Shown: positions 1-64,000 of the stretch, one piece after another
How positions within the stretch are numbered: position 1 is the stretch's first letter
Layout: each line of letters starts with the position of its first letter
Assembly (NCBI RefSeq): GCF_000816145.1
Contig: NZ_CP007141.1
Location: 1,302,001-1,366,000 of the forward strand
DNA: 64,000 nucleotides
Direction: 5' to 3'
Source: Pseudothermotoga hypogea DSM 11164 = NBRC 106472
GTDB taxonomy: Bacteria; Thermotogota; Thermotogae; Thermotogales; DSM-5069
The notes under the pieces: generated by a model
Told to the model about the DNA's origin: nothing
Databases searched by the model: none
Seen by the model: only the letters and a program-made list of their open reading frames with translations
Translations under genes and position numbers: made by a program

Positions 1-2
1 TC

Positions 3-26
3 CTCGGTGCGCTCGTGGAGGTGTAA
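3..26 (+). CDS. Possible 3' end of an upstream gene
   Basis: The reading frame starting at base 3 is open from the window edge and ends in TAA at 24-26, giving a tail LGALVEV. Only eight codons are visible, so this rests on the open frame and on the fact that a promoter and hairpin follow it. It could equally be chance. Confidence 0.25.
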   Translation, partial: LGALVEV

Positions 27-88
27 CAGCTTGCGCTGACCAGGAAACTGTGCTATGATAAAAACAGACGAGGGAGTGAAAAATGTTC

Positions 89-117
89 TTGACAAAAATT
101 GGTGTTTGTGGTATAAT
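89..117 (+). promoter_or_regulatory. Consensus sigma-70 type promoter for the HAD-sigma factor operon
   Basis: TTGACA at 89-94 and TATAAT at 112-117 are separated by exactly 17 bases, a perfect match to the vegetative consensus. The expected start of transcription is about 123-125, immediately in front of the hairpin at 126-145. Confidence 0.85.
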
Positions 118-125
118 ATAAAACA

Positions 126-150
126 GCAGGGCCAAAAGGCCCTGCTTTTT
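126..150 (+). terminator. GC-rich hairpin with T-run, right at the transcription start
   Basis: GCAGGGCC at 126-133 and GGCCCTGC at 138-145 form an eight-pair stem with an AAAA loop, followed by TTTTT. This is a textbook intrinsic terminator shape, but it begins within a few bases of the start predicted from the promoter at 89-117. It may stop readthrough from the left while acting only as a 5'-end cap on the new transcript. Confidence 0.7.
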
Positions 151-168
151 GTTTAGGAGGTGCAAGCT

Positions 169-957
169 TTGAAATTGCGCGATGTAGAACTCTTCCTGCT
201 GGACATGGATGGCACTTTTTACCTCGGGGACAAGCTCATTCGAGGTGCTTTGGAGTTCCTCGACGTGGTGAAGTCTCAGGGGAAAAACTTTCTCTTTCTC
301 ACGAACAACTCCTCCAAAGGTCCGAGACAGTACGTTGAGAAACTCAGAAGGCTCGGTGTGAACGTCGACGAAACTCATGTGTTCACCTCGGGCGAAGCCA
401 CGGCGCTGTTCTTACTCGAACGCTACGGCAAAACGAAACTCTTCCTCGTGGGCACCAAAGCTCTGGAAGAAACCCTCTGCTCGTACGGCCACACGATAGA
501 ATGGAGAGATCCACAGCTCGTCGTGCTGGGTTACGATACGGAGGTGACTTACGAAAAGCTTGCTCGAGCTTGTCTGTTGATCAGAAGAAACCTACCGTAC
601 ATTGCGACTCATCCCGACATAAACTGTCCTTCGGAGGAGGGTCCTTTGCCAGACACAGGTTCCTTCATCGCCTTGATCGAACGTTCCACGGGCAGACTTC
701 CAGACTACGTGGTGGGAAAACCCAACTCTTTGATGATGCAGATAGTGTCTAAGAGGTTCAACCTTCCGACTTCGAAAATCGCCATGGTGGGTGATAGACT
801 TTACACGGACATGGAGTTCGCCATTCGCTCCGGGGCGATGGCGATCTTAGTGCTCAGCGGTGAGACAACGAGGGAAGACTTCGAAAGGAGTTCGACCAAA
901 CCACACCTCGTCGTTGAAGATATAGCTGTTCTGGCGAGAATGCTCGAGAGAGGTTGA
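169..957 (+). CDS. HAD-superfamily (NagD-like, subclass IIA) phosphatase
   Basis: A cytoplasmic haloacid dehalogenase-type phosphatase. The nucleophile motif DMDGT lies near residue 12, FLTNNSS supplies motif II, VVGKP gives the motif III lysine, and MVGDRLYTDM gives the motif IV acidic pair. The cap of the IIA type sits between motifs II and III. Length (about 262 residues) fits the NagD/p-nitrophenylphosphatase group, whose physiological substrates are often unknown sugar or nucleotide phosphates. The TTG at 169 is chosen because AGGAGG at 155-160 lies eight bases upstream; the in-frame GTG at 160 overlaps that site. The sigma factor gene follows after four bases, so the two are probably cotranscribed. 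Confidence 0.85.
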   Translation: MKLRDVELFLLDMDGTFYLGDKLIRGALEFLDVVKSQGKNFLFLTNNSSKGPRQYVEKLRRLGVNVDETHVFTSGEATALFLLERYGKTKLFLVGTKALEETLCSYGHTIEWRDPQLVVLGYDTEVTYEKLARACLLIRRNLPYIATHPDINCPSEEGPLPDTGSFIALIERSTGRLPDYVVGKPNSLMMQIVSKRFNLPTSKIAMVGDRLYTDMEFAIRSGAMAILVLSGETTREDFERSSTKPHLVVEDIAVLARMLERG

Positions 958-961
958 TGCC

Positions 962-1588
962 TTGTCCGTAAAGCACAGACTGAGGGCGAAGCGGAACGAA
1001 GAGTTGGTGAACCTCGCACAGGCAGGTTTGAAAGAAGCGCTCGATCTCATCGTGGAGCGTTACTATCCTATGGTCTGCAAAATATGCTCCAAGTACTATG
1101 CACCGTGGGCGGAGTTCGACGACATGGTTCAGAGCGCTTTGGTGGGGCTCATAAAGGCGGTGTATTACTATCAACCAGATAGAAGTGGCTTCACCTCTTT
1201 CGCATGGAGGAGTGTGGAATCCGAACTGAAATCGTTCTTGACGTTTCTGAACAGGAAGAAGAACAAACTCCTCACCGATGCGCTCAGCGTCGATTTACTC
1301 GCCTCGTCTGAAGATTCCGAGGAGACGGGTTACTCCTTCGAAGATGGTGTCAGGTCGACTGCGCGTGATGCTCTGGCGGAGATGATCGTGGAGCGGGTGA
1401 AGGCGTTTCTCAACGAGATCGAGATCGATATATTCCAGATGTGGCTCGATGGGTTCAGCTACGAAGAGATACAGCAAGCACTGGGTGTGAACTTCAAGAA
1501 GGTGGACAACACCGTTCAAAAGGTGAAAAGGGTCGTGAAGGAAAAGATAGACCCCGTAATTCTCAGAAGTTTCTTCGAAGAAAGATGA
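962..1588 (+). CDS. RNA polymerase sigma-70 family factor, SigH-like
   Basis: A 208-residue alternative sigma factor. The core region 2 segment (DDMVQSALVGLIKAVYYY, about residues 54-71) carries the typical acidic and aromatic residues for core binding and promoter melting. The C-terminal third (SYEEIQQALGVNFKKVDN) is a region 4 helix-turn-helix for -35 recognition. Region 1.1 and a long region 3 are absent, as in the Firmicutes SigH group. The start is TTG at 962, preceded by GAGAGGT. It lies downstream of the HAD phosphatase, and its 3' end abuts that of the convergent TPR gene with no intergenic base. Confidence 0.85.
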   Translation: MSVKHRLRAKRNEELVNLAQAGLKEALDLIVERYYPMVCKICSKYYAPWAEFDDMVQSALVGLIKAVYYYQPDRSGFTSFAWRSVESELKSFLTFLNRKKNKLLTDALSVDLLASSEDSEETGYSFEDGVRSTARDALAEMIVERVKAFLNEIEIDIFQMWLDGFSYEEIQQALGVNFKKVDNTVQKVKRVVKEKIDPVILRSFFEER

Positions 1589-2044
1589 TCAGATCAGTTC
1601 AAGAACTTTCTCTAAAACTCCGTACTCTGCGAGTTCTCGGTTCAAAGCCTCCGAAGCGTTCTCCCTGTAGAGTTGCACGACCTGAGAAAGATCGTTCAAA
1701 ACCAGATCGCAAACGATCAGCATGGCCAGCACCTGTTCGTTCTTCACGCCCTTTTCGAGCAGGCTCAGGAGCAGGAGCTTGGCCTCGGCGAACCTCTCGA
1801 GGTTCAGAAGCAGGGATGCAAGGTTCACGTAGGCCATCGTAAAGGAAGGATCGCATGCGATGGCCTTTCTGTAACATTCCATCGCCTCCGCGAACCTCTC
1901 CATGCGCACGTACACGTTCGCGAGATTGTTCCAGATCTCTGGAGTTTCGCGAATTTTGAGGCACTCTCTGTAGAACCTTTCGGCCTCTTCGAACTTTCCT
2001 ACCTTGGCTGCCTCGAAAGCCTTCTTGAAGAGCTCCTCGATCAT
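1589..2044 (-). CDS. Small TPR-repeat protein
   Basis: A 151-residue cytoplasmic protein made almost entirely of tetratricopeptide repeats: at least three helical pairs with the pattern A..G/F..A...Y..A (EEAERFYRECLKI, NLANVYVRMERFAEAMECY, VNLASLLLNLERFAEA). Such repeats mediate protein contacts and no partner can be read from sequence. The ATG at 2042-2044 overlaps the stop of the upstream gene (ATGA), implying translational coupling. It is the last gene of the der-plsY leftward string. Confidence 0.75.
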   Translation of the reverse strand: MIEELFKKAFEAAKVGKFEEAERFYRECLKIRETPEIWNNLANVYVRMERFAEAMECYRKAIACDPSFTMAYVNLASLLLNLERFAEAKLLLLSLLEKGVKNEQVLAMLIVCDLVLNDLSQVVQLYRENASEALNRELAEYGVLEKVLELI

Positions 2045-3639
2045 TTCGCGATCATTCCTTTGGTGTAATAGACTGTGTCGGAAAACACCTCGCCCACCAG
2101 ACGTATCTCGAACTTGACGGGGACGATGTCCGAAGGCGTCGGCCTTGTCCTCGTGAACTTGACGTTCCACACGGGTTGCAGCAGTTCGAAACTGGATTTG
2201 AAGTGTCCAAAACCACCGCTGAGGATGACTTCCTCATTTGCCCCATCTTCGGTGAAAATTCGTACGTTCTTGCCACGCAAGCTGACTATGATGTCTCTTT
2301 TCAGCTGACTCACATCTTTCACAACGACAGCGTAGCTACTGCCACGCTTCAGGGTGGGCAGCGTTTTCTTGAAGAAATCCTTATCCGCGTTGAGCCAAAC
2401 GGCCTTTCTGTGAGACAGACTCAGTTCGGAGAAGACGGGACCTCCACCCTCCCTCACTTGGAACATGTCACCGAGTATGGGAATGGGATCTGCGAAGATG
2501 TTCTCGACTCGCACCGACAAAATCAACGAGTCTTGATCGAAGCTCAACGAATCTATCTTCACCAAGATCGGCTCGTTACCTTTGAAAGGTACCACATAAA
2601 CACTGTGGTCCTTGAAATCCATCAAGAACAAGAAGGGATAGTTGTACTCCATCGTCACGAAGGCTTGTGGGAACTTTCCCAGCTCGAAGAGTCCATCTTT
2701 TCGGACGAGAAAGAGTGTGTCGTCCTTCAAAATGAAAGGCTCTTCGAACACTGTGAGTTCGAAGTTCCAAGATCCATACGCGGGAAGTTCGAGCATCTTC
2801 CTCATGTTGAAATCGAACAGCACGATCCTGTTCTTGAAGATGTCCAGAATCCAGATGCCCTTCAAACCGACCTCGACGTCCTGGATCGAATAAAAATCGT
2901 CAAGTTCGAAGAATTTGATCTTGCCGTCTTCCAGACAGAACAATCTGTCCACATCCGCACCCCAAAGTCTTCCGAGTCGATCGAAGCCAGCCAAAACAGG
3001 TTTCAACAGGTTCGAAGCGAGCACTTCAACGCGGTTGTTCTCTAAATCGAGCAGTGCGATCTTGTCCTCACCAGCTACGTAGAGGTACTTGAATGCGTTG
3101 GAAATGACGCTCTCAGGCTTGAAACTCAGTTTGTGAACAATGTAGCCAGTTGGACCGTAGATGATGAGCCGATAATTCACCTTGTCCGCGATGCAAACAT
3201 TTCGTCCCAGCGTCGTCACGGAAACGGGTGAGTAGAAGTACTCTACACTGTTCTTGAAACCTTCGATCTTCAAGATTTCACTCGACAGAGTGGGTGTCGA
3301 AGGAGCCAATGGATTGGTGAAGGTCTCTATCTCTTTGACCAGCGAGATTGCCTCGTCCTTCGTGGGCGCGAGCACGAGTAAGGTTCTAAGATCTTCCAAA
3401 GCCCTCGCCACATTACCAGAGTCTATGTCCAGTTTGGCGGTGAAGAACCAAAATTCTGGTATGTCCGTGATGTAGATCAGACCCGAAAGCGCTTGAGACA
3501 TCGACTCCCTCGCTGCCACGACATCTCCAGCGTACCAGCTTTCCAAAGCGCGAGCGAACAGTTCTCTCGCCTGTTCTTCGTTGATGATGGCAAGGCAAAG
3601 CGACGCGATGACCAGAAGGACCAAAACGAATTGTTTCAT
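2041..3639 (-). CDS. Secreted protein with TPR-like N-terminus and beta-propeller-like body
   Basis: A 532-residue protein beginning MKQFVLVLLVIASLCLA, a clear Sec signal peptide. The next 90 residues read as TPR-like helices (EEQARELFARALESWYAGD). Then come repeated short beta segments such as NVCIADKVNYRLIIYGPTG, resembling NHL or YVTN propeller blades, and a C-terminal beta-rich domain (about residues 390-532). It probably acts at the cell envelope, but no catalytic motif was seen. The ATG at 3637-3639 overlaps the plsY stop by the ATGA arrangement, so the upstream 83 in-frame residues are not part of the protein. Confidence 0.7.
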   Translation of the reverse strand: MKQFVLVLLVIASLCLAIINEEQARELFARALESWYAGDVVAARESMSQALSGLIYITDIPEFWFFTAKLDIDSGNVARALEDLRTLLVLAPTKDEAISLVKEIETFTNPLAPSTPTLSSEILKIEGFKNSVEYFYSPVSVTTLGRNVCIADKVNYRLIIYGPTGYIVHKLSFKPESVISNAFKYLYVAGEDKIALLDLENNRVEVLASNLLKPVLAGFDRLGRLWGADVDRLFCLEDGKIKFFELDDFYSIQDVEVGLKGIWILDIFKNRIVLFDFNMRKMLELPAYGSWNFELTVFEEPFILKDDTLFLVRKDGLFELGKFPQAFVTMEYNYPFLFLMDFKDHSVYVVPFKGNEPILVKIDSLSFDQDSLILSVRVENIFADPIPILGDMFQVREGGGPVFSELSLSHRKAVWLNADKDFFKKTLPTLKRGSSYAVVVKDVSQLKRDIIVSLRGKNVRIFTEDGANEEVILSGGFGHFKSSFELLQPVWNVKFTRTRPTPSDIVPVKFEIRLVGEVFSDTVYYTKGMIAK

Positions 3640-4244
3640 CTCTTCTTCACCATGCCGATGAGATCGGTCTTCCTTTCCGCACCCTTCAGCAGTCTCTCTA
3701 TGTTGTCCGAGTGTCTGAAGGTTGAGAACGCCGAAAGAAGGAAGAACAGAACCGCGATATCTTTGTCGAAGAACAGTGCAACGATCGATGCGAGGAAAAG
3801 ACTCGAGATCGATGCCAGTGAAACGTACTTGGTGAGAATCGTCAAAATCAACCAGCTTCCAAGAAAAACAAAACCGCACGCGGGACACAGTGCGAAGAAG
3901 ACGCCACAGGTGCTCGCGACGCCTTTACCACCTTTGAATTTCAAGAAGATGGGAAAATCGTGACCAAGCACCGCGGCGATGGAGGCGACTCCAACGAAGT
4001 TCTTGTCAAAATTGTACAGTTGGGCAAAGACGAGCACGGGTATGAAGGTCTTGAGAGCATCGAGAACCATACATGTGAAACCTATGACGGGTCCAGCCGC
4101 CCTCAACGCGTTGGTGCCCCCCACGTTTCCACTTCCCACTTTTCTGACGTCGATTTTCTTCAGCCTGGGCAAAAGGTAGCTGAAAGGAACGGCACCGCAC
4201 AGATAAGAAATCAACCCCACGAGAAAATACTCCAAGGATTTCAC
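3636..4244 (-). CDS. plsY: Acyl-phosphate glycerol-3-phosphate acyltransferase PlsY
   Basis: An integral membrane enzyme that transfers an acyl group from acyl phosphate to glycerol 3-phosphate, the first acylation of phospholipid synthesis. The family motifs are visible: SYLLPRLKKIDVRKVGSGNVGGTNALR (motif 1, about residues 22-48), GHDFPIFLKFKGGKGVAS (motif 2, about 94-111), and a region near 150-175 for motif 3. There are five to six hydrophobic segments in 202 residues, the usual PlsY length. The start overlaps the der stop by four bases. Confidence 0.93.
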   Translation of the reverse strand: MKSLEYFLVGLISYLCGAVPFSYLLPRLKKIDVRKVGSGNVGGTNALRAAGPVIGFTCMVLDALKTFIPVLVFAQLYNFDKNFVGVASIAAVLGHDFPIFLKFKGGKGVASTCGVFFALCPACGFVFLGSWLILTILTKYVSLASISSLFLASIVALFFDKDIAVLFFLLSAFSTFRHSDNIERLLKGAERKTDLIGMVKKR

Positions 4245-5548
4245 CCCCTTGGTTTGAACTCGAAAAAGATGGGTGAGCCAGTGAAGGGATCAACGCGTTC
4301 TCTGATGAGTCTTTGCAACATATTTTGCGCTTCTGGTCTAATTCTTTCCTTTCTGTTCACGGTGAAAACGAACTTCGGCGGCTTGATCTTCACCTGTCTG
4401 ATCGCGTACACCCTCACGTCCGATAGATTCGGTACGAGGACTGGAAGCTGCAGGAGCAGTTTGTTCAGTTTTGATTGTTCGACCTTCCTACAGTAGGATG
4501 CGTATGCTTCGTCTATGGCACTCAGCAGAGACTTCAAACCCTGTTTTTTCACAACGCTCGTGAACACGATCCTGCAGAAATCCACGAACGGCATCTCCGC
4601 CCTGACGGCACGCTCGTATTCGCTTTTTTTCACGTCGATCAGGTCAAACTTGTTCACATCGATCACCAGAGCCTTACCTCGATCCAACACGAGACGGGCG
4701 ATCCTCTTGTCCTGTCGAGAAACGCCTTCCACAGCGTCTATGAGCAAAACCACTACATCTGCTGATTCCATGGCGTCTATGGCGCGTTTCACACTGAAGT
4801 ACTCCAAGCTCTTCTCTTCTATCCGGCTCTTGCGTCTCAAACCTGCCGTGTCGATGAAAACGTACTTTTTGCCATCGATCTCTACCAGTTCATCCACCGG
4901 ATCTCTTGTGGTTCCTGGAATCGGTGTGACGTTGACCCTGTCTTCATTCAAAATGGCGTTGAACAATGATGATTTGCCCACGTTGGGTTTACCGACTATG
5001 GCTATGGAAGGATAATCTCTATCCTTGGCGGGTTGGTCGAGCGGTACGTTCATTTCCTTCAGAGTGTTGACGATCTTTTCGAGCAATTGGTCCACGTTGA
5101 TATTGTGTTGCGCCGAGACGAGCACGTAATCGTCGAAGCCGAGTCTGAAGATGTCGGGCAGATTCTCTTCGACGATCTTCATGTTCTCCGCTTTGTTGAT
5201 CACAAGTATCACTCTTTTTCCGATTTTTCTCAACACCTGTGCGATGTATTCGTCTTCTGACGTGATCCCTTCCCTCGCACTGACGACGAAAAGGATCAGA
5301 TCGGCTTCTTCGAAAGCCTTCAACGCACGTTGCTTCATGGATTGGAGCATCTCATCGTCGGCCTTTTCGTACACGCCGCACGTGTCGAATAACATGAAGA
5401 AGGTGTCACCATGCACCACGATACCTTTGAGTGTGTCCCTGGTGACGCCCTCTTCTTTTTCAGTGATCGCTTTCCTCCTGCCTATGAGCCTGTTGAAGAG
5501 CGTCGATTTACCAACGTTTGTCTTTCCCGCAATGACCACCTTTGCCAT
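4241..5548 (-). CDS. der: Ribosome assembly GTPase Der (EngA)
   Basis: A 435-residue tandem GTPase needed for 50S subunit maturation. Two complete G domains are visible: the first with GKTNVGKST, DTCG and NKAE, the second with GKPNVGKSS, DTAG and NKFD. A C-terminal KH-like domain follows (VKIKPPKFVFTVNRKE). Two G domains plus KH is diagnostic of Der. The gene sits three bases after rpsA and overlaps plsY, so ribosome biogenesis and membrane lipid genes share a transcript. Confidence 0.95.
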   Translation of the reverse strand: MAKVVIAGKTNVGKSTLFNRLIGRRKAITEKEEGVTRDTLKGIVVHGDTFFMLFDTCGVYEKADDEMLQSMKQRALKAFEEADLILFVVSAREGITSEDEYIAQVLRKIGKRVILVINKAENMKIVEENLPDIFRLGFDDYVLVSAQHNINVDQLLEKIVNTLKEMNVPLDQPAKDRDYPSIAIVGKPNVGKSSLFNAILNEDRVNVTPIPGTTRDPVDELVEIDGKKYVFIDTAGLRRKSRIEEKSLEYFSVKRAIDAMESADVVVLLIDAVEGVSRQDKRIARLVLDRGKALVIDVNKFDLIDVKKSEYERAVRAEMPFVDFCRIVFTSVVKKQGLKSLLSAIDEAYASYCRKVEQSKLNKLLLQLPVLVPNLSDVRVYAIRQVKIKPPKFVFTVNRKERIRPEAQNMLQRLIRERVDPFTGSPIFFEFKPRG

Positions 5549-5551
5549 GGT

Positions 5552-7162
5552 TCACTTCTTCAGAAAATCGCCGAGCGTTTTCTGAGAACCTCCCATCTGT
5601 TTCTTGTATTCCTCGTAGTCTTTCATCTCTTCCAGTTTTTTCTGACTGACGAGGATCTTTCTGCGTTCGGGTATTATCCTCAGTACGAGGACTTCGATCT
5701 CTGCTCCTTCCTTCATCTCCTCGGGTGCGTGGCTGGATGGCATGAACGCTTCCACGGAGAAATCTTTCAACTGGAGCACGTAACCTGAATTGAGCTTTGC
5801 CTTCACGATCGCCCGTGCGACGCTGCCCTCCTTCAGACTCTCGGCGGCCTTTTCCCATGGATCTGGAGTCGTCTGCTTCACGCTGAGTCTCATCCTTCTG
5901 TTCTGCGAATCTATGGAGAGTATCTTCATCTTCAGACTCTGTCTTTCTCTGAACAGCTTGCCCGGATCACTCACCTTGTTCCACGAGAGCTCCGACTTTG
6001 GCACGAGCCCCGTTACACCGTCTTCGATCTCGACTATCAAACCGGTGGGAAGGACCTTCACGATGGTGCCTTCGACGATGTCACCCTCCTTGTAGCGTTC
6101 CATCACGTTCTCCCAGGGATCTCCCTGCGCCCTCTTGTAACTCAACGCGAGTCTGCGTTTCTCTGGATCGACCTCCACCACTTCGGCTTCGACCATCTGA
6201 CCGGGCTTGAAGAACTTTTTCAAATCGACTTTCTTGCTGCTCCAGAAGATCTCCGAAACGTGTATGAGTCCATCCAGCCCTGGCTCAAGATTCACAAAGA
6301 CGCCAAATGGGACAATGTTCTTCACCACTCCCCGCACGATCGTGCCAACTCTGTACTTCTCGGCCGCGGTTTGCCATGGATCGGGTTCGAGCGCCTTCAG
6401 GCTGACTTCGATCAGACGCTGTGCAGGATCGAGCTTTACGATCTTCACTTTGATGGTTTCTCCCTCTTTCAGCGCGTCGTGTATGGAAACAGAAGGATCG
6501 TGGGAAACTTCTTCCCTCGGGAGCGTAGCCGTCAGTGGCCCGATCTTCAGTGTGGCTCCAGAAGATCTCACTCGCTCTACCTTCGCTTCAACGACGTCGC
6601 CGACTTTGTGCGACTCAAAAAAGGTCTGAATTTGCCTTTCAACCAGTGCTTTTCTCGAAACGACGATCCTGCCACGCCTGCCCGCAGTGTAGTCGATGAT
6701 TAGAAAATCGTGTTCACCCTGTGGAATTTCCGCGTCCCTTCTGAGCAGAGACTCGGAACCTGGAAGGAAGGCATCCAACACGTTGAAGAGCTTGACGATG
6801 TAACCACCAGAGACCTGCTGCACGAAGTAACCTTTGACGGGCGTTCCGGAATCCTTCGCTTCCCTGACCTTGCGTTCAGCCATCCTCCTGTGGGGTCTCA
6901 GTTCGGAGAGCATAGCGTAACCTTCTTCGTCGTTTATCTTCAATATCTGAGCCGTGATCTTTTCACCAACCTTGTAGCTCGAAGGTTCCCTCACAAGCTC
7001 CGAAGGTTGTATCCTGCCTTCCTGCTTTCCACCGAAGTCCACCGACAAACCCTCAGCCGGGTCGACGCCAGTTACGGTTGCTTCAACAACCTGACCCGGC
7101 CCAAATCCGGCAAGGTCCAGATATTTCTCAAAATCCTTCATGCTCGCGTTTTCTTTTTCCAT
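5552..7162 (-). CDS. rpsA: 30S ribosomal protein S1 homologue, six S1 domains
   Basis: A 536-residue RNA-binding protein with six consecutive S1 motifs. The best are domain 4 (GVVKNIVPFGVFVNLEPGL) and domain 5 (GTIVKVLPTGLIVEI); domains 2 and 6 are more divergent. It recruits mRNA to the 30S subunit. The ATG at 7160-7162 is chosen because GGGAGG lies eight bases upstream; the 15 extra in-frame residues overlap ispH. The order cmk-ispH-rpsA is found in many Firmicutes, where ispH and rpsA are sometimes fused; here they are separate. Confidence 0.92.
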   Translation of the reverse strand: MEKENASMKDFEKYLDLAGFGPGQVVEATVTGVDPAEGLSVDFGGKQEGRIQPSELVREPSSYKVGEKITAQILKINDEEGYAMLSELRPHRRMAERKVREAKDSGTPVKGYFVQQVSGGYIVKLFNVLDAFLPGSESLLRRDAEIPQGEHDFLIIDYTAGRRGRIVVSRKALVERQIQTFFESHKVGDVVEAKVERVRSSGATLKIGPLTATLPREEVSHDPSVSIHDALKEGETIKVKIVKLDPAQRLIEVSLKALEPDPWQTAAEKYRVGTIVRGVVKNIVPFGVFVNLEPGLDGLIHVSEIFWSSKKVDLKKFFKPGQMVEAEVVEVDPEKRRLALSYKRAQGDPWENVMERYKEGDIVEGTIVKVLPTGLIVEIEDGVTGLVPKSELSWNKVSDPGKLFRERQSLKMKILSIDSQNRRMRLSVKQTTPDPWEKAAESLKEGSVARAIVKAKLNSGYVLQLKDFSVEAFMPSSHAPEEMKEGAEIEVLVLRIIPERRKILVSQKKLEEMKDYEEYKKQMGGSQKTLGDFLKK

Positions 7163-7166
7163 ACGC

Positions 7167-7997
7167 TCATCCTCCCAAGCGAATTTTCTTAACGACCAGA
7201 TTGACATCCTCCAGAGGCGTGGACGTTCCGGCCGTCACACCTATCTTCCTGAAACGTTTGAAATCGAACCCTTCAAGTTCCGAAGCATCCTGCACGTGCA
7301 ACACTCTTGTCGTCTTCGAAGCGATTCTTGCGAGTTTTTTAGTGTTGGAGCTGTTCTTACCCCCAACGACAACAATGAGATCGCACTCGAAAGCCATTTT
7401 CTTCACTTCCACCTCACGTCTGTGTGTGACCTCACACACACTGTTCAAAAAAAGAAACTCCGTCGGTTCGGAGGCCTTTAAAATTTCAGCACCGAAGCTC
7501 AGGAAATCATCCAACGACATCGTCGTTTGTGACAGAACACAGATTCTCCCTCGCAGAGCCAGGGGACGTGTAGTAATGATCGCGTCTTCGACGTGTCCCT
7601 TCAAAGCCCTCATTTCGTCGTGGTTCTCATCACCAAAGACGATCACTGTGTAACCAGCTTCTTTTGCAGCCTTCGCCCTTTCGAACAACTTAAGGACGAT
7701 CGGACAGGTCGCATCTATCACTCGTTTGAAATTCTTTTCCAGTTCCTTCAAGATCCTCGGTGGCACACCGTGGGCCCTCACGACCAGCACGGAATCTTTC
7801 GCATCTTCTGGGATCGGATCGTTGTCGTGCAAGACTTTGAGTCCTTTCTCCTCCAATCTCTCGACGACATTTCTGTTGTGAACGAGCTCACCAAGACTGT
7901 ACACACTTCGTTCTTTCTTGAGATATTCTTCCACCGTTTTCAAAGCTCTCTCCACGCCGAAGCAGAAACCGATGTTCTCAGCAACGCACAGCTTCAT
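7167..7997 (-). CDS. ispH: 4-hydroxy-3-methylbut-2-enyl diphosphate reductase
   Basis: The last enzyme of the methylerythritol phosphate route, reducing HMBPP to IPP and DMAPP with a [4Fe-4S] cluster. The three cluster cysteines are visible in ENIGFCFGV, IDATCP and NSVCEVTHRR. The start is ATG at 7995-7997 with AGGAGG seven bases upstream; the 13 preceding in-frame residues lie inside cmk. It overlaps the cmk 3' end by 20 bases and precedes rpsA by four. The 276-residue length is normal. Confidence 0.94.
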   Translation of the reverse strand: MKLCVAENIGFCFGVERALKTVEEYLKKERSVYSLGELVHNRNVVERLEEKGLKVLHDNDPIPEDAKDSVLVVRAHGVPPRILKELEKNFKRVIDATCPIVLKLFERAKAAKEAGYTVIVFGDENHDEMRALKGHVEDAIITTRPLALRGRICVLSQTTMSLDDFLSFGAEILKASEPTEFLFLNSVCEVTHRREVEVKKMAFECDLIVVVGGKNSSNTKKLARIASKTTRVLHVQDASELEGFDFKRFRKIGVTAGTSTPLEDVNLVVKKIRLGG

Positions 7998-8652
7998 CCG
8001 TTTTCCTCCTGTTGATGATCTCGATGACCTCTTCAAGCACTTGCTCGACGCTCTTGGCTGTTGTATCTATGACTATGGCGTCTTGGGCGGGTTTCAATGG
8101 AGCGAGGTCTCTGGAGGAATCTCGCTTGTCGCGTTCCTCTATCTGTCTCGCCACCTCTTCCAAGGGGAGCTCGATACCTTTGCTTTTGAGCTCCTCGGCT
8201 CTCCTCTTCACCCTTTCATCGAAGGATGCGGTGAGGAATATCTTAACCTGAGCGTGGGGCAGAACGACGGTACCGATGTCTCTGCCTTCGACGACGAAGT
8301 TTCCACCTTCACAGATTCTCCTCTGTAGCTGGGTCAACTTTTCCCTGACCTTCGGCACGACCGCGAAGCTTGAGGCGAGCTGGCCGGCTTTCGCTGATCT
8401 TATCACTTCCTCACGCACCTTCTCACCGTTCAGATACAGTTCGCCGTTTACATATTGCATATCTATCTTTTCCAGTTCTTCATCAGGAACGTTGTCGGGT
8501 GTGAACCCCTTCGAATCCAAGTAAACTCCGATTGCACGGTACATGGCACCCGTGTCGAGGTGGTTGAAACCGAGTCTCTCAGAGAGCAGTTTTGCTATGG
8601 TTGATTTTCCAGAGCCAGCGGGGCCATCTATGGCGACGAGAAAGTTGCTCAA
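7978..8652 (-). CDS. cmk: Cytidylate kinase
   Basis: Phosphorylates CMP and dCMP with ATP in pyrimidine nucleotide metabolism. The N-terminus AIDGPAGSGKST is the P-loop, HLDTGAMYRA is the family's CMP-binding segment, and VEGRDIGTVV and ERDKRDSSRDLAPL are further conserved blocks. At 224 residues it is full length. The start is TTG at 8650-8652 with GGAGG seven bases upstream. Its 3' end overlaps ispH by 20 bases. Confidence 0.95.
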   Translation of the reverse strand: MSNFLVAIDGPAGSGKSTIAKLLSERLGFNHLDTGAMYRAIGVYLDSKGFTPDNVPDEELEKIDMQYVNGELYLNGEKVREEVIRSAKAGQLASSFAVVPKVREKLTQLQRRICEGGNFVVEGRDIGTVVLPHAQVKIFLTASFDERVKRRAEELKSKGIELPLEEVARQIEERDKRDSSRDLAPLKPAQDAIVIDTTAKSVEQVLEEVIEIINRRKTDEAVRC

Positions 8653-8653
8653 T

Positions 8654-8986
8654 TCAAGCCTCCTCCAGAACTTCGACGATTTTGAAAACTTTGTCCAAGC
8701 GCGTCATCTCGAAGATCCTCTTCACGTTCTGCCTCAGGCTCGCCAAGACTATTTCCTTACCGAGGTGCCTCGCGTCCTTCAGTATGGCCACCATTGCACC
8801 CAGGCCAGCGCTGTCTATGTATGGCACTTCAGACATGTCAATGACGATCTTCGACATCTTGGAGCTCTCCATCCTGTCCTTTATCTGTTTCTTGATCTCC
8901 GCAGAATGATACGCGTCGAAGTCTCCGTTGACCTTGCAAAGCAATCTGTCGTTCTGCTCCTCGAACTTGATGTTCACATCGATCAT
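8654..8986 (-). CDS. STAS-domain anti-sigma factor antagonist
   Basis: A 110-residue STAS protein of the SpoIIAA/RsbV type. The segment [20 protein letters not shown] contains the DSAGLG signature whose serine is normally phosphorylated by a partner anti-sigma kinase. No kinase gene is adjacent, although an alternative sigma factor lies at 962-1588. The start at 8984-8986 overlaps the aspS stop (ATGA), so the 28 extra upstream residues are excluded. Confidence 0.85.
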
Positions 8987-10734
8987 ACTTCGTTCCCTCC
9001 AGTTATTTTTATTTTTAGCTCTCTCAATTGTTGTTCGCTCACCACGTCCGGTGCACCCGTCAGTGGGCACACACCGCTCGCAGTCTTTGGAAATGCTATC
9101 ACTTCTCTTATCGACGAGACATTACAGATTATAGCAACTAACCTGTCCAGACCGAGCGCGATACCACCGTGCGGTGGGGCACCGTACTGAAAGGCCTCCA
9201 GGAGAAAGCCGAATTTGATCCTGATTTCCTCTTCAGAGAGCTGCATGAGCCTGAACACTTCTCTTTGTAAATCTCTGTTGTGTATCCTGATGCTTCCAGA
9301 GCCTACTTCGTAGCCGTTGATGACCAAATCGTAAGATTGTGCTCTTATCTTCGACAGATCCTCGTCTTTGTATCGATCAAGATCTTCGAGGTTGGGCATC
9401 GTGAAGGGATGGTGCTGCGCGACATACCGACCCTCTTCTTCACTGTACTCGAACATGGGAAAGTCTAAAACCCAGAACACATCGAAGCCAACCTTCAGAT
9501 GGGCAAAATGCATATCACCTATGGTCTTCCTCAGTTCACCAAGGGCAGCATTCACATCGGTCGGTTTTCCCGCCACCATCAAACACACATCGCCTTGATT
9601 CATTCGAGTCGCCCTGGAGATTTCTTCGTAGATGTTTTTCAAATGCTTCAGTGCGCTGCCTTTCATCTCATTCTCGAGCGCGAACCACAGTATACCACCG
9701 AGTCCGTTCTTCTTTACGATCGTTTCGTACTCTTCTGCGACTTTCCTACTCATCTTGGAAGCGAAGTTCTTGACAACGAAGCCCTTCACAACCCCACCGT
9801 TCTCTACGATGTTCTTCACCACGTTGTAATCGCTGTTTTTGAAATGTTCGGTCAGGTTGACGAACTCCATGCCGATCCTTCTGTCCGGCTTGTCCGAACC
9901 GTAAGTGTCCAAACAGTATTGATAACTCAGTCTGTCGAACTTCTCAGCTAGATCTATATCGAGGACCTGCTTGAAGACGTATCTGACCATGCCCTCAACC
10001 GTTTCCAGAACGTCTTCTCTCGTGACGAAGGACATCTCAATGTCTATCTGCGTGAATTCCGGTTGTCTGTCCGCCCTCAGATCTTCGTCCCTGAAACAAC
10101 GAACGATCTGGAAGTATCTGTCCAGGCCTCCAACCATGAGGAGTTGTTTGAACAGCTGTGGAGACTGAGGGAGTGCGTAAAAAGTTCCGGGTTTGAGTCT
10201 GGATGGTACCAGGAAGTCTCTCGCACCTTCAGGAGTGCTCTTGGTCAAAAAAGGTGTTTCCACCTCTATGAATCCTAAAGAACTCAGATACTGCCTCACG
10301 GCCTGGGCCACCCTGTGACGCGTTATGATCCTGTCCGTCATCTCTTTCCTTCTCAGATCGATGTAACGGTACTTGAGCCTGACGTCTTCACTCGGCAGGT
10401 TCGGTTCTCCAGGATAGAAAGGAAGCTCTCTCTGTGGTGAAGAGAGGACCTCAACGCGTTCGGCGAGCACTTCGATCTCACCCGTTGGGAGTTCTCTGTT
10501 GACGGTATCCTTTGGTCTTTCTCTGACCACACCCTCCACACGAACCACCGCTTCGCGCTTCAGGTCCAGATCGAAATCCTTCGACAGCACGATCTGTGTC
10601 TGACCGTACCTGTCTCTGAGCATGACGAACTTCACGCCACCGAGGTCTCTGATTCTGTCGATCCAACCCGCCAGCACGACCTTCTTGTTCACATCGCTGA
10701 GTCTGAGTTCTCCGCAAGTGTGTGTCCGCAGCAT
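8983..10734 (-). CDS. aspS: Aspartyl-tRNA synthetase
   Basis: A class II synthetase of the bacterial type, 583 residues. An N-terminal OB-fold anticodon-binding domain ([21 protein letters not shown]) comes first. Class II motifs follow: motif 2 around [20 protein letters not shown] and motif 3 [12 protein letters not shown] near the C-terminus, with the GAD insertion between. The ATG at 10732-10734 has AGGAGG seven bases upstream. It heads the string that runs through the STAS gene, cmk, ispH, rpsA, der and plsY. Confidence 0.96.
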
Positions 10735-10782
10735 ACATCAACCTCCTGTGTTCTCCCTTTTAGAAAATAATACCGCAAAGTT

Positions 10783-11256
10783 TTACAACGTGTACGGGTC
10801 AACGAAAACGTCGATCCACGGTTTTGCGAAGGAAAAGCGCACGAAAAAGATGATCGAAACGGCAACGAGAACAACCATCACTGTCTTGAAACCTTTTGAA
10901 ATCTTCAAAGTCTCGACCTGTCTCTCTACCACCGTAGCGAAGAGACCAGAGATGATGACGATTGCAAAGGCCCAGATGAGTTCAATCCAAACGGCCTCGA
11001 TTTTTCCGAAAATCGCCGGCACCATATACCACACCACTACTATGAACCATGGTACGAGTGAAGTTGAGAACAACCTCGATGACCAAAAATTCTGTTTCTT
11101 CTTGAACACAAAGAACTCGATGGCGCTCGTAAAGAGGTAAGCCCAGAATCCCATCTTGATGTGCTCGAAGACGGATTCGTCCGTACCACAGAAGATTTTG
11201 AGAAAATCCCAACCTGTGAGTTCGTGACCAAAGTGGAGAACAGAGAAGAGAACCAT
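10783..11256 (-). CDS. Small integral membrane protein, DUF6512-like
   Basis: A 157-residue protein with about five hydrophobic segments. The segment HELTGWDFLKIFCGTDESVFEHIK resembles the conserved early block of the DUF6512 family, whose function is unknown. The ATG at 11254-11256 is the first usable start after an in-frame stop. It lies 48 bases upstream of aspS and is divergent from the aminomutase genes; no functional link can be inferred. Confidence 0.7.
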   Translation of the reverse strand: MVLFSVLHFGHELTGWDFLKIFCGTDESVFEHIKMGFWAYLFTSAIEFFVFKKKQNFWSSRLFSTSLVPWFIVVVWYMVPAIFGKIEAVWIELIWAFAIVIISGLFATVVERQVETLKISKGFKTVMVVLVAVSIIFFVRFSFAKPWIDVFVDPYTL

Positions 11257-11305
11257 GTAGATGAGAATCTTGAGAAAAAGTCTCGTTGGCGATCACCCAG
11301 CAAAG

Positions 11306-11311
11306 ATTCTA
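11306..11311 (-). promoter_or_regulatory. Candidate extended -10 promoter for the DUF6512-like gene
   Basis: Read leftward, TGG followed by TAGAAT forms an extended -10 element about 50 bases before the start at 11256. No strong -35 is seen. The same TGG-TAGAAT combination occurs in front of the glgD-like gene at 53757. Confidence 0.35.
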
Positions 11312-11385
11312 CCATTTTTGCATCGATGTTTCACTAATTCACCTTCACGAAACAGATATGATACGATAATACCGGAGGTGGTTGG

Positions 11386-12954
11386 GTGGGTAGACCGACG
11401 ATCGAACTGGATTCAAAGCTTGTTCAGTATGCCAGATCTCTTGCGAAGAAGATCACCGACGACGTTCAAATGATCATCGACGAACACTCAACCGTCTCCA
11501 CCGAGCGTGCAACATTGAGACTTCTGGGTGTGGACGGCGTCGTTGGTGAAGACCAAGTGCCTCTGGTGAACGTCGTGTTGGACAAGCTCAAAGAATGGAA
11601 CATGCTGGATCAAGGTGCGTTCAAGCCTGTCGTGAGCGCTGCGATCGTCTTGGACAAAGATGTTCAGCAGGTTTGTGAGGCGATAGCGGACGGTTTGGAC
11701 CTGCGCACATTACCACAGCCGAAGCGGCATATCTACGAGGTGTTCTCACAAGAGCTGGTCGAGAAGGCTCTGATGCGGATAAAGCGAAAGAGTGAAGAGA
11801 GAGACGCATTGCTTCGAGAGCTCGGTGATCCTCCAAAGCCTTACAAGTACCTCATTGTGGCAACTGGAAACATCTACGAGGACGTTGTCCAGGCACGCGC
11901 AGCCGTCTTTCAGGGCGCAGACATCATCGCCGTGATACGTTCCACGGCGCAGAGTCTGCTCGACTATGTGCCTTACGGGGCGACCACAGAAGGTTACGGA
12001 GGAACCTACGCGACACAGGAGAACTTCAGGATCATGAGACAAGCCCTTGACGATGCGGCGAGAAAGGTTGGACGTTACATAAGACAGGTGAACTACGCGT
12101 CAGGTCTCTGCATGCCCGAGATCGCTGTCATGGCGGCACTCGAGGGGCTCGACATACTTTTGAACGATGCCATGTACGGAATCCTGTTCAGAGACATCAA
12201 CATGCTCAGGACCTTCACTGATCAGTACATCTCCAGGCTGGTCTGCGCTTACGCGAACATCACTATAAACACCGGCGAGGACAACTACCTGACGACTGCG
12301 GACGCCATAGAGAAGGCCCACACGGTGACCGCTTCACAGCTCATCAACGAACAGTTCGCGATCAAGGCGGGTCTGAAGCCACACTTGATGGGCCTTGGAC
12401 ACGCTTTCGAGATAAATCCCGACATCGAAGACTCGCTCCTGTACGAGATTGCGCATGCCATGCTCTCGCGTGAGCTCTTTCCAGATTGTCCAGTCAAGTA
12501 CATGCCTCCCACCAGATACATGACGGGCAACATATTCAAAGGGTACGCGATGAACACACTCTTCAATCTTGTCTCTTCGATGACGGGTCAATCGATTCAG
12601 CTTCTGGGAATTCTGACAGAAGCGATACACACACCCTACATGCACGACAGATACCTCGCGCTCGTCAACGCCAACTACGTCTTTTCAGCCGCGAGGCACC
12701 TGGGTGACGAGATACTCTTCAAACCCGGTGGATTCATCGAGAAGAGGGCGAACGAGGTGCTGAAAAAGGCGGTGGAACTACTCGAGCACATAAGCGATGT
12801 GGGATTGTTCAGTGCGATAGAGCAAGGAATCTTCGCCGACATAAGAAGGAGCAGGGAAGCCGGTAAGGGGCTGGAGGGTGTGTTCAAGAAAGGTGAAGCT
12901 TACGAGAACCCAATTCGAGACGCGCTTGAACAAGAGCTGGGGGTGAAAGGATGA
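11386..12954 (+). CDS. kamD: Lysine 5,6-aminomutase alpha subunit
   Basis: The large, PLP-binding subunit of the adenosylcobalamin- and PLP-dependent enzyme that moves the terminal amino group of D-lysine or L-beta-lysine from carbon 6 to carbon 5, as in anaerobic lysine fermentation. The 522-residue length and segments such as ATGNIYEDVVQARAA, YGATTEGYGGTYATQENFR and KYMPPTRYMTGNIFKGY match the KamD family. The GTG at 11386 follows GGAGGTG by six bases. It overlaps the beta-subunit gene by four bases, guaranteeing coexpression. Confidence 0.93.
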   Translation: MGRPTIELDSKLVQYARSLAKKITDDVQMIIDEHSTVSTERATLRLLGVDGVVGEDQVPLVNVVLDKLKEWNMLDQGAFKPVVSAAIVLDKDVQQVCEAIADGLDLRTLPQPKRHIYEVFSQELVEKALMRIKRKSEERDALLRELGDPPKPYKYLIVATGNIYEDVVQARAAVFQGADIIAVIRSTAQSLLDYVPYGATTEGYGGTYATQENFRIMRQALDDAARKVGRYIRQVNYASGLCMPEIAVMAALEGLDILLNDAMYGILFRDINMLRTFTDQYISRLVCAYANITINTGEDNYLTTADAIEKAHTVTASQLINEQFAIKAGLKPHLMGLGHAFEINPDIEDSLLYEIAHAMLSRELFPDCPVKYMPPTRYMTGNIFKGYAMNTLFNLVSSMTGQSIQLLGILTEAIHTPYMHDRYLALVNANYVFSAARHLGDEILFKPGGFIEKRANEVLKKAVELLEHISDVGLFSAIEQGIFADIRRSREAGKGLEGVFKKGEAYENPIRDALEQELGVKG

Positions 12955-13694
12955 GCCAGCAGAAGCTCGTCAAACCGTACGGTGACCAGTTGAACGATGG
13001 AGCGGTACAGCTTTCCTTCACGTTACCCATTGAGTTCGGGCCTCTGGCGAGGGAAGCAGCGAAAAAGTTCTGCGAAAAGCTTGGTTTTTACGAGGTCACG
13101 ATAGCCACAATGGAAGATCTGCATGAGGGTTACACGTTTTTTGTTGTATATGGAAAAACGGACATGGCGGTGGATATTTCATCGATAAAGGTAATTGCAC
13201 CCAAAATTCAGAGACTTCCGAGAGAGAAAATCGACGAGCTGGTCCTGCAGAAGTTTAGACGCCCCATCGTGGTCGTGGGTGCGACGATCGGCACTGATGC
13301 ACACACTGTGGGGCTCGATTCGATTCTAAACATGAAAGGTTTCCACGGCGATTACGGGCTGGAGAGGTACAAGGCCTTCAAGGTGTACAACCTCGGTGCG
13401 CAGGTTCCACCCATAGAGCTGGTCAGAAAGGTCAGGGAAGTGGGCGCGGACGTGGTGCTCGTTTCTCAGGTGGTAACCCAGAGAAACATTCACATACAGC
13501 ACCTCACCGAACTGATGGAACTGCTCTATGCGGAGAATTTGAGGGACAATCTGCTCGTCATAGTCGGTGGTCCAAGGATAACACACGAGCTCGCACTCGA
13601 ACTGGGGTACGATGCAGGTTTCGGCAGTGGGACCACACCGAGTGAAGTGGCAAACTTCATTGTGCAGGAGCTTTTGAAGAGACGAGGTCTTTGA
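12951..13694 (+). CDS. kamE: Lysine 5,6-aminomutase beta subunit
   Basis: The 247-residue cobalamin-binding subunit. The segment GTDAHTVGLDSI contains the DxHxxG motif that supplies the lower-axial histidine to B12, and VIVGGPRITHELALELGYDAGFGSGT completes the Rossmann-like binding site. A lysine in ERYKAFKVYNLG lies where the family's PLP Schiff-base lysine is expected. No other lysine-fermentation gene (2,3-aminomutase, 3,5-diaminohexanoate dehydrogenase, cleavage enzyme) is in view. Its 3' end overlaps the convergent CCA-fusion gene by 38 bases. Confidence 0.93.
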   Translation: MSQQKLVKPYGDQLNDGAVQLSFTLPIEFGPLAREAAKKFCEKLGFYEVTIATMEDLHEGYTFFVVYGKTDMAVDISSIKVIAPKIQRLPREKIDELVLQKFRRPIVVVGATIGTDAHTVGLDSILNMKGFHGDYGLERYKAFKVYNLGAQVPPIELVRKVREVGADVVLVSQVVTQRNIHIQHLTELMELLYAENLRDNLLVIVGGPRITHELALELGYDAGFGSGTTPSEVANFIVQELLKRRGL

Positions 13695-16290
13695 GTTTCT
13701 TCTCGACGAACTGCATTTCTTGATCGTCGTCGATCGATCCATCGAGCTTCGCGCAGTAAACTTCTTCAAGCAGTTCTCCGATCAGCCTGGATGGTTTGAG
13801 TGCGAATTTCTGCACGATGATTCTACCGTCCACATACCTTAGCTTCGTTTCTCTCAGTTTGGTCAAGAACTGCTTGAGGTACTCCTGCGATTCCGGATCG
13901 AGATAAGCGGCGATGTAGCAGAAACCTTCGGGTGAGATACCCTTGGTCATTTTGTAGATGTCTGAGAAGTTCAGCTTGTTCGAGATGACCTTCGACAGCG
14001 GTACGATCATTTTCTTCAGCAATTTCAGTTCGTCCACGAACTTGCTCGACAGACCGTACCTCGCCTTGATCTCTTCTATCGCCGTATCGCCGTGATACTC
14101 CAAAAAGACGAACATCACGGCGTAAAATCTTTGAACGTTGCCGAAGAATTCCTCGGCCCAAGGTAGAAAGTCTGCCAAAGATCTGAGTTTCTGCTCCATG
14201 GTGACTGTGTAGAAAACACCCGGGAACATGCGTTTGATCACTTCAAAATCGGACAGTCTCTTGAGTGCGGCGAGCCACTTTGGCTCTTCCAGGATTTTTT
14301 CGAACTCCTGTCTCAACCTCTGCCCGCTCACCTTCTCGAGATAACCCTGCCTTACGGCCTCGAGCATGAGCTGAGAAGTTCTCTCTTCTATGCGAAAGCT
14401 GAAACGCGTTTCGAACCTGACCGCCCTCAGAATTCTCGTTGGATCTTCCACGAAGCTGAGCGTGTGCAAACATCTCACCACTTTGTTCTCGAGGTCCTTC
14501 TTGGCACCGAAGAAGTCGAGCAACAGGCCGAAATCTTTCTGGTTCAGCTTTATCGCCATCGCGTTGATCGTGAAGTCTCGCCTGTAGAGGTCCTTCTTTA
14601 TGGTGCTGACCTCCACTTGTGGTAGTTCCGTTGGCGCCTCGTAGTACTCGGTTCGTGCGGTGGCCACATCGATTCTGGTGCCATCTTTCAAGAATAACGA
14701 AGCGGTGAGGAATTTTTCATGTTTGACAAGGGTGGCTTCGAGTCTCTTCGCGGCGTGCTCTGCGAAGGAGAGTCCGTCGCGTTCCACGACAACGTCCAAA
14801 TCCAGGTTTGGATTTCCCATGAGCAGGTCTCTGACGAACCCCCCAACGATGTAAACAGGAAGGTTCAGTTCGTCTCCGAAGCGTCCGAGTAGTCTCAGCA
14901 GATCGGACACCTTCTTCGGGAGTCTCGAAATCAGCAAATCTCTGACGTTCACGAACTGTTGTTGGTCCTCTTCGAAAACGGCCTTCCTTGGGGCTTTCTT
15001 CACAGCATCTGCAAAGCTCGATCTCATCACATCGGTTCTCGTTATGATGCCCACCAGTATGCCGTTTTCAAGCACAGGTATACGACCGATATCGTTTTCC
15101 ACCATGATCTGTCTCACCCTGCTCAATGGTGTGTTGGTGTCCACGACGATCAGCTTGCTCGACATTATGGCCTTCACGGGATGATTCTGCATGCCATGGT
15201 TCATCGCTTTGTCAACGGCCTTCTTCGTCACGATCCCCACCAGTCTGTTCCATTCGATGACTGGCAGACCGTTGTGGCCCGTCCTTTCCATGATCTTGTT
15301 GACCTCACCTATGGTCATGTCCGAATAGACCACGCGCACAGGTGAAGACATGATATCTTTCGCAAGAACGCCCCTGTTGACATAGCGCTTCAACGTTTCG
15401 AGAACGATCTTCTTGATCGAAGAAATATCAGATTCGTTCACCGTGAAGCTCGCAGCCTTCCTGTGACCGCCTCCACCGAGTTCATTCGCCACGCCCCCCA
15501 GATCCACTTCGTTTGAGGAAGTTCTCATTATCACGTGGGATTTCTTGCCCGTTCTCACGATGCAGACAAGAGTTTCCACGTTCTCCAGACTCCAGAGCTT
15601 GCTCACTACGACACCGAGCCCACCAATGAATTTTTCGGTTTCTGCGCTCGCCACGTGCACCGTCAAACCGTCTATCTGGTGGGTTTCGACGTTTGAAAGC
15701 AACTGTTCGAGCAGTTGCTTTTGCTCGAAGCTCAGATCGTACCTTATGTACTCTGCAACTTCTGCGAGGTTTGCACCTTTCTGAAGCAAGAACTTAACTG
15801 CTTCGAGGTCTCTCAGCGTCGTGCTGGTGTAAAGAAGACTGCCAGTGTCTTCGTATATCGCGATGGCGAAGAGCGTGGCGTCGATGGAATCGATCTCGAT
15901 GTTTCTCTTCATGATTTCCTCGACGAGCAATGTAACCGTTGCACCGATGTTCTCTATCTGCTTTTCTCCGCGTATCGTTTGTTCCTTGATCTCGGGATGG
16001 TGATCGTAAATGACGATCCTCGCCGCCTTTTCCACGATCTTTTGAACCTTCTGGCCGAGCCTGTCAGAAGAGGCCGTGTCCACCACGATGAGGGATTCCA
16101 CGTTTTCGTCTGTGAGATCGCTTTCCGTGATGTAGTTGTACTTTTCTTCGTAGATACCCAAAAATTGCGATAAGTTTTGCTGAGGAGCACCACTCATCAA
16201 CACCACGTGGTCCGGATAGAGTTTTTGCGCCGCTACGCACGAAGCGAAACAATCGAAATCTGGATTCCTGTGCCCGACGATGAGCTTCAA
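13657..16290 (-). CDS. DHH phosphoesterase-CBS-CCA/poly(A) polymerase fusion
   Basis: An 877-residue multidomain protein. Residues 1-150 are a DHH domain (GHRNPDFDCFAS at 6-17 and YDHHPE at 95-100); a DHHA1 RNA/nucleotide-binding region with GGGGHRKAA follows at 272-280. Two CBS domains occupy about 310-425 and are adenosine-nucleotide sensors in other proteins. The C-terminal 400 residues are a class II nucleotidyltransferase (GGFVRD at 483-488, metal-binding DLD at 497-499) with the tRNA-binding tail. It probably completes or repairs tRNA 3' CCA ends, with an attached phosphoesterase that may act on short RNA or dinucleotides. The same long architecture is known for the Thermotoga maritima CCA-adding enzyme. 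Confidence 0.88.
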   Translation of the reverse strand: MKLIVGHRNPDFDCFASCVAAQKLYPDHVVLMSGAPQQNLSQFLGIYEEKYNYITESDLTDENVESLIVVDTASSDRLGQKVQKIVEKAARIVIYDHHPEIKEQTIRGEKQIENIGATVTLLVEEIMKRNIEIDSIDATLFAIAIYEDTGSLLYTSTTLRDLEAVKFLLQKGANLAEVAEYIRYDLSFEQKQLLEQLLSNVETHQIDGLTVHVASAETEKFIGGLGVVVSKLWSLENVETLVCIVRTGKKSHVIMRTSSNEVDLGGVANELGGGGHRKAASFTVNESDISSIKKIVLETLKRYVNRGVLAKDIMSSPVRVVYSDMTIGEVNKIMERTGHNGLPVIEWNRLVGIVTKKAVDKAMNHGMQNHPVKAIMSSKLIVVDTNTPLSRVRQIMVENDIGRIPVLENGILVGIITRTDVMRSSFADAVKKAPRKAVFEEDQQQFVNVRDLLISRLPKKVSDLLRLLGRFGDELNLPVYIVGGFVRDLLMGNPNLDLDVVVERDGLSFAEHAAKRLEATLVKHEKFLTASLFLKDGTRIDVATARTEYYEAPTELPQVEVSTIKKDLYRRDFTINAMAIKLNQKDFGLLLDFFGAKKDLENKVVRCLHTLSFVEDPTRILRAVRFETRFSFRIEERTSQLMLEAVRQGYLEKVSGQRLRQEFEKILEEPKWLAALKRLSDFEVIKRMFPGVFYTVTMEQKLRSLADFLPWAEEFFGNVQRFYAVMFVFLEYHGDTAIEEIKARYGLSSKFVDELKLLKKMIVPLSKVISNKLNFSDIYKMTKGISPEGFCYIAAYLDPESQEYLKQFLTKLRETKLRYVDGRIIVQKFALKPSRLIGELLEEVYCAKLDGSIDDDQEMQFVEKKLKDLVSSKAPAQ

Positions 16291-17072
16291 GATTTCTTCC
16301 TCCTCAGGGTTATCTGTTGACCTTGTTTCAATCCAAGATTTTCAGCAGCGGAACCTTGATTGATAGCAATTTCGAGAAATCCAGAGCTGTCTGGATGGAT
16401 CAGCAACTGACCCTTCGCCACATCGCCAAAAGCTCTAACGTAGCTCGCTTCGAATTTGTCGTTGATAACAATCGTATCGTCCATCTGCCAATCGAGCCTT
16501 TCTACCAGCTCGATCGGAACGTTCGTCTGAATGTTTCCAAAGCTGTCGAAGTAAGCGACCTCCCCGACGACGGATTCGTTGAGTATCTGCGCCTGTTTCG
16601 TTGGCAGGACTACGAAGTTGGGAAGCACGTCACCCAAATCTTCGAACGGCACGCCTTTCGACAAGTGTGCCGCCACGGGTGCGAAAATATCTCTGCCGTG
16701 GAAGGTGTAGGAAGAAGCGTAGTGGTATTTCTTGTTGTTCAGTTCTCTGATCTGTTTCACACCGTATTCGAGCGCGACGTGCGTGAATATACCGTTGTCT
16801 GGGCCCACGTAGTACTGTTCGTTCTTGGTCCTCATGCATATGGCCTTCCTGCTCGTTCCGACACCGTAGTCGACCACTGCGACGAAGATGGAACCTTCTG
16901 GGAAATCTTTCGATGCCCTCAGAAGGATGTGCGAAGCCATCCTCACGTTGAAAGGTTCTATCTCGTGCGTTATATCTATGATCTCTGCCGAAGGGTTTAT
17001 GCGTTTCATCACAGCCTTCGCCACGCCCACGTAATGACTTCTCACGGACCAATCTGTCAGAAAACCAATCAT
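16287..17072 (-). CDS. S-adenosyl-L-methionine hydrolase (adenosine-forming), DUF62 family
   Basis: A 261-residue enzyme of the SAM hydroxide adenosyltransferase family, which splits SAM to adenosine and methionine using hydroxide. The Asp-Arg-His triad known for the family is recognisable in VAVVDYGVGTSRKAI (Asp and Arg) and YTFHGRDIFAP (His); the usual proline of VVDPGVG is a tyrosine here. The C-terminal barrel (VAYFDSFGNIQTNV) contains the adenine-binding region. The ATG at 17072 has GGAGGTGAT upstream. Its stop overlaps the start of the DHH-CCA fusion (ATGA). Confidence 0.88.
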   Translation of the reverse strand: MIGFLTDWSVRSHYVGVAKAVMKRINPSAEIIDITHEIEPFNVRMASHILLRASKDFPEGSIFVAVVDYGVGTSRKAICMRTKNEQYYVGPDNGIFTHVALEYGVKQIRELNNKKYHYASSYTFHGRDIFAPVAAHLSKGVPFEDLGDVLPNFVVLPTKQAQILNESVVGEVAYFDSFGNIQTNVPIELVERLDWQMDDTIVINDKFEASYVRAFGDVAKGQLLIHPDSSGFLEIAINQGSAAENLGLKQGQQITLRRKKS

Positions 17073-17136
17073 GTCGCAAGATCACCTCCACACGCTAAAT
17101 GCTATCATATCATCGCAGGACATCGGAGGGATACAC

Positions 17137-18246
17137 TTGCGCACCGTGGTTCTTCTGCTCTTGCCAGCCGTTCTCGTCGGATCGTCGATACCGCTTGTCA
17201 ATCAAGAGCGCTCCATCGGTTTGTTTATGATCGATGGAGGTCCTTTGCTCATCGCACAGGAAGACGATGGCAAAGAGATCTTGCTAATATTTCTCAGTGA
17301 GACCTTCGAACCTTCGAGAATCGTGAGATTGGCGCATGTGAGGCCCGACAGGATCAACGATGTCGCCCTGTTCGATGATGAGTTGATCTTGGTGGGTCAT
17401 TCCTCGATCCGACCAAACCAAAGATCGGTCTACGTCTGTCTGATTGATCTTGATGGAAATGTTTTGAAACAGAAGCTTCTGAACTTTCCCGGTGCCGAGA
17501 CGTGGGCCGAAGCGCTCGTTCTCGACAAAGAAGGCATTTACCTCGCTGGTGGTTACAACACGCTCAAGAAAGGTTGGTTCGATGCGTTTTTGTTGAAATT
17601 GGATTGGAACTTTGAAGTCGTTTGGAGCAGGACCACGGGAGGTCTGTCGGACGATTGGTTTCACCGCGTGAAGCGCGTTGACTCACAGCTTTTGTGTGTG
17701 GGTTCAACCGAGAGCAAGACCAAGGGCAAGGCCGATATGTTGATCGTTCTGTACGACGAGAACGGAAGAAAGATCTTCGAAACGAGCTTCGGTGGTACAG
17801 ATTGGGACAAAGCGATCGATGCGCTCGAATTCAACGATAGAATCTTCGTCTTGGGTTGGACGAATTCTCACACCCCGTACAGGTCTGGTCTGTTGCTCGA
17901 AATGTCGCTCGGTGGAAAGCTCATCAAAGAGCATCTTCTCGATCTCGGTTCAGACTTTTCTCCATCTGGATTGCTCGCGATCGAAGATTGGATCATCGTG
18001 TACGGTGTGGTGTGGAACCGAGAAACACGTTTCGATCCTGTGATGCTCGCAATCAACAGAGATGGAAGCTTGCACAACAAAAACATTGTCCCTCTGTCCA
18101 ACGATCAAACGGTCAGAGGTGTCGTGCTCTGGGCCGGTCAGATCTTGATCCACGGCGAATCGGACAACCCGATCACAGGCAAGGATGTTTTTGTGCTCTC
18201 GCTCGAAATTGAATCAGTTCTGATGAACGTTTCAGGACTTGATTAG
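17137..18246 (+). CDS. Secreted propeller-like protein of unknown function
   Basis: About 369 residues with a signal peptide (MRTVVLLLLPAVLVGSS). The body is a series of 45-50 residue repeats ending in strands such as DDELILVGHS, DKEGIYLAGGY, DSQLLCVGST and NDRIFVLGWT, typical of beta-propeller blades. No enzyme motif was found. The TTG at 17137 is chosen over the ATG at 17071 because CGGAGGG ends six bases upstream and the hydrophobic signal starts directly after it. It shares a 64-base divergent region with the SAM hydrolase gene and overlaps the next gene tail to tail by 15 bases. Confidence 0.72.
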   Translation: MRTVVLLLLPAVLVGSSIPLVNQERSIGLFMIDGGPLLIAQEDDGKEILLIFLSETFEPSRIVRLAHVRPDRINDVALFDDELILVGHSSIRPNQRSVYVCLIDLDGNVLKQKLLNFPGAETWAEALVLDKEGIYLAGGYNTLKKGWFDAFLLKLDWNFEVVWSRTTGGLSDDWFHRVKRVDSQLLCVGSTESKTKGKADMLIVLYDENGRKIFETSFGGTDWDKAIDALEFNDRIFVLGWTNSHTPYRSGLLLEMSLGGKLIKEHLLDLGSDFSPSGLLAIEDWIIVYGVVWNRETRFDPVMLAINRDGSLHNKNIVPLSNDQTVRGVVLWAGQILIHGESDNPITGKDVFVLSLEIESVLMNVSGLD

Positions 18247-19593
18247 CTTGTACCTCTCGTAGATCATCGTGACCCTGTTCGGTTCGATGAAGAACTCGAC
18301 GTCCATCTTTCTGAAGTTCTGGAGCGTGAAACACTTGACATATTCTTTCTCTACCTTTTCGGGAACGAGGACCGAGCTCAACTTCAAGTTCCTGCTCACC
18401 ATCTCCATGAGCAAGAAATCTCCATTCCTTTTGACATCGAAGGCCACACTCTTTTTATAACCTTCGTATCTGCCGACCAACTTGTGCAAGATCTTGTCGA
18501 ACTTGACGAAGTCGAACTCTTCGTCGGGGTCCTTCTTGAGCATCAGCGCGAGCGCGTACATGCCGATGTTCGATAGAGGATAGCCCGCACAGTTCGACAG
18601 CACCGCAACGCCGATCTTCTTGGCTGGTATGTAACCAACAAAACCTGTGTAGATCAAGACCGAGCCACTGTGTTCGACGAGTTTTTCACCCAGAAAGTTC
18701 GGATGGATGATCCAACCAAAACCGTACTTCTCATCGCCGAAGCTCTCCCAAGGCACAGGGATACGGCCTTCCTCCATGGATTCGATCGATTCTTTGGAAA
18801 CGATGCGCGCTCCTTCCAACTCACCTTTGTTGATGTAGAAAAGCAAGTACTTACTGAGGTCCAGCACGTTGCTCAACAGTCCCCCATCCGAGCTGATACC
18901 GTAGGGGAACGGCTTCCTCACGTGTGTGTGGCTCTGTGGATCGAGTACATAACCTGCCGCGACGTTGGGATCCTTTTCGACCTCTTCTCTGTAGAAGTGA
19001 GACCTCGTCATCTTTAAGGGTTCGAGAATGTACTTTTTTACGTAGTCTTCGTACTTCATGTCTGTGACCTTCGAAACGATCCTTCCCAGCATCACGTAAC
19101 CGCTGTTCGAGTAGAAGAACCTTTCGTCAGGCTTTGTGAACGCCCAAGATTCTGCGTCCCTCGCGAACATCAACACATCTTCAGGATCCTTCACGGGAAG
19201 CCAACCTTCTCCGAGGTTGAACATCCCATCTATGAAAGCCTCCGCATAACCCAGCGACGGAATACCCGAAGCGTGATAGAGCAGATGTTTCACACGTATT
19301 GGTTCACCGAATGCTCTGAGTCTCAACGGTAAGTAATCTTCAACGGGTCTTTCAAGATCGATCTTTCCTTCCTCTGCAAGTTTGACGATTGCCAACGCAG
19401 TGAAGCTCTTCGTTATGGATCCGACACCGTAGATGGTGTTTTCATCGGCGGGCGCATAGCTTTCTAAAACTCTGAAGCCGAAACCCCTCTTGTAGACGAT
19501 CTCTCCATCGCTGATCAACGCGATGCTCAGAGCAGGCATCTTGGTCTGTCTCATCTTCTCTAAGATGAAATCTTCAAGCTTGGTGAAATCCAC
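18232..19593 (-). CDS. Serine hydrolase, beta-lactamase class C / DD-peptidase fold
   Basis: About 453 residues with the penicillin-binding-fold catalytic signature SxxK in YGVGSITKSFTALA, a YxN-like element YSNSGYVMLGRI, and a C-terminal HSG box in LVEHSGSVLIYTG. Such enzymes include esterases, D-aminopeptidases and peptidoglycan peptidases; the exact activity cannot be assigned. No signal peptide follows the chosen GTG at 19591-19593, which has GGGGGTG just upstream; upstream in-frame residues reach into the divergent gene and look non-coding. It converges on the propeller gene with a 15-base overlap. Confidence 0.8.
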   Translation of the reverse strand: MDFTKLEDFILEKMRQTKMPALSIALISDGEIVYKRGFGFRVLESYAPADENTIYGVGSITKSFTALAIVKLAEEGKIDLERPVEDYLPLRLRAFGEPIRVKHLLYHASGIPSLGYAEAFIDGMFNLGEGWLPVKDPEDVLMFARDAESWAFTKPDERFFYSNSGYVMLGRIVSKVTDMKYEDYVKKYILEPLKMTRSHFYREEVEKDPNVAAGYVLDPQSHTHVRKPFPYGISSDGGLLSNVLDLSKYLLFYINKGELEGARIVSKESIESMEEGRIPVPWESFGDEKYGFGWIIHPNFLGEKLVEHSGSVLIYTGFVGYIPAKKIGVAVLSNCAGYPLSNIGMYALALMLKKDPDEEFDFVKFDKILHKLVGRYEGYKKSVAFDVKRNGDFLLMEMVSRNLKLSSVLVPEKVEKEYVKCFTLQNFRKMDVEFFIEPNRVTMIYERYKLIKS

Positions 19594-19627
19594 ATCGGAC
19601 ACCCCCTTGAATGCTATTATAAATGGT

Positions 19628-20539
19628 ATGAGATTCGTTCTGATCGTTGTGTTGTTGGTGTTTCTCTCTTCCTGTATTGTGTTGAACGAACCATCGAGCG
19701 ACGAGAACCTTCGCATCGTCGTACTTGCGTACAGGTTCGGCTACAATCTGAGTGAAGAAGAACTCTTGCAGATCGCCGAGCGTACGAGCTACGACGATGA
19801 AGTGCTCGCTTACTACGAGTATTTCAGGACAGGAAATCTACCGAAATTCTTCCAAACCAAGGCTGCGGAAATTTACGATCAAAGGATCCTCAACATCTTG
19901 AAGGAAAATCTTCCCATCGATGAAACAGCTTCTGCAACGATCATCGACGCGTTCGATGAACCTCCTGCCAAAAACGAGTGGGATCCACAAGTGGACCAGA
20001 TCGATCAAGACTTGGTGCAGAGGGTTCACGCGCTTCTGTTGAACGATTGGAAGATCAAAGGATTCTTCTACAGCTGGTGTGAGAAGTATTCCATCGGTGT
20101 GAGTGAAGAAGATCTGAGCCTCTATGCACAGTTCTTGGTGAACGCTTGTGAAGCATCCTCGAAACTGACGTTGAAAAAGACATCAGAAGGATATTCCACC
20201 TTTTTCACAGACGAAGTCGACCTCTCGTTGGTTCCAACCGAGCTCGTCTTGGCGATCTGCTACGTCGAATCGAAGTTCTTTCCTGGAGCTTTCAGATGTG
20301 AGATCAAAGACGGCACAGTTCGAGCAATTTCGGTGGGCTTAGGTCAGATACTCGTCGATGCAGATTCTTTAACAACTCAACAAGACATAGGTGATGGAAA
20401 GAAAGATCTGTACACCTTCGAGCTTTTGAACACTCACTACTTTGATGAGCTCTTCAAGGCCACGGATTTGACACAAGTGAAGGTTGGCGTGCTCTTCTGC
20501 CGAACCTTGCTTTCTCTGTTGATGCAGAAGTTCAGATAG
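19628..20539 (+). CDS. Lipoprotein with a shortened lytic transglycosylase-like domain
   Basis: A 303-residue protein whose N-terminus MRFVLIVVLLVFLSSC is a lipoprotein signal with lipobox LSSC. The middle is helical. The segment VLAICYVESKFFPGAFR followed by ISVGLGQIL resembles the catalytic Glu-Ser (ES) and GxxQ motifs of soluble lytic transglycosylases. The fold should continue for about 40-60 residues with a tyrosine-containing helix, but the frame stops at LLMQKFR. Since degenerate DNA starts directly downstream, the 3' end may have been lost. The ATG at 19628 starts the signal peptide directly. Confidence 0.6.
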   Translation: MRFVLIVVLLVFLSSCIVLNEPSSDENLRIVVLAYRFGYNLSEEELLQIAERTSYDDEVLAYYEYFRTGNLPKFFQTKAAEIYDQRILNILKENLPIDETASATIIDAFDEPPAKNEWDPQVDQIDQDLVQRVHALLLNDWKIKGFFYSWCEKYSIGVSEEDLSLYAQFLVNACEASSKLTLKKTSEGYSTFFTDEVDLSLVPTELVLAICYVESKFFPGAFRCEIKDGTVRAISVGLGQILVDADSLTTQQDIGDGKKDLYTFELLNTHYFDELFKATDLTQVKVGVLFCRTLLSLLMQKFR

Positions 20540-20551
20540 ATTCTTCCTCCC

Positions 20552-20680
20552 TCACAGATAGGCGAAAAACACCTGCAAGACAATCACCTTGAAAATCGAA
20601 ATGACCAAGCTCTTGAATCCATAACTGATGCCCTGGAACATCTTTTTCTTTGGATTCAACCTAGGAAGCTCAATAACCAT
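20552..20680 (-). CDS. Unrecognised 42-residue open frame with one membrane segment
   Basis: The frame starts at ATG 20678-20680, with GGAG about ten bases upstream, and ends at 20552. It encodes a basic head (PRLNPKKK) and a hydrophobic tail (SLVISIFKVIVLQVFFAYL). The same frame is open upstream to about 20760. It lies in a region of gene remnants and may be the 3' tail of a lost membrane-protein gene rather than a real small protein. Confidence 0.25.
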   Translation of the reverse strand: MVIELPRLNPKKKMFQGISYGFKSLVISIFKVIVLQVFFAYL

Positions 20681-20775
20681 TGTTTGTTGCTCCACACCAA
20701 CGCGATCTTTGTTGTGAGAATGGGATTTTTGGTAGCTCTCAGGCTGTCTTACACCGAGTTATCTTAACTCCATGG

Positions 20776-20885
20776 CACAGACCGCATGAGTGGAATCCAA
20801 AAGTTCTGGTGTATCCTACCCCACAACTACTTGGGCGTAAACAACCGCTCCGTGGAAGGCAGCCTGACGGGCTGCTAAGAATCCC
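20776..20885 (+). mobile_element. Possible right-end relic of an IS200/IS605 (TnpB-type) element
   Basis: A GCAGCC...GGCTGC hairpin (20859-20875) followed by TAAGAATCCC resembles the 3' guide-RNA/right-end region of TnpB-only elements. It ends where homology of the adjacent glycosidase pseudogene stops. No transposase gene can be read to its left. The call rests on remembered motif similarity only. Confidence 0.25.
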
Positions 20886-21540
20886 ATCCCCTTTTGTACA
20901 AGAACCTGTCAACCAAATACCGTGGTTGACGCCGGTAACTTGCCAATCAACTTCGCTTGAATCCAAGTTCAAGACTTTGAAGACTCCGTAAAACCGGAGA
21001 AACCATGGCAAAAACCAACGACTTCTGCGTTCGGTGAAGTGCGAACGAGTTGGGTAATTTCAAAGACAGGATTGGCGGTTTGCAAAAGTCAAGCGTTTGG
21101 AGCGGATGCCTCCATCATCTCTGCTACATCCAGGATGAATAAGAAGGCAAGAATGTATGAATAGATTGAAACCATGTGGAGCTCTTGACTGTTTATGTCC
21201 CTGTAGTATCCGTGTTTTTCTCTGATCTTCGTCATTACATCCCACTCTCGACACCGTCCGGGTGGTACCTTGGTGAATACGGGTATGCGGTGTTTATCAC
21301 GAAACCCGAACCAACAATCATCCTGCTCGAATCCATGGTTTTCTCGATCTTGACATCTGATCCCATTTCCCACGCGTACTTCCTCGCAAGGGTGAACGAA
21401 GCGTTCAATCGTTCTTCGTTTATACCCATCAAACATACCTCAGTCGGTTTTGAGGGCTCATCGGTTTGGATTACATCTCCCACTAGTCGTAATGAGAACC
21501 TCACACTTCCAGCGCCGACGAAGGTGATCTTCAAAGACAT
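20886..21540 (-). pseudogene. Degraded family 4 glycosidase (AglA-like alpha-glucosidase) pseudogene
   Basis: Read leftward from ATG 21540, the frame encodes a typical GH4 N-terminus with the NAD-binding FVGAGSVRFSLRLVGD and an INEERL segment. Homology then moves to a second frame (KIREKHGYYRDINSQELHMVS), hits an in-frame TGA where the family has Trp (before LLQTANPVFE), continues to VVGFCHGF, shifts to a third frame (FYGVFKVLNLDSSEVDWQVTGVNHGIWL) and shifts again at RFLYKRG. The three shifts lie near 21260, 21005 and 20910. The last 60% of the protein is missing. The intact enzymes hydrolyse alpha-glycosides using NAD+ and Mn2+. Confidence 0.85.
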
Positions 21541-21599
21541 CCGTCGATTTTGAAGCTCACTATTTCACAAAAACTCTTAGGTTGCCAAATTTGGCCGCA

Positions 21600-21733
21600 C
21601 TATACTTTAATTTGTACCAACCCGATATTTTCCACTTGGACTCGATCTTCGTTGTCTATCATCACAACGTCGTCCACATAGAACTCAAGGGTTGAATTGG
21701 GAGATACAACGTAACTTTCCATTCTCGATCCAA
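21600..21733 (-). pseudogene. Possible 3' scrap of a carbohydrate-binding module gene
   Basis: The frame read leftward gives SPNSTLEFYVDDVVMIDNE and ends at a TAG (21600-21602). LEFYVDDVVMI resembles the last strand of CBM4/9/16-type modules, which often close secreted glycosidases. Upstream the frame breaks within 20 codons. The similarity is short. Confidence 0.3.
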
Positions 21734-22038
21734 GCTATTGTGCGTAGGACGTTCTATCGTCCACTTTGTATCTTTGTTGGATCGTCAAGGTTATCTGTTG
21801 ATCTTTTCGCATCTTCCTTCGTTCCCCTTAGAAATCGTGTGTTTGTCTCGTCAGGTTAAATTAACTCCAAGCAGGAATATTTCTACCCAAATTCTTAACC
21901 TATTCTACCGATGTGATTTCACAACATAAAAACCCCACATTCCCAAAGAAAAAACGAGCCTCCGTGAGAAAAAGGGAATTTTTGCCGATTAATCAGCGCT
22001 TTTTACGTCAGACAATTGATTATCACTTTTCAAGATCC
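21734..22038. other. Intergenic stretch without a recognisable gene
   Basis: This AT-rich stretch is interrupted by stops in all frames and gives no convincing protein similarity. It separates the gene remnants to its left from the ribose-type ABC operon and its probable promoter to the right. Confidence 0.5.
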
Positions 22039-22065
22039 TTGACTTTTTTTAATCAAAATCATAAT
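22039..22065 (+). promoter_or_regulatory. Candidate promoter of the ribose-type ABC operon
   Basis: TTGACT at 22039-22044 and CATAAT at 22060-22065 are 15 bases apart in an AT-rich tract, about 90 bases before the permease start. The spacing is short, so this is only a candidate. Confidence 0.4.
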
Positions 22066-22152
22066 TTTTTTGTAGAGAAAAATTTAGGTACTTCGATGGA
22101 ATTGCTCAGCTCTGTAAAAAAATAAAAAGCACAAATCGAGGAGTGATGCATT

Positions 22153-23115
22153 TTGGTCAAGCAAAATGATATTTTCAAACTGAGATTTTCCAAAGAACTT
22201 GGACCACTTGTAGCGTTTGTTGCACTTTTTACCTTCACAGCTATCGTCAATCCGAGGTTTTTGACGTCCTTCAATTTGCAATCCTTGGGAAGACAGATTG
22301 CCATTTTTGGTCTCTTAGCAATTGGAGAAACGTTCGTGATCATCTCTGGTGGTGGTTCAATAGATCTGTCAGCCGGCTCTGTGGTTGCTCTCAGTGGAGT
22401 CTTGGTTGCCTGGTTTATGAAGCAGCAACTCTCTATTTGGTTGAGCATTCTACTGGTTTTACTCATCTGCAATGTCATTGGGATGTGGCATGGTCTTGCC
22501 GTGACAAAGTTGAAAGTGCCAGCCTTCATTGTCACGCTCGGCACGTTGACGATCGCCAGAGGAGCTGCAGCTGTGATAACCAAAGGCTGGCCAATCGTGG
22601 GTTTACCCAGAGGTTTCTTGACCATAGGTCAAGAGAATTGGATGGGTGTGCCGATATCTTTTTGGATATTCGCGATTATTACTGTGGTTTCTCATTTCTT
22701 TCTCACAAAAACCGTTTATGGTAAGCATTTACGCGCCGTGGGAGGCAACCAAGTCGCTGCGAGATTTTCCGGAGTTAACGTAGAAAAAGTCAGATTCATA
22801 GCGTTCACCGTGTGCGCTTTACTCTCTGGACTCGTTGGGATTATAGTGGCTTCGAGGTTATCCCAAGGTCAACCAGGTGTTGGAACTTCTTACGAACTAT
22901 TTGCGATCGCTTCTTCGGTGATCGGAGGAACGAGTTTGGGAGGCGGTGAAGGAACCATAATCGGAGCTGTTATAGGTGCAAGCGTAATAAGCTTGTTGTG
23001 GAACGCCCTCGTCATGCTAAACGTTTCGACCTATTGGCACAACGTGGTCATAGGTTTAGTAATAGTCGTTGCGGTCACGCTCGACGTTTTGAGGAAAAGA
23101 TCAAGCGGGGGATGA
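22153..23115 (+). CDS. Ribose-type (CUT2) sugar ABC transporter permease
   Basis: A 320-residue RbsC-like membrane protein with about nine to ten hydrophobic segments. The conserved GGGSIDLSAGSVVALSG and the cytoplasmic GGNQVAARFSGVNVEKVRFIAF loop identify the family. The TTG at 22153 has GAGGAG nine bases upstream. It is the first gene of a permease, binding protein, ATPase operon, an unusual order since the binding protein or ATPase normally comes first. Substrate is unknown; pentoses, inositol or related sugars are typical. Confidence 0.9.
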   Translation: MVKQNDIFKLRFSKELGPLVAFVALFTFTAIVNPRFLTSFNLQSLGRQIAIFGLLAIGETFVIISGGGSIDLSAGSVVALSGVLVAWFMKQQLSIWLSILLVLLICNVIGMWHGLAVTKLKVPAFIVTLGTLTIARGAAAVITKGWPIVGLPRGFLTIGQENWMGVPISFWIFAIITVVSHFFLTKTVYGKHLRAVGGNQVAARFSGVNVEKVRFIAFTVCALLSGLVGIIVASRLSQGQPGVGTSYELFAIASSVIGGTSLGGGEGTIIGAVIGASVISLLWNALVMLNVSTYWHNVVIGLVIVVAVTLDVLRKRSSGG

Positions 23116-23149
23116 CTATTCCCTCGCAATCCTAATGGGAGGTGTTTTT

Positions 23150-24124
23150 ATGAGAAGGCTCTTTCTGGTTGCTGTACTAACAGCCTTGGTAGGGGTTATC
23201 TCTTTGGCTCTCACAGTAGGGGTTATTGGCAAATCCGTTCACCCATACTGGTCGCAAGTTGAGGAAGGCGTCAAAGCAGCCGGTAAAGCCCTGGGGATTA
23301 ACGTCAGATTCTTCGTTCCCTCGAAGGAAGACGTTAACGCCCAACTTCAGATGCTCGAGGCCTTCATTGCTCAAAAATTCAACGGTATAGCGATAGCTCC
23401 TTCAGATCCGAGCGCTGTTATACCCGTCATTGAGAAAGCTTTAAAGCTCGGTATACCTGTTATAACACTCGATACGGATTCACCCGGGAGTGGGAGATAC
23501 GTTTACATCGGTACAAACAACTACAATGCTGGGTACGTCGCCGGTACCATGATGAAAGAACTGCTTGGAGGAAAAGGGAAAGTCATGATTGGGACAGGTT
23601 CTCTGACTGCGATGAACTCTCTCGAGAGGATTCAAGGTTTCAAAGATGCAATCGCTGATACTGATATAAAGATAATTGACATACTGAACGACGAAGAAGA
23701 TGGTGCGAGGGCCGTTGCACTCGCGGAAGCTGCTTTAAACGCTCATCCAGATCTGTCAGCGTTTTTCGGTGTGTACGCATATAACGGTCCAAGTCAAGCT
23801 TTGGTCGTGGCCAACGCTGGTAAGAAAGACAAAGTGAAGATCGTGTGCTTTGACACGACACCAGATATCCTTTCTTACGTAAAAGATGGTGTGATACAAG
23901 CTACGATCGGTCAGAGACCGTACATGATGGGTTACTTGTCTGTCACGGTCTTGTTCTTAATGAACAAGATAGGCGTGCAAAACACTCTAGCCTTACTACC
24001 AAAGGTCACCGTCGATGGTAAAACCGATTACATGATCGACACGGGCGTCGATGTGGTTACCCCAGCGAATTTGTCGGAGTATCTGAAAGAAATGGAAACA
24101 TTGGGCATTCCAATAAGGTTTTGA
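23150..24124 (+). CDS. Ribose-type sugar-binding protein
   Basis: A 324-residue periplasmic binding protein (type 1 PBP fold) with signal peptide [22 protein letters not shown]. Typical blocks are [56 protein letters not shown] and [14 protein letters not shown]. It captures the sugar for the adjacent permease and ATPase. The ATG at 23150 has GGGAGGTG about six bases upstream. A strong hairpin follows its stop codon. Confidence 0.93.
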
Positions 24125-24125
24125 A

Positions 24126-24152
24126 AAAGAAGGGGGTTCATCCCCCTTCTTT
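24126..24152 (+). terminator. Intercistronic hairpin after the binding-protein gene
   Basis: An eleven-base perfect inverted repeat, AAAGAAGGGGG at 24126-24136 and CCCCCTTCTTT at 24142-24152 with loop TTCAT, starts two bases after the binding-protein stop. It lacks a long T-run, so it probably acts as an attenuator or as a 3' stabiliser giving more binding protein than ATPase. Confidence 0.75.
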
Positions 24153-24177
24153 GACATGGAGGAGAGTTGATAGTTGT

Positions 24178-25698
24178 ATGCAAGAACTTCTTGTGGCGAA
24201 GAAGGTCACGAAAAGGTTTCCTGGTGTGATAGCGCTCGACGGAGTAGATTTTGAGGTTCAAGAGGGTGAAATTTTATCTCTCATAGGTGAAAACGGGGCT
24301 GGGAAGTCAACCCTCATAAAAGTCCTCTCGGGCGTATACAAAAAAGATGCGGGAGAGATCTTCTTGAGTGGCGAGAAAATAGAATTTCACAGTCCCGCAG
24401 ACGCTTTCAAAAAGGGTATAAGCGTCATTCACCAAGAATTAAACCTCTGTGACAACATGACAGTCGCCGAGAATATGTTCTTGGCACATGAGATGATAAA
24501 AGGAAAGAGCTACAGCTTGACAAGTGTTGTGAACGACCAAAGTATGTACGACAGGTCTCAAGAACTCCTCGAGATGATAGGTGCACGCTTTTCTTCACGG
24601 ATGTTAGTCCGAGACCTGAGTACGGCGCAAAGACAGTTGGTCGAAATCTGCAAAGCTCTGACGCGTTCACCGAAGGTAATTTTCATGGATGAGCCAACTT
24701 CATCTCTGACGCTGGAAGAAACGAAAAAACTATTCGAGATCATTAAAATGCTCAAAGATCGAGGCATATCCGTCGTGTTTGTTTCTCATAAGATCAACGA
24801 GGTGATGGAAATCAGCGACAGGATCATCGTCATGAGGGATGGAAAAAGGGTTGGAACATTGTTCAAGGACGAGTTCAACGAAGATAGTATAATACAACTG
24901 ATGGTCGGTAGGAACATCGAATACTTTCCGCATTTGGAAACGAACCCAAAGGAGATCCTACTCGAAGTCAGGAACCTGTCGTGGAAAAACAAGGTGAGAA
25001 ATGTCTCCTTTTATCTCAGAAGAGGCGAAGTGATCGGTTTTGCCGGATTGATAGGAGCCGGAAGAACTGAGACTGCATACCTTCTGTTCGGCATAAACAA
25101 AAAGGATTCAGGGGAAATATACATAAATGGAGAAAGGGTCGAGATAAATTCTCCCAAGGATGCTATTGAACAAGGCATAGCTTTGATACCAGAAGATAGA
25201 AAGTTGCAAGGTTTGATCCTCCGAATGACTGTTAAAGACAACATTTGCCTACCTGTTCTTGAAAAAATAAGCAGATTTAGATTCATTCTCAACGAAGCCA
25301 AGCAGATTCAAGTTTCAGAATCCTTAGTCCAAAAGTTCTCCGTGAAAACCCCATCAGTAAACCAGATTGTTGAGAATCTATCTGGAGGGAATCAGCAAAA
25401 GGTCGTTCTCTCGAAATGGTTGGCAACAGATCCGGAAATAATCATCTTCGACGAACCAACCAGGGGTATCGATGTCGCAACTAAAGCCGAAATACACAGG
25501 ATGATAAGAGAGATCGCTGCGAGAGGAAAGGGAGTGATACTGATTTCCTCAGAACTACCGGAAATATTGAACCTGAGCGATAGAATCATCGTCATGTGGG
25601 AAGGTCAGATAAACGCCGTTCTCGACAACAGGGAAAAGAAAGTTACCCAAGAAGAAGTGATGTACTACGCCTCGGGTAAAAAGATAATAAAGAATTAA
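24178..25698 (+). CDS. Ribose-type sugar ABC transporter ATPase (two nucleotide-binding domains)
   Basis: A 506-residue RbsA/MglA-like protein with tandem ATPase domains. The first has Walker [10 protein letters not shown], signature DLSTAQRQ and Walker B VIFMDEPT. The second has the degenerate Walker [11 protein letters not shown] expected of the family, signature LSGGNQQK and Walker [11 protein letters not shown]. It energises uptake through the 22153 permease. The ATG at 24178 is preferred, although its ribosome-binding site AGGAGAG is rather far upstream. Confidence 0.92.
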
Positions 25699-25732
25699 AC
25701 AAAACAGGCTCGGTCGTCAGCCCTCTTTGATG

Positions 25733-27466
25733 TTAAATTTTGAACTTTCTCACCTGTTCCACCAAGCTTTCTGCTATCGAACTCAATTCCTCAGACAAAC
25801 TGCTCACGTTCTGTGCAGCATTCGCCTGCTGTCTCAACGCCTGCGTCATCTCTTCCACCTGCTGCGCTATCGTTGTGATCGATTTGGTAGCTGTGTCCAT
25901 CGCACTGCTCATCTCTTCTGCAGCCGCACTCTGCTCCTGCGCACTCGCTGCCAAACTCTCTATCTGACTCAACATGCTGTTTATCTGCCCCATTATCTTG
26001 CCGAACTGCTCTGACACCATCTGTGATTGCTTGCTTATACCCTCAACAACGTTCACTACCTCTTTCGTAGCTCCATCTACCCTCATCGCTCCTTGGCTTA
26101 TCTGTCCAAGTATCTGTCCTATCTGATTCGTCGCTTTCTTGCTCTCCTCTGCAAGCTTTCTTATCTCATCCGCAACCACTGCAAAGCCTCTGCCTGCTTC
26201 TCCTGCTCTGGCTGCCTCTATCGCAGCGTTCAACGCCAACAAGTTCGTCTGCTCTGCTATGGAATTTATCGTCTGCAGTATTTGACCTATGTTCTTCGCT
26301 TGCTCGCTCAGTTCTCCTACCACCAAAGCTGTCTGTTCCACTTTGTCTTTGGCTTGTTTTATCATCTCCACGATGCTCTTTATGGCACTTTCACCTTCTT
26401 TGGCTGCCATGCTCATTTGGCTCGATCTTTCTGTGAGCTGTTGTGCCGCCTTGGATACGTTCTGTGCGCTCGCTGCTACTTCTTCTATGCCACTGGTGAC
26501 TTCTTGTATGGAAGCAGATGCGTTCTGTGCCGATTTGTTGACTTCTTCCATCTGTGATGAAAGCTCTTCTGAAGAAACGCTCAGCTGCTGAGCTGACGAG
26601 GCCAACTGTTCACTCGAGGATGCAACTCTGTCAGAACTTTGGGATATCTCCGTCACCATACCGTTCAGATCCTGCTGCATCTTTTGGAGGGCCTGTGATA
26701 GTTCGTAGAATTCCTTGCTTCTGAACTTTGCCTCGAGTTTTTGTGTTAGATCACCTTGAGCGGTCTTGACGATGAACGATGATAGTGCGCCAAACGGTTT
26801 GATCAACACGATTTGAATGAAGAGATATCCTATCACCACCGCTGCGACTACGGCTATCACAACAACGATGATCGCGTTCCTCAAAAACGTCTTGTTACCA
26901 GCCGAAATGATCTCGTTCACCCTCTGTTGTGGCACGCCCACGAACAGTATTCCTATGACGTTGCCTCTCTCGTCCAAGATGGGATCGTAGGCTGTGAAAT
27001 AATCTTTGCCCAAGATCTTCGATGGTCCCACATACCTTTGTCTCTGCGTTATTGGTTTATAGGCTGCGCTTTCCTTTCCAAGGAAAGTTCCAACGGCTCT
27101 CGTTCCGTCGTCTTTACGGATGGAAGTTGAAACCTTTTTGAAGTCGTCGCCTTCGGCTTGAAAGATCGTTGCGACCACGTTCATCTGCTTGCTTATCTTG
27201 TCAACCACTTCGAATCTGTCTTTGATTGGTTTACCGTCCTTGTCCACGAGTTGACCGTCTTTCAAAGAGAGCGTTCCGTACTCGCTTTTGACGTATTCTT
27301 TTAGAACTTCGAGTGCGCCGTTGATCTGCTGTGTGTACATTTCATCAGTGACGTTGGAGATGGTCCTTTTGTTTTGCAAGCTCGTCGCCATGAAAAGTGG
27401 GACCAAACCTATGAGCGTAACGGCGACGACGAGTATTATGCCGTAGACCCTCAGAGACAATCTCAT
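25733..27466 (-). CDS. Methyl-accepting chemotaxis protein with extracellular Cache domain
   Basis: A 577-residue receptor: TM1 at about 5-28, an extracellular Cache-type sensor domain at about 30-185 ([13 protein letters not shown] at its end), TM2 at about 195-217, then a HAMP-like linker and a long signalling coiled coil. The trigger tip [43 protein letters not shown] is the diagnostic CheA/CheW-binding hairpin. It converges on the ABC operon, which suggests, but does not prove, that it senses the same sugar. The ATG at 27464-27466 has AAGGAGG ten bases upstream. Confidence 0.92.
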
Positions 27467-27727
27467 TTTGCACAACCTCCTTAGGTTTTGCTTCCAAGTT
27501 GAATGGGGAAAGTTGTCACTTTGAATAAACTAACAAGCACAACGTTAGAAAAAATGAATGTAATTAAACGAGTAAGTAAACAAGAACGAAAGGAAAGTAT
27601 AAAGAAGCTTGATGTGAACAAAATCAAATATAATGCGTACACTCTAAAAGTGAACAGCGTTGCAACATCGGAATTTCAACGAACACTCATTCGCATTTGT
27701 GAGTGAATCTCACGGCTCTTTTTCGGA

Positions 27728-29590
27728 TCACGTACAATTCAACCAAACCGCCATCTTTCCAGCCTGTCTGTTGCACCAAAGATGGTACGGCACCAACGTG
27801 ATGTTTCGTTCTGTCTTGAGAGTGCACCTCGAATATGGTCTGTAGAGCTGCATGTCTTTTTCTATTTCAAAGCCTCGGCCTGTCAAGAATGTTGTCCTTC
27901 CCAACGTCGAGTCGTATTCTACGTTCTCTTTGAGAGGTTCGTTTGGATCCAGCGTGAAGGTCCACACGTCAACGTCTGGATTGTCGATCTGCTCTGCGCA
28001 GAAAAGAATTGGTCCTTTGAAGACCGCTATCTTGTCGGTGTTCTCTCTAACGTACGGGTGAGACTGCACCAATCTCACGTTCATTTTGAGCCTCAATACG
28101 ATTCTGTTCAAACCCTTCCACTCTCGTGAGAGTTTCGCATAACCGTTCTCGAGGTTGAAATCCACTTCTCCATCGTTCAAGAAAATCTCGAAGTCCTCCA
28201 CCCAACTCGGTATTCTCAAGAACAGATCGAAACGAACAGGATCTTCTGTTTTCACGAGTATTTCTACTTCGCTCGAGAAAGGATAATGTGTGTTCTGCCA
28301 GATCGAAACCTTTTCACCGTTCAAGGTAGCTTCACAGTGACTGTTCTCGTAGAGATGAACCCAAAGGCCTTTGTCTGACACCGTGTACAGATAGTTCGTC
28401 ATGCTCGGCAAAAAGCGTGCCAAGTTGGTGGGGCAACAAGCGCATTTGAACCACTCTTGTCTGACATGCTTGCCAGAATCCTCCAGCGGGTTCACGTAGA
28501 AGTAATGCTTCCCATCTATGGAGATGCCCGAGAGCAGACCGTTGTAGAGGACAAGTTCCATCGTGTCGGCGAAAACACTCTTTCCAGTTGCCAAGAGCAT
28601 TCGCCAGCTCCACATGAAATTGGCTATCGCGGCGCACGTCTCTGCGTACGCCCTTCGATTGGGAAGCTCGTAATCTTCGCCGAAGGACTCTCCTTCGTAC
28701 CTCGATCCAACTCCACCAGTGATGTACATCTTTTTCGTGATCATGTTGTTGTAGAGTTCGATCAGAGTTTTGAAGAAACTCTCTTCTTTCGTTTCCAAAT
28801 AAAGATCTGTAGCACCACAGCACAGATACAACATCCTCACGGCATGGCCCACGACCTCGTTCAATTCCAAAAAAGGTTTGTGATCTATCGTGTATTCCTT
28901 GCCGCCGGCGTATCCTTTGCCTCTCTCGAGGATGAAGAAGCGTGCCAGATTCAAATAATCTCGGTTCTTGGTCTGCCTGAACAACTCCACGAGCGCCATC
29001 TCGATCTCTGGATGTCCGCTCGCACCTTTTTTCTTATCCGGGCCGAAAGTTTTGTTTATGTGATCTGCAAATCGCAATGCCACGTTCAACAATGTCTTCT
29101 CCTTGGTCACTCTGTGGTGTGCTATCGCCGCTTGGATCAAGTGGCCTGCGCAGTAAAGCTCGTGCATGTTGGCAAGATCGGTCCATCTATCTTTCTCTCT
29201 TTCGAAGGTGAAATACGTGTTCAGATACCCATCTGGAGATTGCGCGTCGGCGATCTCTTTTGTGACCTCGTCGAGCATGGCTTTCAACTTCTCGCGCTGT
29301 TCAGGATTTGCATAGATGAGAGCGTAAGAACAACCTTCGACCCACTTGTAGACGTCCGAGTCGTTGAAGAAGTACCCTTGGAATTCACGATTTATTTTTC
29401 CACTCGCCCTCCTGAAGTTGTCTATTCTCCCCGTGCTTTCGAGTAGCTCGTACTGGCTTGGAATGGTTATCTCTAAAGCCCTCTCCAAGTACCGTCCCAG
29501 ATAACCGTTGATACGTACGTTTTCCAAGGCAACAGGTTTTAAAAGAGCGGCTGGGCTTTCTTCGCAACGCATGAGGAAAGTGTCATTCAT
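27728..29590 (-). CDS. GH127 beta-L-arabinofuranosidase-like enzyme (DUF1680)
   Basis: A 620-residue cytoplasmic enzyme. The known GH127 active site is intact: Glu301 in GSRYEGESF, the zinc ligands Glu317 and Cys319 in YAETCA, and the Cys385-Cys386 pair in FKCACCPTN, one of which is the nucleophile in HypBA1 of Bifidobacterium. GH127 enzymes release terminal beta-L-arabinofuranose from plant arabino-oligosaccharides. The ATG at 29588-29590 follows GGGGGGTC and overlaps the previous gene by eight bases. It is the last gene of the 17 kb array. Confidence 0.9.
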   Translation of the reverse strand: MNDTFLMRCEESPAALLKPVALENVRINGYLGRYLERALEITIPSQYELLESTGRIDNFRRASGKINREFQGYFFNDSDVYKWVEGCSYALIYANPEQREKLKAMLDEVTKEIADAQSPDGYLNTYFTFEREKDRWTDLANMHELYCAGHLIQAAIAHHRVTKEKTLLNVALRFADHINKTFGPDKKKGASGHPEIEMALVELFRQTKNRDYLNLARFFILERGKGYAGGKEYTIDHKPFLELNEVVGHAVRMLYLCCGATDLYLETKEESFFKTLIELYNNMITKKMYITGGVGSRYEGESFGEDYELPNRRAYAETCAAIANFMWSWRMLLATGKSVFADTMELVLYNGLLSGISIDGKHYFYVNPLEDSGKHVRQEWFKCACCPTNLARFLPSMTNYLYTVSDKGLWVHLYENSHCEATLNGEKVSIWQNTHYPFSSEVEILVKTEDPVRFDLFLRIPSWVEDFEIFLNDGEVDFNLENGYAKLSREWKGLNRIVLRLKMNVRLVQSHPYVRENTDKIAVFKGPILFCAEQIDNPDVDVWTFTLDPNEPLKENVEYDSTLGRTTFLTGRGFEIEKDMQLYRPYSRCTLKTERNITLVPYHLWCNRQAGKMAVWLNCT

Positions 29591-31556
29591 CTTTTGACCC
29601 CCCGTTTGAGAAGAGGATTGGAAATTCCGTGATCCTGAGCGCAGTGCAACCGTAAGGAACCAGATCGATCTCTTCGATTTTGGCGTTCTTAAGTGTGTTC
29701 TTGTCAACTCGCGGTGGCTCGGCGGCCGAACCGTTCAACAAGGTCCAACCTTCGACTCTGAAAGCCTTGACTTTGATCTTCATCAACGGTTCTTTTCCTT
29801 CGAATGGCGTGGAGTGCTTCGCGACGTTTCTTTCGAGGTTGAACTCGTTGGGCAAGATGAGTGCGTAATTCCAATCGCTCTTGGGATAGACTTCGTAGTC
29901 TGCGAAGGGCTCGTTCCCTTTGATCTTTCTCCATTCCTCCTCTATCTTGAGGCTGAACACCAAGGGTCCTCTCTGAACGAAAGCGGTGTGATCGGACCAA
30001 GGTATGGTCTGGATTTCGAAGTGGAACATGACCTTTACCCTGCTCTTTCCCTTGGGTAAGTGGAGCACAGCGAACTGGGTGTTGTCGTACTCTCTTCTTT
30101 CATCGTTGAAAACCACAGTTGTGCTTCGAGACCAAGAAGGTATCCTCAACATGAGTCTTATTTCTCTGTCCGTGGTGACGAAGAATTCGACGGCGTCATC
30201 GAAGGGATAGTTCGTTTCCTCGACGATCTGAACCGACTCAGAGCCGTTCCATTTGTATTCCAAAACACATGGAGCGTAGGCCATTTTGACGAAGCAATCC
30301 TCAGACGACTTCATCCAGAGACTCTTTGCAAACTTTGGCCAACCTTGATGCATGTTCGCCGTGCAGCAACCAAAGTTCGGTTCTAAACCGAAGATGTTCG
30401 AATCCTCTTTGTTGTTGTACCAGTTCCTCTCTTGAACATTGCACAGAACTTGGTTGACCTGTTGGTCGTACTGGTGTGCGTAAAAACCAGGCCTAATCGT
30501 TGCAGGCAGTGCGTTGTACGCGACCACTTCGAGTCTGTCTGCGAACAAAGGATCTCCGAACACTTTGAAAAGGTTCTCCAAGCTGTACATGAATTCCACG
30601 ACTGCGCACAGTTCGGTGCCCTGTGTTGTCTTTCTACCGTTCAGATGCTCATCACCGCTGAACATCCCGTTCGGTTGACCGTGATGTTTCGTCAGCGATT
30701 CGAGACCTTTCAAGGCGACCGAATGAAAGCGTTCGTCGTGCGAAAGTGCGTATCTCAAGGCGGGTTCCTTGAACGCCATGGCGACGTTCACGACGTGTGT
30801 GGTGTGGTAAATGAAGAACAGTTTCTCGATCTCTTCCTTCGTCAGTCCAACCTTTGCAGGATCACGAAGTAGTTCTTTCCATCCGTTGTACGTTCCGAGC
30901 ATTTTCATGAACTCCTTGGGAAGGTATCTCTCCGTGGGCTCAACGTAAGGAAAGTTCTGGAACAAGCTGGACCAGTCGATGGTCTGTTTCAAGATCTCTT
31001 TTGCCAGTTTCAACAGAAAAGGCTTGTTGGTCCTTTCGTACAGCCAAAAGATCGGAATGAGATTTTCAAATCCTCTCGCCCAAGCCCAGTGTTCGAGAGG
31101 TCTGTACTTCAACTCTTTCGACTGATACTCGAAATATCTGATCATGAAGCTCAAAACCCTCGAATCCTTCGTCGCTTCGTAGTAACTCGTCAGGGCTTTC
31201 AACATGACCATCCTCGGCCACCAATCGACGTTGCTCTTCGGTCCAAAGAAACCTTCCACTGTTTGACTCGAGAGGACTGAGTTCATCCATTTCTCAGCTT
31301 TGCTGATCAGACCTTTCTCAGAGAGGATGTACGCCAGTGGAACCAGCCCGTCACAATAGTAAGGACCTCTTTCCCAGTCTTCCCCATTTCCACCCAACCA
31401 CGCGCTGTTCGGGCCAACATCGGGCCAAATCTCGTCAAGGTGACCCGTGAGACCTTCCGCCTGAAGTTCGAGTTGCTTCTTCAACCATCCGGTTGGTTTC
31501 ACGTATCCCAGATCGATCTCTTTAAACTTCGACACGATTCTCGAACTCAAAGCCAT
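29583..31556 (-). CDS. Second DUF1680/GH127-related glycosidase
   Basis: About 657 residues, of a different DUF1680 subgroup from its neighbour. The equivalents of the catalytic elements are QGTELCAVVEF (Glu and Cys) and NFGCCTANMHQGWPKF (Cys pair). The N-terminal half is an (alpha/alpha)6 toroid and the C-terminal half beta-rich. It is probably also an arabinofuranosidase or a related furanosidase with another linkage preference. The start is unsure: ATG 31556 overlaps the previous stop, but AGAGG is better spaced for the TTG at 31550. Confidence 0.82.
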   Translation of the reverse strand: MALSSRIVSKFKEIDLGYVKPTGWLKKQLELQAEGLTGHLDEIWPDVGPNSAWLGGNGEDWERGPYYCDGLVPLAYILSEKGLISKAEKWMNSVLSSQTVEGFFGPKSNVDWWPRMVMLKALTSYYEATKDSRVLSFMIRYFEYQSKELKYRPLEHWAWARGFENLIPIFWLYERTNKPFLLKLAKEILKQTIDWSSLFQNFPYVEPTERYLPKEFMKMLGTYNGWKELLRDPAKVGLTKEEIEKLFFIYHTTHVVNVAMAFKEPALRYALSHDERFHSVALKGLESLTKHHGQPNGMFSGDEHLNGRKTTQGTELCAVVEFMYSLENLFKVFGDPLFADRLEVVAYNALPATIRPGFYAHQYDQQVNQVLCNVQERNWYNNKEDSNIFGLEPNFGCCTANMHQGWPKFAKSLWMKSSEDCFVKMAYAPCVLEYKWNGSESVQIVEETNYPFDDAVEFFVTTDREIRLMLRIPSWSRSTTVVFNDERREYDNTQFAVLHLPKGKSRVKVMFHFEIQTIPWSDHTAFVQRGPLVFSLKIEEEWRKIKGNEPFADYEVYPKSDWNYALILPNEFNLERNVAKHSTPFEGKEPLMKIKVKAFRVEGWTLLNGSAAEPPRVDKNTLKNAKIEEIDLVPYGCTALRITEFPILFSNGGSKDE

Positions 31557-34500
31557 CACCTCTCGTTGCGTTTCACCAAGACGCAGAAGGTATTCTTCCG
31601 CGGAGCTTCTTCGAAGACGTCGAAAGTGAAACCTCTGTGGACCTTGAAAATCTTTGAGAGTTCTTCCAGCGCTTCATCCTTTGAACTCGCTTCGAGTAAG
31701 AGTCGATAGTCCGATTCGTCCTTCGTCAGCGAAACGAGTCTGAAAGTGCTCGAAGGACAGAACGGCGACGGATCAGGCTGAACGGCAGCGAGCTCGAAGG
31801 GTAACGTGTAGGATACGATCACGTTCAATTCAGAGCAATTTTCTTCTTTCAGCCTCAGCTTTTTGTTGAACACACCCTCCAAAACTTCGAAATCAACTCT
31901 TTGCCCGTTCAACAGTACATCGATGTTTTCTGCTTGCTTGGGGACCCAGACCGAAAAATCCATTCGATACCCCTCTGGAACTTCAGTTTGGTAGACTTCT
32001 TGGAAGTGGTTCTCGTCTGTTCGAATTCTCTTGAACGAAAGTTCAGCTGAAGCTGTTGCCACTTTCAAATTCTTCACCCTGAGCTCGTTCATGTTCCAGG
32101 GGATCTGTGGGGACAAGAGTATCTTTCTATTCAGAAAATTCGCTTCGAAACCCAGCAAACCTTCGACCAAGGGTTGAATCGCCATACTTTCGGACCAAGC
32201 TTGGTGCGGACATATGCCGGACGGCTTGTAAACTTCGCCATGATACACTTCGCTTATGTAACCCTTCGCGAAGTGTCTCGCCGAAAGGAGGTTGCACAGA
32301 AGATGGTTGAAACCGCTGTGCGTCGAACCTGCTTTGAACTCGGCCAAACTGACCCAGCCTGTGAAGAGTGGCCAAACGGTCCCTTCGTGGTAACCGTTCG
32401 GATTGAAGATGCCAGAACTCTTTGAGATGATCCTCACACCCCAGTCGGTTGAGAAATCGTTGCTCGCGTAGGGAATGACTTGTCTTTTCGCGTCCTCAAA
32501 ACCTATCGCACCCAAGTACACCGCCACGGCCGTCATGACGGTGAAATGGTTGAGTCTTCCCCCATTGTGCTTTATTCCAAGGATGTACAAGCCAGTTCTC
32601 TCATCGTAGAATCTTCCGATCGCTCGCTTCGTCCTTTGGAGTGCCTCTTCAGCCTTCCTCTTCACTTCGGAATCGTTCATGAGCTCTGCAAGCTCAATCG
32701 TTCCCTCGAGCGCCGAAAGCCATATGGCGTTCAGATAGAGCTCTGCGTCCGATCCGTAGAGCTTGCCACCCTCGATCCAACCGTGGCCTTCTATCGTGTT
32801 CTCGATCAGTCCATCGTTGTTGCGATCGCTCGATAGACAGAACTCGAACGCCTTAACCACGTTCTTCCAATCTTCTCGAAGGAACTCAACGTCGCCACTG
32901 TGGTTAACGTACCGGTGGAAAACCAAGAGAAAGAGTGGCGTCGAATCGGACGCATCGAAGTGAACTACACCGCTCGAAGTCAGTTCGTGAAAGATCTTTC
33001 CATCTATCCTCTGATACTTCATCAGCAGTTGCAAGTTCTTCTTGACCGTTTCCCAATCACCTATGTCCAGTAGTGCCATGCTTACCCATTCGCTGTCCCT
33101 ACCGAAGTACCAAGCATAGCCGGGTCGTGCCGAGAACCAACCTGGTTTGCTGTTCGCATAACCAGCCATCAATCCTTCACCGATGCCAGGTACAGACGTT
33201 AAGAACTTTATGGTACCTATTTTCGCCAGTTGGAACATCCTGTCGAAGAGTTCATCGTTCGTTTCCAACTGTAGTGTGGTGTTCAGATAGTTCTTCAGAA
33301 AAGATGAGTACTCGATCAGTTCCGCAGTGAAATCGACCTCGTATGGTACTTGCTCTTGCTCCAAGAAACCACCGAGGCAGATGGAAACAGAATCGTCCAC
33401 GTTCGTGCTCATCGTGAAAGTCAGCGAATTTTCATCGTTGGACCATCTCGTCTGCGTGGGAACGTTCATCTTTATGAAGGCTTTCAACATACCGTCGGAG
33501 GTTTGAAAGACCACTTCTCCAGTTTCATCGCAGATGTTGAAGGACTTTCCACAGTTGAAAGCTTCATCGAACGGCCACATGATGCGAGAGTCGATGTTGA
33601 AATCGACTTCCAGCTCCTGAGTCTTTCCGTCTTTGAAATCCAGTTGGATCATGAAGATGGGTTTTTCGAGGCTCACGAAGGATGTGAGTTTGAAGTTCTC
33701 CGTTTCGTGGATGACCCTGTCTGGATAGATGCGGTGGAAGATCTTCTGCTCGGAGATCTTTTTTTCATCTATCTTGAACGAAATACTTTTGACTATTCTG
33801 AACGGATGAACCCAAACTTCATCGAACTCACCGTTTTCTTTCAGATTTGCAAGTATCCTTCGTCCACAGAGGTTCGCGTAATCTTCACCGAAACCTTCGT
33901 GAACGAGCAGTTCGAATGTTTCGAAATCTTTGAGAGGTTTGATCCTGAATTTAGTGAATTCAAGACCACGATCGAGTTTCGTCTCGTTCGAGCAACTGGG
34001 CCAGTAAAGAGCTGGTTTTTTGGAACCACTCAGCATGTACTCGAGGATGTTCTTCACGAACTGCTTCGCCTCGTGGATGTTGTATTGTATGTGAGAACTT
34101 TTGAAATTGAGATATCCACCGATGCACAGGATCTTCTTCGAATCGAGTTCGTATTCCCAGATCAAAGCGTTTTCCCTGATCACAGAGATGTACCTTTTCT
34201 CGACCGCCACGATCCTCGCCTTTTTACCCCTGTAACAGAAGACCTTCTCCGAAGTGTCTTTGTCCAAGACGAGGTAGGTGTAGAAACCACCGTGCAACGA
34301 TTCGAAGATGGGATGGTACTTGTAAGACTGAAAACCTCGTTTGTCCCAAGGATCTTTTGACATCACCAGCTCGAAGGATTCGACCACGTCATTCTGTTCG
34401 ATGATCTTGCTCACCTCAGCTGCAGCTTCTCCGTAGAAGACCGCATGCCGATGTCCCAACACCCTTTGAACGATGTGAGGATCGAAGATGCCATGAAACC

Positions 34501-34591
34501 AAACCACATCCGCCTCGTCAACGTTCTGAACGATCTCGACATTTTCGAGCGACAGATCGAAGAAATCGTTTTTCACCAGCAAGACTCTCAC
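31556..34591 (-). CDS. Large GDE-like (alpha/alpha)6-barrel glycosidase with extra N-terminal domain
   Basis: A 1011-residue protein. Residues 1-200 (MRVLLVKNDFFDL, VVWFHGIFD, AVFYGEAAAEVS) look like a class I amidotransferase/ThuA-like Rossmann domain without a catalytic cysteine. A beta-rich domain follows, then from about 430 an (alpha/alpha)6 barrel like glycogen-debranching and GH63/GH78-type enzymes: YAWYFGRDSEWVSMALLDIGDW, GHGWIEGGKLYGSDAELYLN and NPNGYHEGTVWPLFTGW carry candidate catalytic acids. A C-terminal beta domain ends it. Substrate is unknown; context suggests plant-type oligosaccharides. The GTG start at 34589-34591 follows GGGAG. Confidence 0.72.
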   Translation of the reverse strand: MRVLLVKNDFFDLSLENVEIVQNVDEADVVWFHGIFDPHIVQRVLGHRHAVFYGEAAAEVSKIIEQNDVVESFELVMSKDPWDKRGFQSYKYHPIFESLHGGFYTYLVLDKDTSEKVFCYRGKKARIVAVEKRYISVIRENALIWEYELDSKKILCIGGYLNFKSSHIQYNIHEAKQFVKNILEYMLSGSKKPALYWPSCSNETKLDRGLEFTKFRIKPLKDFETFELLVHEGFGEDYANLCGRRILANLKENGEFDEVWVHPFRIVKSISFKIDEKKISEQKIFHRIYPDRVIHETENFKLTSFVSLEKPIFMIQLDFKDGKTQELEVDFNIDSRIMWPFDEAFNCGKSFNICDETGEVVFQTSDGMLKAFIKMNVPTQTRWSNDENSLTFTMSTNVDDSVSICLGGFLEQEQVPYEVDFTAELIEYSSFLKNYLNTTLQLETNDELFDRMFQLAKIGTIKFLTSVPGIGEGLMAGYANSKPGWFSARPGYAWYFGRDSEWVSMALLDIGDWETVKKNLQLLMKYQRIDGKIFHELTSSGVVHFDASDSTPLFLLVFHRYVNHSGDVEFLREDWKNVVKAFEFCLSSDRNNDGLIENTIEGHGWIEGGKLYGSDAELYLNAIWLSALEGTIELAELMNDSEVKRKAEEALQRTKRAIGRFYDERTGLYILGIKHNGGRLNHFTVMTAVAVYLGAIGFEDAKRQVIPYASNDFSTDWGVRIISKSSGIFNPNGYHEGTVWPLFTGWVSLAEFKAGSTHSGFNHLLCNLLSARHFAKGYISEVYHGEVYKPSGICPHQAWSESMAIQPLVEGLLGFEANFLNRKILLSPQIPWNMNELRVKNLKVATASAELSFKRIRTDENHFQEVYQTEVPEGYRMDFSVWVPKQAENIDVLLNGQRVDFEVLEGVFNKKLRLKEENCSELNVIVSYTLPFELAAVQPDPSPFCPSSTFRLVSLTKDESDYRLLLEASSKDEALEELSKIFKVHRGFTFDVFEEAPRKNTFCVLVKRNER

Positions 34592-34597
34592 CGAGAC

Positions 34598-36901
34598 TCA
34601 CTCCCTCTTCTGATACTCTGACCAAACGTATCTGTATTCGTCCAAGCCTTTTTCAACGCGTGCGGGAAGATGAAATCTCAAGGTTTTGATCTCCATGGGT
34701 TTGAGCGTGATCTGTGTTGACACTTCCTCCAAGACTTCACCCAACAAATTGATCTCTTCGACCTTCACGAAATCAAACTTCGGTTCCATGCTCGCAAAGA
34801 TTTGTTCCTCTTTGGGATTCCAGATCCTCACGATCAGAGAGTTTCCTTCGACGTAAATTGCGCTCAGTTGTATCTCTCCAACGATCTCGAAAGGTTGAAA
34901 GGATTTTGAACCGACTCTTCCTTGAGCCTTTTTTGCAATCATGGGTCTGTTGAATTCCTGAGCCATTCTCAAAGGATCGCACTCTACGTTGAGGGCGATA
35001 CCGTATCTGGTACGAACGCTCTTGGCGAAATTCTCACCATCCCAGGGATCGTACAGGTAAAGAACCGCGTACAGCTCGGACCCATTCCTCACGAACCCTT
35101 GATTCCCCGAATGGAGGAACAACATGTTCGCATCATCGCAACGAAGCTGAACGAACCTGAGGCTCGCGAAGTGGTTCACCACGTCTTCGAAGAACTTCTC
35201 CGAGGTCATCCAATCTCCCTTCGGATAGTACCGATAGTGCTTCAAATTCGGTATACCTCTCTCCACACCGAACGGATAATCGTAGACCAGCTCTTTCAGT
35301 TCTTCTTTCAAATCCATTCGAACCATCAGAGCACCTGCGTAACCTGGTTTGGGTTTTTCGATCACTTCGATCTCAGTTTCTATTTCCAGATAATCGTTCA
35401 GCTCGCCGAATCTGAAACTCTGTCGGCATTCGTAAGGTCCAACTTTCACACTCGTTCTCACGTCGATCAGGTCTGGCAGGATCCTCTTCAAAGTCGGTTT
35501 TGACAAGGGGACAACTTCGTATCCTTCGCAGATCAGCTCGTTCAGTTCGTAGACTTTCCCGTTCGACTCGGTCCTCACGATCCCGTTGGGCTGAACTGTC
35601 CACTGGGCACCGTGCCAGAGGACTTTGATTCCTTCCTCCGTTTCCCACGCTTCGATTCTGCAAGAGCCATTCTGTTCGTCTAAAGCGAAGACACCGAGCG
35701 CTGGCACATCCTCAACTGCCACGATCTGATCTGTTCCTTCGACACGCACATAGCCTTTTCGCTTCCACGGTAAGGGATTGAAAACGCACAGCTGAGATGT
35801 CCCGTCGACGTTCTTTGAGAACATGTCCATGTATCTTTCGACAATTGGAGTGGCCAAACTTTTCGCAGTCTCAAGGTAGACCTTGCCGATGTCTCCACAA
35901 AAACCTTCACACTCGTCTATGTCGTGGGCTTGCGAGATCATCAAGAGCCTTCTCGCTTCTTCGATTTCCCAGTCTGGATAGGCAGACCACTGAGGTGATA
36001 ATCCGTTCACGTACGCTATGCTTGCCAGGATCTGCGCATCGTTGATGGTGTTTTCGATCTTTCTTCTCTCGATCCTCAACGTGTCACCGTTTTTGCCTAA
36101 GGAAAGTCCGTGGTAAAGGTCTGTAGATTTGAAACGAACGATACGTTCAGGTTTTCGTAGATCGACTATTTCGGAAGGTCTTATGGGTTGGAATTCGAAG
36201 ATCTGACGCAACCTTTCCAGTTCCTTTTCGATCAACTCGGACCTACACATCCACTTTGGTGAGTCCATCAGCTCGAGCCACTGTATCAAGAAGAGCTCCT
36301 CGTTCTTCTCAACGTGTTTCGATATCGTTCTTTCAAGATCTTCTGGCCATTGGTGAACACACAGGTCGGTGAAAGATAAGGCACGTATCTTCGAACCATC
36401 CGCGCCTTCCCAAAAGAGAGTTGGTTCTTCGAACTTTGGAACGCTCGGTGTGTGCCAGGTTTCTTGAAAGAAGAAGCAGTAAACTTCGTAACCGGCTTGG
36501 AGCAAGAGCTGTGGAAGCTGAGGAAAGAAATAGAACTCCTCTTCCCAAAAGAGCTTTGGACGAACGCCGAAGAGTCTCTCACAAACTCTGACTCCGAAGA
36601 TTATCTGTTGGACGTTGCTTTCTTCATCTATGAGATGTGGATAAGGTTGAGTGTACGTTCCTGCAGCTATTTCGATCTTTCCTTGTCGAACGGCTTCTTT
36701 CAATCTTTCGAACGTGTCTGGATGTTTGAAGGCCAAATATTCATAACCGATGGCGTCGAAGTTGATGGCGCCTTTCAAACCCTTTTGCACAAGTTTCAGC
36801 ATGTCTTTCGTGGAATTCTCAAGAGTCCCAATTCCCCACATCCATTCCATGTCGATCCAGTGCATGTGGTTGCCGAAGGTGTAGAAGATCTTTTTCTTCA
36901 T
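34598..36901 (-). CDS. Divergent GH38-like glycosidase (alpha-mannosidase relative)
   Basis: A 767-residue protein whose plan is that of GH38: N-terminal (beta/alpha) domain with HWIDMEWMW at 14-22, a central helical domain with SQAHDIDE, and long C-terminal beta domains. However, GH38 normally has His-x-Asp as the first zinc ligands and an Asp nucleophile. Here the first His position is Trp15 (His14 lies one residue earlier), and the nucleophile position falls in FWEEEFYFFPQLPQLL, as Glu122. It may have altered chemistry or be a new subfamily. The ATG at 36899-36901 has GAGGG upstream. Confidence 0.65.
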   Translation of the reverse strand: MKKKIFYTFGNHMHWIDMEWMWGIGTLENSTKDMLKLVQKGLKGAINFDAIGYEYLAFKHPDTFERLKEAVRQGKIEIAAGTYTQPYPHLIDEESNVQQIIFGVRVCERLFGVRPKLFWEEEFYFFPQLPQLLLQAGYEVYCFFFQETWHTPSVPKFEEPTLFWEGADGSKIRALSFTDLCVHQWPEDLERTISKHVEKNEELFLIQWLELMDSPKWMCRSELIEKELERLRQIFEFQPIRPSEIVDLRKPERIVRFKSTDLYHGLSLGKNGDTLRIERRKIENTINDAQILASIAYVNGLSPQWSAYPDWEIEEARRLLMISQAHDIDECEGFCGDIGKVYLETAKSLATPIVERYMDMFSKNVDGTSQLCVFNPLPWKRKGYVRVEGTDQIVAVEDVPALGVFALDEQNGSCRIEAWETEEGIKVLWHGAQWTVQPNGIVRTESNGKVYELNELICEGYEVVPLSKPTLKRILPDLIDVRTSVKVGPYECRQSFRFGELNDYLEIETEIEVIEKPKPGYAGALMVRMDLKEELKELVYDYPFGVERGIPNLKHYRYYPKGDWMTSEKFFEDVVNHFASLRFVQLRCDDANMLFLHSGNQGFVRNGSELYAVLYLYDPWDGENFAKSVRTRYGIALNVECDPLRMAQEFNRPMIAKKAQGRVGSKSFQPFEIVGEIQLSAIYVEGNSLIVRIWNPKEEQIFASMEPKFDFVKVEEINLLGEVLEEVSTQITLKPMEIKTLRFHLPARVEKGLDEYRYVWSEYQKRE

Positions 36902-36911
36902 GCAAGATCCC

Positions 36912-39251
36912 TCAAATCTTTCTGAACGTGATCTTCAAATTCTTCGTTCCTGTCGTTTCGACTCTGTACAGAAAATCGTCCAGTCTCGAGACCGTCAAAT
37001 CTGGCTCCGTTCTCACGGCGAAGCCTTCGGGGCAGAAAAAGTAGATCACGCTGTCGTTGACGTTCTCGCACTCGAGACGGAACGAGTTCTCACTTTTTAT
37101 TTCACTTAAAATTGCTGGTTTCGCGTTGGAAAGACCGAATTTCAAATTTGTGTACTCCAAAGCGTAGTCAATACCTTGCAAATTGTATCTGACTGAGAAT
37201 TCGTCTTCGAGGACAAATTCGAACGGAGTTTCTGCAACGATTTCCCCAAATCGTGGCTTCTTCGGTTCGAAAGTCACCTTGATCGGTTTCCGCGACAAAT
37301 TCTTGAAACGGTATTCAAAGCTCTTACCTTTTCTCACGAACTCGATCCTCACCGTACTGTCCGCGACCTTCAGATTGTCGATGACGAACCTTTCCCAGTG
37401 TATGGGTACTCTCGGTCTGAAACGCAGAATCTTTTCGAACGCATCGACCTCTAAACCGAACGTTCCCTCCATAACAGACCAAAGAATAGGACCAACGGAG
37501 AAGAGTTGATGGGGAACTGCCGTGATGATTGGAGCAAAAACGTCTCCAGAGAAAAGCTCGGAGAGATGGGTTGAATTCTCCTCCGAAAATGCTCTGAGCG
37601 CGGCTTTCACGATCTGCCATCCTTCAAGGATATGGTCCGTTTCGTACGCAGCTTTGGCAACGAACCCGTTTATGAAGTACCAAACGCTACCGAGGTTGTA
37701 GTTTATCGGGTCGTAATGCTCACATACGTCTATGGATCTGGCACCCCACCTCGTCATGACATCGCTTCTCAACATCTTCCGCATGGATCGCTTCGATCTG
37801 TCTGGATCGAGCACACCGAAAGAGATTGGAAAGGCAGGCCAAGGGGTCAGATAAGGGAAGAGTTGATCCGAAGCGTTGATGGACAGAAAATACGAACCTT
37901 TGACCTCGTCCCAGAAGAATCTCTCGATGGAGGTTTCAACCTTCTCGATCTTTTCTCTCAGCTCACGGCAGACTTCTTCTTCCCCCATTCTTTCGAAGAC
38001 TCTTTCCAACTTCTTCATGGCAGCAAGATAGATCCCACTCGTGTATATCTCGTACTTCGATCTTCTGAAGTCACTGATTTCCAGCGCTCCAAGACCGGCT
38101 CTGTAGTTGACTATCAAACCAGTCTCATCGCACAACGAGTCGTAAAACTTCAGGGCCTTCAAGATTTTTTCTCTGTACTCTTCAACGAACTTCGTATCGC
38201 CTGTATGCAAAACGTAGTTCGCGCACGCGAGCAAGAACCACGCTGTCGTGTCCGCGTGCAAAAAGGCAAAACCTTTGTACTTGTTGAACCAATCGATGAA
38301 ACCGTGAGATTGAGATATCTCGTGTGGGATCCTACCTTCCTCGTTCTGGAAAGAGAAATAGAAAGCGAGGCTCTTTTTCACCGTCTCCACATCGTTGAAT
38401 CCACAGATCGAAAGCGAGTTTATGGAAGCATCACCCGCAAAGAACCATGCGAAGCCAGCTCTGGTGGACTTGCCCGAGGGACCAACGCCGGCGATCAGAC
38501 CTTCACCGAGGTTTGGATTCTCGATCAGTCCCTTCAGCATCGATAACTTACCCCATTCGAAGAATTCGTTCAGTTCTTCGTCTGGCGTTTCAATTCTCAG
38601 AGTGCTCGATGAATAGTTTCTGTAGTGTTCGTTGGCTTTCTCAATCTCTTGATCCAGACCCTCCTCGATCTTCAGCAACTCTTGGCAGGCCTTCTTGCCC
38701 ATCGCACCACCGACGATGCTCACCACGAAACGATTCACACCTCGAGAAACATGCAACTTGAAGGTGTGAGGATTGTCAGAGAAGGCGTGATCGCCTTCTT
38801 TTGAATACTTGATGGCTCCAACGGATCGAACGATCGCAGAAAAGCTGTCGGTGGGTTCGGAGATCAAAAATCCGTTCAAGGAATCGGACCAATGACAATA
38901 CTGACCACCGATCGCGCCGGGCCACATGAGATTCAGTTCAGGCTTGAAGGAAACGATCATCTCCAAATCTGTGGAAGCGTTGACATCGTAGATCAGAAAA
39001 CAACCTGGAAAATCTATCGGAGCAAAAGCCCGCTCTTCGAGTTCAAAAAGTGGATGTGCGTAGGAAATCTTCACTATCTCGGGTCTGAAGACGATATCGT
39101 TTGTGAACAGAGTCAAATCGTGCGTGTCCATGGTCTTGGGAATCCAAACGCTCGTCTTGAGATTGGCGATCAGCTTGACGGGCCAGCTCCAAACTTCCCA
39201 ACCTTGTCCGAAGAAACCCATCATGCAGGAACGCTTACCGATGCTCTCCAA
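36912..39251 (-). CDS. GDE-like (alpha/alpha)6-barrel glycosidase
   Basis: About 779 residues: an N-terminal beta-sandwich with FFGQGWEVWSWPVKLIANL, then an (alpha/alpha)6 barrel with GFAWFFAGDASINSLSICGF, ADTTAWFLLACANYV and PINYNLGSVWYFING. It is clearly paralogous to the 31556-34591 protein but lacks that protein's N-terminal domain. No export signal, so it should act on imported sugars. The frame has no ATG; TTG at 39251 has CAGAGG nearby. The coding frame continues upstream as NLKTRQRLY to a run of seven A at 39277-39283, beyond which an ATG with a good ribosome site lies one frame away (see findings). Confidence 0.7.
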   Translation of the reverse strand: MESIGKRSCMMGFFGQGWEVWSWPVKLIANLKTSVWIPKTMDTHDLTLFTNDIVFRPEIVKISYAHPLFELEERAFAPIDFPGCFLIYDVNASTDLEMIVSFKPELNLMWPGAIGGQYCHWSDSLNGFLISEPTDSFSAIVRSVGAIKYSKEGDHAFSDNPHTFKLHVSRGVNRFVVSIVGGAMGKKACQELLKIEEGLDQEIEKANEHYRNYSSSTLRIETPDEELNEFFEWGKLSMLKGLIENPNLGEGLIAGVGPSGKSTRAGFAWFFAGDASINSLSICGFNDVETVKKSLAFYFSFQNEEGRIPHEISQSHGFIDWFNKYKGFAFLHADTTAWFLLACANYVLHTGDTKFVEEYREKILKALKFYDSLCDETGLIVNYRAGLGALEISDFRRSKYEIYTSGIYLAAMKKLERVFERMGEEEVCRELREKIEKVETSIERFFWDEVKGSYFLSINASDQLFPYLTPWPAFPISFGVLDPDRSKRSMRKMLRSDVMTRWGARSIDVCEHYDPINYNLGSVWYFINGFVAKAAYETDHILEGWQIVKAALRAFSEENSTHLSELFSGDVFAPIITAVPHQLFSVGPILWSVMEGTFGLEVDAFEKILRFRPRVPIHWERFVIDNLKVADSTVRIEFVRKGKSFEYRFKNLSRKPIKVTFEPKKPRFGEIVAETPFEFVLEDEFSVRYNLQGIDYALEYTNLKFGLSNAKPAILSEIKSENSFRLECENVNDSVIYFFCPEGFAVRTEPDLTVSRLDDFLYRVETTGTKNLKITFRKI

Positions 39252-39282
39252 GTAGAGCCTCTGTCTCGTCTTGAGGTTTTTT

Positions 39283-39996
39283 TCATCCTTCTTTCACCTC
39301 GTGGGTTCGAACGTAGTTTCTTACGTCCTCTACATCAAGCTCTATGATTCTCTCGTAGGCTTCTAACGCTTTCGGAAGATCTCTGTTCAGTATCGCTTCG
39401 CACAGCTCCCTGTGGTAAGGTAAACCTCTATCACCGAAGTCCGTCAGGCCGAGTGGTGAGCGCCAGAGGATGGAAAGGATGGGAAAGAGAGTTTCAAAGA
39501 TGCTCAAAAGGATCTTGTTGTTCGCGATCTCGAATATCTTTCTGTGGAATCTTTCATCGGTCTCGGCAAGATGCTCATGGCTCTCTATGGATTTCTCAAG
39601 ATCTGAGAACACGAACTTCAATTCGTTCAGCTGTTCTTCGGTGGCGTTGAGAACGGCAAGTCTTATCGCACCACTTTCTAAACACCTTCTGACTTCCAAC
39701 AGTTCCAGTATGTCTCTCGGCTCGTCGGACTTGACTTTCAGAGAGATGTTGAAGGAGATGTTCAAGCCGTTCTTTTTAATCACGTAAGTGCCACTCCCAT
39801 GTATCGTCTTGGTGATGCCTTCCAGTTCTAAGAGCCTCAACGCCTCTCTCACGATCGTTCGACTCACGTTGAAAGTTTCCGCGAGTTTGTTCTCTCCCGG
39901 CAGTTTTTCGATGTTCTCCTCCAAAATCATCTTCTTGATCGCCTCAGCGACCAGATTCGCCTTTCTTTCTTTGCTCGTCTCGATCGTACGAATCAC
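39283..39996 (-). CDS. GntR-family transcriptional regulator, FadR (FCD) subfamily
   Basis: A 237-residue regulator. The N-terminal winged helix has the GntR pattern (LPGENKLAETFNVSRTIVREALRLLELEGITKTIHGSGTYV, about 32-73). The C-terminal helical FCD domain has the metal and effector-binding pattern (ELLEVRRCLE, HRKIFEIANN, YHRELCEAIL). It lies in the middle of the transporter-glycosidase array, so it most likely represses that array until a sugar or uronate-like effector binds. The GTG at 39996 lies inside GGGGGTG, so the exact start is unsure. Confidence 0.9.
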   Translation of the reverse strand: MIRTIETSKERKANLVAEAIKKMILEENIEKLPGENKLAETFNVSRTIVREALRLLELEGITKTIHGSGTYVIKKNGLNISFNISLKVKSDEPRDILELLEVRRCLESGAIRLAVLNATEEQLNELKFVFSDLEKSIESHEHLAETDERFHRKIFEIANNKILLSIFETLFPILSILWRSPLGLTDFGDRGLPYHRELCEAILNRDLPKALEAYERIIELDVEDVRNYVRTHEVKEG

Positions 39997-39999
39997 CCC

Positions 40000-40023
40000 C
40001 TATTCTTTCATCTATTCTTTCAT
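40000..40023. repeat. Perfect 12-base tandem duplication
   Basis: CTATTCTTTCAT occurs twice in a row (40000-40011 and 40012-40023), between the MalG-type permease and GntR genes. It repeats the codons around an out-of-frame permease-like tail described in the findings. Confidence 0.9.
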
Positions 40024-40051
40024 ACCAGTCAGGGCTATGCCCTCAACGATG

Positions 40052-40894
40052 TTATCTCTCATAACCCGAGGACAATTTGATGCCCTGAAGGAGCCATTTC
40101 TGTGCCACAAAGTAAACTACGATCAAAGGAATCGACGAAAGAGTGGCGGCCGCAAGCTGTATCGGATAGTCTATCGTGTACTGCGTTGCAAACATCGCTA
40201 TCCCGACCTCTATCATTCTCATCTCTTTGCTCCTGGTCACTATGAGAGGCCACAGAAAAGACTTCCATGTACCGAGAAAAGTGAATGTCGCAACGGTTGC
40301 GAGGACAGGTTTACACAGCGGCAGTATTATTCTCCAGAAGATCGTAAACTCTGAAGCGCCATCTATCCTTGCCGCATCTTCTAAGCTCTGTGGTAGCGTG
40401 AGCATGTACTGTCTGGTCAAAAACATACCCCATATGTTCCCGAGCGACGGAATTATCAACGCCATGTAGGTATCTATCCACCCCAGGCTGCGAAGTATTA
40501 TGAAACCAGGTATGAGCGTAACCACACCGGGTAGCATCATGAAACCTATGAATATTCTGAAGATGGTATCCCTGCCGGGGAAATTCAACCTCGATAGTGC
40601 GTACCCTCCCATGGATACCAGCAAAAGCTGACCCGCAAGAACACAGATGGACACAAAGACTGTGTTGAAGATGTATCTACCCCAAGGTTGGGACTTCCAC
40701 ATTTCAACGTAATTTTGAAATCTTGGAGTGGTTGGGAACAACTTCGGTGGGAAACTGTATATCTCGAACTGTGCCATGAGAGATGAAGAAACCATGACAA
40801 TGTACGGCAACAGCGTGGAAATGGCTAAAACTGTCAACAGGAATATCGAAACGACTTTCAACGAGATTCGTGAAAATGTTCTTTTCGCAATCAA
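40052..40894 (-). CDS. MalG-type (CUT1) sugar ABC transporter permease
   Basis: A 280-residue inner-membrane protein with six hydrophobic segments. The cytoplasmic coupling loop EDAARIDGASEFTIFWRIILPL is the EAA motif that docks the ATPase. The TTG at 40892-40894 is chosen because AAGGAG lies eight bases upstream; a longer in-frame N-terminus lies inside the upstream gene. No ATPase gene is in the array, so a shared MsmX/UgpC-type ATPase elsewhere is expected. An out-of-frame alternative tail follows the stop. Confidence 0.9.
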   Translation of the reverse strand: MIAKRTFSRISLKVVSIFLLTVLAISTLLPYIVMVSSSLMAQFEIYSFPPKLFPTTPRFQNYVEMWKSQPWGRYIFNTVFVSICVLAGQLLLVSMGGYALSRLNFPGRDTIFRIFIGFMMLPGVVTLIPGFIILRSLGWIDTYMALIIPSLGNIWGMFLTRQYMLTLPQSLEDAARIDGASEFTIFWRIILPLCKPVLATVATFTFLGTWKSFLWPLIVTRSKEMRMIEVGIAMFATQYTIDYPIQLAAATLSSIPLIVVYFVAQKWLLQGIKLSSGYER

Positions 40895-40911
40895 GCCGAT
40901 CACTCCTTGCG

Positions 40912-43134
40912 TCAAAAGTACTGTTGCCAGCTTTCTTTTCCAAAGAGTTTGAACTGGAAATACGTCAGAACCAGCAAAACAAGGAAGAGCATCCAAGACT
41001 GTGCTGCGGCGTATCCCATTCTCAGCTCTATCCAAGCTGCTTCCCATATGTGATAGAAGACCACGTCCGTACTTCTCAAAGGACCACCCTGCGTGAGTAC
41101 GTAAACAGGGGTGAAGACTTGGAACGAACCTATGACGCTCGTGATGAACACGAACATGGTGGTTGGTTTCAAGAGAGGAAGCGTTATCTTGCTGAATCTT
41201 TGGAATCTGTTCGCACCATCTATACTTGCAGCTTCGTAGAATGCTTGTGGTATGCTTTGAAGACCCGCCAAGAAGATCACCATTTGACTTCCCAAAGACT
41301 GCCAGATACTCAACAACATTATGGCTATCAAAGCAGTGTTGGGAGACGTCAACCATGGGATTTTCGGGACACCAAAGATACCCAGTATGTAGTTCAGGAG
41401 GCCGAAATCTCTGTTGAATATCCACCTCCACACGATCGTCGTCGAAACACCCGCCGTGACCACGGGAAGATAGTATACAGTTCTCAACAGTGCCATACTT
41501 CTCGTAGGTCTGTTGACTGCGATTGCGACTAACAGAGAAAAGAACATGCTGATCGGGACCTGCAGAGAAAATAGAGCGGTGTTCTTCATAGCGTTCCAAA
41601 AGAGTTTGTCACGGAAGAGCTCTCTGAAGTTGTCCAAACCGACGAAAGGTTTTGCGGGATCCACCACGTTCCACCTTTGGAAAGCCAGTATCATGGAGAA
41701 GGCAACCGGTCCAACTGCCCACCAAATCAAATGGATGAGTGCGGGTGCCAAAAAGATGTATCCGATCAACGTGGCTCTGAGGAACCGAGGTCGTTCTGCG
41801 TTTTTGATCGCAAAAGAGAGTACCCACAGGAACATGACAAAGACGGCAACCACGATCATTCCCAAGAGCCTCACCTTTGCGGCACTGTTCACAAGCGGCG
41901 TTTCTTCCTTCAGTGCGATAAAGGTTCGCTCACCCGAGGTCATCTTCCAGTAAGTGTAACGAACTTTATTTACGTGAACTTGTCCCACTTCAACATTTCC
42001 GATTTCGTATTTTGATTTCCAGTTTTCTAACGTCTGCGAAAGTCCTCCCCGAAAAGTCGATAAAACGATTCTCCCGTTATGACTCAACATGACTTGAACG
42101 TTCATCAGTTTCTTGACATCTTCGAAACGTCGATTTTCCAAGTAGGTGTTGCCCCAATCGCTCAGCACCTTCGCGGTTGATTCAACGTAGTTCGCGTACT
42201 CTCTCTGCATCGTTCCAGGTATTTGAAAAATGAAGATGTACAGAACGGTCAAGAACAACGGAAAAGAAAACAATGGTAAGAAGCGAAGACCCCTTGCACC
42301 TTTTCTTGCAGCGACGAGTATTCCCACCACCAAAGAAATCGAAGAAACGAGGAACAGGAAGAAGTCGATGAGTTGCAATCGGAAAATACTCCTCTTGAAT
42401 GGCTCAATCTGTAAGCAATTTATGATAAAACCTTTGAGATTCCATTCTTGGAAATCGAAGATTGGTATCACAGTCAACAACTTCCCATCCGCAGTTAGAT
42501 GGATTTCGGGTGAATGACTCTCCGAAGCTTTCTTCAGAACATCTTTGTCCACAGCGAATCCTTCACCGAAGATCTCTCCAGCTTTTGATACGAAGAACAC
42601 CTTCCGTTGAGTCAGTCGCTCGATCTGAGAGAAAAACTCTTTCGGGAGCATGGTTCCTGACACGAAGACTAAATCCTCACCTTCCGAAGACTGAAGGATC
42701 GTCGCAGTCCTGATCTGTAGACCTTCGCCCAGAGGGTAGAGATCCGTTAGAAAAGTCCCATAGTCTTCGTAGAGAACTGTTTGGACCAAAAGATCGTTGT
42801 ACAAATCATCGGCAGGTAGCTTGCCAAGATCTTTGACCACGTTTCCAGCCAGATCCATCCAGATGACGAAAGAACAGAATTGCAGGAACTTTTGATTCAA
42901 CTCATCCAACCTCGAAATGGACAAATCTTCCTTCAAAAGGATGTCAGATACCCTTTTCTCGAAACTGTACAAGAAGCTGTTCAAAACGAAGGAGCTGGTC
43001 CTCACAGATTCTTTTTCCAGATCTTCTTTGTATTTCATGACGCTCTGTTCCGTGTAAAAAATGGAAACAACAAAAAGGACAGCGGTGAAAAATACCACAG
43101 ATGAGATCGCATACATTTTCGCTTTCTTGCTCAC
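40912..43134 (-). CDS. MalF-type sugar permease fused to a large sensor-like N-terminus
   Basis: A 740-residue protein. The last 290 residues are an ordinary CUT1 permease with the EAA loop EAASIDGANRFQRFSKITLPLL starting near 634. The first 450 are extra: TM at about 8-27, an extracytoplasmic domain to about 258, two TM segments at about 259-281 and 289-308, a second smaller extracytoplasmic domain, and a TM at about 426-446. The outer domains look like Cache/PAS-type ligand sensors (FVIWMDLAGNVVKDLG). The GTG start at 43132-43134 has GGGGTG seven bases upstream. Intact reading through both parts argues against a sequencing artefact. Confidence 0.85.
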   Translation of the reverse strand: MSKKAKMYAISSVVFFTAVLFVVSIFYTEQSVMKYKEDLEKESVRTSSFVLNSFLYSFEKRVSDILLKEDLSISRLDELNQKFLQFCSFVIWMDLAGNVVKDLGKLPADDLYNDLLVQTVLYEDYGTFLTDLYPLGEGLQIRTATILQSSEGEDLVFVSGTMLPKEFFSQIERLTQRKVFFVSKAGEIFGEGFAVDKDVLKKASESHSPEIHLTADGKLLTVIPIFDFQEWNLKGFIINCLQIEPFKRSIFRLQLIDFFLFLVSSISLVVGILVAARKGARGLRFLPLFSFPLFLTVLYIFIFQIPGTMQREYANYVESTAKVLSDWGNTYLENRRFEDVKKLMNVQVMLSHNGRIVLSTFRGGLSQTLENWKSKYEIGNVEVGQVHVNKVRYTYWKMTSGERTFIALKEETPLVNSAAKVRLLGMIVVAVFVMFLWVLSFAIKNAERPRFLRATLIGYIFLAPALIHLIWWAVGPVAFSMILAFQRWNVVDPAKPFVGLDNFRELFRDKLFWNAMKNTALFSLQVPISMFFSLLVAIAVNRPTRSMALLRTVYYLPVVTAGVSTTIVWRWIFNRDFGLLNYILGIFGVPKIPWLTSPNTALIAIMLLSIWQSLGSQMVIFLAGLQSIPQAFYEAASIDGANRFQRFSKITLPLLKPTTMFVFITSVIGSFQVFTPVYVLTQGGPLRSTDVVFYHIWEAAWIELRMGYAAAQSWMLFLVLLVLTYFQFKLFGKESWQQYF

Positions 43135-43162
43135 GATCGGTCACCCCAATTTAAGAAATGAA

Positions 43163-43183
43163 GGAGGGGATCCTGTCCCCTCC
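43163..43183 (-). terminator. Intercistronic hairpin after the second binding-protein gene
   Basis: An eight-base perfect inverted repeat (GGAGGGGA and TCCCCTCC, five-base loop) lies just downstream of the binding-protein stop and before the fused permease gene. It lacks a T-run and probably attenuates or stabilises, as in the operon at 24126. Confidence 0.7.
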
Positions 43184-43188
43184 TCAGA

Positions 43189-44478
43189 TCATTCCACTCT
43201 GCCCTCTTTTATAGCCTTGTCGATCTGTTCAGCCGCCCAATCGAACGCTTGTTTTACCGTTTCGCCCTTGATTATGATCCTGTCGACGGCTTCCGCCCAT
43301 GTTCTTTCGAAGAGAGGTCTGTAGAACTTCGTTCTCGAACCCACTGGTACCCTCGCATAACTCAGCATCTCTATGAAGGCTGCATCTATGGGGCTCGCCT
43401 TGGCCTGCTCCTGAGCTATTTTCTTGTTGGCAGATATGGCCAGCCCACCGACCAAACACCTCTCTCTTTGTGCGTATTCACTGGAGAGCCATGCTGCCAG
43501 CTCGACGGCTAACTTCTTGTTTGCGACGTTGGCTGGAACAGCCCAACCGGAAGCGTAGGTCACAGTAACGTTTTGAACACCCACAGCACACGGGAGCGGA
43601 GCAACACCTGCATCGATCGGTGCGCCCTGTTCTATCTGCTTCTTCACGCTGATCCAGAACCACCTACCAGTGATGACCATGGCAACTCTTCCAGTGAAGA
43701 AGAGTGACGAAGCACCTCCAAGGGCTGCTGCTTCCTCTGGAGTTGGCGCATAGCCTTTCTTCAAAAGGTCGACGTAGAAGCTGTAGGTCTTCACGTTCGT
43801 CTCGCTGTTGAGATAACCTGTGGTTTGAGTGAAATCAGGTGAGAAGACGTCTCCTCCGCCAGCCCACAACAACGGTACGGCGACACCGACCCAGCTCGGG
43901 AAAGCAAATCCCCAAACATCGTTCTTACCGTCTTTATCGGTATCTTTGGCGAGCTTTGAGACAGTCTCCTCGAATTCTTTCAATGTCCATCCCTTTGCGG
44001 ATGGGTAAGGTACTCCGTACATGTCGAACAGTTTTTTGTTGTAGAACACTGCGACGGGACTTGTGTCTTTGGGGAGTGCATAAATAGACCTGCCGAGTTT
44101 GAAAATGTCAACGAGAACTTCGAAGTATTCGCTCAGATTCGTTCCGCTAACTCCTTCCGAGGCCAACCCAGACAAATACGGTGCCAGGTTCAAGAGAAGC
44201 TTTTCTTCCGCATACCTCGGCACCATTTCTGCGTCCAACAGGAAGACATCTGGAGGAGTTCCGGCCGCTATGTCTGTCAGGATCTTTTGGTAATAGTTCT
44301 GAGGTATGGGCTCATAGACAACCTCAACGTCTGGATGCGTTCTCATGAATTCTGCGAGGATCTTTTCGTCCAGCTGTGCCTCGAGTGCTCCCGCCCAGCT
44401 TGCGACTCTGAGTTTCGTCTTACCGAAGCCCAGGGTGACAAGCGCTAAGATCACGGCGATGACGACGAGCTTCCTCAT
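43189..44478 (-). CDS. Extracellular sugar-binding protein, CUT1 family
   Basis: A 429-residue type 2 periplasmic binding protein with signal peptide MRKLVVIAVILALVTLGFG. The core blocks TKLRVASWAG, EFMRTHPDVEVVYEPIPQNYYQKILTDIAAGTPPDVFLLD and the tryptophan-rich GGGDVFSPDF region fit oligosaccharide binding. The ATG at 44476-44478 follows GGGGGAGGTAAGGTT. It is the promoter-proximal gene of the 17 kb array and has the inverted repeat at 44538-44572 upstream. Confidence 0.92.
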   Translation of the reverse strand: MRKLVVIAVILALVTLGFGKTKLRVASWAGALEAQLDEKILAEFMRTHPDVEVVYEPIPQNYYQKILTDIAAGTPPDVFLLDAEMVPRYAEEKLLLNLAPYLSGLASEGVSGTNLSEYFEVLVDIFKLGRSIYALPKDTSPVAVFYNKKLFDMYGVPYPSAKGWTLKEFEETVSKLAKDTDKDGKNDVWGFAFPSWVGVAVPLLWAGGGDVFSPDFTQTTGYLNSETNVKTYSFYVDLLKKGYAPTPEEAAALGGASSLFFTGRVAMVITGRWFWISVKKQIEQGAPIDAGVAPLPCAVGVQNVTVTYASGWAVPANVANKKLAVELAAWLSSEYAQRERCLVGGLAISANKKIAQEQAKASPIDAAFIEMLSYARVPVGSRTKFYRPLFERTWAEAVDRIIIKGETVKQAFDWAAEQIDKAIKEGRVE

Positions 44479-44537
44479 AACCTTACCTCCCCCGTTTTGG
44501 AGGTCCATCAGATGGCCTCCGTTGTTTTTCCCGATTG

Positions 44538-44572
44538 TTGCATACTTGTCTATTCACTAAACAAGTATGCAA
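44538..44572. promoter_or_regulatory. Perfect 12-base inverted repeat, probable operator of the glycan array
   Basis: TTGCATACTTGT at 44538-44549 and ACAAGTATGCAA at 44561-44572 are exact reverse complements separated by 11 bases, 60 bases upstream of the binding-protein start. Arm-to-arm spacing is about two helical turns. The array-encoded FadR-type regulator is the natural candidate to bind here; a hairpin role in RNA is less likely because of the long AT-rich loop. Confidence 0.65.
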
Positions 44573-44682
44573 CTTTCCAAGGGAATTTTACATGAGTTGC
44601 GCGCAGAATGTTTGTAACAAGAATTTGCAATGTTCTAAAGCATTGGAATCTTTCCTCGGGAGGATTCTCCGCCCGTCCTTCC

Positions 44683-44710
44683 AAAATAAAAACGGGCCCC
44701 GAAGGGCTCG
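44683..44710 (-). terminator. Intrinsic terminator with UUCG tetraloop
   Basis: Read leftward, CGAGCCC-TTCG-GGGCCCG is followed by TTTTTATTTT. This is a strong terminator. It lies just after the chemoreceptor relic and would also close transcripts from the HD-GYP gene further right, insulating the binding-protein promoter. Confidence 0.8.
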
Positions 44711-44729
44711 TCTGAGTGAATTTTTTCCT

Positions 44730-44775
44730 TCACATCTTAAACTTTCTCACCTGTTCCACCAAGTGTTCCGCTGTC
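44730..44775 (-). pseudogene. 3' relic of a chemoreceptor gene
   Basis: The leftward frame encodes [15 protein letters not shown] and a TGA stop. The intact chemoreceptor at 25733-27466 ends [15 protein letters not shown], and the DNA matches over about 45 bases. The rest of the gene is absent; upstream the frame breaks at once. The relic keeps its terminator. Confidence 0.75.
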
Positions 44776-44897
44776 GAAACCGGTTTCTCGTGGAGGCAAC
44801 AAACGCAAGAATTGACGCCAAAGATATGGCAAAAGCCTACCGCTTAGGTTAAATCTTCGAAAGCATGTCGAAGACTCATCGAGCGTCTTGGCCAAGA
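44776..44897. other. Non-coding remainder between the chemoreceptor relic and the HD-GYP gene
   Basis: Nothing gene-like is seen. It contains a six-pair hairpin (CTTCGA 44855-44860 and TCGAAG 44868-44873) and a 12-base palindrome at 44886-44897 touching the HD-GYP 3' end; both may be weak termination signals. Confidence 0.4.
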
Positions 44898-46631
44898 TCA
44901 CAGCTCTTCCCAGAGCCTTCTTATCTCGTCCGAATACTTCGAAAAGATCTCGAGAAGCTCGGGGGAGAATTGTCTTGGCAAAGTTTTTTCATCACCCTCA
45001 ACGATGATTCTCAGCGCCTCTTCGTGGTTCAAAGCTTTCTTGTACGGTCTGTCGGAGCGAAGGGCGTCGTACACATCCACCAAGCCAACGATCTGCGCTT
45101 CTATGGGGATTTCTCCATCTTTCAGACCAAAAGGATAACCCGAACCATCGTACCTTTCGTGGTGGTACAGCACGATGTTCCTTGCAACTTTCAGTTTCTC
45201 ATCGTCTCCCACCATTTCCGCACCCCAAAGGACGTGTTTCTTCACGATCTCGAATTCCTCGTAGGTCAACCTTCCTGGCTTGTTCAGTATCTCCTTTGGC
45301 ACTTTGATCTTTCCGATGTCGTGCAGTGGTGCGTAGAGTTCTATCTGCTCAACGAGCTCTCGTGGTAGGTTCAACTTCTCCGCCAAGAACTTCGAAAGTT
45401 TTTTCACCCTTTGGACGTGTTCACCCGTCGGCTCGTCGAAGTTCTCAATCACGGCGCTGAGCTTCTCTGAAAGCAAATTGTAAGCGTACCTTATTTCCTC
45501 TTCTTCCAATCTCAATCTTTCGTACGCTTCTTCGATCTCTCTCTGCGAAGCTTCGAGTTGATCGTAACTTGCTTTGAGTTCCTGGGTCTGGGAATCTATG
45601 ATCGTCACCATGTCGGAAAGCTCGCTTGCGAGCATCTTCATTTCGTACGTCGGTTCTTCGATTTCTTCGATCTCGAAACCTCTTCCTGAAAGATAGTTTC
45701 TCGCCGCCTCGACGATGTTTTCCATGGGCTGGACCACAGTTTTTTTCAGTGCTTTTCTCAATCTTCGAACTGCGAACAGGTTCACGATGAAAACACTTGA
45801 CACGACACTCAGAGGAGCTATCAGCGAGATCAAGATTTCGTCAAGCAAAGAATCTTCAACGACCACGTAAGTTCCCGCTATGGAAGGTTTTGCAACGTAG
45901 TTCGTGAGACCAACCCTACCAGACGCGATCTTCTCTAATCCAACAAAATTGAGATGGGAAAAGGTCTTCAGTGTTCCCTTCTTTGCCAGGATTTGTCCCA
46001 TTTCATCGACGATGTAAGAACGATCGATGAGTAAAGCCTCAGCCACGTGGCTCGCAAGCAGATCCAGTGCAAGCACACCGAGCAAGTTTCCATCTTTATC
46101 GTACACAGCCTTGGCTAAGGCGATGGTGGGTTCTTTGAGAAAAGCGTGCAAGAAAGGTTTCACTAACACGTGACCTTCAGGATTCTGCGCCGCAGCTTGG
46201 TACCACGGTCTTTTTCTCGGATCGTAATCTGGTCCGTAGTCGTATTTTGGATAGGTGAACATCTTGCCGTCAGATCGACCGAACGCTGGGTAGGAAACCA
46301 AAGGATGATAATGTTCGTAGATTTGTTGAAGTAAATTCACAACGCGTTCTTCGTTTTCGAAGATTTCGGTTTGTTCGGAAAAGACGTTCAGAAGTTTTCC
46401 AAAGGATTCCACCGCGTTCGCCCAGTTTCTTTCCAGTTCAATGATCCGCACGAACTGTTGGTTTTGAACGATGTGGTAGACGAAAAGAAACGTGATAACG
46501 AAGAGTACAAAAGATAACAACGCTGCGGACAGAAAAACGATCTTGGTGATGCTCTTTTTCAGATGGGCTTCCAACTTGGGAGGATTCGTTGTTCGATCAA
46601 AATCAGATTCTTTATTCTTGAAAGTCTTCAT
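44898..46631 (-). CDS. Membrane Cache-sensor HD-GYP phosphodiesterase
   Basis: A 577-residue protein: TM1 at about 30-53, an extracytoplasmic double-Cache domain with RKRPWYQAAAQNPEG near 140 as in chemoreceptors, TM2 at about 268-290, a coiled coil (about 330-390) and a C-terminal HD-GYP domain with HDIGKIKVP and HHERYDGSGYP. HD-GYP proteins hydrolyse cyclic di-GMP or related cyclic dinucleotides, and all metal-binding His/Asp residues of the signature are present. The ATG at 46631 follows GAGGGGACGG. It borders the glycan array and may relay the presence of a ligand to motility or biofilm control. Confidence 0.9.
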   Translation of the reverse strand: MKTFKNKESDFDRTTNPPKLEAHLKKSITKIVFLSAALLSFVLFVITFLFVYHIVQNQQFVRIIELERNWANAVESFGKLLNVFSEQTEIFENEERVVNLLQQIYEHYHPLVSYPAFGRSDGKMFTYPKYDYGPDYDPRKRPWYQAAAQNPEGHVLVKPFLHAFLKEPTIALAKAVYDKDGNLLGVLALDLLASHVAEALLIDRSYIVDEMGQILAKKGTLKTFSHLNFVGLEKIASGRVGLTNYVAKPSIAGTYVVVEDSLLDEILISLIAPLSVVSSVFIVNLFAVRRLRKALKKTVVQPMENIVEAARNYLSGRGFEIEEIEEPTYEMKMLASELSDMVTIIDSQTQELKASYDQLEASQREIEEAYERLRLEEEEIRYAYNLLSEKLSAVIENFDEPTGEHVQRVKKLSKFLAEKLNLPRELVEQIELYAPLHDIGKIKVPKEILNKPGRLTYEEFEIVKKHVLWGAEMVGDDEKLKVARNIVLYHHERYDGSGYPFGLKDGEIPIEAQIVGLVDVYDALRSDRPYKKALNHEEALRIIVEGDEKTLPRQFSPELLEIFSKYSDEIRRLWEEL

Positions 46632-46661
46632 TACCGTCCCCTCTCACTTTACTGACTCGAT

Positions 46662-46667
46662 ATTATA
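46662..46667 (-). promoter_or_regulatory. Candidate -10 element for the HD-GYP gene
   Basis: TATAAT read leftward lies about 30 bases before the HD-GYP start. No good -35 is visible 16-18 bases upstream of it. Confidence 0.35.
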
Positions 46668-46731
46668 CATCTCAAAAACGACGAAATGTGCCTGATCATA
46701 AATCTTCGTAACATTAAAAAAAGATGAAAAG

Positions 46732-46761
46732 TTGGACAGACCCGTCCAGATGTGGTATAAA
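46732..46761 (+). promoter_or_regulatory. Promoter of the tRNA-Ser gene
   Basis: TTGGAC at 46732-46737 and TATAAA at 46756-46761 are 18 bases apart. Transcription would begin near 46768, leaving about 13 bases of leader before the mature tRNA. Confidence 0.7.
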
Positions 46762-46780
46762 TACAAGTGAAAAAGCAGTT

Positions 46781-46871
46781 GGAGAGGTGGCCGAGTGGAC
46801 TAAGGCGCACGCCTGGAGAGCGTGTGGTGGTCAAAAGCCACCCGTGGGTTCAAATCCCACCCTCTCCGCCA
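46781..46871 (+). tRNA. tRNA-Ser (anticodon GGA)
   Basis: A 91-base class II tRNA with encoded CCA. The acceptor arms GGAGAGG and CCTCTCC pair fully. The anticodon stem CACGC/GCGTG encloses loop CTGGAGA with anticodon GGA at 46815-46817, reading UCC and UCU. A long variable arm with a GTGG/CCAC stem and the T-loop GGTTCAAATCC are as expected for serine tRNA. Confidence 0.97.
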
Positions 46872-46874
46872 GGT

Positions 46875-46898
46875 ACCGGGACAAAGGTCCCGGTTTTT
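46875..46898 (+). terminator. Intrinsic terminator after tRNA-Ser
   Basis: ACCGGGAC at 46875-46882 and GTCCCGGT at 46887-46894 form an eight-pair stem with loop AAAG, followed by TTTT. It starts four bases after the tRNA. Since rimP begins only 22 bases further on with no separate promoter seen, partial readthrough may feed rimP-nusA. Confidence 0.85.
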
Positions 46899-46919
46899 CA
46901 GTAGTAGGGAGGCGTCACG

Positions 46920-47366
46920 ATGAAAGACGTGCTGGAAAGTGTAAAGAGCGAGGTGGAGAAGATCTTGCTGAGCATGGGTTTGGAACTGTTCGACATCTCG
47001 TTCAAAAAAGAACGTGGCCGGTGGGTTCTCAGAATCATCATCGATGATCCGAACGGTTACGTGAGTATAGCTCAATGTGAGAATGTTTCGGTGAAGGTAT
47101 CGGATTATCTGGATCGGGAAGATCCGATCCCGTACAGCTACGTGCTGGAAGTTTCTTCCCCCGGATTGGACAGACCTCTCAGGGGATTAAACGATTACAA
47201 GAGGTTCGTCGGAAAACTTGCAAAGTTTTGGCTCGTGAACGGCCAGGTGCACGTTGGGAGGATCGAGAGCGCGCAAGAGAATCAGATCGTTCTTGATGTG
47301 CTCGGCGAAAAGATCACGTTCAGGCCAGAGGACGTGAAACGCAGTCGTCTCGAAATAGAATTTTAG
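46920..47366 (+). CDS. rimP: Ribosome maturation factor RimP
   Basis: A 148-residue protein needed for 30S maturation. The RimP pattern is clear: GLELFDISFKKERGRWVLRIIIDDPNGYVSIAQCENVS in the N-terminal domain, and YVLEVSSPGLDRPLR leading into the C-terminal SH3-like domain. The ATG at 46920 follows GGGAGG. The rimP-nusA pair is conserved across bacteria. Confidence 0.94.
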   Translation: MKDVLESVKSEVEKILLSMGLELFDISFKKERGRWVLRIIIDDPNGYVSIAQCENVSVKVSDYLDREDPIPYSYVLEVSSPGLDRPLRGLNDYKRFVGKLAKFWLVNGQVHVGRIESAQENQIVLDVLGEKITFRPEDVKRSRLEIEF

Positions 47367-47379
47367 GAGGTGAAACGAT

Positions 47380-48414
47380 ATGAACTTGAATCTTCTCGAA
47401 GCGCTGGAGCAACTTGAGGAAGAAAAAGGCATCTCGAAAGATGAGATCATGGAGATACTCGAAAAGGCTTTGGTGAGTGCGTACAAGAAAAACTTCGGAA
47501 CGAGCAAGAACGTCGAAGTGAAGATAGACAGGATGACGGGAGACATTCAGCTCTACCAAGTTTTCGATGTGGTGGAAAACGTGACCGACGAGTTAACGCA
47601 GATCAGTTTGGAGGATGCGCGCAAGATCGACCCGCTCGCTGAAATTGGCAAAAAGATTTACAAGAAAATAAGTGTCAAGGAATTCGGAAGAATCGCCGCA
47701 CAAACTGCCAAGCAGGTGCTCATACAGAGAATCAGAGAGCTCGAAAAGGAAAGACAGTATGAGCACTACTCTGAACTCGCAGGTTCCGTTACAACGTGCG
47801 AAGTGATTCGTGTCACGGCCGATTGGGCGGACATCCGAGTGGGAAAGATAGAAACGAGACTCATGAAGAGAGATTGGATTCCCGGTGAAACGATAAAACC
47901 AGGCGATCTGATAAAGGTCTACGTTGTGGACGTGCTGAAGGACAGGAAGGGTCCAAAGATCCTGGTGAGCAGGTCCGTTCCAGAGTTTGTGATTGGTCTT
48001 TTCAAACTCGAGGTGCCGGAAGTGGAGAACGGGATCGTGCAGGTAAAAGCAATAGCTCGGGAACCGGGTGTCAGGACGAAGATCGGTGTGATCTCGACAA
48101 ACCCGCAGGTTGATCCCGTCGGCGCGTGCATAGGCGAAGGTGGTAGCAGGATCTCTTCGATCTTGAAGGAACTCAGAGGCGAGAAAGTGGACGTGTTCAA
48201 ATGGGTCGATGACCCAAAGCAACTCATAGCGAACGCGCTTGCTCCAGCCTCGGTTGTGAGCGTTGAGATACTGGATGCAGAAAGGAAGGCGGCCAGAGTC
48301 TTGGTACCTCCGACGCAGTTGTCTTTGGCTATAGGCAAGGGTGGTCAGAACGCGAGGCTGGCAGTGAAAGTGACAGGTTGGAAGATAGACATAAAGCCTG
48401 TCATGAACGTGTGA
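47380..48414 (+). CDS. nusA: Transcription termination/antitermination factor NusA
   Basis: A 344-residue NusA: N-terminal RNA-polymerase-binding domain, S1 domain around 130-200 (GSVTTCEVIRVTADWADIRVG), and two KH domains with GACIGEGGSRISSILKELRGEKVDV and AIGKGGQNARLAVKVTGW. The acidic C-terminal repeats of Escherichia coli NusA are absent, as in many bacteria. The ATG follows AGGAGG by eight bases, 13 bases after rimP. Confidence 0.96.
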   Translation: MNLNLLEALEQLEEEKGISKDEIMEILEKALVSAYKKNFGTSKNVEVKIDRMTGDIQLYQVFDVVENVTDELTQISLEDARKIDPLAEIGKKIYKKISVKEFGRIAAQTAKQVLIQRIRELEKERQYEHYSELAGSVTTCEVIRVTADWADIRVGKIETRLMKRDWIPGETIKPGDLIKVYVVDVLKDRKGPKILVSRSVPEFVIGLFKLEVPEVENGIVQVKAIAREPGVRTKIGVISTNPQVDPVGACIGEGGSRISSILKELRGEKVDVFKWVDDPKQLIANALAPASVVSVEILDAERKAARVLVPPTQLSLAIGKGGQNARLAVKVTGWKIDIKPVMNV

Positions 48415-48427
48415 AGGGAGGTAAAGC

Positions 48428-48889
48428 ATGCTCTACGAATCGCTCAGAAAAGAATTGAGATCGCGTAAGTACAGAATGACTGCCCAGAGGGAGATCGTGT
48501 TGAAAGTCTTTGCGGAGTCCGGCGAGAGACATCTCGGTGCGGAGGATGTCTACAGAAAGCTTCTGGAAAAGAGGTACAGGATAAGCAAGGCGACAGTGTA
48601 CAGGACCGTGGAACTGTTGAGCAAGCTCGGCTTTCTGAGAAGACTCGAGTTCGGTGAGGGGGTCTATCGATACGAGCTGGCGACACCGGATGCGGAGACG
48701 GTCCATCAGCACGTGATATGCAGAAACTGTGGTGAGCTTCTGGAAATAGACGAACAACTTGTCAAACAGCTGGTCAAGAACGTGGAGAAGCAAACAGGAT
48801 ACGTTGTGACGGACTACGATGTGAAGTTCTTCGGGCTGTGTCCGAAATGCCAGAGCAAGAACAAGAGTAAGGCTGACGAAAGCGAGTAA
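48428..48889 (+). CDS. Fur-family metalloregulator
   Basis: A 153-residue dimeric winged-helix repressor. The N-terminal DNA-binding part has RMTAQREIVLKVFAESGERHLGAEDVYRKL and ISKATVYRTVELLSKLG. The C-terminal part has HQHVICRNCGELLEI and LCPKCQSK, giving two CxxC pairs for a structural zinc. Whether it answers to iron, zinc or peroxide cannot be told. It probably belongs to the rimP-nusA transcript, and its last 76 bases overlap the convergent comEC gene. Confidence 0.9.
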   Translation: MLYESLRKELRSRKYRMTAQREIVLKVFAESGERHLGAEDVYRKLLEKRYRISKATVYRTVELLSKLGFLRRLEFGEGVYRYELATPDAETVHQHVICRNCGELLEIDEQLVKQLVKNVEKQTGYVVTDYDVKFFGLCPKCQSKNKSKADESE

Positions 48890-50115
48890 GCCAAAAAGTT
48901 TCCACTCAGGTTCAAAAAGTAAGACGACAGATCGATCAACTTTTGCATTGCCCAAGCTAAAGGTGTGGCGCCGCGGATCAGGATGGCTGCAGCGCTTTGA
49001 AGATTCATTGCGAAAAGAAACATGCTCAAAACGCTGGCCCAGAGCAATGGTGTTGCAAGCAAAACCGCCGGGACACTGATCAATGGAGCGAGTAGGTTCA
49101 TCGTTGAAAACAGTGACAGGAATGGTGCCACACCCAAGAAGGCGAAGAGAGAGATCAAAAGGTTCGCAACAATGCCTCTGAAGGTTTTCAGATGTTCCTG
49201 CATCCCCACGAGCGTCGCCGCCGCGCAGTAGCTCATGAGAAAAGATGGGGATAGAAGAATAAAAGGTTCGAACAACAAATTCAACGTTGCGACGAAACCG
49301 AGCAGGTTCAGCGGTTCGATCGGATAATCGATCAGTTTGAAAAAGTTCCATACGACGAGCATCAGAGCGGCCCTGAGCGCCGAGGGTGAAGGTCCCGTCA
49401 TGGTTGCGAACACGAGCGTGAACAGTACTGAAAGTGGTCTTCTCACGAAAAGACTGTGGCTGAAGAGAGAGATGAGAACGTCGAACAGCGTATAAACGAT
49501 ACCAACGTGCAACCCGGAGACCGCGAACAGGTGTGCAAGACCGCTCTTTCTCACCTTCTCCGCTTGAGACGCGTCGAAGGAAGGATCTGAAAAGACGAGT
49601 GTGGAGAAGAGTTCAGAATAGTCGGGCGCGTTGATTTGAAAGAATTCGATGATCTTTCTCTTGAACTCGACGAGTTTTGAATGAACTTTCTCAAAGCCTC
49701 TGTTTCCAAACTCTGTTCCCACACCGAAGGTTGGCTTCATGGTTAGAGGTGGGTATGCAAAATGAAACTCGATTTTCCCGACAGCGTAGGAGGACTCACC
49801 TGCGTGAACCTCTTTGCTGTAAAGTTTGAGATTGTGAAGAAGGCCTTTCCATTCACCGTTTGAGAAGATTTTAACGTTAGTTGCGATCACGTAGCTCGAT
49901 CTTTCGATCTTCGCATACCCCACGACTTCGTGAGTACCGCTGATTCTGTGAACCGTGGCGAGAAAGCTTCCGAGAAAGAGAAATATCGCGAAAAACGTTA
50001 GAGATTTCTTTCTGAACAGCAGGAGTAACAATGCCAATGCAGTTAAAGGAAAGGCTGGGGAAAGGATCACCCCAGCCGAGAGAGCACAAAAGACTGTGAG
50101 CCAGAAGTATTTCAT
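48814..50115 (-). CDS. comEC: ComEC/Rec2-family DNA uptake channel protein, membrane part only
   Basis: A 433-residue polytopic membrane protein. The competence domain signature is present: FAVSGLHVGIVYTLFDVLISLFSH and MTGPSPSALRAALML. The soluble metallo-beta-lactamase domain that often follows in ComEC is missing. It likely transports single-stranded DNA during transformation; dprA at 62793 acts later in the same process. The ATG at 50113-50115 overlaps the stop of the mutase gene (ATGA). Confidence 0.85.
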   Translation of the reverse strand: MKYFWLTVFCALSAGVILSPAFPLTALALLLLLFRKKSLTFFAIFLFLGSFLATVHRISGTHEVVGYAKIERSSYVIATNVKIFSNGEWKGLLHNLKLYSKEVHAGESSYAVGKIEFHFAYPPLTMKPTFGVGTEFGNRGFEKVHSKLVEFKRKIIEFFQINAPDYSELFSTLVFSDPSFDASQAEKVRKSGLAHLFAVSGLHVGIVYTLFDVLISLFSHSLFVRRPLSVLFTLVFATMTGPSPSALRAALMLVVWNFFKLIDYPIEPLNLLGFVATLNLLFEPFILLSPSFLMSYCAAATLVGMQEHLKTFRGIVANLLISLFAFLGVAPFLSLFSTMNLLAPLISVPAVLLATPLLWASVLSMFLFAMNLQSAAAILIRGATPLAWAMQKLIDLSSYFLNLSGNFLAYSLSSALLLFLLWHFGHSPKNFTS

Positions 50116-51320
50116 GCACCGAACTTTTCAAGCCTCAGAGCGTGTGCGAGTGCCAATCCCATCACATCCACGGCGTAGATGGTTCCCAGAGTTCCCCTCG
50201 CACACTCGAACTCGTCGAAGGCCTTGCTCAAGCCTTTTCTCGCGTACTTCGAGTGGATCATCAGAGGAACAGGATGCCAGCTGTGCGCCTTCAGGGCAGT
50301 TGGTGTTGAGTGATCACCCGTGACGATGAGCACGTCGGGCTGAAGATCGAGAAGGATCGGCAAGGCCTCGTCGACTTCCTCTATAACGTGCACCTTGGCT
50401 TCGAAGTTACCGTCTTCTCCGTAGGAATCGGTTTTCTTCACGTGCACGTAAAAGAAATCGTAATCGTTCCATGCGCGCTTCACGGTTTCAAACTCTTCCT
50501 TGATGGTGTCGCCCGTCTGAACGATCTCCATTCCAACAAGCCTCGCTATGCCTCTGTACATGGGATAGGTCGCTATCGCCGCGGCTTTGAGTTTGTACAC
50601 CGCCGGGAACTGCGGAAGATTTGGATACTTTGAAAATCCTCTCATGAGGGCACAGTTCATTTTTGGTTCGTCCGACAGTACCCTTTTTATTTCGTCGAGA
50701 AGTTTGTTCACGATGCGCGCCGTTCTTTCCGCCTCGGGCGCCAGAGCCTGTGTGTAAACGAAAGGTTTGCCCTCCTTCTGTGGGTCGGCATCGGACAGTC
50801 TGTCGTCCAAATCTTCACCCGTGAGTTTCACCACGAACCTGTGTTCTTTGCCGGCGTAGAACGAGACCTTCACGTCTTCGATCGACTGAATCGCCTTAGA
50901 AAGTTTTTCGACGACCTTCGAGCTTTCCTCAGTGGAAGGTCTGCCAGCCCTACGATCGAGAACGATGTTGTTTTGAATGGTCGCGAAGTTGGCCCTTGCG
51001 ACGACGTCTTTTTCACCCACGTCGACGTCCGAACCGAGCGCTTCGAGTATGCCACGACCGATCTGGTACTTCACAGGATCGTAGCCGAACAGCGCCAAAT
51101 GTCCAGGACCGCTACCTGGTGTGACACCGTGCATCACAGGAATCGTTTGACCGAGGTCGGACTCCCTCGCGACGCGATCCAGATTGGGTTTCCTGGCAGC
51201 CTGAAGCGGAGTCTTGTCTTTCTCACCCGGCACGTCTCCGACCCCATCCATCAACAGCAGAACGATCTTGGTGCTCGCAGTTTGAACAAGTTCGCTCAGG
51301 ATCTGTTGTCTGTCGTACAT
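50112..51320 (-). CDS. 2,3-bisphosphoglycerate-independent phosphoglycerate mutase, archaeal (ApgM) type
   Basis: A 402-residue alkaline-phosphatase-fold enzyme interconverting 3- and 2-phosphoglycerate in glycolysis. LLLMDGVGDVPGEKDKTPLQAARKPNLD is the metal-binding start, with MHGVTPGSGPGHLALFGYDP carrying the phosphoserine region and VTGDHSTPTALKAHSWHPVP the C-terminal metal site. This is the ApgM form, not the GpmI form. The ATG at 51320 has GGAGGTGATGGG upstream and overlaps the TPR gene by 25 bases. Confidence 0.93.
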   Translation of the reverse strand: MYDRQQILSELVQTASTKIVLLLMDGVGDVPGEKDKTPLQAARKPNLDRVARESDLGQTIPVMHGVTPGSGPGHLALFGYDPVKYQIGRGILEALGSDVDVGEKDVVARANFATIQNNIVLDRRAGRPSTEESSKVVEKLSKAIQSIEDVKVSFYAGKEHRFVVKLTGEDLDDRLSDADPQKEGKPFVYTQALAPEAERTARIVNKLLDEIKRVLSDEPKMNCALMRGFSKYPNLPQFPAVYKLKAAAIATYPMYRGIARLVGMEIVQTGDTIKEEFETVKRAWNDYDFFYVHVKKTDSYGEDGNFEAKVHVIEEVDEALPILLDLQPDVLIVTGDHSTPTALKAHSWHPVPLMIHSKYARKGLSKAFDEFECARGTLGTIYAVDVMGLALAHALRLEKFGA

Positions 51321-52942
51321 CCCATCACCTCCAGAACGTTCTTGCAGAGACATTTCAGGTTTTCATCCCTCATTGTGTTCACTTCCTCCAGGGTTGGATT
51401 CACAGAAAGCACTTTGAGCAGCGCTAAGAACAGTTCGCTGGCCGACGTGAAAGTTTTGCTCTCGATCTCATCCAGAGAAAAGGTTTCATCGTCTGTGTGC
51501 GAAACCTTTCTCGCGAACTCCCAGTGGTATTCTTGAAGATCGAAGACAGTATCGTTGACGTAGGATTCCAGATCGAACCCCCCATGAACTTTCACGTGCA
51601 TTAAAAGTCGGATCAAGGCTATCGCGACGGCCAGCATGGTACCGCTTGAGCAGAACGCGACGACGGTTTTGGTGACGTTCTTTTCCATTTGAATGGGATC
51701 TTCGCTGCTCGATACGGCTACGGCCAGCAGGAACTTCATCCAACTGGCATCGTCGATCTGTTCGTCCTGCATGGGTAGGAAACCTTCTCTCACCAAGTTC
51801 GTCCTCTCGTTCTGCGGTAACACGAAGCTGAGTCTCTGAAGGTCCAGTTCACCTCGAACGATGCATTTTTTGATCTTGAAGACCAGTTCTTCGACACATC
51901 GTGAAGCTACCAGCGGACCTGTCCAGGACTTCAGATAGTCTATGAGTTCGAGCGCCCTGCTTTGAAACTGCTCGGGCACCTTCTCGAGCAATTTGATTCC
52001 CTCTCGCTCGTTCACGAACAGTGTGAGCAGTGCTTTGTTGTAAACGATAAAAGGCTCGTTACTCAACTCGCTTGCTTTGTCCATCTGAACCTTCGCTTCT
52101 TCGTAAAAGCCAAGCCTTCGAAGACACAATGCGTACTCGTTTAGCAGTACGGGATCTTCGTGGTTCTTCTCAAGCAGTTTTCTGAAAATTTGTAACGCCT
52201 CGAAATGCTTTCCAAGCCGTGAAAGTGTGTAAGTCAAATTGAGCGCGCTTTCGAAATCTTCGCTGTTCAACTCCAGTGCCCTCTTAAACGCCCTCTCGGC
52301 CCTGTCGTATTTCTGCAACATGTTGCACGCCACACCCAGCCGAGCGTGGGCAAGATGAAAGTTTGGATCTCGCTGTGCGGCAACCTGGTAAAAGTCGCAG
52401 GCGATCCTCACCTCACCCATCTCTAAGTAGCAATCTCCGATTCGAACCACGGGAAGAAGAAATTCTTGATCGAGCTCGAAGGCCTTCTGGTACTCCTCTA
52501 TGGCGTCTTCGAACTCTTTTTTTGCACGCAGGATATTGCCGAGCTCGTAGTGGGCCAATGAAAAGTTCGGATTCCTCGAAATACAAGATCTGAGACAGAT
52601 CTCGGCCAACTCGTATTCTTGTTTCTTCACGTAGATGAGACCTTTGAAGAAATCGTAGCGATAATCTTTCTCTAACTTGCCGGCCCTTTCGACGTAGTCG
52701 TTTGCCGTCTCGAGATCGTCCACGTTCAGAGCCGACTTCACTTTTTCGTAATAGAAATATATCAGGTACGATTGATAGTACGGATCCTTTGAGATCGAAT
52801 ATTCCGCCTCGAGCCCCCGGACGATCACGTCCAGTGGAATTCTGTCTTGATCTGCTATCAAGGCCAGATCTTCGGCGAGAACCGGTAGCTTTAGAGGAAG
52901 ATTCAACTGTTTTGCCTTCTCAGCTTTGAGCGGAAGATACAC
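51296..52942 (-). CDS. Large TPR-repeat protein
   Basis: About 548 residues with roughly eight tetratricopeptide repeats between 90 and 330 (for example AHYELGNILRAKKEFEDAIEEYQKAFEL and AHARLGVACNMLQKYDRAERAFKRALEL), then a helical C-terminus without motif. It is a likely scaffold protein. The start is uncertain: GTG 52942 is used here, TTG 52996 is the longest option, and the best ribosome site (AGGAGG at 52964-52969) points to an ATA at 52954. It overlaps ylqF at its 5' end. Confidence 0.75.
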   Translation of the reverse strand: MYLPLKAEKAKQLNLPLKLPVLAEDLALIADQDRIPLDVIVRGLEAEYSISKDPYYQSYLIYFYYEKVKSALNVDDLETANDYVERAGKLEKDYRYDFFKGLIYVKKQEYELAEICLRSCISRNPNFSLAHYELGNILRAKKEFEDAIEEYQKAFELDQEFLLPVVRIGDCYLEMGEVRIACDFYQVAAQRDPNFHLAHARLGVACNMLQKYDRAERAFKRALELNSEDFESALNLTYTLSRLGKHFEALQIFRKLLEKNHEDPVLLNEYALCLRRLGFYEEAKVQMDKASELSNEPFIVYNKALLTLFVNEREGIKLLEKVPEQFQSRALELIDYLKSWTGPLVASRCVEELVFKIKKCIVRGELDLQRLSFVLPQNERTNLVREGFLPMQDEQIDDASWMKFLLAVAVSSSEDPIQMEKNVTKTVVAFCSSGTMLAVAIALIRLLMHVKVHGGFDLESYVNDTVFDLQEYHWEFARKVSHTDDETFSLDEIESKTFTSASELFLALLKVLSVNPTLEEVNTMRDENLKCLCKNVLEVMGCTTDNRS

Positions 52943-53720
52943 TATCGCCTTTATCTTGATCCACCTCCTGTGGAGTTTCGAAACTGATTCTTCCAAATTT
53001 TCCCTGTGCGATCCAGTTGAAGAAGTTCACGCGCGCCCTGTCCAGATCCGGTACGCCACCTTTGGAGAGCATTCTCTTCTCTAATGCGTACTTCTCTAAG
53101 AACGCGTTGAGATCCCGTTCTTCAAGGTTTGCGATACGGGCGTATATCTGATACGCGCGCTGCATGACTTTCTCGTCCACCATTTCAACGCTCAAACTGC
53201 CTATCAACAAGAGCTTCGCACCGAGTTCAACGCTCCAGAGTTCTGGCAACAATAGCCCGGGTGTGTCCAGAACTCTGAACAGACCTTCGACCGAGAACCA
53301 CTGCAAAGACCTTGTGATGCCCGGTGTGGCGCCGACCTGCGCCGACCGCTTGCCCTTCAACTTGTTTATCAATGTGGACTTTCCCACGTTCGGCACACCA
53401 ACGACGATCAGGAGAGAGCCTCTGTCGGTGTGTTTGGCGAGAAAGTTTATGACCTTTCTTCTGTCCGTATCTTTGTCGAAGACGAATACTTCCTCGTTGC
53501 TGGCTTGAAAATGTCTCTCCCAGAGTTCGGTGGTCTTCGCATCCGCGATGTCCGATTTGCCCAAGAAGATCAGCCTTTTTTTCGCTCTGAAAGGTGCTTT
53601 GCTGTAAGACCGACTGGCCAAAGGCGCACGCGCGTCCAGAAGTTCTATGACCACGTCTACCAGTTTGATGAGCTTCGAAATTTGTTTCGATGCTTTGGCC
53701 ATGTGACCCGGATACCACAT
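52920..53720 (-). CDS. ylqF: Circularly permuted ribosome biogenesis GTPase (YlqF/RbgA)
   Basis: A 266-residue GTPase with permuted motif order: G5-like DARAPLASR and G4 GKSD come first, then G1 GVPNVGKST, G2 and G3 DTPG. The N-terminus MWYPGHMAKA is the family signature. It assists a late step of 50S assembly. The ATG at 53720 follows GAGGAAAGGAC. A putative promoter region is shared with the divergent glgD-like gene. Confidence 0.94.
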   Translation of the reverse strand: MWYPGHMAKASKQISKLIKLVDVVIELLDARAPLASRSYSKAPFRAKKRLIFLGKSDIADAKTTELWERHFQASNEEVFVFDKDTDRRKVINFLAKHTDRGSLLIVVGVPNVGKSTLINKLKGKRSAQVGATPGITRSLQWFSVEGLFRVLDTPGLLLPELWSVELGAKLLLIGSLSVEMVDEKVMQRAYQIYARIANLEERDLNAFLEKYALEKRMLSKGGVPDLDRARVNFFNWIAQGKFGRISFETPQEVDQDKGDSVSSAQS

Positions 53721-53756
53721 GTCCTTTCCTCCTCAAAGATTGTAGCATCGTAGTGG

Positions 53757-53762
53757 TAGAAT
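53757..53762 (+). promoter_or_regulatory. Extended -10 promoter for the glgD-glgC operon
   Basis: TGG followed by TAGAAT forms an extended -10 element. Transcription would start near 53769, right at the ribosome-binding site GGAGGG, so the leader would be almost absent. Confidence 0.45.
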
Positions 53763-53780
53763 AATCACGGAGGGATGCTT

Positions 53781-54887
53781 TTGAAGGTCCTCGGCTTGAT
53801 TTTAGCGGGTGGCCACAGTGAGTCGCTTGGATCTCTCGTTTCGAAACGTGCGAGTGCGGCCCTCCCGGTCTTCGGAAAGTACAGAGCCATCGATTTCACG
53901 CTGAGTAACATGGTGAATGCGGGCATAAGAAAGGTGGGTGTGTTGACGCAGTACAACCCCAGAAGCCTCATGGATCACCTCGGCTCGGGCAAAGAATGGG
54001 ATCTGGACAGGAAGAACGGAGGTCTGTTCATTCTCCAGCCTTACGTGAGCGCGGAGGGTTCGTACTGGTACAAGGGCACCGCGGATGCCATCTTCCAGAA
54101 CATGACCATCCTGAGGCGTGGAGAAGAAGACTACGTGCTCATCGGTTCGGGCGATCACATATACAAAATCGATTTCACACAAATGTTCAATTTTCATTTC
54201 TCAACCGGTGCCGACATAACACTTTTGGTGAAGTATCTCGACGAGACCTACGATCTGACCAAGTACGGGATTGTCCAGATGGAAGATCACAAGATAGTGT
54301 CGATAGAGGAAAAGCCCCAGAATCCCAGGGGTAACTTGGCTTTCTTAGGCGTTTACTTCATGAACAAATACCTCTTGATGGAACTTCTGTACAACTACGT
54401 GACGAAGGGTGAGAACGATCTTTTGAACATCGTCATCTCTCAGCTCGGCAAGTTGAAAGTTCATGGTTACGTCTTCAACGGTTATTGGAGGAACGTGAAG
54501 AAGGGCATAGACGAGTACTTCAGAATAAACATGGACGCGCTGAGGAAAGAGATTCGTGAGGAACTTTTCTACAAACATGGAAAGGTCTACACGAAACTGA
54601 AGGACCTGCCACCACCCAAGATTGGTTCAAGCGCAGTCGTGAAGAACAGCATCATCTCGGATGGCTGCATCGTCAACGGGCATGTAGAGAATGCTGTTCT
54701 CTTCAGAGGAGTGATGGTGAGGGCCGGTGCAGTTGTGGAGAATGCCGTAGTGATGCAGGACACAATGATCGAGGAAGGCGCCGTGGTCAAGAACGCGATA
54801 CTGGACAAAGAAGTGCTGATCAGACAGCAGGGCAGACTCGTGGGAAAGGAAAAATTGGCGGTGATGGAAAAGAGGGCGGTACTGTGA
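53781..54887 (+). CDS. glgD: GlgD-like subunit of ADP-glucose pyrophosphorylase
   Basis: A 368-residue paralogue of GlgC. The nucleotide-binding loop reads [20 protein letters not shown], where catalytic GlgC has a conserved basic residue (GGHGKRL in the neighbour), so it is likely a regulatory, weakly active or inactive partner. The C-terminal left-handed beta-helix ([24 protein letters not shown]) is present. The TTG at 53781 is preferred because GGAGGG lies six bases upstream, while the ATG at 53775 touches it. glgC follows after ten bases. Confidence 0.85.
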
Positions 54888-54897
54888 GGTGGTCCGA

Positions 54898-56160
54898 ATG
54901 AGGCGTGTGCTCGCACTGATACTCGCGGGAGGACATGGAAAGAGGCTCGGTGTACTCACCGAAAAGATCGCCAAACCCGCAGTACCATTTGGAGGCAAGT
55001 ACAGGCTCATAGACTTCACGCTGAGCAACTGCGTCAATTCGGGCATATATCACGTTGGAGTGTTGACGCAGTACAGACCACACCTTCTGATCAGCCACAT
55101 CGGAATCGGCAGGCCCTGGGATCTGGACAGGAAGAAGGGTGGTTTGGTCATCTTGCAACCTTATCTTGGTGGTGTGGCTGGATGGTATAGGGGTACGGCG
55201 GACGCGGTTTATCAGAACATCGAATTCGTCGAAGAGGCGAACCCTGAACAAGTGCTGATACTTTCAGGAGATCACGTCTACGCGATGGATTACAACGACA
55301 TGCTGGACTTTCACATACTCAAGAACGCCGAAGGAACGATCGCCTGTATGGAAGTGCCCCTTGACGAGGCAAGCAGGTTTGGAATCATGGTGACGGACGT
55401 TGAGTCGCGGATCGTGGATTTTGAGGAAAAGCCCCCCAGACCCAGATCGAACCTGGCATCGCTCGGCATATACGTTTTCAACTGGTCGTTTTTGAGAGAG
55501 TACCTCATAAGGGACGCAGAAGATGAGGGCAGTTCACACGATTTCGGAAAAGACATTATTCCGAGAATGATAAAGGAAGGTAGGCGGATCTTCGCCTTCA
55601 AGTTCACCGGATACTGGCGAGATGTCGGGACGATCCGATCTTACTGGGAGAGCAACCTTGAACTGACGCGTCCTTTACCACCTTTGAACCTTTACGACAG
55701 ACACTGGCGATTCTACACGCAGACCGAAGAGATGCCGCCGGCTTATTGCGCACCAGAATCGAGGATTTCGAATTCCATCATCAGTGAAGGTTGTGAAATA
55801 CACGGAGCCGTGGAAAACAGTGTGCTGTTTCAGGGTGTTCACGTTGGTGAGGGAAGCATCATCAAGAACAGTGTGATCATGACGGGTACGATCGTTGGTA
55901 AGAACTGTGTGATAGAGAACAGCGTCGTGGCAGAGAGAGTGATGATCGGTGACAAGGTTCAGATCGGCGTTGGTGATGATGCCCCGAGCGCTCTGGACCC
56001 CGAAGTTTACACGGGTTTGATCACGGTGGTTGGCATGTACTCGAAGATCCCAGAGAACATTCGTATTGGTAAAAACTGTGTTGTTGGCGTGGGTGTGACA
56101 GAGAAGGACTTCAGCGTGGAGGAACTCCCGTCTGGTGGATTCATACTGCACGGGGAGTGA
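54898..56160 (+). CDS. glgC: Glucose-1-phosphate adenylyltransferase (catalytic subunit)
   Basis: A 420-residue enzyme making ADP-glucose from ATP and glucose 1-phosphate for glycogen synthesis. [31 protein letters not shown] is the catalytic loop, GTADAVYQN and [10 protein letters not shown] the metal and sugar-binding blocks, and a beta-helix follows with [19 protein letters not shown]. The ATG at 54898 follows GAGGTGG. With glgD it should form the mixed tetramer known from Gram-positive glgCD pairs. Confidence 0.95.
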
Positions 56161-56166
56161 TAATTT

Positions 56167-57210
56167 CTGGACTTCTACTTCGTCACTTACAGACTCAAGA
56201 GCAGAATAACTGCGGAATTCGGCATAGGTTTTTTCTTCGGTAAGAGCAACGATGTGCCCGAATACGACGTGTTTGTCGTTCCGACCAGGCTCGCCAACCA
56301 GCTCGTCATCGATCTGAGGGCGGACTACGGGTCGTTCATGAAGGCTTTCACGCAGCAGAAGAACAGATTCTTCTCTCAGTACCCTGAGACCGACGACATG
56401 TCCAGGGAGATCTTGAATTATCTCAGAGGCACCATCAACAGGAGAGGCCCCCAACTGCTCGGTGCGGAACTCACCGCCGCTGTGAGAGACAACGATGAAG
56501 AGCTTGTCATGTACATAGTTCAGGAGTTGTTCAAAGAGTGGGCACCGAAGATCGAAGTGGACGTCGCATGCAAACAGCTGAGCTATGAAGACATATCCGC
56601 CGAAAGTTACATGCAGTTCTGGGAAGACTTCGAGGCCGAGGGACTCGGAGAGGTCATGACGCGGGCGGATCTGGCGGATCTTCCTGAGATCTTTCCGCTG
56701 GTGGATCCGGTGATGGGTAAACCCCTCTCGGAATTCGATCTGGGAGATATGGTCTTCTTTTTGATCTTGAGTGTGAAAAATAAAGATAAACTCGAGAGGC
56801 TGAAGCAGATGTATCCGAAACACTTTTCCGAAACGAGGAACGTTGTTCCCATCTCCGGTACGCTCGTCGCCAAAGAACTGGTGAAGGGTAAGAAGGGTGA
56901 GTACTACCTGATAAAGGTCGATCTTGGAGAAGGATTGGTTGGAAAGGGTTTGGTGCCCAAGTCCGTCAAGGTCATGGCGGATTATTCGCGGTTTCAGGAG
57001 AAAGTTTCCTCCGTGGCGAGAGGTCAGCAGAACTGGGAACAGAAGCTGAACGAGATGTTGAACTCCGAAAAGCCCAAACAAATTGAGCGTGTTGAGCCCA
57101 AAGTGAGCTCGACCGTGAAAGTCGGCAGTGGCGATTTTCTGATCGCCTTCTTGATAACGCTACTGATAATCGGAATACTGCTCATCGCGTCTTATTTCTT
57201 CATGCTATGA
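56167..57210 (+). CDS. Tail-anchored membrane protein of unknown function
   Basis: A cytoplasmic body followed by one C-terminal membrane segment (FLIAFLITLLIIGILLIASYFFML). No known domain was recognised. The in-frame region before the first GTG (56254) is open back to a TAA at 56161 and reads like protein (DFYFVTYRLKSRITAEFG), and GGGGAG at 56152-56157 is nine bases before CTG 56167, so a CTG start is proposed. It overlaps the pilin-like gene by four bases and sits between glycogen and radical SAM genes. Confidence 0.6.
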   Translation: MDFYFVTYRLKSRITAEFGIGFFFGKSNDVPEYDVFVVPTRLANQLVIDLRADYGSFMKAFTQQKNRFFSQYPETDDMSREILNYLRGTINRRGPQLLGAELTAAVRDNDEELVMYIVQELFKEWAPKIEVDVACKQLSYEDISAESYMQFWEDFEAEGLGEVMTRADLADLPEIFPLVDPVMGKPLSEFDLGDMVFFLILSVKNKDKLERLKQMYPKHFSETRNVVPISGTLVAKELVKGKKGEYYLIKVDLGEGLVGKGLVPKSVKVMADYSRFQEKVSSVARGQQNWEQKLNEMLNSEKPKQIERVEPKVSSTVKVGSGDFLIAFLITLLIIGILLIASYFFML

Positions 57211-57500
57211 AGTTCAGAAGAGGCTTTCTGTTGATCGATGCCGTTGTGGGAATGTGCATCATAAGTGCGATGACAGTGATCGTTTTCTTCTGGACTAAGA
57301 ACCAGAGAACGATCGTCGAGTGTTTGTACATCTCGGACCTGGCAGTGAGAACGGTCGTGAACGTTTTAGTGAGAGATTTTATGGAACATGACATTCTCTC
57401 ATCACTCAACGGTTTTGAATTGGTTCACCACGATGGTAAGATTGTATTAAAGATCAACGATCACGTTTTTGGTTATCGGTTTGAAGGTGAGAAACGTTGA
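57207..57500 (+). CDS. Type IV prepilin-like protein
   Basis: A 97-residue protein whose N-terminus MKFRRGFLLIDAVVGMCIISAMTVIVFFW matches class III signal peptides: basic leader, Gly-Phe cleavage site and a hydrophobic helix. Position +5 after cleavage is Asp, where most pilins have Glu. It could be a minor pseudopilin for pili, secretion or DNA uptake. It overlaps both neighbours by four bases. Confidence 0.7.
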   Translation: MKFRRGFLLIDAVVGMCIISAMTVIVFFWTKNQRTIVECLYISDLAVRTVVNVLVRDFMEHDILSSLNGFELVHHDGKIVLKINDHVFGYRFEGEKR

Positions 57501-58390
57501 AGCTGAGATCTTCGGCGGGCACGCTGTACAAGCTTGGATTGAGGCAAGGACCAGTGGAGCAGCTCAAAACGGCGTATCTGATGCTCGATGGTGTGTGTCA
57601 GTTCAACTGCAATTACTGCACACACGCTTTGACCGTCGCGAAGCTTCCTTTTCTCAGCAGGGTCCTCTGGCCCGAGATAGAAGACTTCCCCGCCTTCCTT
57701 GAGAAACTCAGTCAGAGCGATTTTGAAAGAGTGTGCATTCAGGTTGTTTCCTACCGCGAATTCGAAAAGGATCTGCTCGAACTCGTTGAAAAGTTGAAGA
57801 TTTTGAAAAAAGCGATCTCAGTGTCTGTTCGCACGACAGATTTGAAGTTCGTCCGGCAGCTGTTTTCGCTTGGTATAGACAGGATTGGAATAGCGATAGA
57901 TGTCGTGAACAGGGAACTGTTCAGAAAGTACAGGGGCGGAAGTTTGGACCGTCTGAAACGATTCATTGAGAAACTCGCCACTCTCTATCCCTGCGGGGTG
58001 ACGACCCATCTCATGGTGGGTCTCGGAGAAACTGATAGAGAATTGTTCGAAACGATGGTCTGGCTGAGAGATATCAACGTTGAAACGGCGCTGTTCGCCT
58101 TCACACCCTTGAGGGGCACGCCTTTGGAGAACCATCCAAGACCACCAATCGAAAGGTACAGAAAGATTCAGCTGGCGCGATTCTTGATTTACAGAGGGCT
58201 CGAAGAGTATGTTGAGTTTGAAGGAGATTCGATAAAGGCTTTCAAAGAACTGCCAGGCGGATTTGAAAAGGCCTTCCTGACGAGTGGTTGTCCCAGTTGC
58301 ACAAGACCGTATTACAACGAGAATCCTCTTGGGCCACTTTACAACGTTCATTCGGAAGAGATGTTGAATTCGCTGGAGGTGAAAGGATGA
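57497..58390 (+). CDS. Radical SAM protein
   Basis: A 297-residue enzyme with CQFNCNYC, the CxxxCxxC motif binding the SAM-cleaving [4Fe-4S] cluster, and later VGLGETDRELFE, a GxGE-like SAM-contact element. The overall pattern resembles biotin synthase and lipoyl-synthase-like proteins, but too weakly to assign a reaction. A second cysteine pair (SGCPSCTRPYYNENP) near the end may bind metal or another cluster. TTG at 57497 overlaps the pilin stop, and its own stop overlaps rnfC (ATGA). Confidence 0.8.
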   Translation: MKLRSSAGTLYKLGLRQGPVEQLKTAYLMLDGVCQFNCNYCTHALTVAKLPFLSRVLWPEIEDFPAFLEKLSQSDFERVCIQVVSYREFEKDLLELVEKLKILKKAISVSVRTTDLKFVRQLFSLGIDRIGIAIDVVNRELFRKYRGGSLDRLKRFIEKLATLYPCGVTTHLMVGLGETDRELFETMVWLRDINVETALFAFTPLRGTPLENHPRPPIERYRKIQLARFLIYRGLEEYVEFEGDSIKAFKELPGGFEKAFLTSGCPSCTRPYYNENPLGPLYNVHSEEMLNSLEVKG

Positions 58391-59700
58391 AGCTCCTAAC
58401 CTTCAAAGGTGGAACCCATCCACCCGAAAAGAAGGAACTGGCGAAGGATAAAGCCCTGTTGAGGATGGATCCACCCCAGTTCGTCTACGTTTTCCTCTCG
58501 AACCACGCTGGAGCCCCTGCCAAACCCGTCGTGAAGGAAAACGATACGGTCAAGACGGGGCAGATCATAGGCGAACCTGGCGGTTTCATCTCAGCGTACT
58601 TGCATTCACCGGTGACCGGCGTGGTGAGGAAAATAGACAAGCTCTATCATCCTGTGCAAGGCAGACCCATGGAAGCCATCGTTATCGAGAGAACGAGCGA
58701 GGATGACTGGCAATTTCTCGATCATTCAGAGTGGGAGAGTTTGAGTAAAGAACAGCTTCTGGAAGTCATCAAGAAGGCGGGCATAGTGGGGCTCGGAGGC
58801 GCCATGTTCCCAACGCACGTCAAGCTGAACCCGCCCGCGGGTAAGACCATAGACACTTTCATTGTGAACGGCGCCGAGTGCGAGCCTTACTTGACGGTTG
58901 ATCACAGACTCATGCTCGAACAGGCAGAGGACCTCGTGCTCGGTGTGAAGATCGTGATGAAGATCCTCGGTACCAAGAAAGCCTACATAGGTGTCGAATC
59001 TAACAAAATGGATGCGTACGAGCATCTCAAGAGGCTCTGTAGCGACAGCTCGATAGAAGTTGTACTTCTGAGGACCAAGTACCCGCAGGGTGCGGAAAAG
59101 CAACTCATCTATGCGATCACGGACAGAAAGGTTCCAGTCGGTGGATTGCCCATGGACGTTGGAGTCGTCGTTCAGAACGTTCAAACGGTCATTGCCATAA
59201 AACGAGCCGTCGTGGACAGAAAGCCGTTGATCGAGAGAGCGCTCACTATAACGGGAGAAGCCATCAACAATCCCATGAACGTGATCGCGCGGATCGGTAC
59301 GACGATCCAACAACTCGTTGACTTCGCCGGAGGCTTGAAGGAGGATGCCGAAAAACTGATCATGGGTGGCCCGATGACGGGCATCGCGGTGAACAGACTC
59401 GATCTTCCGATCCTTAAAGGCACTTCGGGTATCACTGTGCTATCTCACGAAGCAGAACCAATCAAGAAGCCGTGCATCAGGTGCACGAAATGTGTCGTGT
59501 CTTGCCCCATGGGACTACAACCGTACTTACTATACTTGCTCGGTAACAAGAGAAAGTACGATCAGGCCGTTGAAGAGGGTCTAATGGCTTGCATAGAGTG
59601 TGGCGTTTGTGCGTACGTCTGTCCATCGAAGATCGATCATGTCAGGGTCATAAAGCTCACGAAGAAGGTTTACCAAGCATTGAGAGGTGGTAAGAAATGA
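58387..59700 (+). CDS. rnfC: Rnf complex subunit RnfC
   Basis: A 437-residue peripheral subunit of the ion-pumping ferredoxin:NAD+ oxidoreductase. An NADH/FMN-binding region (GLGGAMFPTHVKLNPP) is followed by an SLBB domain and two ferredoxin motifs, CIRCTKCVVSCP and CIECGVCAYVCPSK. It is expected to exchange electrons with NAD+. The ATG at 58387 overlaps the radical SAM stop. Rnf in Thermotoga maritima has been reported as Na+-coupled. Confidence 0.95.
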   Translation: MKLLTFKGGTHPPEKKELAKDKALLRMDPPQFVYVFLSNHAGAPAKPVVKENDTVKTGQIIGEPGGFISAYLHSPVTGVVRKIDKLYHPVQGRPMEAIVIERTSEDDWQFLDHSEWESLSKEQLLEVIKKAGIVGLGGAMFPTHVKLNPPAGKTIDTFIVNGAECEPYLTVDHRLMLEQAEDLVLGVKIVMKILGTKKAYIGVESNKMDAYEHLKRLCSDSSIEVVLLRTKYPQGAEKQLIYAITDRKVPVGGLPMDVGVVVQNVQTVIAIKRAVVDRKPLIERALTITGEAINNPMNVIARIGTTIQQLVDFAGGLKEDAEKLIMGGPMTGIAVNRLDLPILKGTSGITVLSHEAEPIKKPCIRCTKCVVSCPMGLQPYLLYLLGNKRKYDQAVEEGLMACIECGVCAYVCPSKIDHVRVIKLTKKVYQALRGGKK

Positions 59701-60671
59701 AACTCATCCAGAGCGACGCTCCTCACATAAGAACGAAAGATTCCGTGAGATCCATAATGCTGGACGTTCTTCTGGCACTTGTCCCAGCTGTGGCCGTGGC
59801 CACGTTCTTTTTTGGCCTGTACGCACTCTTTCTCTGCTTGTTTGGTGCCATCGTTGGCGAATTGATCGAATGGTTCATAGTGAGAATTTTGCGCAAACAG
59901 AAAGATTTCAGTTTCGATCTCAGTGCGGCGGTGACGGGCCTGTTGCTCGCGATGAATCTTCCACCCACGGCACCGTGGTGGCTCTTGTTGATAGGACTGC
60001 TGGTTGCTCTGGGTGTCGCAAAGCACGCCTTCGGTGGCATAGGTCAAAACATTTTCAATCCAGCGCTCGTTGGGAGGGTGTTTTTGCTGATCTCCTTCCC
60101 AACCCTGATGACGAAATGGACAGCACCGGTCAGGGGTTTCACGAGAATGCCGTGGGATGCCATGACTTCAGCAACAGCTCTGGGGGTACTCAAGGGTTCC
60201 GGATTTTCCGAAGCGATCCAGAGGTTCAGCTATGTCGATCTTTTCTTCGGAAACGTGGGTGGTTGTATCGGTGAGACGAGTGCGTTCGTTCTGTTGCTTG
60301 GCTTCATCTATCTGTTGGTCAGGAAGCGCGTCAATCCAGTCATACCTGCGACGTACATAGGCACGGTCTTCGGTTTTGCGAGCATCATGTACTTAGTGAA
60401 CGCAGAAAGGTTTGGAACACCGCTGTTCCACATACTCAGTGGAGGATTGTTCTTGGGAGCTCTGTTCATGGCGACCGACATGGTGACCAGTCCGATGACT
60501 TTGAAGGGCCAAGCGGTGTTCGGTATCGGCTGTGGTGCTGTGACGATGATCATCAGGCTGTTCGCGGGGTATCCCGAAGGCGTTTCGCTCGCGATCCTTC
60601 TGATGAATGCGCTCGTGCCTCTGATCGACAGGGCCTTCAAGCCGAAGATTTTCGGGGAGGTCAAAGTATGA
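59697..60671 (+). CDS. rnfD: Rnf complex subunit RnfD
   Basis: A 324-residue membrane subunit with about nine hydrophobic segments. The motif SATALGVLKG near residue 160 contains the threonine that carries covalent FMN in this family (in MTSATAL). NPALVGRVF and GVSLAILLMNALVPLIDR are further family blocks. Its start overlaps rnfC by four bases. Confidence 0.94.
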   Translation: MKLIQSDAPHIRTKDSVRSIMLDVLLALVPAVAVATFFFGLYALFLCLFGAIVGELIEWFIVRILRKQKDFSFDLSAAVTGLLLAMNLPPTAPWWLLLIGLLVALGVAKHAFGGIGQNIFNPALVGRVFLLISFPTLMTKWTAPVRGFTRMPWDAMTSATALGVLKGSGFSEAIQRFSYVDLFFGNVGGCIGETSAFVLLLGFIYLLVRKRVNPVIPATYIGTVFGFASIMYLVNAERFGTPLFHILSGGLFLGALFMATDMVTSPMTLKGQAVFGIGCGAVTMIIRLFAGYPEGVSLAILLMNALVPLIDRAFKPKIFGEVKV

Positions 60672-61336
60672 AAGAATACATCAAAACAGGGCTCATTTTG
60701 ATGATTTATTGTGCCGTCGCTGGATTGGCACTCGGTTTGGTGTATCAGATAACCAAGGACAGGATCGCCTTGACCGAGGTTCAGGAAAAGCTCGGCGCCG
60801 TCGAGCAGGTTTTGAAGGACGAATCTGGTAATTACATAGTGGCTTTGGACCTGTTGAGATCAGCCGTTAAGAAAGTCGATCAGGAAGTCAAGGTGATCTT
60901 TGAAAACGAGAAGGGCAAGGTTTTCTCTCCAGTTTACGAATTCGATTCTGAGCTTGGCAAGGTCTACGTGCTTACAGGTTCCAGTTTGGGCTATGGGGGG
61001 CCGGTCACGGTAGTCGCGTGTTTCATAAAAAAGCCAGAGGGCTTTTCGCTCTTCTCTTTGAAAGTGACGGATTTTTCGCAAGAAACCCCTGGACTGGGTG
61101 CGAAGATAGGAGATCCAGAAGTACAAAAGAGGTTTTACCCCATGGAGGCTTCTGCTTTGAAGAACGGGGTTCGAGTCGACAAGGATGCGAATCTGTCGCA
61201 CCTTTCAGCTGATGAAGCGAAAAAGCAAGGTGTCGCCAAGGTGAGTGACGTCATGACGGGTGCCACGATCACACCTCGTGCGGTGGCGAACGCTTTGAAC
61301 GCGATGCTCGATTATCTATCGGGGGTGAAACGATGA
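60668..61336 (+). CDS. rnfG: Rnf complex subunit RnfG
   Basis: A 222-residue subunit with one N-terminal membrane helix and an extracytoplasmic domain. DVMTGATITPRAVANALN carries the SGAT-type flavinylation motif (here TGAT) whose threonine binds FMN. ETPGLGAKIGDPE is the conserved block before it. It overlaps its neighbours by four bases on both sides. Confidence 0.94.
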   Translation: MKEYIKTGLILMIYCAVAGLALGLVYQITKDRIALTEVQEKLGAVEQVLKDESGNYIVALDLLRSAVKKVDQEVKVIFENEKGKVFSPVYEFDSELGKVYVLTGSSLGYGGPVTVVACFIKKPEGFSLFSLKVTDFSQETPGLGAKIGDPEVQKRFYPMEASALKNGVRVDKDANLSHLSADEAKKQGVAKVSDVMTGATITPRAVANALNAMLDYLSGVKR

Positions 61337-61935
61337 GCCGAATGACGGAGTTCACGAAAGGTTTCTTCAAAGAAAACGCGACGTACGTTCAGGTGCTCGG
61401 CATGTGCCCCACCTTAGCCGTGACCACGAACGCGATCAACGGTTTCGGTATGGGACTTGCGGCCACAGCGGTTCTCACGTTATCGAACATTGTGATTTCT
61501 TCGATCAGAAAAGGTGTACCCGCCAAGATAAGGATTCCCATATTCATAACCGTGATAGCCACGTTCGTCACCATTGTTGATCTACTCATGCACGCTTTCA
61601 CTTACGAGCTTTGGAAGGCGCTCGGAATATTCATACCACTGATAGTTGTCAACTGTATCATCATGGGCCGTGCGGAGGCTTACGCTTCGAAGAACGACGT
61701 TTTGAACTCAGCGTTGGACGGACTCGGTGTCGGGTTAGGTTTCACAGGTTCACTCGTGCTGTTGGGCTCGATCAGGGAGATACTCGGCAACGGAACGATC
61801 TTCGGTGTAAGACTGTGGAGTGGATTCAACGTGTTTGCGATGATACTTCCTCCGGGAGCTTATATGACACTGGGTTTGTTGGCGGCTCTGTTCACGGCGA
61901 TCGGTTTGAAACGCAAGAGGGGTGAGCAGAAATGA
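61333..61935 (+). CDS. rnfE: Rnf complex subunit RnfE
   Basis: A 200-residue membrane subunit with six hydrophobic segments. QVLGMCPTLAVTTNAINGFGMG contains the conserved cysteine near the N-terminus and IPLIVVNCIIMGRAEAYASKN the second, which together coordinate the intramembrane iron site with RnfA. It overlaps rnfG and rnfA. Confidence 0.95.
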   Translation: MSRMTEFTKGFFKENATYVQVLGMCPTLAVTTNAINGFGMGLAATAVLTLSNIVISSIRKGVPAKIRIPIFITVIATFVTIVDLLMHAFTYELWKALGIFIPLIVVNCIIMGRAEAYASKNDVLNSALDGLGVGLGFTGSLVLLGSIREILGNGTIFGVRLWSGFNVFAMILPPGAYMTLGLLAALFTAIGLKRKRGEQK

Positions 61936-62507
61936 GAGTCTTTCTGATACTGTTTTCTGCGTTGTTGATAAACAACTACGTGTTCATACGCTTTCTCGGC
62001 ATATGTCCGTTCCTCGGTGTATCAAAAAAGCTTGATACAGCAGTTGGGATGGGCTTTGCCGCCACGTTCGTTTTGGTGATGTCCTCGGTGATAACGTGGT
62101 TTGTGAACAAGTTGTTGGTCGTCTCGGGCCTCGAGTTTTTGAGAACGGTTTCCTTCATTTTGGTCATAGCGACCTTCGTTCAGTTCGTCGAGTTCGTCAT
62201 AAAGAAGAACAGCCCAGCGCTTTACGAGGCGCTCGGTATATACCTTCCTCTGATCACGACGAACTGCATCATATTGGGCGTTGCGATACTGAACGCTCAA
62301 GCAAAGTACGGCTTGCTTGAAGCGATCTTTCATGCGCTTGGCGCGGGATTGGGATTTCTCCTCGCTCTGGTGATCTTCGCAGGCATCAGAGAAAGGTTGG
62401 AACTCTATGAGTTGCCAAAGTCCTTCGAGGGTCTTCCGATCGCACTCATACTGGCATCCATCATTTCGATGGCTTTCATGGGCTTTCAAGGTCTCATAAA
62501 ACTGTGA
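61932..62507 (+). CDS. rnfA: Rnf complex subunit RnfA
   Basis: A 191-residue membrane subunit homologous to RnfE. FLGICPFLGVSKK and LPLITTNCIILGVAI carry the paired cysteines of the intramembrane iron centre. There are six hydrophobic segments. Its stop overlaps in-frame sequence before rnfB. Confidence 0.95.
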   Translation: MRVFLILFSALLINNYVFIRFLGICPFLGVSKKLDTAVGMGFAATFVLVMSSVITWFVNKLLVVSGLEFLRTVSFILVIATFVQFVEFVIKKNSPALYEALGIYLPLITTNCIILGVAILNAQAKYGLLEAIFHALGAGLGFLLALVIFAGIRERLELYELPKSFEGLPIALILASIISMAFMGFQGLIKL

Positions 62508-62518
62508 GGTGGTCGACG

Positions 62519-62806
62519 ATGGTCGTTGTCTATTCAACTTTGCTCATGGCGGTCCTTGGTTTGGCTTTCGGTACCTTCCTCGCGTATGCTGCGAAGAAAT
62601 TCGAGGTCAAAGAAGATCCTCGTGTTGAGTTGGTGAAGCAAGCTTTACCCGGCGCAAATTGTGGAGCCTGTGGCTATGCCGGTTGCGAGGCCTTCGCGAA
62701 AGCCGTCGTTGCAGGTAAGGTCACACCGGACATGTGCACTCCTGGCAGGGCAGCCGGTGTGGCGGAAAAGATAAAGGAGATCCTGAAACAGAATGCAGCC
62801 AGTTGA
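62519..62806 (+). CDS. rnfB: Short RnfB, Fe-S domain only
   Basis: A 95-residue protein with an N-terminal membrane helix and one four-cysteine [4Fe-4S] motif (Cys48, Cys51, Cys56, Cys73 in PGANCGACGYAGCEAF and DMCTPG). Standard RnfB has about 270 or more residues, including ferredoxin-type clusters after this domain. Those are absent, and dprA begins before the stop, leaving no room for them. The ATG at 62519 follows GAGGTGG. Confidence 0.85.
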   Translation: MVVVYSTLLMAVLGLAFGTFLAYAAKKFEVKEDPRVELVKQALPGANCGACGYAGCEAFAKAVVAGKVTPDMCTPGRAAGVAEKIKEILKQNAAS

Positions 62807-63812
62807 GATCTTTGCACTGTGGAAGTTTGGAAGGTACGATCTTGAAACTTTGAAAAATCTCAACGAGGCTTTCGACAACTTGGAAGAAGCAAGGAAAGCC
62901 AAAGCTTTCCAGCTGGAGCGGATCGATTTCGATGCCGTTCAAAAGTTTGCTGATCAACAACGTAAGTTCGCCGAAAGAGTCGGAGCGAAGATCATCAGCT
63001 TCTGGGATGAAGCTTACCCGCCACTCTTGAGAGAATCTTCTTCTCCACCCGTGGTGCTCTTCTGTCTTGGGGATGAGAAACTGTTGAAGAAAGAGTGTGT
63101 CTCGATCGTCGGCACACGCAAAATGACCAGTTACGGTAAGAAGGTCTCACACGAAGTGGCCTTGGCGGTGGCGCGGGCAGGTCTGGTCGTGGTGAGTGGG
63201 CTCGCGTTCGGCATAGACAGTTGCGCGCACAGTGCGGCTCTGGAAGCTTCTGGAAAAACGATCGCGGTGCTCGGAACGGGAGTTGATGTGCCGTATCCAG
63301 CTTCGAATAGGAAGTTGTACGAAAGAATCGTCCAGGAAGGTTGTGTTGTGAGTGAGTTTCCTTTACAAACCAGGGCGTCGAAACAGAACTTTCCGATGCG
63401 CAACAGAATCATAGCTGGTTTTAGCAGAGCCACTGTGGTCATCGAGGCTCCCAAGGATAGTGGCGCGCTCATAACGGCTCGTTTCGCTGCGGACATGGGT
63501 AGAGATGTTTTCGCAGTCCCTGCCGATATAGACAGAGCTTCGAGCGAGGGTTCCAATTGGTTGTTGAGAATGGGCGCTATTCCACTCACTCATCCTTCGG
63601 AGTTGTTGGAGTATTTCAGTTTGTCGGGTGAATCCAGCCAGGAGCAGGACGAGATTTTGAAACTCTTTTCCATCGGTCCGCTGATGTTCGATGAGATAGT
63701 GAGCGTGCTCAAGATGGATCCAGCAGACGTTCTGGTGAAACTCACCGAGTACGAACTGGCTGGAAAATTGGTCAAACTTGAAGACGGACGCTATCATATT
63801 TTGGGGAGGTAG
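62793..63812 (+). CDS. dprA: DNA processing protein DprA
   Basis: A 339-residue protein that loads RecA on incoming single-stranded DNA during transformation. The Rossmann core is intact: VSIVGTRKMTSYGKK, VVSGLAFGIDSCAHSAALEASG, LGTGVDVPYPASNRKLYE, SEFPLQ, FPMRNRIIAGFSRATVVIEA and SGALITARFAADMGRDVFAVP. A winged-helix domain ends it. It overlaps rnfB by 14 bases. Confidence 0.95.
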   Translation: MQPVEIFALWKFGRYDLETLKNLNEAFDNLEEARKAKAFQLERIDFDAVQKFADQQRKFAERVGAKIISFWDEAYPPLLRESSSPPVVLFCLGDEKLLKKECVSIVGTRKMTSYGKKVSHEVALAVARAGLVVVSGLAFGIDSCAHSAALEASGKTIAVLGTGVDVPYPASNRKLYERIVQEGCVVSEFPLQTRASKQNFPMRNRIIAGFSRATVVIEAPKDSGALITARFAADMGRDVFAVPADIDRASSEGSNWLLRMGAIPLTHPSELLEYFSLSGESSQEQDEILKLFSIGPLMFDEIVSVLKMDPADVLVKLTEYELAGKLVKLEDGRYHILGR

Positions 63813-63819
63813 ATCGCGT

Positions 63820-64000
63820 TGAAGATACTGGTTGTGAACTGTGGTAGTTCCTCTGTAAAGTATCAGTTCATCGACATGAACGGAGAGAAGGTCCTGTGCA
63901 AAGGTTTAGCTGAGAGGATCGGAATAGAAGGTGGAAGGCTCGTGCACAGGGTAAACAACGACAAACACGTCATCGAAAGGAACATGAAGGATCACGAAGA
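63820..64000 (+). CDS. ackA: Acetate kinase, N-terminal part
   Basis: The first 60 codons of an acetokinase-family protein. [17 protein letters not shown] is the family's phosphate-binding start, followed by [12 protein letters not shown]. The TTG at 63820 has GGGGAGG about nine bases upstream. Acetate kinase makes ATP from acetyl phosphate, the main energy-yielding step of Thermotogales fermentation. The gene runs off the window edge. Confidence 0.93.

Follow-up and report, generated by a model that had tools for sequence, protein, structure and literature searches.

The N-terminal half of a GH4 gene, about 220 of about 470 codons, lies on the minus strand from position 21540 to position 20893, where it meets the right end of an IS200/IS605-type insertion sequence (IS). 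That this stretch is a GH4 pseudogene is nearly certain. The best explanation of its present form, to which a probability of roughly 0.7 is given, is that a GH4 gene of the 1vjt/3u95 type was cut by a deletion that joined an IS right end to about codon 220 of the gene. Positions refer to the window, i.e., the whole 64,000 nt stretch analysed (bases 1302001–1366000 of a genome assembled in one contig, 2165416 bases long and 99.97% complete). The preliminary description of the locus, a single fresh wreck, missed remnants of the IS, of a MATE transporter gene and of a CBM22-like sequence. Thus the locus is a small scrapyard of dead pieces, a layered site in which the IS end would mark the position of the cut.

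The GH4 pseudogene and its lesions

GH4 homology begins with the start codon at 21540 and can be followed in three frames of the minus strand, as first described, until about 20893. Tblastn with the protein of locus L007 detects three pieces, at 21534–21253 (61% identity), 21250–20984 (59%) and 20990–20910 (67%), with a joint E value of 7e-64. The first piece scores 55.8 bits with Pfam PF02056 (curated cut-off 23.2), and in a genome-wide search with this model both relic pieces are above the cut-off, at 53.2 and 44.4 bits. The GAGS, CHG and NHG motifs, which have a role in cofactor and metal binding in GH4, are all readable in the pieces. As a control for chance matches, the GH4, MATE, xylanase and neighbour proteins were searched against 20 shuffled copies of 20001–24000, and the best E value was 0.096.

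The single nonsense codon and the three frameshifts of the preliminary description are present. The in-frame stop is a TGA at 21091–21089. Tblastn frame changes place the first frameshift near 21250 (approximately 21253–21247) and the second near 20990 (approximately 20996–20984). The third, near 20908 (approximately 20910–20907), was read by eye: the L007 match stops at 20910, and the residues RFLYK, at about 20907–20893, are back in the first frame and adjoin GIWL, where six relatives have NRFRYEG, NRFLYEG and similar sequences. It should be noted that the RFLYK stretch is a reading of the translation and carries no BLAST score. In addition, a 12-nt in-frame gap removes four codons near 21145. 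These lesions are seen directly, and any of them may have been the one that killed the gene. The span of 20886–21540 given earlier for the relic is correct to about 20893; the remaining bases, 20886–20892, read as part of the IS element.

The rest of the gene is lost, as had been claimed. PF11975, the C-terminal GH4 domain, has no match at the relic locus. Genome-wide, it has four matches at E up to 1. Three belong to intact genes, with frames of 475, 421 and 510 aa, and the fourth is weak (E 0.185) and at another place. An orphan C-terminal half carried elsewhere by IS-driven rearrangement was thus not found by this search, in which no such half was detected outside intact genes. What is left is an ordinary pseudogene, known in kind: the N-terminal half of a GH4 gene and not a GH4 enzyme, from which probably no protein is made.

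GH4 type and intact relatives

The name alpha-glucosidase was applied to the relic in the preliminary description, and it agrees with the best NCBIfam model, NF041089 (AglA). However the first piece scores 87.5 bits against a cut-off of 650, a shortfall explained by the fact that only a fragment is left, and the nearest solved structures are 7br4, 1vjt and 3u95 (E about 1e-28), with 1obb, which we take to be AglA, behind at 3e-18. The protein of 1vjt is TM0752 of T. maritima, which was subsequently reported to be an alpha-glucuronidase. Thus alpha-glucosidase is a database name only, and the intact enzyme may have been an alpha-glucosidase or an alpha-glucuronidase.

It had been proposed to look for an intact copy elsewhere in the genome or in relatives. 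The first search succeeds: the five PF02056 matches in the genome are the two relic pieces and three intact paralogues, one of which (475 aa, C1:1465922) is 60% identical to the relic. This paralogue adjoins a GH130 gene and an alpha-galactosidase-like gene, and NF041089 is its best NCBIfam model also (689.1 bits, above the cut-off). In relatives no close copy was found. Among 103 genomes of the phylum, 20, our own included, have matches at E up to 1e-20, and the best apart from the relic is 61% identical, so that the original gene and its neighbours could not be compared directly. An exact-short-peptide scan of contigs, which may leave out near genomes, gave 65 loci with a best identity of 52% and missed Thermotogota genes at 53–61%. 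A few short open frames of 93–169 aa were also matched in G003, G004 and G035.

Insertion sequence remnants at the break

The sequence into which the GH4 homology runs was identified with an nhmmer model built from the last 230 nt of 14 copies of an element in the same genome. A plus-strand right-end remnant is found at 20821–20893 (44.0 bits, E 5.9e-13); it covers model positions 134–210, so that the outermost 20 nt are absent, and GH4 codons follow at model position 210 with no spacer. A second, inverted and more diverged right-end remnant is on the minus strand at 20835–20718 (28.2 bits, E 3.9e-8). Elsewhere in the window no match is better than E 5. In 200 shuffles of 20540–20900, run as a control for the inverted remnant, the best score was 1.8 bits. 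That the inverted match merely reflects the element's own hairpins was ruled out, as the minus strand of an intact element reaches at most 4.1 bits versus 28.2. A clean right end including GTCAA near the junction was also discarded, since GTCAA reads as GH4 codons.

The element is an IS200/IS605-type IS with TnpA and TnpB. Pfam detects PF01385 and PF07282 (TnpB) in one genomic copy and PF01797 (Y1 TnpA) in full copies, and the genome has three stop-free Y1 frames of 135 aa. Positions 20842–20893 recur at 14 other places in the genome with 88–94% identity over 42–52 nt, and at 10 of these the 3′ part of TnpB is found upstream of the right end by a short-string test. Among themselves the 14 copies agree at 93.9% or more over the last 150 alignment columns. 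The plus-strand remnant has 74–84% identity to them and is thus an older copy or belongs to another lineage. With the whole element as query at E 0.01, nothing beyond right ends is detected in the window, neither a left end nor TnpA, and of TnpB at most the last ~30 codons are present. When the genomes of 40 other relatives were searched at E up to 0.01, parts of 20700–20910 were found in 11 (G003, G006, G010, G011, G012, G019, G021, G023, G034, G038 and G040); in most of these genomes the part is a 47-nt core of the right end, and a few matches, including the only one in G010, are to the inverted remnant only. Rfam searches, which would include guide RNA families of such elements, gave no match at E 0.1 for two genomic copies of the element, and three chance matches in 20300–22200, all under gathering scores.

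MATE and CBM22-like relics

To the left of the IS remnants is an intact plus-strand open reading frame of 338 aa (19523–20539), without a Pfam family at E 0.001, that is the last gene of a block common to congeners. Orthologs with 58–63% identity and an identical leftward gene order are found in G001, G002 and G004; in the fourth congener, G003 (81% complete), none was detected at E 1e-20. Further left, a single frame at 13657–16290 has DHH, CBS and poly(A) polymerase domains and is about 90% identical in three congeners over the parts that were fetched.

Between the 338-aa frame and the IS remnants, a stretch on the minus strand at 20647–20555 matches 31 residues in the C-terminal part of a MATE transporter (residues 382–412 of 468), with 58% identity to the G004 protein (E 1.1e-6) and 52% to that of G002 (E 1.2e-5); the last ~56 MATE residues are not seen there. 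The identification of so short a relic rests on tblastn and on gene order, as a MATE gene on the opposite strand is next after the shared block at the corresponding place in three of four congeners (G001, G002 and G004). Pfam assigns MatE in G002 and G004, and the G001 gene was identified by tblastn at 95% to G002. The genome also has, at another place, a MATE gene with 53% identity to the G004 one. Where the three congeners have the MATE gene and, after it, other genes, the window has the block 20540–25732, which begins with the MATE relic and ends with the ABC operon. The first large frame past MATE in G002 matches window gene 25733–27475 (66%), presumably a chemotaxis receptor-like gene.

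The weakest of the relics is upstream of the GH4 sequence, at 21806–21630 on the minus strand. It contains stops and resembles the end of a domain of xylanase-type proteins, which we take to be CBM22 (tblastn E 1.4e-5 with a G004 protein and 3.8e-4 with a G019 protein). Pfam assigns no family to 57 residues of it, and no match to the rest of the GH10-type xylanase is present in the window at E 0.01. The stretch is probably a xylanase relic. A xylanase-type frame is near intact GH4 in two of 11 fetched loci (L148 and L155). PF02018 is found in the genome in two stretches of one 640-aa frame, presumably laminarinase-like, and in one weak match.

Age of the decay

Inactivation had been considered recent because residue conservation is high, and this is only partly upheld. 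Alignment counts and the tree (34 rows) were made without L022, for which no frame was recovered, and L003, of a distant subtype. The relic is 56–63% identical to 15 intact relatives of its type over 208 columns and retains 76 of the 90 columns invariant among them. This count cannot separate decay from divergence, as the figure for the intact L155 is scarcely higher (90 of 105 columns invariant among the other 14). Of 41 columns that show no variation among 33 intact GH4 proteins, the relic has lost three (95% interval 1.5–20%), a small number; each of six intact rows examined has lost none or one.

Against a recent death, the end branch of the relic (1.02) is the longest in the tree; those of intact genes are up to 0.44 in its clade and up to 0.68 elsewhere. 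However two intact genes stand behind an inner branch of 1.28, so that long branches are not exclusive to wrecks. The relic groups with L008 and L010 with weak support (80/74). Without constraint, the excess of its branch over its sisters should, by estimate, have altered about half of the invariant columns. As few were lost, most of the divergence seems to predate the death of the gene, and the time since then may be short to moderate.

The adjacent ABC operon

The relic adjoins a ribose-type ABC operon, as was described, and this operon is intact. On the plus strand it consists of a permease (22153–23115; BPD_transp_2, PF02653, E 2e-42), a sugar-binding protein (23135–24124; Peripla_BP_4, PF13407, E 5.7e-67) and an ATPase (24121–25698; ABC_tran, PF00005, in two stretches). 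The suggestion that this was a sugar locus that lost its enzyme finds no backing in relatives. At the 11 fetched loci with intact GH4 genes (flanks of about 1 to 8 kb), neither the permease nor the binding protein is matched at E up to 1e-15; four of them match the ABC ATPase at 23–31%, as any ABC ATPase would. At E up to 1e-40, a search of 12 other genomes detects relatives of the binding protein in two, G008 (84%) and G011 (81%); the four congeners give no match. No GH4 gene is near them in the 18.0 kb fetched from G008 or in the 16.0 kb from G011; the G011 stretch lacks a permease, and one of its flanks is limited to about 0.6 kb. The operon as a partner of the GH4 gene was thus set aside. 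The two share a place and perhaps an arrival; a shared function is not supported by the relatives.

To the right of gene 25733–27475 is a GH127 gene, accompanied by a relative of it (25%, E 2e-13) and by other genes for glycosidases. They belong to a minus-strand run at 27728–44508, a large glycan locus that also has GH116-like, GH38-like and MGH1-like hydrolase genes, a GntR regulator and an ABC importer.

Origin of the junction

That GH4 and IS homologies meet at about 20893 is observed; the deletion and the order of events we infer. A resident IS200/IS605-type copy would have been present with its right end toward the GH4 gene. A deletion would then have started 20 nt inside this right end and ended at about codon 220, and the same event would have taken the C-terminal half and joined both sides. 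The frameshifts, the stop and the small deletion may have arisen before or after it. The decay zone sits between the intact conserved gene at 19523–20539 and the intact ABC operon. Insertion of the element into the GH4 gene itself is unsupported, since only right-end IS sequence is present in the window. Confidence in the junction is tempered by the by-eye reading of the last GH4 codons.

A rather unlikely but serious alternative, which excludes a deletion from the IS end and is excluded by it, is that the gene was killed by a frameshift or stop and shortened independently of the IS, the IS ends being later or unrelated arrivals that abut the GH4 sequence. The several lesions in the surviving part and the presence of the element only as right-end sequence are consistent with this. 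The meeting of the two homologies without a spacer speaks against it, although this bears on the truncation and not on the first lesion. It is very improbable that the half gene is still used, e.g., to make an NAD-binding protein of only some 100 residues (21540–21235). The first open frame, of 101 aa, does keep its start codon and the GAGS motif, but three of the 41 invariant residues have been replaced, and no intact gene in the tree has so long an end branch.

It is scarcely credible that the gene is intact and that errors of sequencing or assembly produced the frameshifts and the stop. Only the number of lesions in 650 bases speaks for it, whereas base errors leave unaccounted the missing C-terminal half, the IS remnant, the MATE relic and the CBM22-like relic with its stops, and the assembly is nearly complete in one contig. 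Finally, the two outward-facing right ends at 20718–20893 could in principle be a palindromic, gene-less IS605-type derivative, mobilised in trans and making a putative TnpB guide RNA, whose arrival in the MATE gene made the site accessible to pieces of GH4, xylanase and ABC genes. This is far-fetched; likewise gene-less are four of the 14 other copies. These MITE-like copies (L040, L045, L046 and L048, at G000:C1 773634, 759989, 338830 and 1173220) have a left end of about 88–110 nt (79–85% alike) joined to a right end of 168–174 nt (96.5–98.2%).

Comparison with known systems

The value of these results is in annotation, and no open question is addressed by them. New here are the IS right ends at the break, the MATE relic and the CBM22-like relic. 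The locus cautions against two conclusions drawn from sequence only: that a gene with well-conserved residues must have died recently, and that genes have a common function if they are neighbours.

As in other members of the GH4 family (PF02056/PF11975) of the 1vjt/7br4/3u95 type, the relic has the N-terminal NAD-binding half with its three motifs; it differs in having no C-terminal half and in its three frameshifts, one stop and one 12-nt gap. AglA (NF041089) is the best model for both relic and paralogue, but the relic is far below the cut-off and 1obb is not the nearest structure. Both IS remnants correspond to the right end of the IS200/IS605-type element resident in the genome; in contrast to it, the pair has no left end, and its two right ends point outward, away from each other. 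Decay of genes by IS-associated deletion is known in general, and the same truncation at an IS end, with neighbouring relics, is seen here. Nothing differs in kind from such decay; at this locus about 1.3 kb holds a stack of several dead pieces.

Follow-up and report, generated by a model that had tools for sequence, protein, structure and literature searches.

Introduction

The MalF permease of Escherichia coli has 8 transmembrane segments (TMs), and the P2 loop of both E. coli and Thermotogales MalF sits between TM3 and TM4; the MalF loops and MalG inserts of Thermotogales are already known, but not the N-terminal extension considered here (PMC2246101). In the census of Cache domains, the outputs are signal-transduction domains and ion channels, and the words "transporter" and "permease" are absent from the main text (PMC4822843). 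A review of transporter modulation mentions several fused regulatory domains and points to many others that are unstudied, among them the PAS domains of some MFS transporters (PMC10710835). No Cache-permease fusion was found in the literature that we searched, a search outside which most subscription papers lay. Here we describe a candidate for such a fusion, encoded in a stretch of 64,000 nucleotides of Pseudothermotoga hypogea DNA (hereafter, the window).

Results

Organization of the Fused Permease

The gene occupies positions 40912..43134 on the minus strand, on which the segments of the permease and the other genes of the operon given below also lie, and consists of an uninterrupted frame of 740 codons with a TGA stop and a GTG start preceded by a GGGGTGA ribosome-binding site. 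The first 449 residues of the protein form an N-terminal part that contains four membrane helices and two extracytoplasmic domains, and a complete MalF-type (CUT1) core follows. Ahead of this core, hydropathy peaks at residues 4-33, 249-280, 282-309, and 413-447. Together with the structural model, these peaks place TM1 at 43054..43113 (residues ~8-27), continuous with the long alpha-1 helix of domain 1 (helix 3-68 in the model), TM2 at 42310..42390 (residues ~249-275), and TM4 at 41809..41889 (residues ~416-442), leading directly into the first TM of the core. TM3 (42211..42279, residues ~286-308), placed by hydropathy and charges, is preceded by a positively charged cytoplasmic turn. The extracytoplasmic stretches comprise ~215 residues (domain 1, 42409..43053, residues ~28-242) and ~103 residues (domain 2, 41902..42210, residues ~309-411). 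The three predicted cytoplasmic segments contain 3, 4, and 4 K+R vs. 0-1 D+E, a charge bias that agrees with this topology. The original prediction, which had claimed about 450 residues with four extra membrane segments before an intact core, was borne out by the frame, the hydropathy profile, Pfam, and the relatives.

The core (40915..41787, residues 450-740) was recognized by the Pfam model BPD_transp_1 (PF00528) over residues 531-723 only (54.1 bits for a cut-off of 26.4) and by the NCBIfam UgpA profile, which aligned from residue 447 with 140 bits, under its own cut-off; the MalF profile gave 77 bits. The EAA loop EAASIDGANRFQRFSKITLPLLKP (residues 634-657), with its conserved G and LP, is intact and conserved among relatives, whose cores are 68-89% identical. 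With a BPD_transp_1 core, an EAA loop, and a sugar-binding protein (SBP) and a MalG partner encoded alongside, the fused permease is of the CUT1/MalF type.

The genome of P. hypogea itself has both Thermotogales-type oversized permeases, MalF with a P2 loop and MalG with an insert. The P2-type MalF (genome positions 1406761-1408467) matched the core of the fused permease (residues 497-732, 31% identity, E 1e-28), whereas the N-terminus had no significant match to it (best E 0.92 over 20 residues). Similarity of the extension to a MalF P2-type loop, the possibility against which the first reading of the sequence had to be checked, was thus not found, and the position in the chain differs too; we rejected a P2-type loop because the extension precedes the core and lacks similarity to this MalF. 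Among the MalG proteins of the same genome, MalG1 (L030, 1404320 region) carries a hydrophilic insert that is very large and looks helical, like the inserts reported for MalG of Thermotogales (PMC2246101). In a 754-residue MalG (L031:1499-3763, at ~2082 kb), whose gene adjoins a MalF-type gene, the first two membrane helices are separated by a large insert that is reminiscent of those inserts.

Fold of the N-Terminal Extension

An AlphaFold model of the fused permease was built with a 12-row alignment. The extension reached a pLDDT of ~85-90 (~84-93 for domain 1), vs. 30-50 for the core, so that this full-length model was not used for contacts between the module and the core. In the model, the elements of domain 1 are, in order, the long helix 3-68, a helix, a hairpin (89-104), a helix, and three strands (129-162), followed by a helix (167-175), a strand, a helix (197-206), and three strands up to residue 242, after which TM2 begins. 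Among the top-ranked structures of a Foldseek comparison with the PDB were the dCache sensor domains of KinD, PctC, TlpA, vpHK1S, PctD, Tlp3, and TlpC, the first rank being an integrative model of WalK. The best dCache matches were KinD (4jgo, E 4e-6, TM-score over the target 0.53-0.59) and PctC (5ltv, 1e-5), and the matches to solved dCache domains covered E-values of 4e-6 to 1e-4 and target TM-scores of ~0.4-0.6. Foldseek prints these matches without query ranges, and we assigned them to residues 28-242 from the target lengths (200-270 residues) and the secondary structure. For domain 1, predicted to lie outside the membrane between two TMs, a dCache fold with a long helix and a pair of PAS-like lobes is well supported by the model.

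By sequence, the Pfam Cache models matched none of the 12 members of the family, which points to a detection limit rather than a disproof, and the extension had no match among all Pfam families or among PDB sequences. The hhalign comparison with Thermotogota dCache domains was not significant alone (probability 3%, E 0.015), with a collinear alignment of 144 columns (residues 91-232) including a conserved P...W motif near the end. Since Pfam, PDB sequences, and hhalign gave nothing significant, the N-terminus was identified by fold comparison only.

Domain 2, modelled alone (residues 284-449), had a pLDDT of 81 and the order long helix, helix, two strands, helix, four strands, and TM4, which is that of PAS and single-Cache domains. 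No Foldseek match fell below 1e-3: the best one, a model of the Bacillus subtilis chemoreceptor McpB, had an E-value of 2e-3, and roadblock and profilin folds scored alike. From these models, domain 2 is likely single-Cache/PAS-like. The two extracytoplasmic Cache/PAS-like domains that had been claimed are therefore supported, the dCache domain strongly by its fold; for the single-Cache/PAS domain, the support from topology is moderate and that from Foldseek weak. The alignment of the N-terminus has no more than 13 invariant columns, so that no common ligand motif is visible.

Distribution and Origin of the Fusion

The same architecture, for which a search had been suggested, was recovered with an N-terminal profile of the 12 members (A2), which detected 15 loci from four families, spread over 14 of the 103 Thermotogota genomes searched; each of them is fused and free of stops. 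It is also present at 3 further loci of a sister subfamily, B. This profile never detected the extension as a stand-alone protein among the 103 genomes. The 11 other aligned loci have a one-piece frame of 740-783 aa with an overall identity of 36-65%, and the extension, 449-492 residues long, was never lost across the four families. The N-terminal part alone, used as query, retrieved full-length fused relatives with 40-50% identity within the same family and more distant ones across the phylum. Weak profile matches in four other genomes (G015, G020, G040, and G041) were very short segments and were rejected; the frames read in G020, G040, and G041 (L063, L066, and L064, respectively) encode unrelated proteins. 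One metagenome genome (G017) has two copies of the fused transporter operon (L027 and L028).

A search of the 103 genomes with the core gave a sharp boundary, in that every relative with at least 50% core identity carries the extension, contig-cut fragments apart. At core identities of at least 69%, the frames were all of 741-798 aa, except for two fragments of 165 aa (beginning at contig base 1) and 189 aa; at 51-53%, corresponding to subfamily B, they were of 723 and 732 aa, plus one contig-cut frame of 609 aa. Below 48%, the permeases among the matches listed were mostly of 290-340 aa, with some of 411-438 aa and one of 576 aa, and a partial match with 49% core identity (G011:C97) lay in a frame of 433 aa. 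We also observed a separate group of CUT1 permeases with frames of ~411-429 aa, ~120 residues longer than usual (G056:C4:40137, G039:C18:38033, and G033:C1:2937733).

Subfamily B is a divergent sister subfamily that is always fused at its 3 loci, with permeases of 722-725 aa (L023:2161-4329 and L024:2460-4637; also L062:56-1810). In two genomes (G005 and G010), it is present in the same locus as the first fused copy, with its own SBP and MalG, and its N-terminus aligns weakly with that of the first subfamily (A). In the core tree including ordinary permeases, A (100/100) and B (100/99) formed one group (96/93), in agreement with a single origin of the extension. The data are consistent with a gain that occurred once, within Thermotogota. 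Among the 84,980 species' genomes scanned, the extended form was found in Thermotogota only, the five matches outside being cores only, with 27-29% identity; since its seeds were two short core motifs, the scan may have missed fusions of Cache domains to a strongly divergent permease core elsewhere.

Genomic Context and Transported Sugar

The gene directly upstream of the fused permease encodes an extracellular sugar-binding protein (SBP_bac_1, 43189..44508; PF01547, 133 bits). The MalG-type partner (40052..40894, 280 aa; PF00528, 79 bits) starts probably with a TTG, 17 nt past the stop of the fused gene; this TTG at 40894, behind AAGGAGTGATC, is probably the true start rather than that of the 515-aa frame of the mechanical listing. 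The transporter is adjoined by a GntR/FCD family regulator (39283..39996; PF07729 and PF00392), with a homologue in several related operons, and then by three glycoside hydrolases: an MGH1-like enzyme of the (alpha/alpha)6 type (36912..39251; PF22422, 46 bits), an alpha-mannosidase-like enzyme of family GH38 (34598..36901; PF01074, 63 bits), and a large GH116/MGH1-like enzyme (31556..34591; PF04685 and PF22422) with homologues in L022, L026-L029, and L041. The operon in the window contains no ATPase gene; CUT1 systems commonly share an ATPase encoded elsewhere. Directly upstream of the SBP gene, we noticed an HD-GYP phosphodiesterase with its own dCache domain (44898-46631), which has no homologue in the other neighborhoods compared; it was rejected as a partner, its linkage not being conserved.

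The order SBP, fused MalF, MalG was observed in all relatives with flanking sequence at hand, and MGH1-like and GH116-like hydrolases, DUF2961 (GH172), and GH127 or GH38 are encoded around the related operons. At three loci, DUF2961 genes directly follow MalG (L025:11440-12462, L026:6111-7142, and L041:8214-9254), a possible lead to the transported sugar. Two reports give D-arabinan or alpha-fructofuranosyl linkages as the substrates of DUF2961/GH172 enzymes (PMC10115798 and PMC8605356), and these activities suggest that the cargo is probably an oligosaccharide with D-arabinan or alpha-fructofuranosyl-type residues. As judged from gene content, the importer probably takes up an oligosaccharide that the GH38, GH127, GH172, and MGH1/GH116-type enzymes of these operons degrade.

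Discussion

The best reading of the extension is, in our view, that of a receptor-like allosteric part built into an ABC importer and putatively gated by a ligand. The importer would have gained, in this order, TM1, the dCache domain, TM2, TM3, the single-Cache/PAS-like domain, and TM4, joined directly to the first TM of the core. Binding of a ligand outside, or the occupancy of the binding protein, would shift the long Cache helices and TM2-TM4; since TM4 runs straight into core TM1, we propose that it makes the MalF/MalG/ATPase core more or less ready, either to receive the loaded binding protein or for ATP hydrolysis. The module could then act as an allosteric dimmer on import, like the cytoplasmic regulatory domains of other ABC importers, but from the outside. 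We see an even chance that a ligand outside the cell, or else the state of the SBP, moves the Cache helices and alters the readiness of the importer via TM2-TM4. From the single origin of the fused form and its retention in many species, the importer may be able to sense an external cue directly. We tentatively put forward, short of considering it probable, a putative receptor-transporter, which would be the first ABC importer with a permease under the direct control of an extracytoplasmic Cache receptor module of its own. If true, an external signal would change sugar import without any kinase, chemoreceptor, or gene-regulation step.

The module could instead be a docking platform for the SBP of the operon, functionally equivalent to the P2 loop of MalF, that grips or orients the loaded SBP without sensing a free ligand. 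Cache domains can serve as protein-binding surfaces, the P2 loop contacts the SBP in E. coli MalF, and the SBP gene lies directly upstream of the fused gene in all relatives with upstream sequence at hand. Identities to the window's proteins were 60-85% for the SBP, 67-89% for MalG, and 68-89% for the core, vs. 13-56% for the dCache domain and 15-44% for domain 2; the N-terminal and core trees split the same main groups, and the identities of the SBP and of the Cache domains correlate across pairs (r 0.92), although those of all operon genes do so. However, between clades with cores 68-73% and SBPs 60-66% identical, the Cache domains retain only 13-23% identity, whereas the P2 loops, used as a yardstick, retain 40-43% at core identities of 67-70%, in a comparison matched by core identity and not by species, the species pairs differing in part. 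The extension thus outpaces a loop that contacts the SBP, a weak argument that leans toward a sensor or a scaffold and away from tight docking. Ordinary CUT1 permeases, moreover, work with SBPs without such a module. The divergence rates lean weakly in favor of sensing, and we consider docking rather unlikely.

It is improbable that the module reports outward, the permease being a co-receptor that relays transport or SBP occupancy to a membrane partner such as a chemoreceptor or a kinase. Cache domains are usually part of signaling proteins (PMC4822843), and the neighboring gene (44898-46631) encodes an HD-GYP protein with a dCache domain. However, the module has no cytoplasmic output domain, and the other neighborhoods compared contain no homologue of the HD-GYP gene, so that the linkage to this partner is not conserved.

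A structural or folding scaffold, involved in membrane assembly or stability without regulatory meaning, would account for the fast divergence and the few invariant residues. The rapid change of the Cache domains, a pattern expected of sensor input domains, would indeed also fit a loosely constrained scaffold. Nevertheless, 449-492 residues were kept intact across four families with no loss, and the related ordinary permeases need none, leaving the scaffold a small probability. Finally, an artefact, with two genes joined by a sequencing error, is practically discarded, as the frameshift or stop between the parts envisaged in the original prediction was looked for without any being found, and the same one-piece frame is present across the 15 loci, in independent assemblies of many species.

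Returning to a receptor-like module, a natural Cache-MalF fusion of single origin would lend itself directly to the questions of whether the rate of an ABC importer can be set by a sensor domain outside the cell and how the movement of sensor helices couples to a transporter core. For annotation, the operon of the fused permease also represents a new oligosaccharide system of Thermotogota.

Compared with known systems, the fused permease shares with the CUT1 permeases of the MalF/UgpA type (E. coli MalF and UgpA) the core with its EAA loop and the order SBP-MalF-MalG, but its core starts behind a Cache module of 449 residues. Thermotogales MalF1/MalF2, with the P2 loop, and MalG1/MalG2, with a hydrophilic insert of ~500 residues, are also oversized by extra extracytoplasmic parts (Noll et al., 2008; PMC2246101); these are loops inside the permease, unlike the N-terminal extension. 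With the dCache sensors KinD, PctA/PctC, TlpA, and Tlp3, domain 1 shares a long N-terminal helix, two alpha/beta lobes, and flanking TMs. The output of dCache chemoreceptors and kinases is a kinase, a chemoreceptor, or a cyclase, whereas that of the module would be an ABC permease, and the sequence divergence of domain 1 puts it beyond the Pfam Cache models. Each half is known, and the combination of Cache and MalF is apparently undescribed. To our knowledge, the fused regulatory domains in known examples of ABC importers sit inside the cell, whereas the Cache module is predicted to be extracytoplasmic. The likeness to ABC importers and transporters with such fusions lies in the addition of a regulatory domain onto the transporter (PMC10710835). 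The alpha2delta subunits of voltage-gated calcium channels (PMC9901441) offer a works-like analogy with dCache domains on a membrane transport protein; alpha2delta is a separate subunit of an animal ion channel, whereas the Cache module is fused in cis to a subunit of a bacterial importer.
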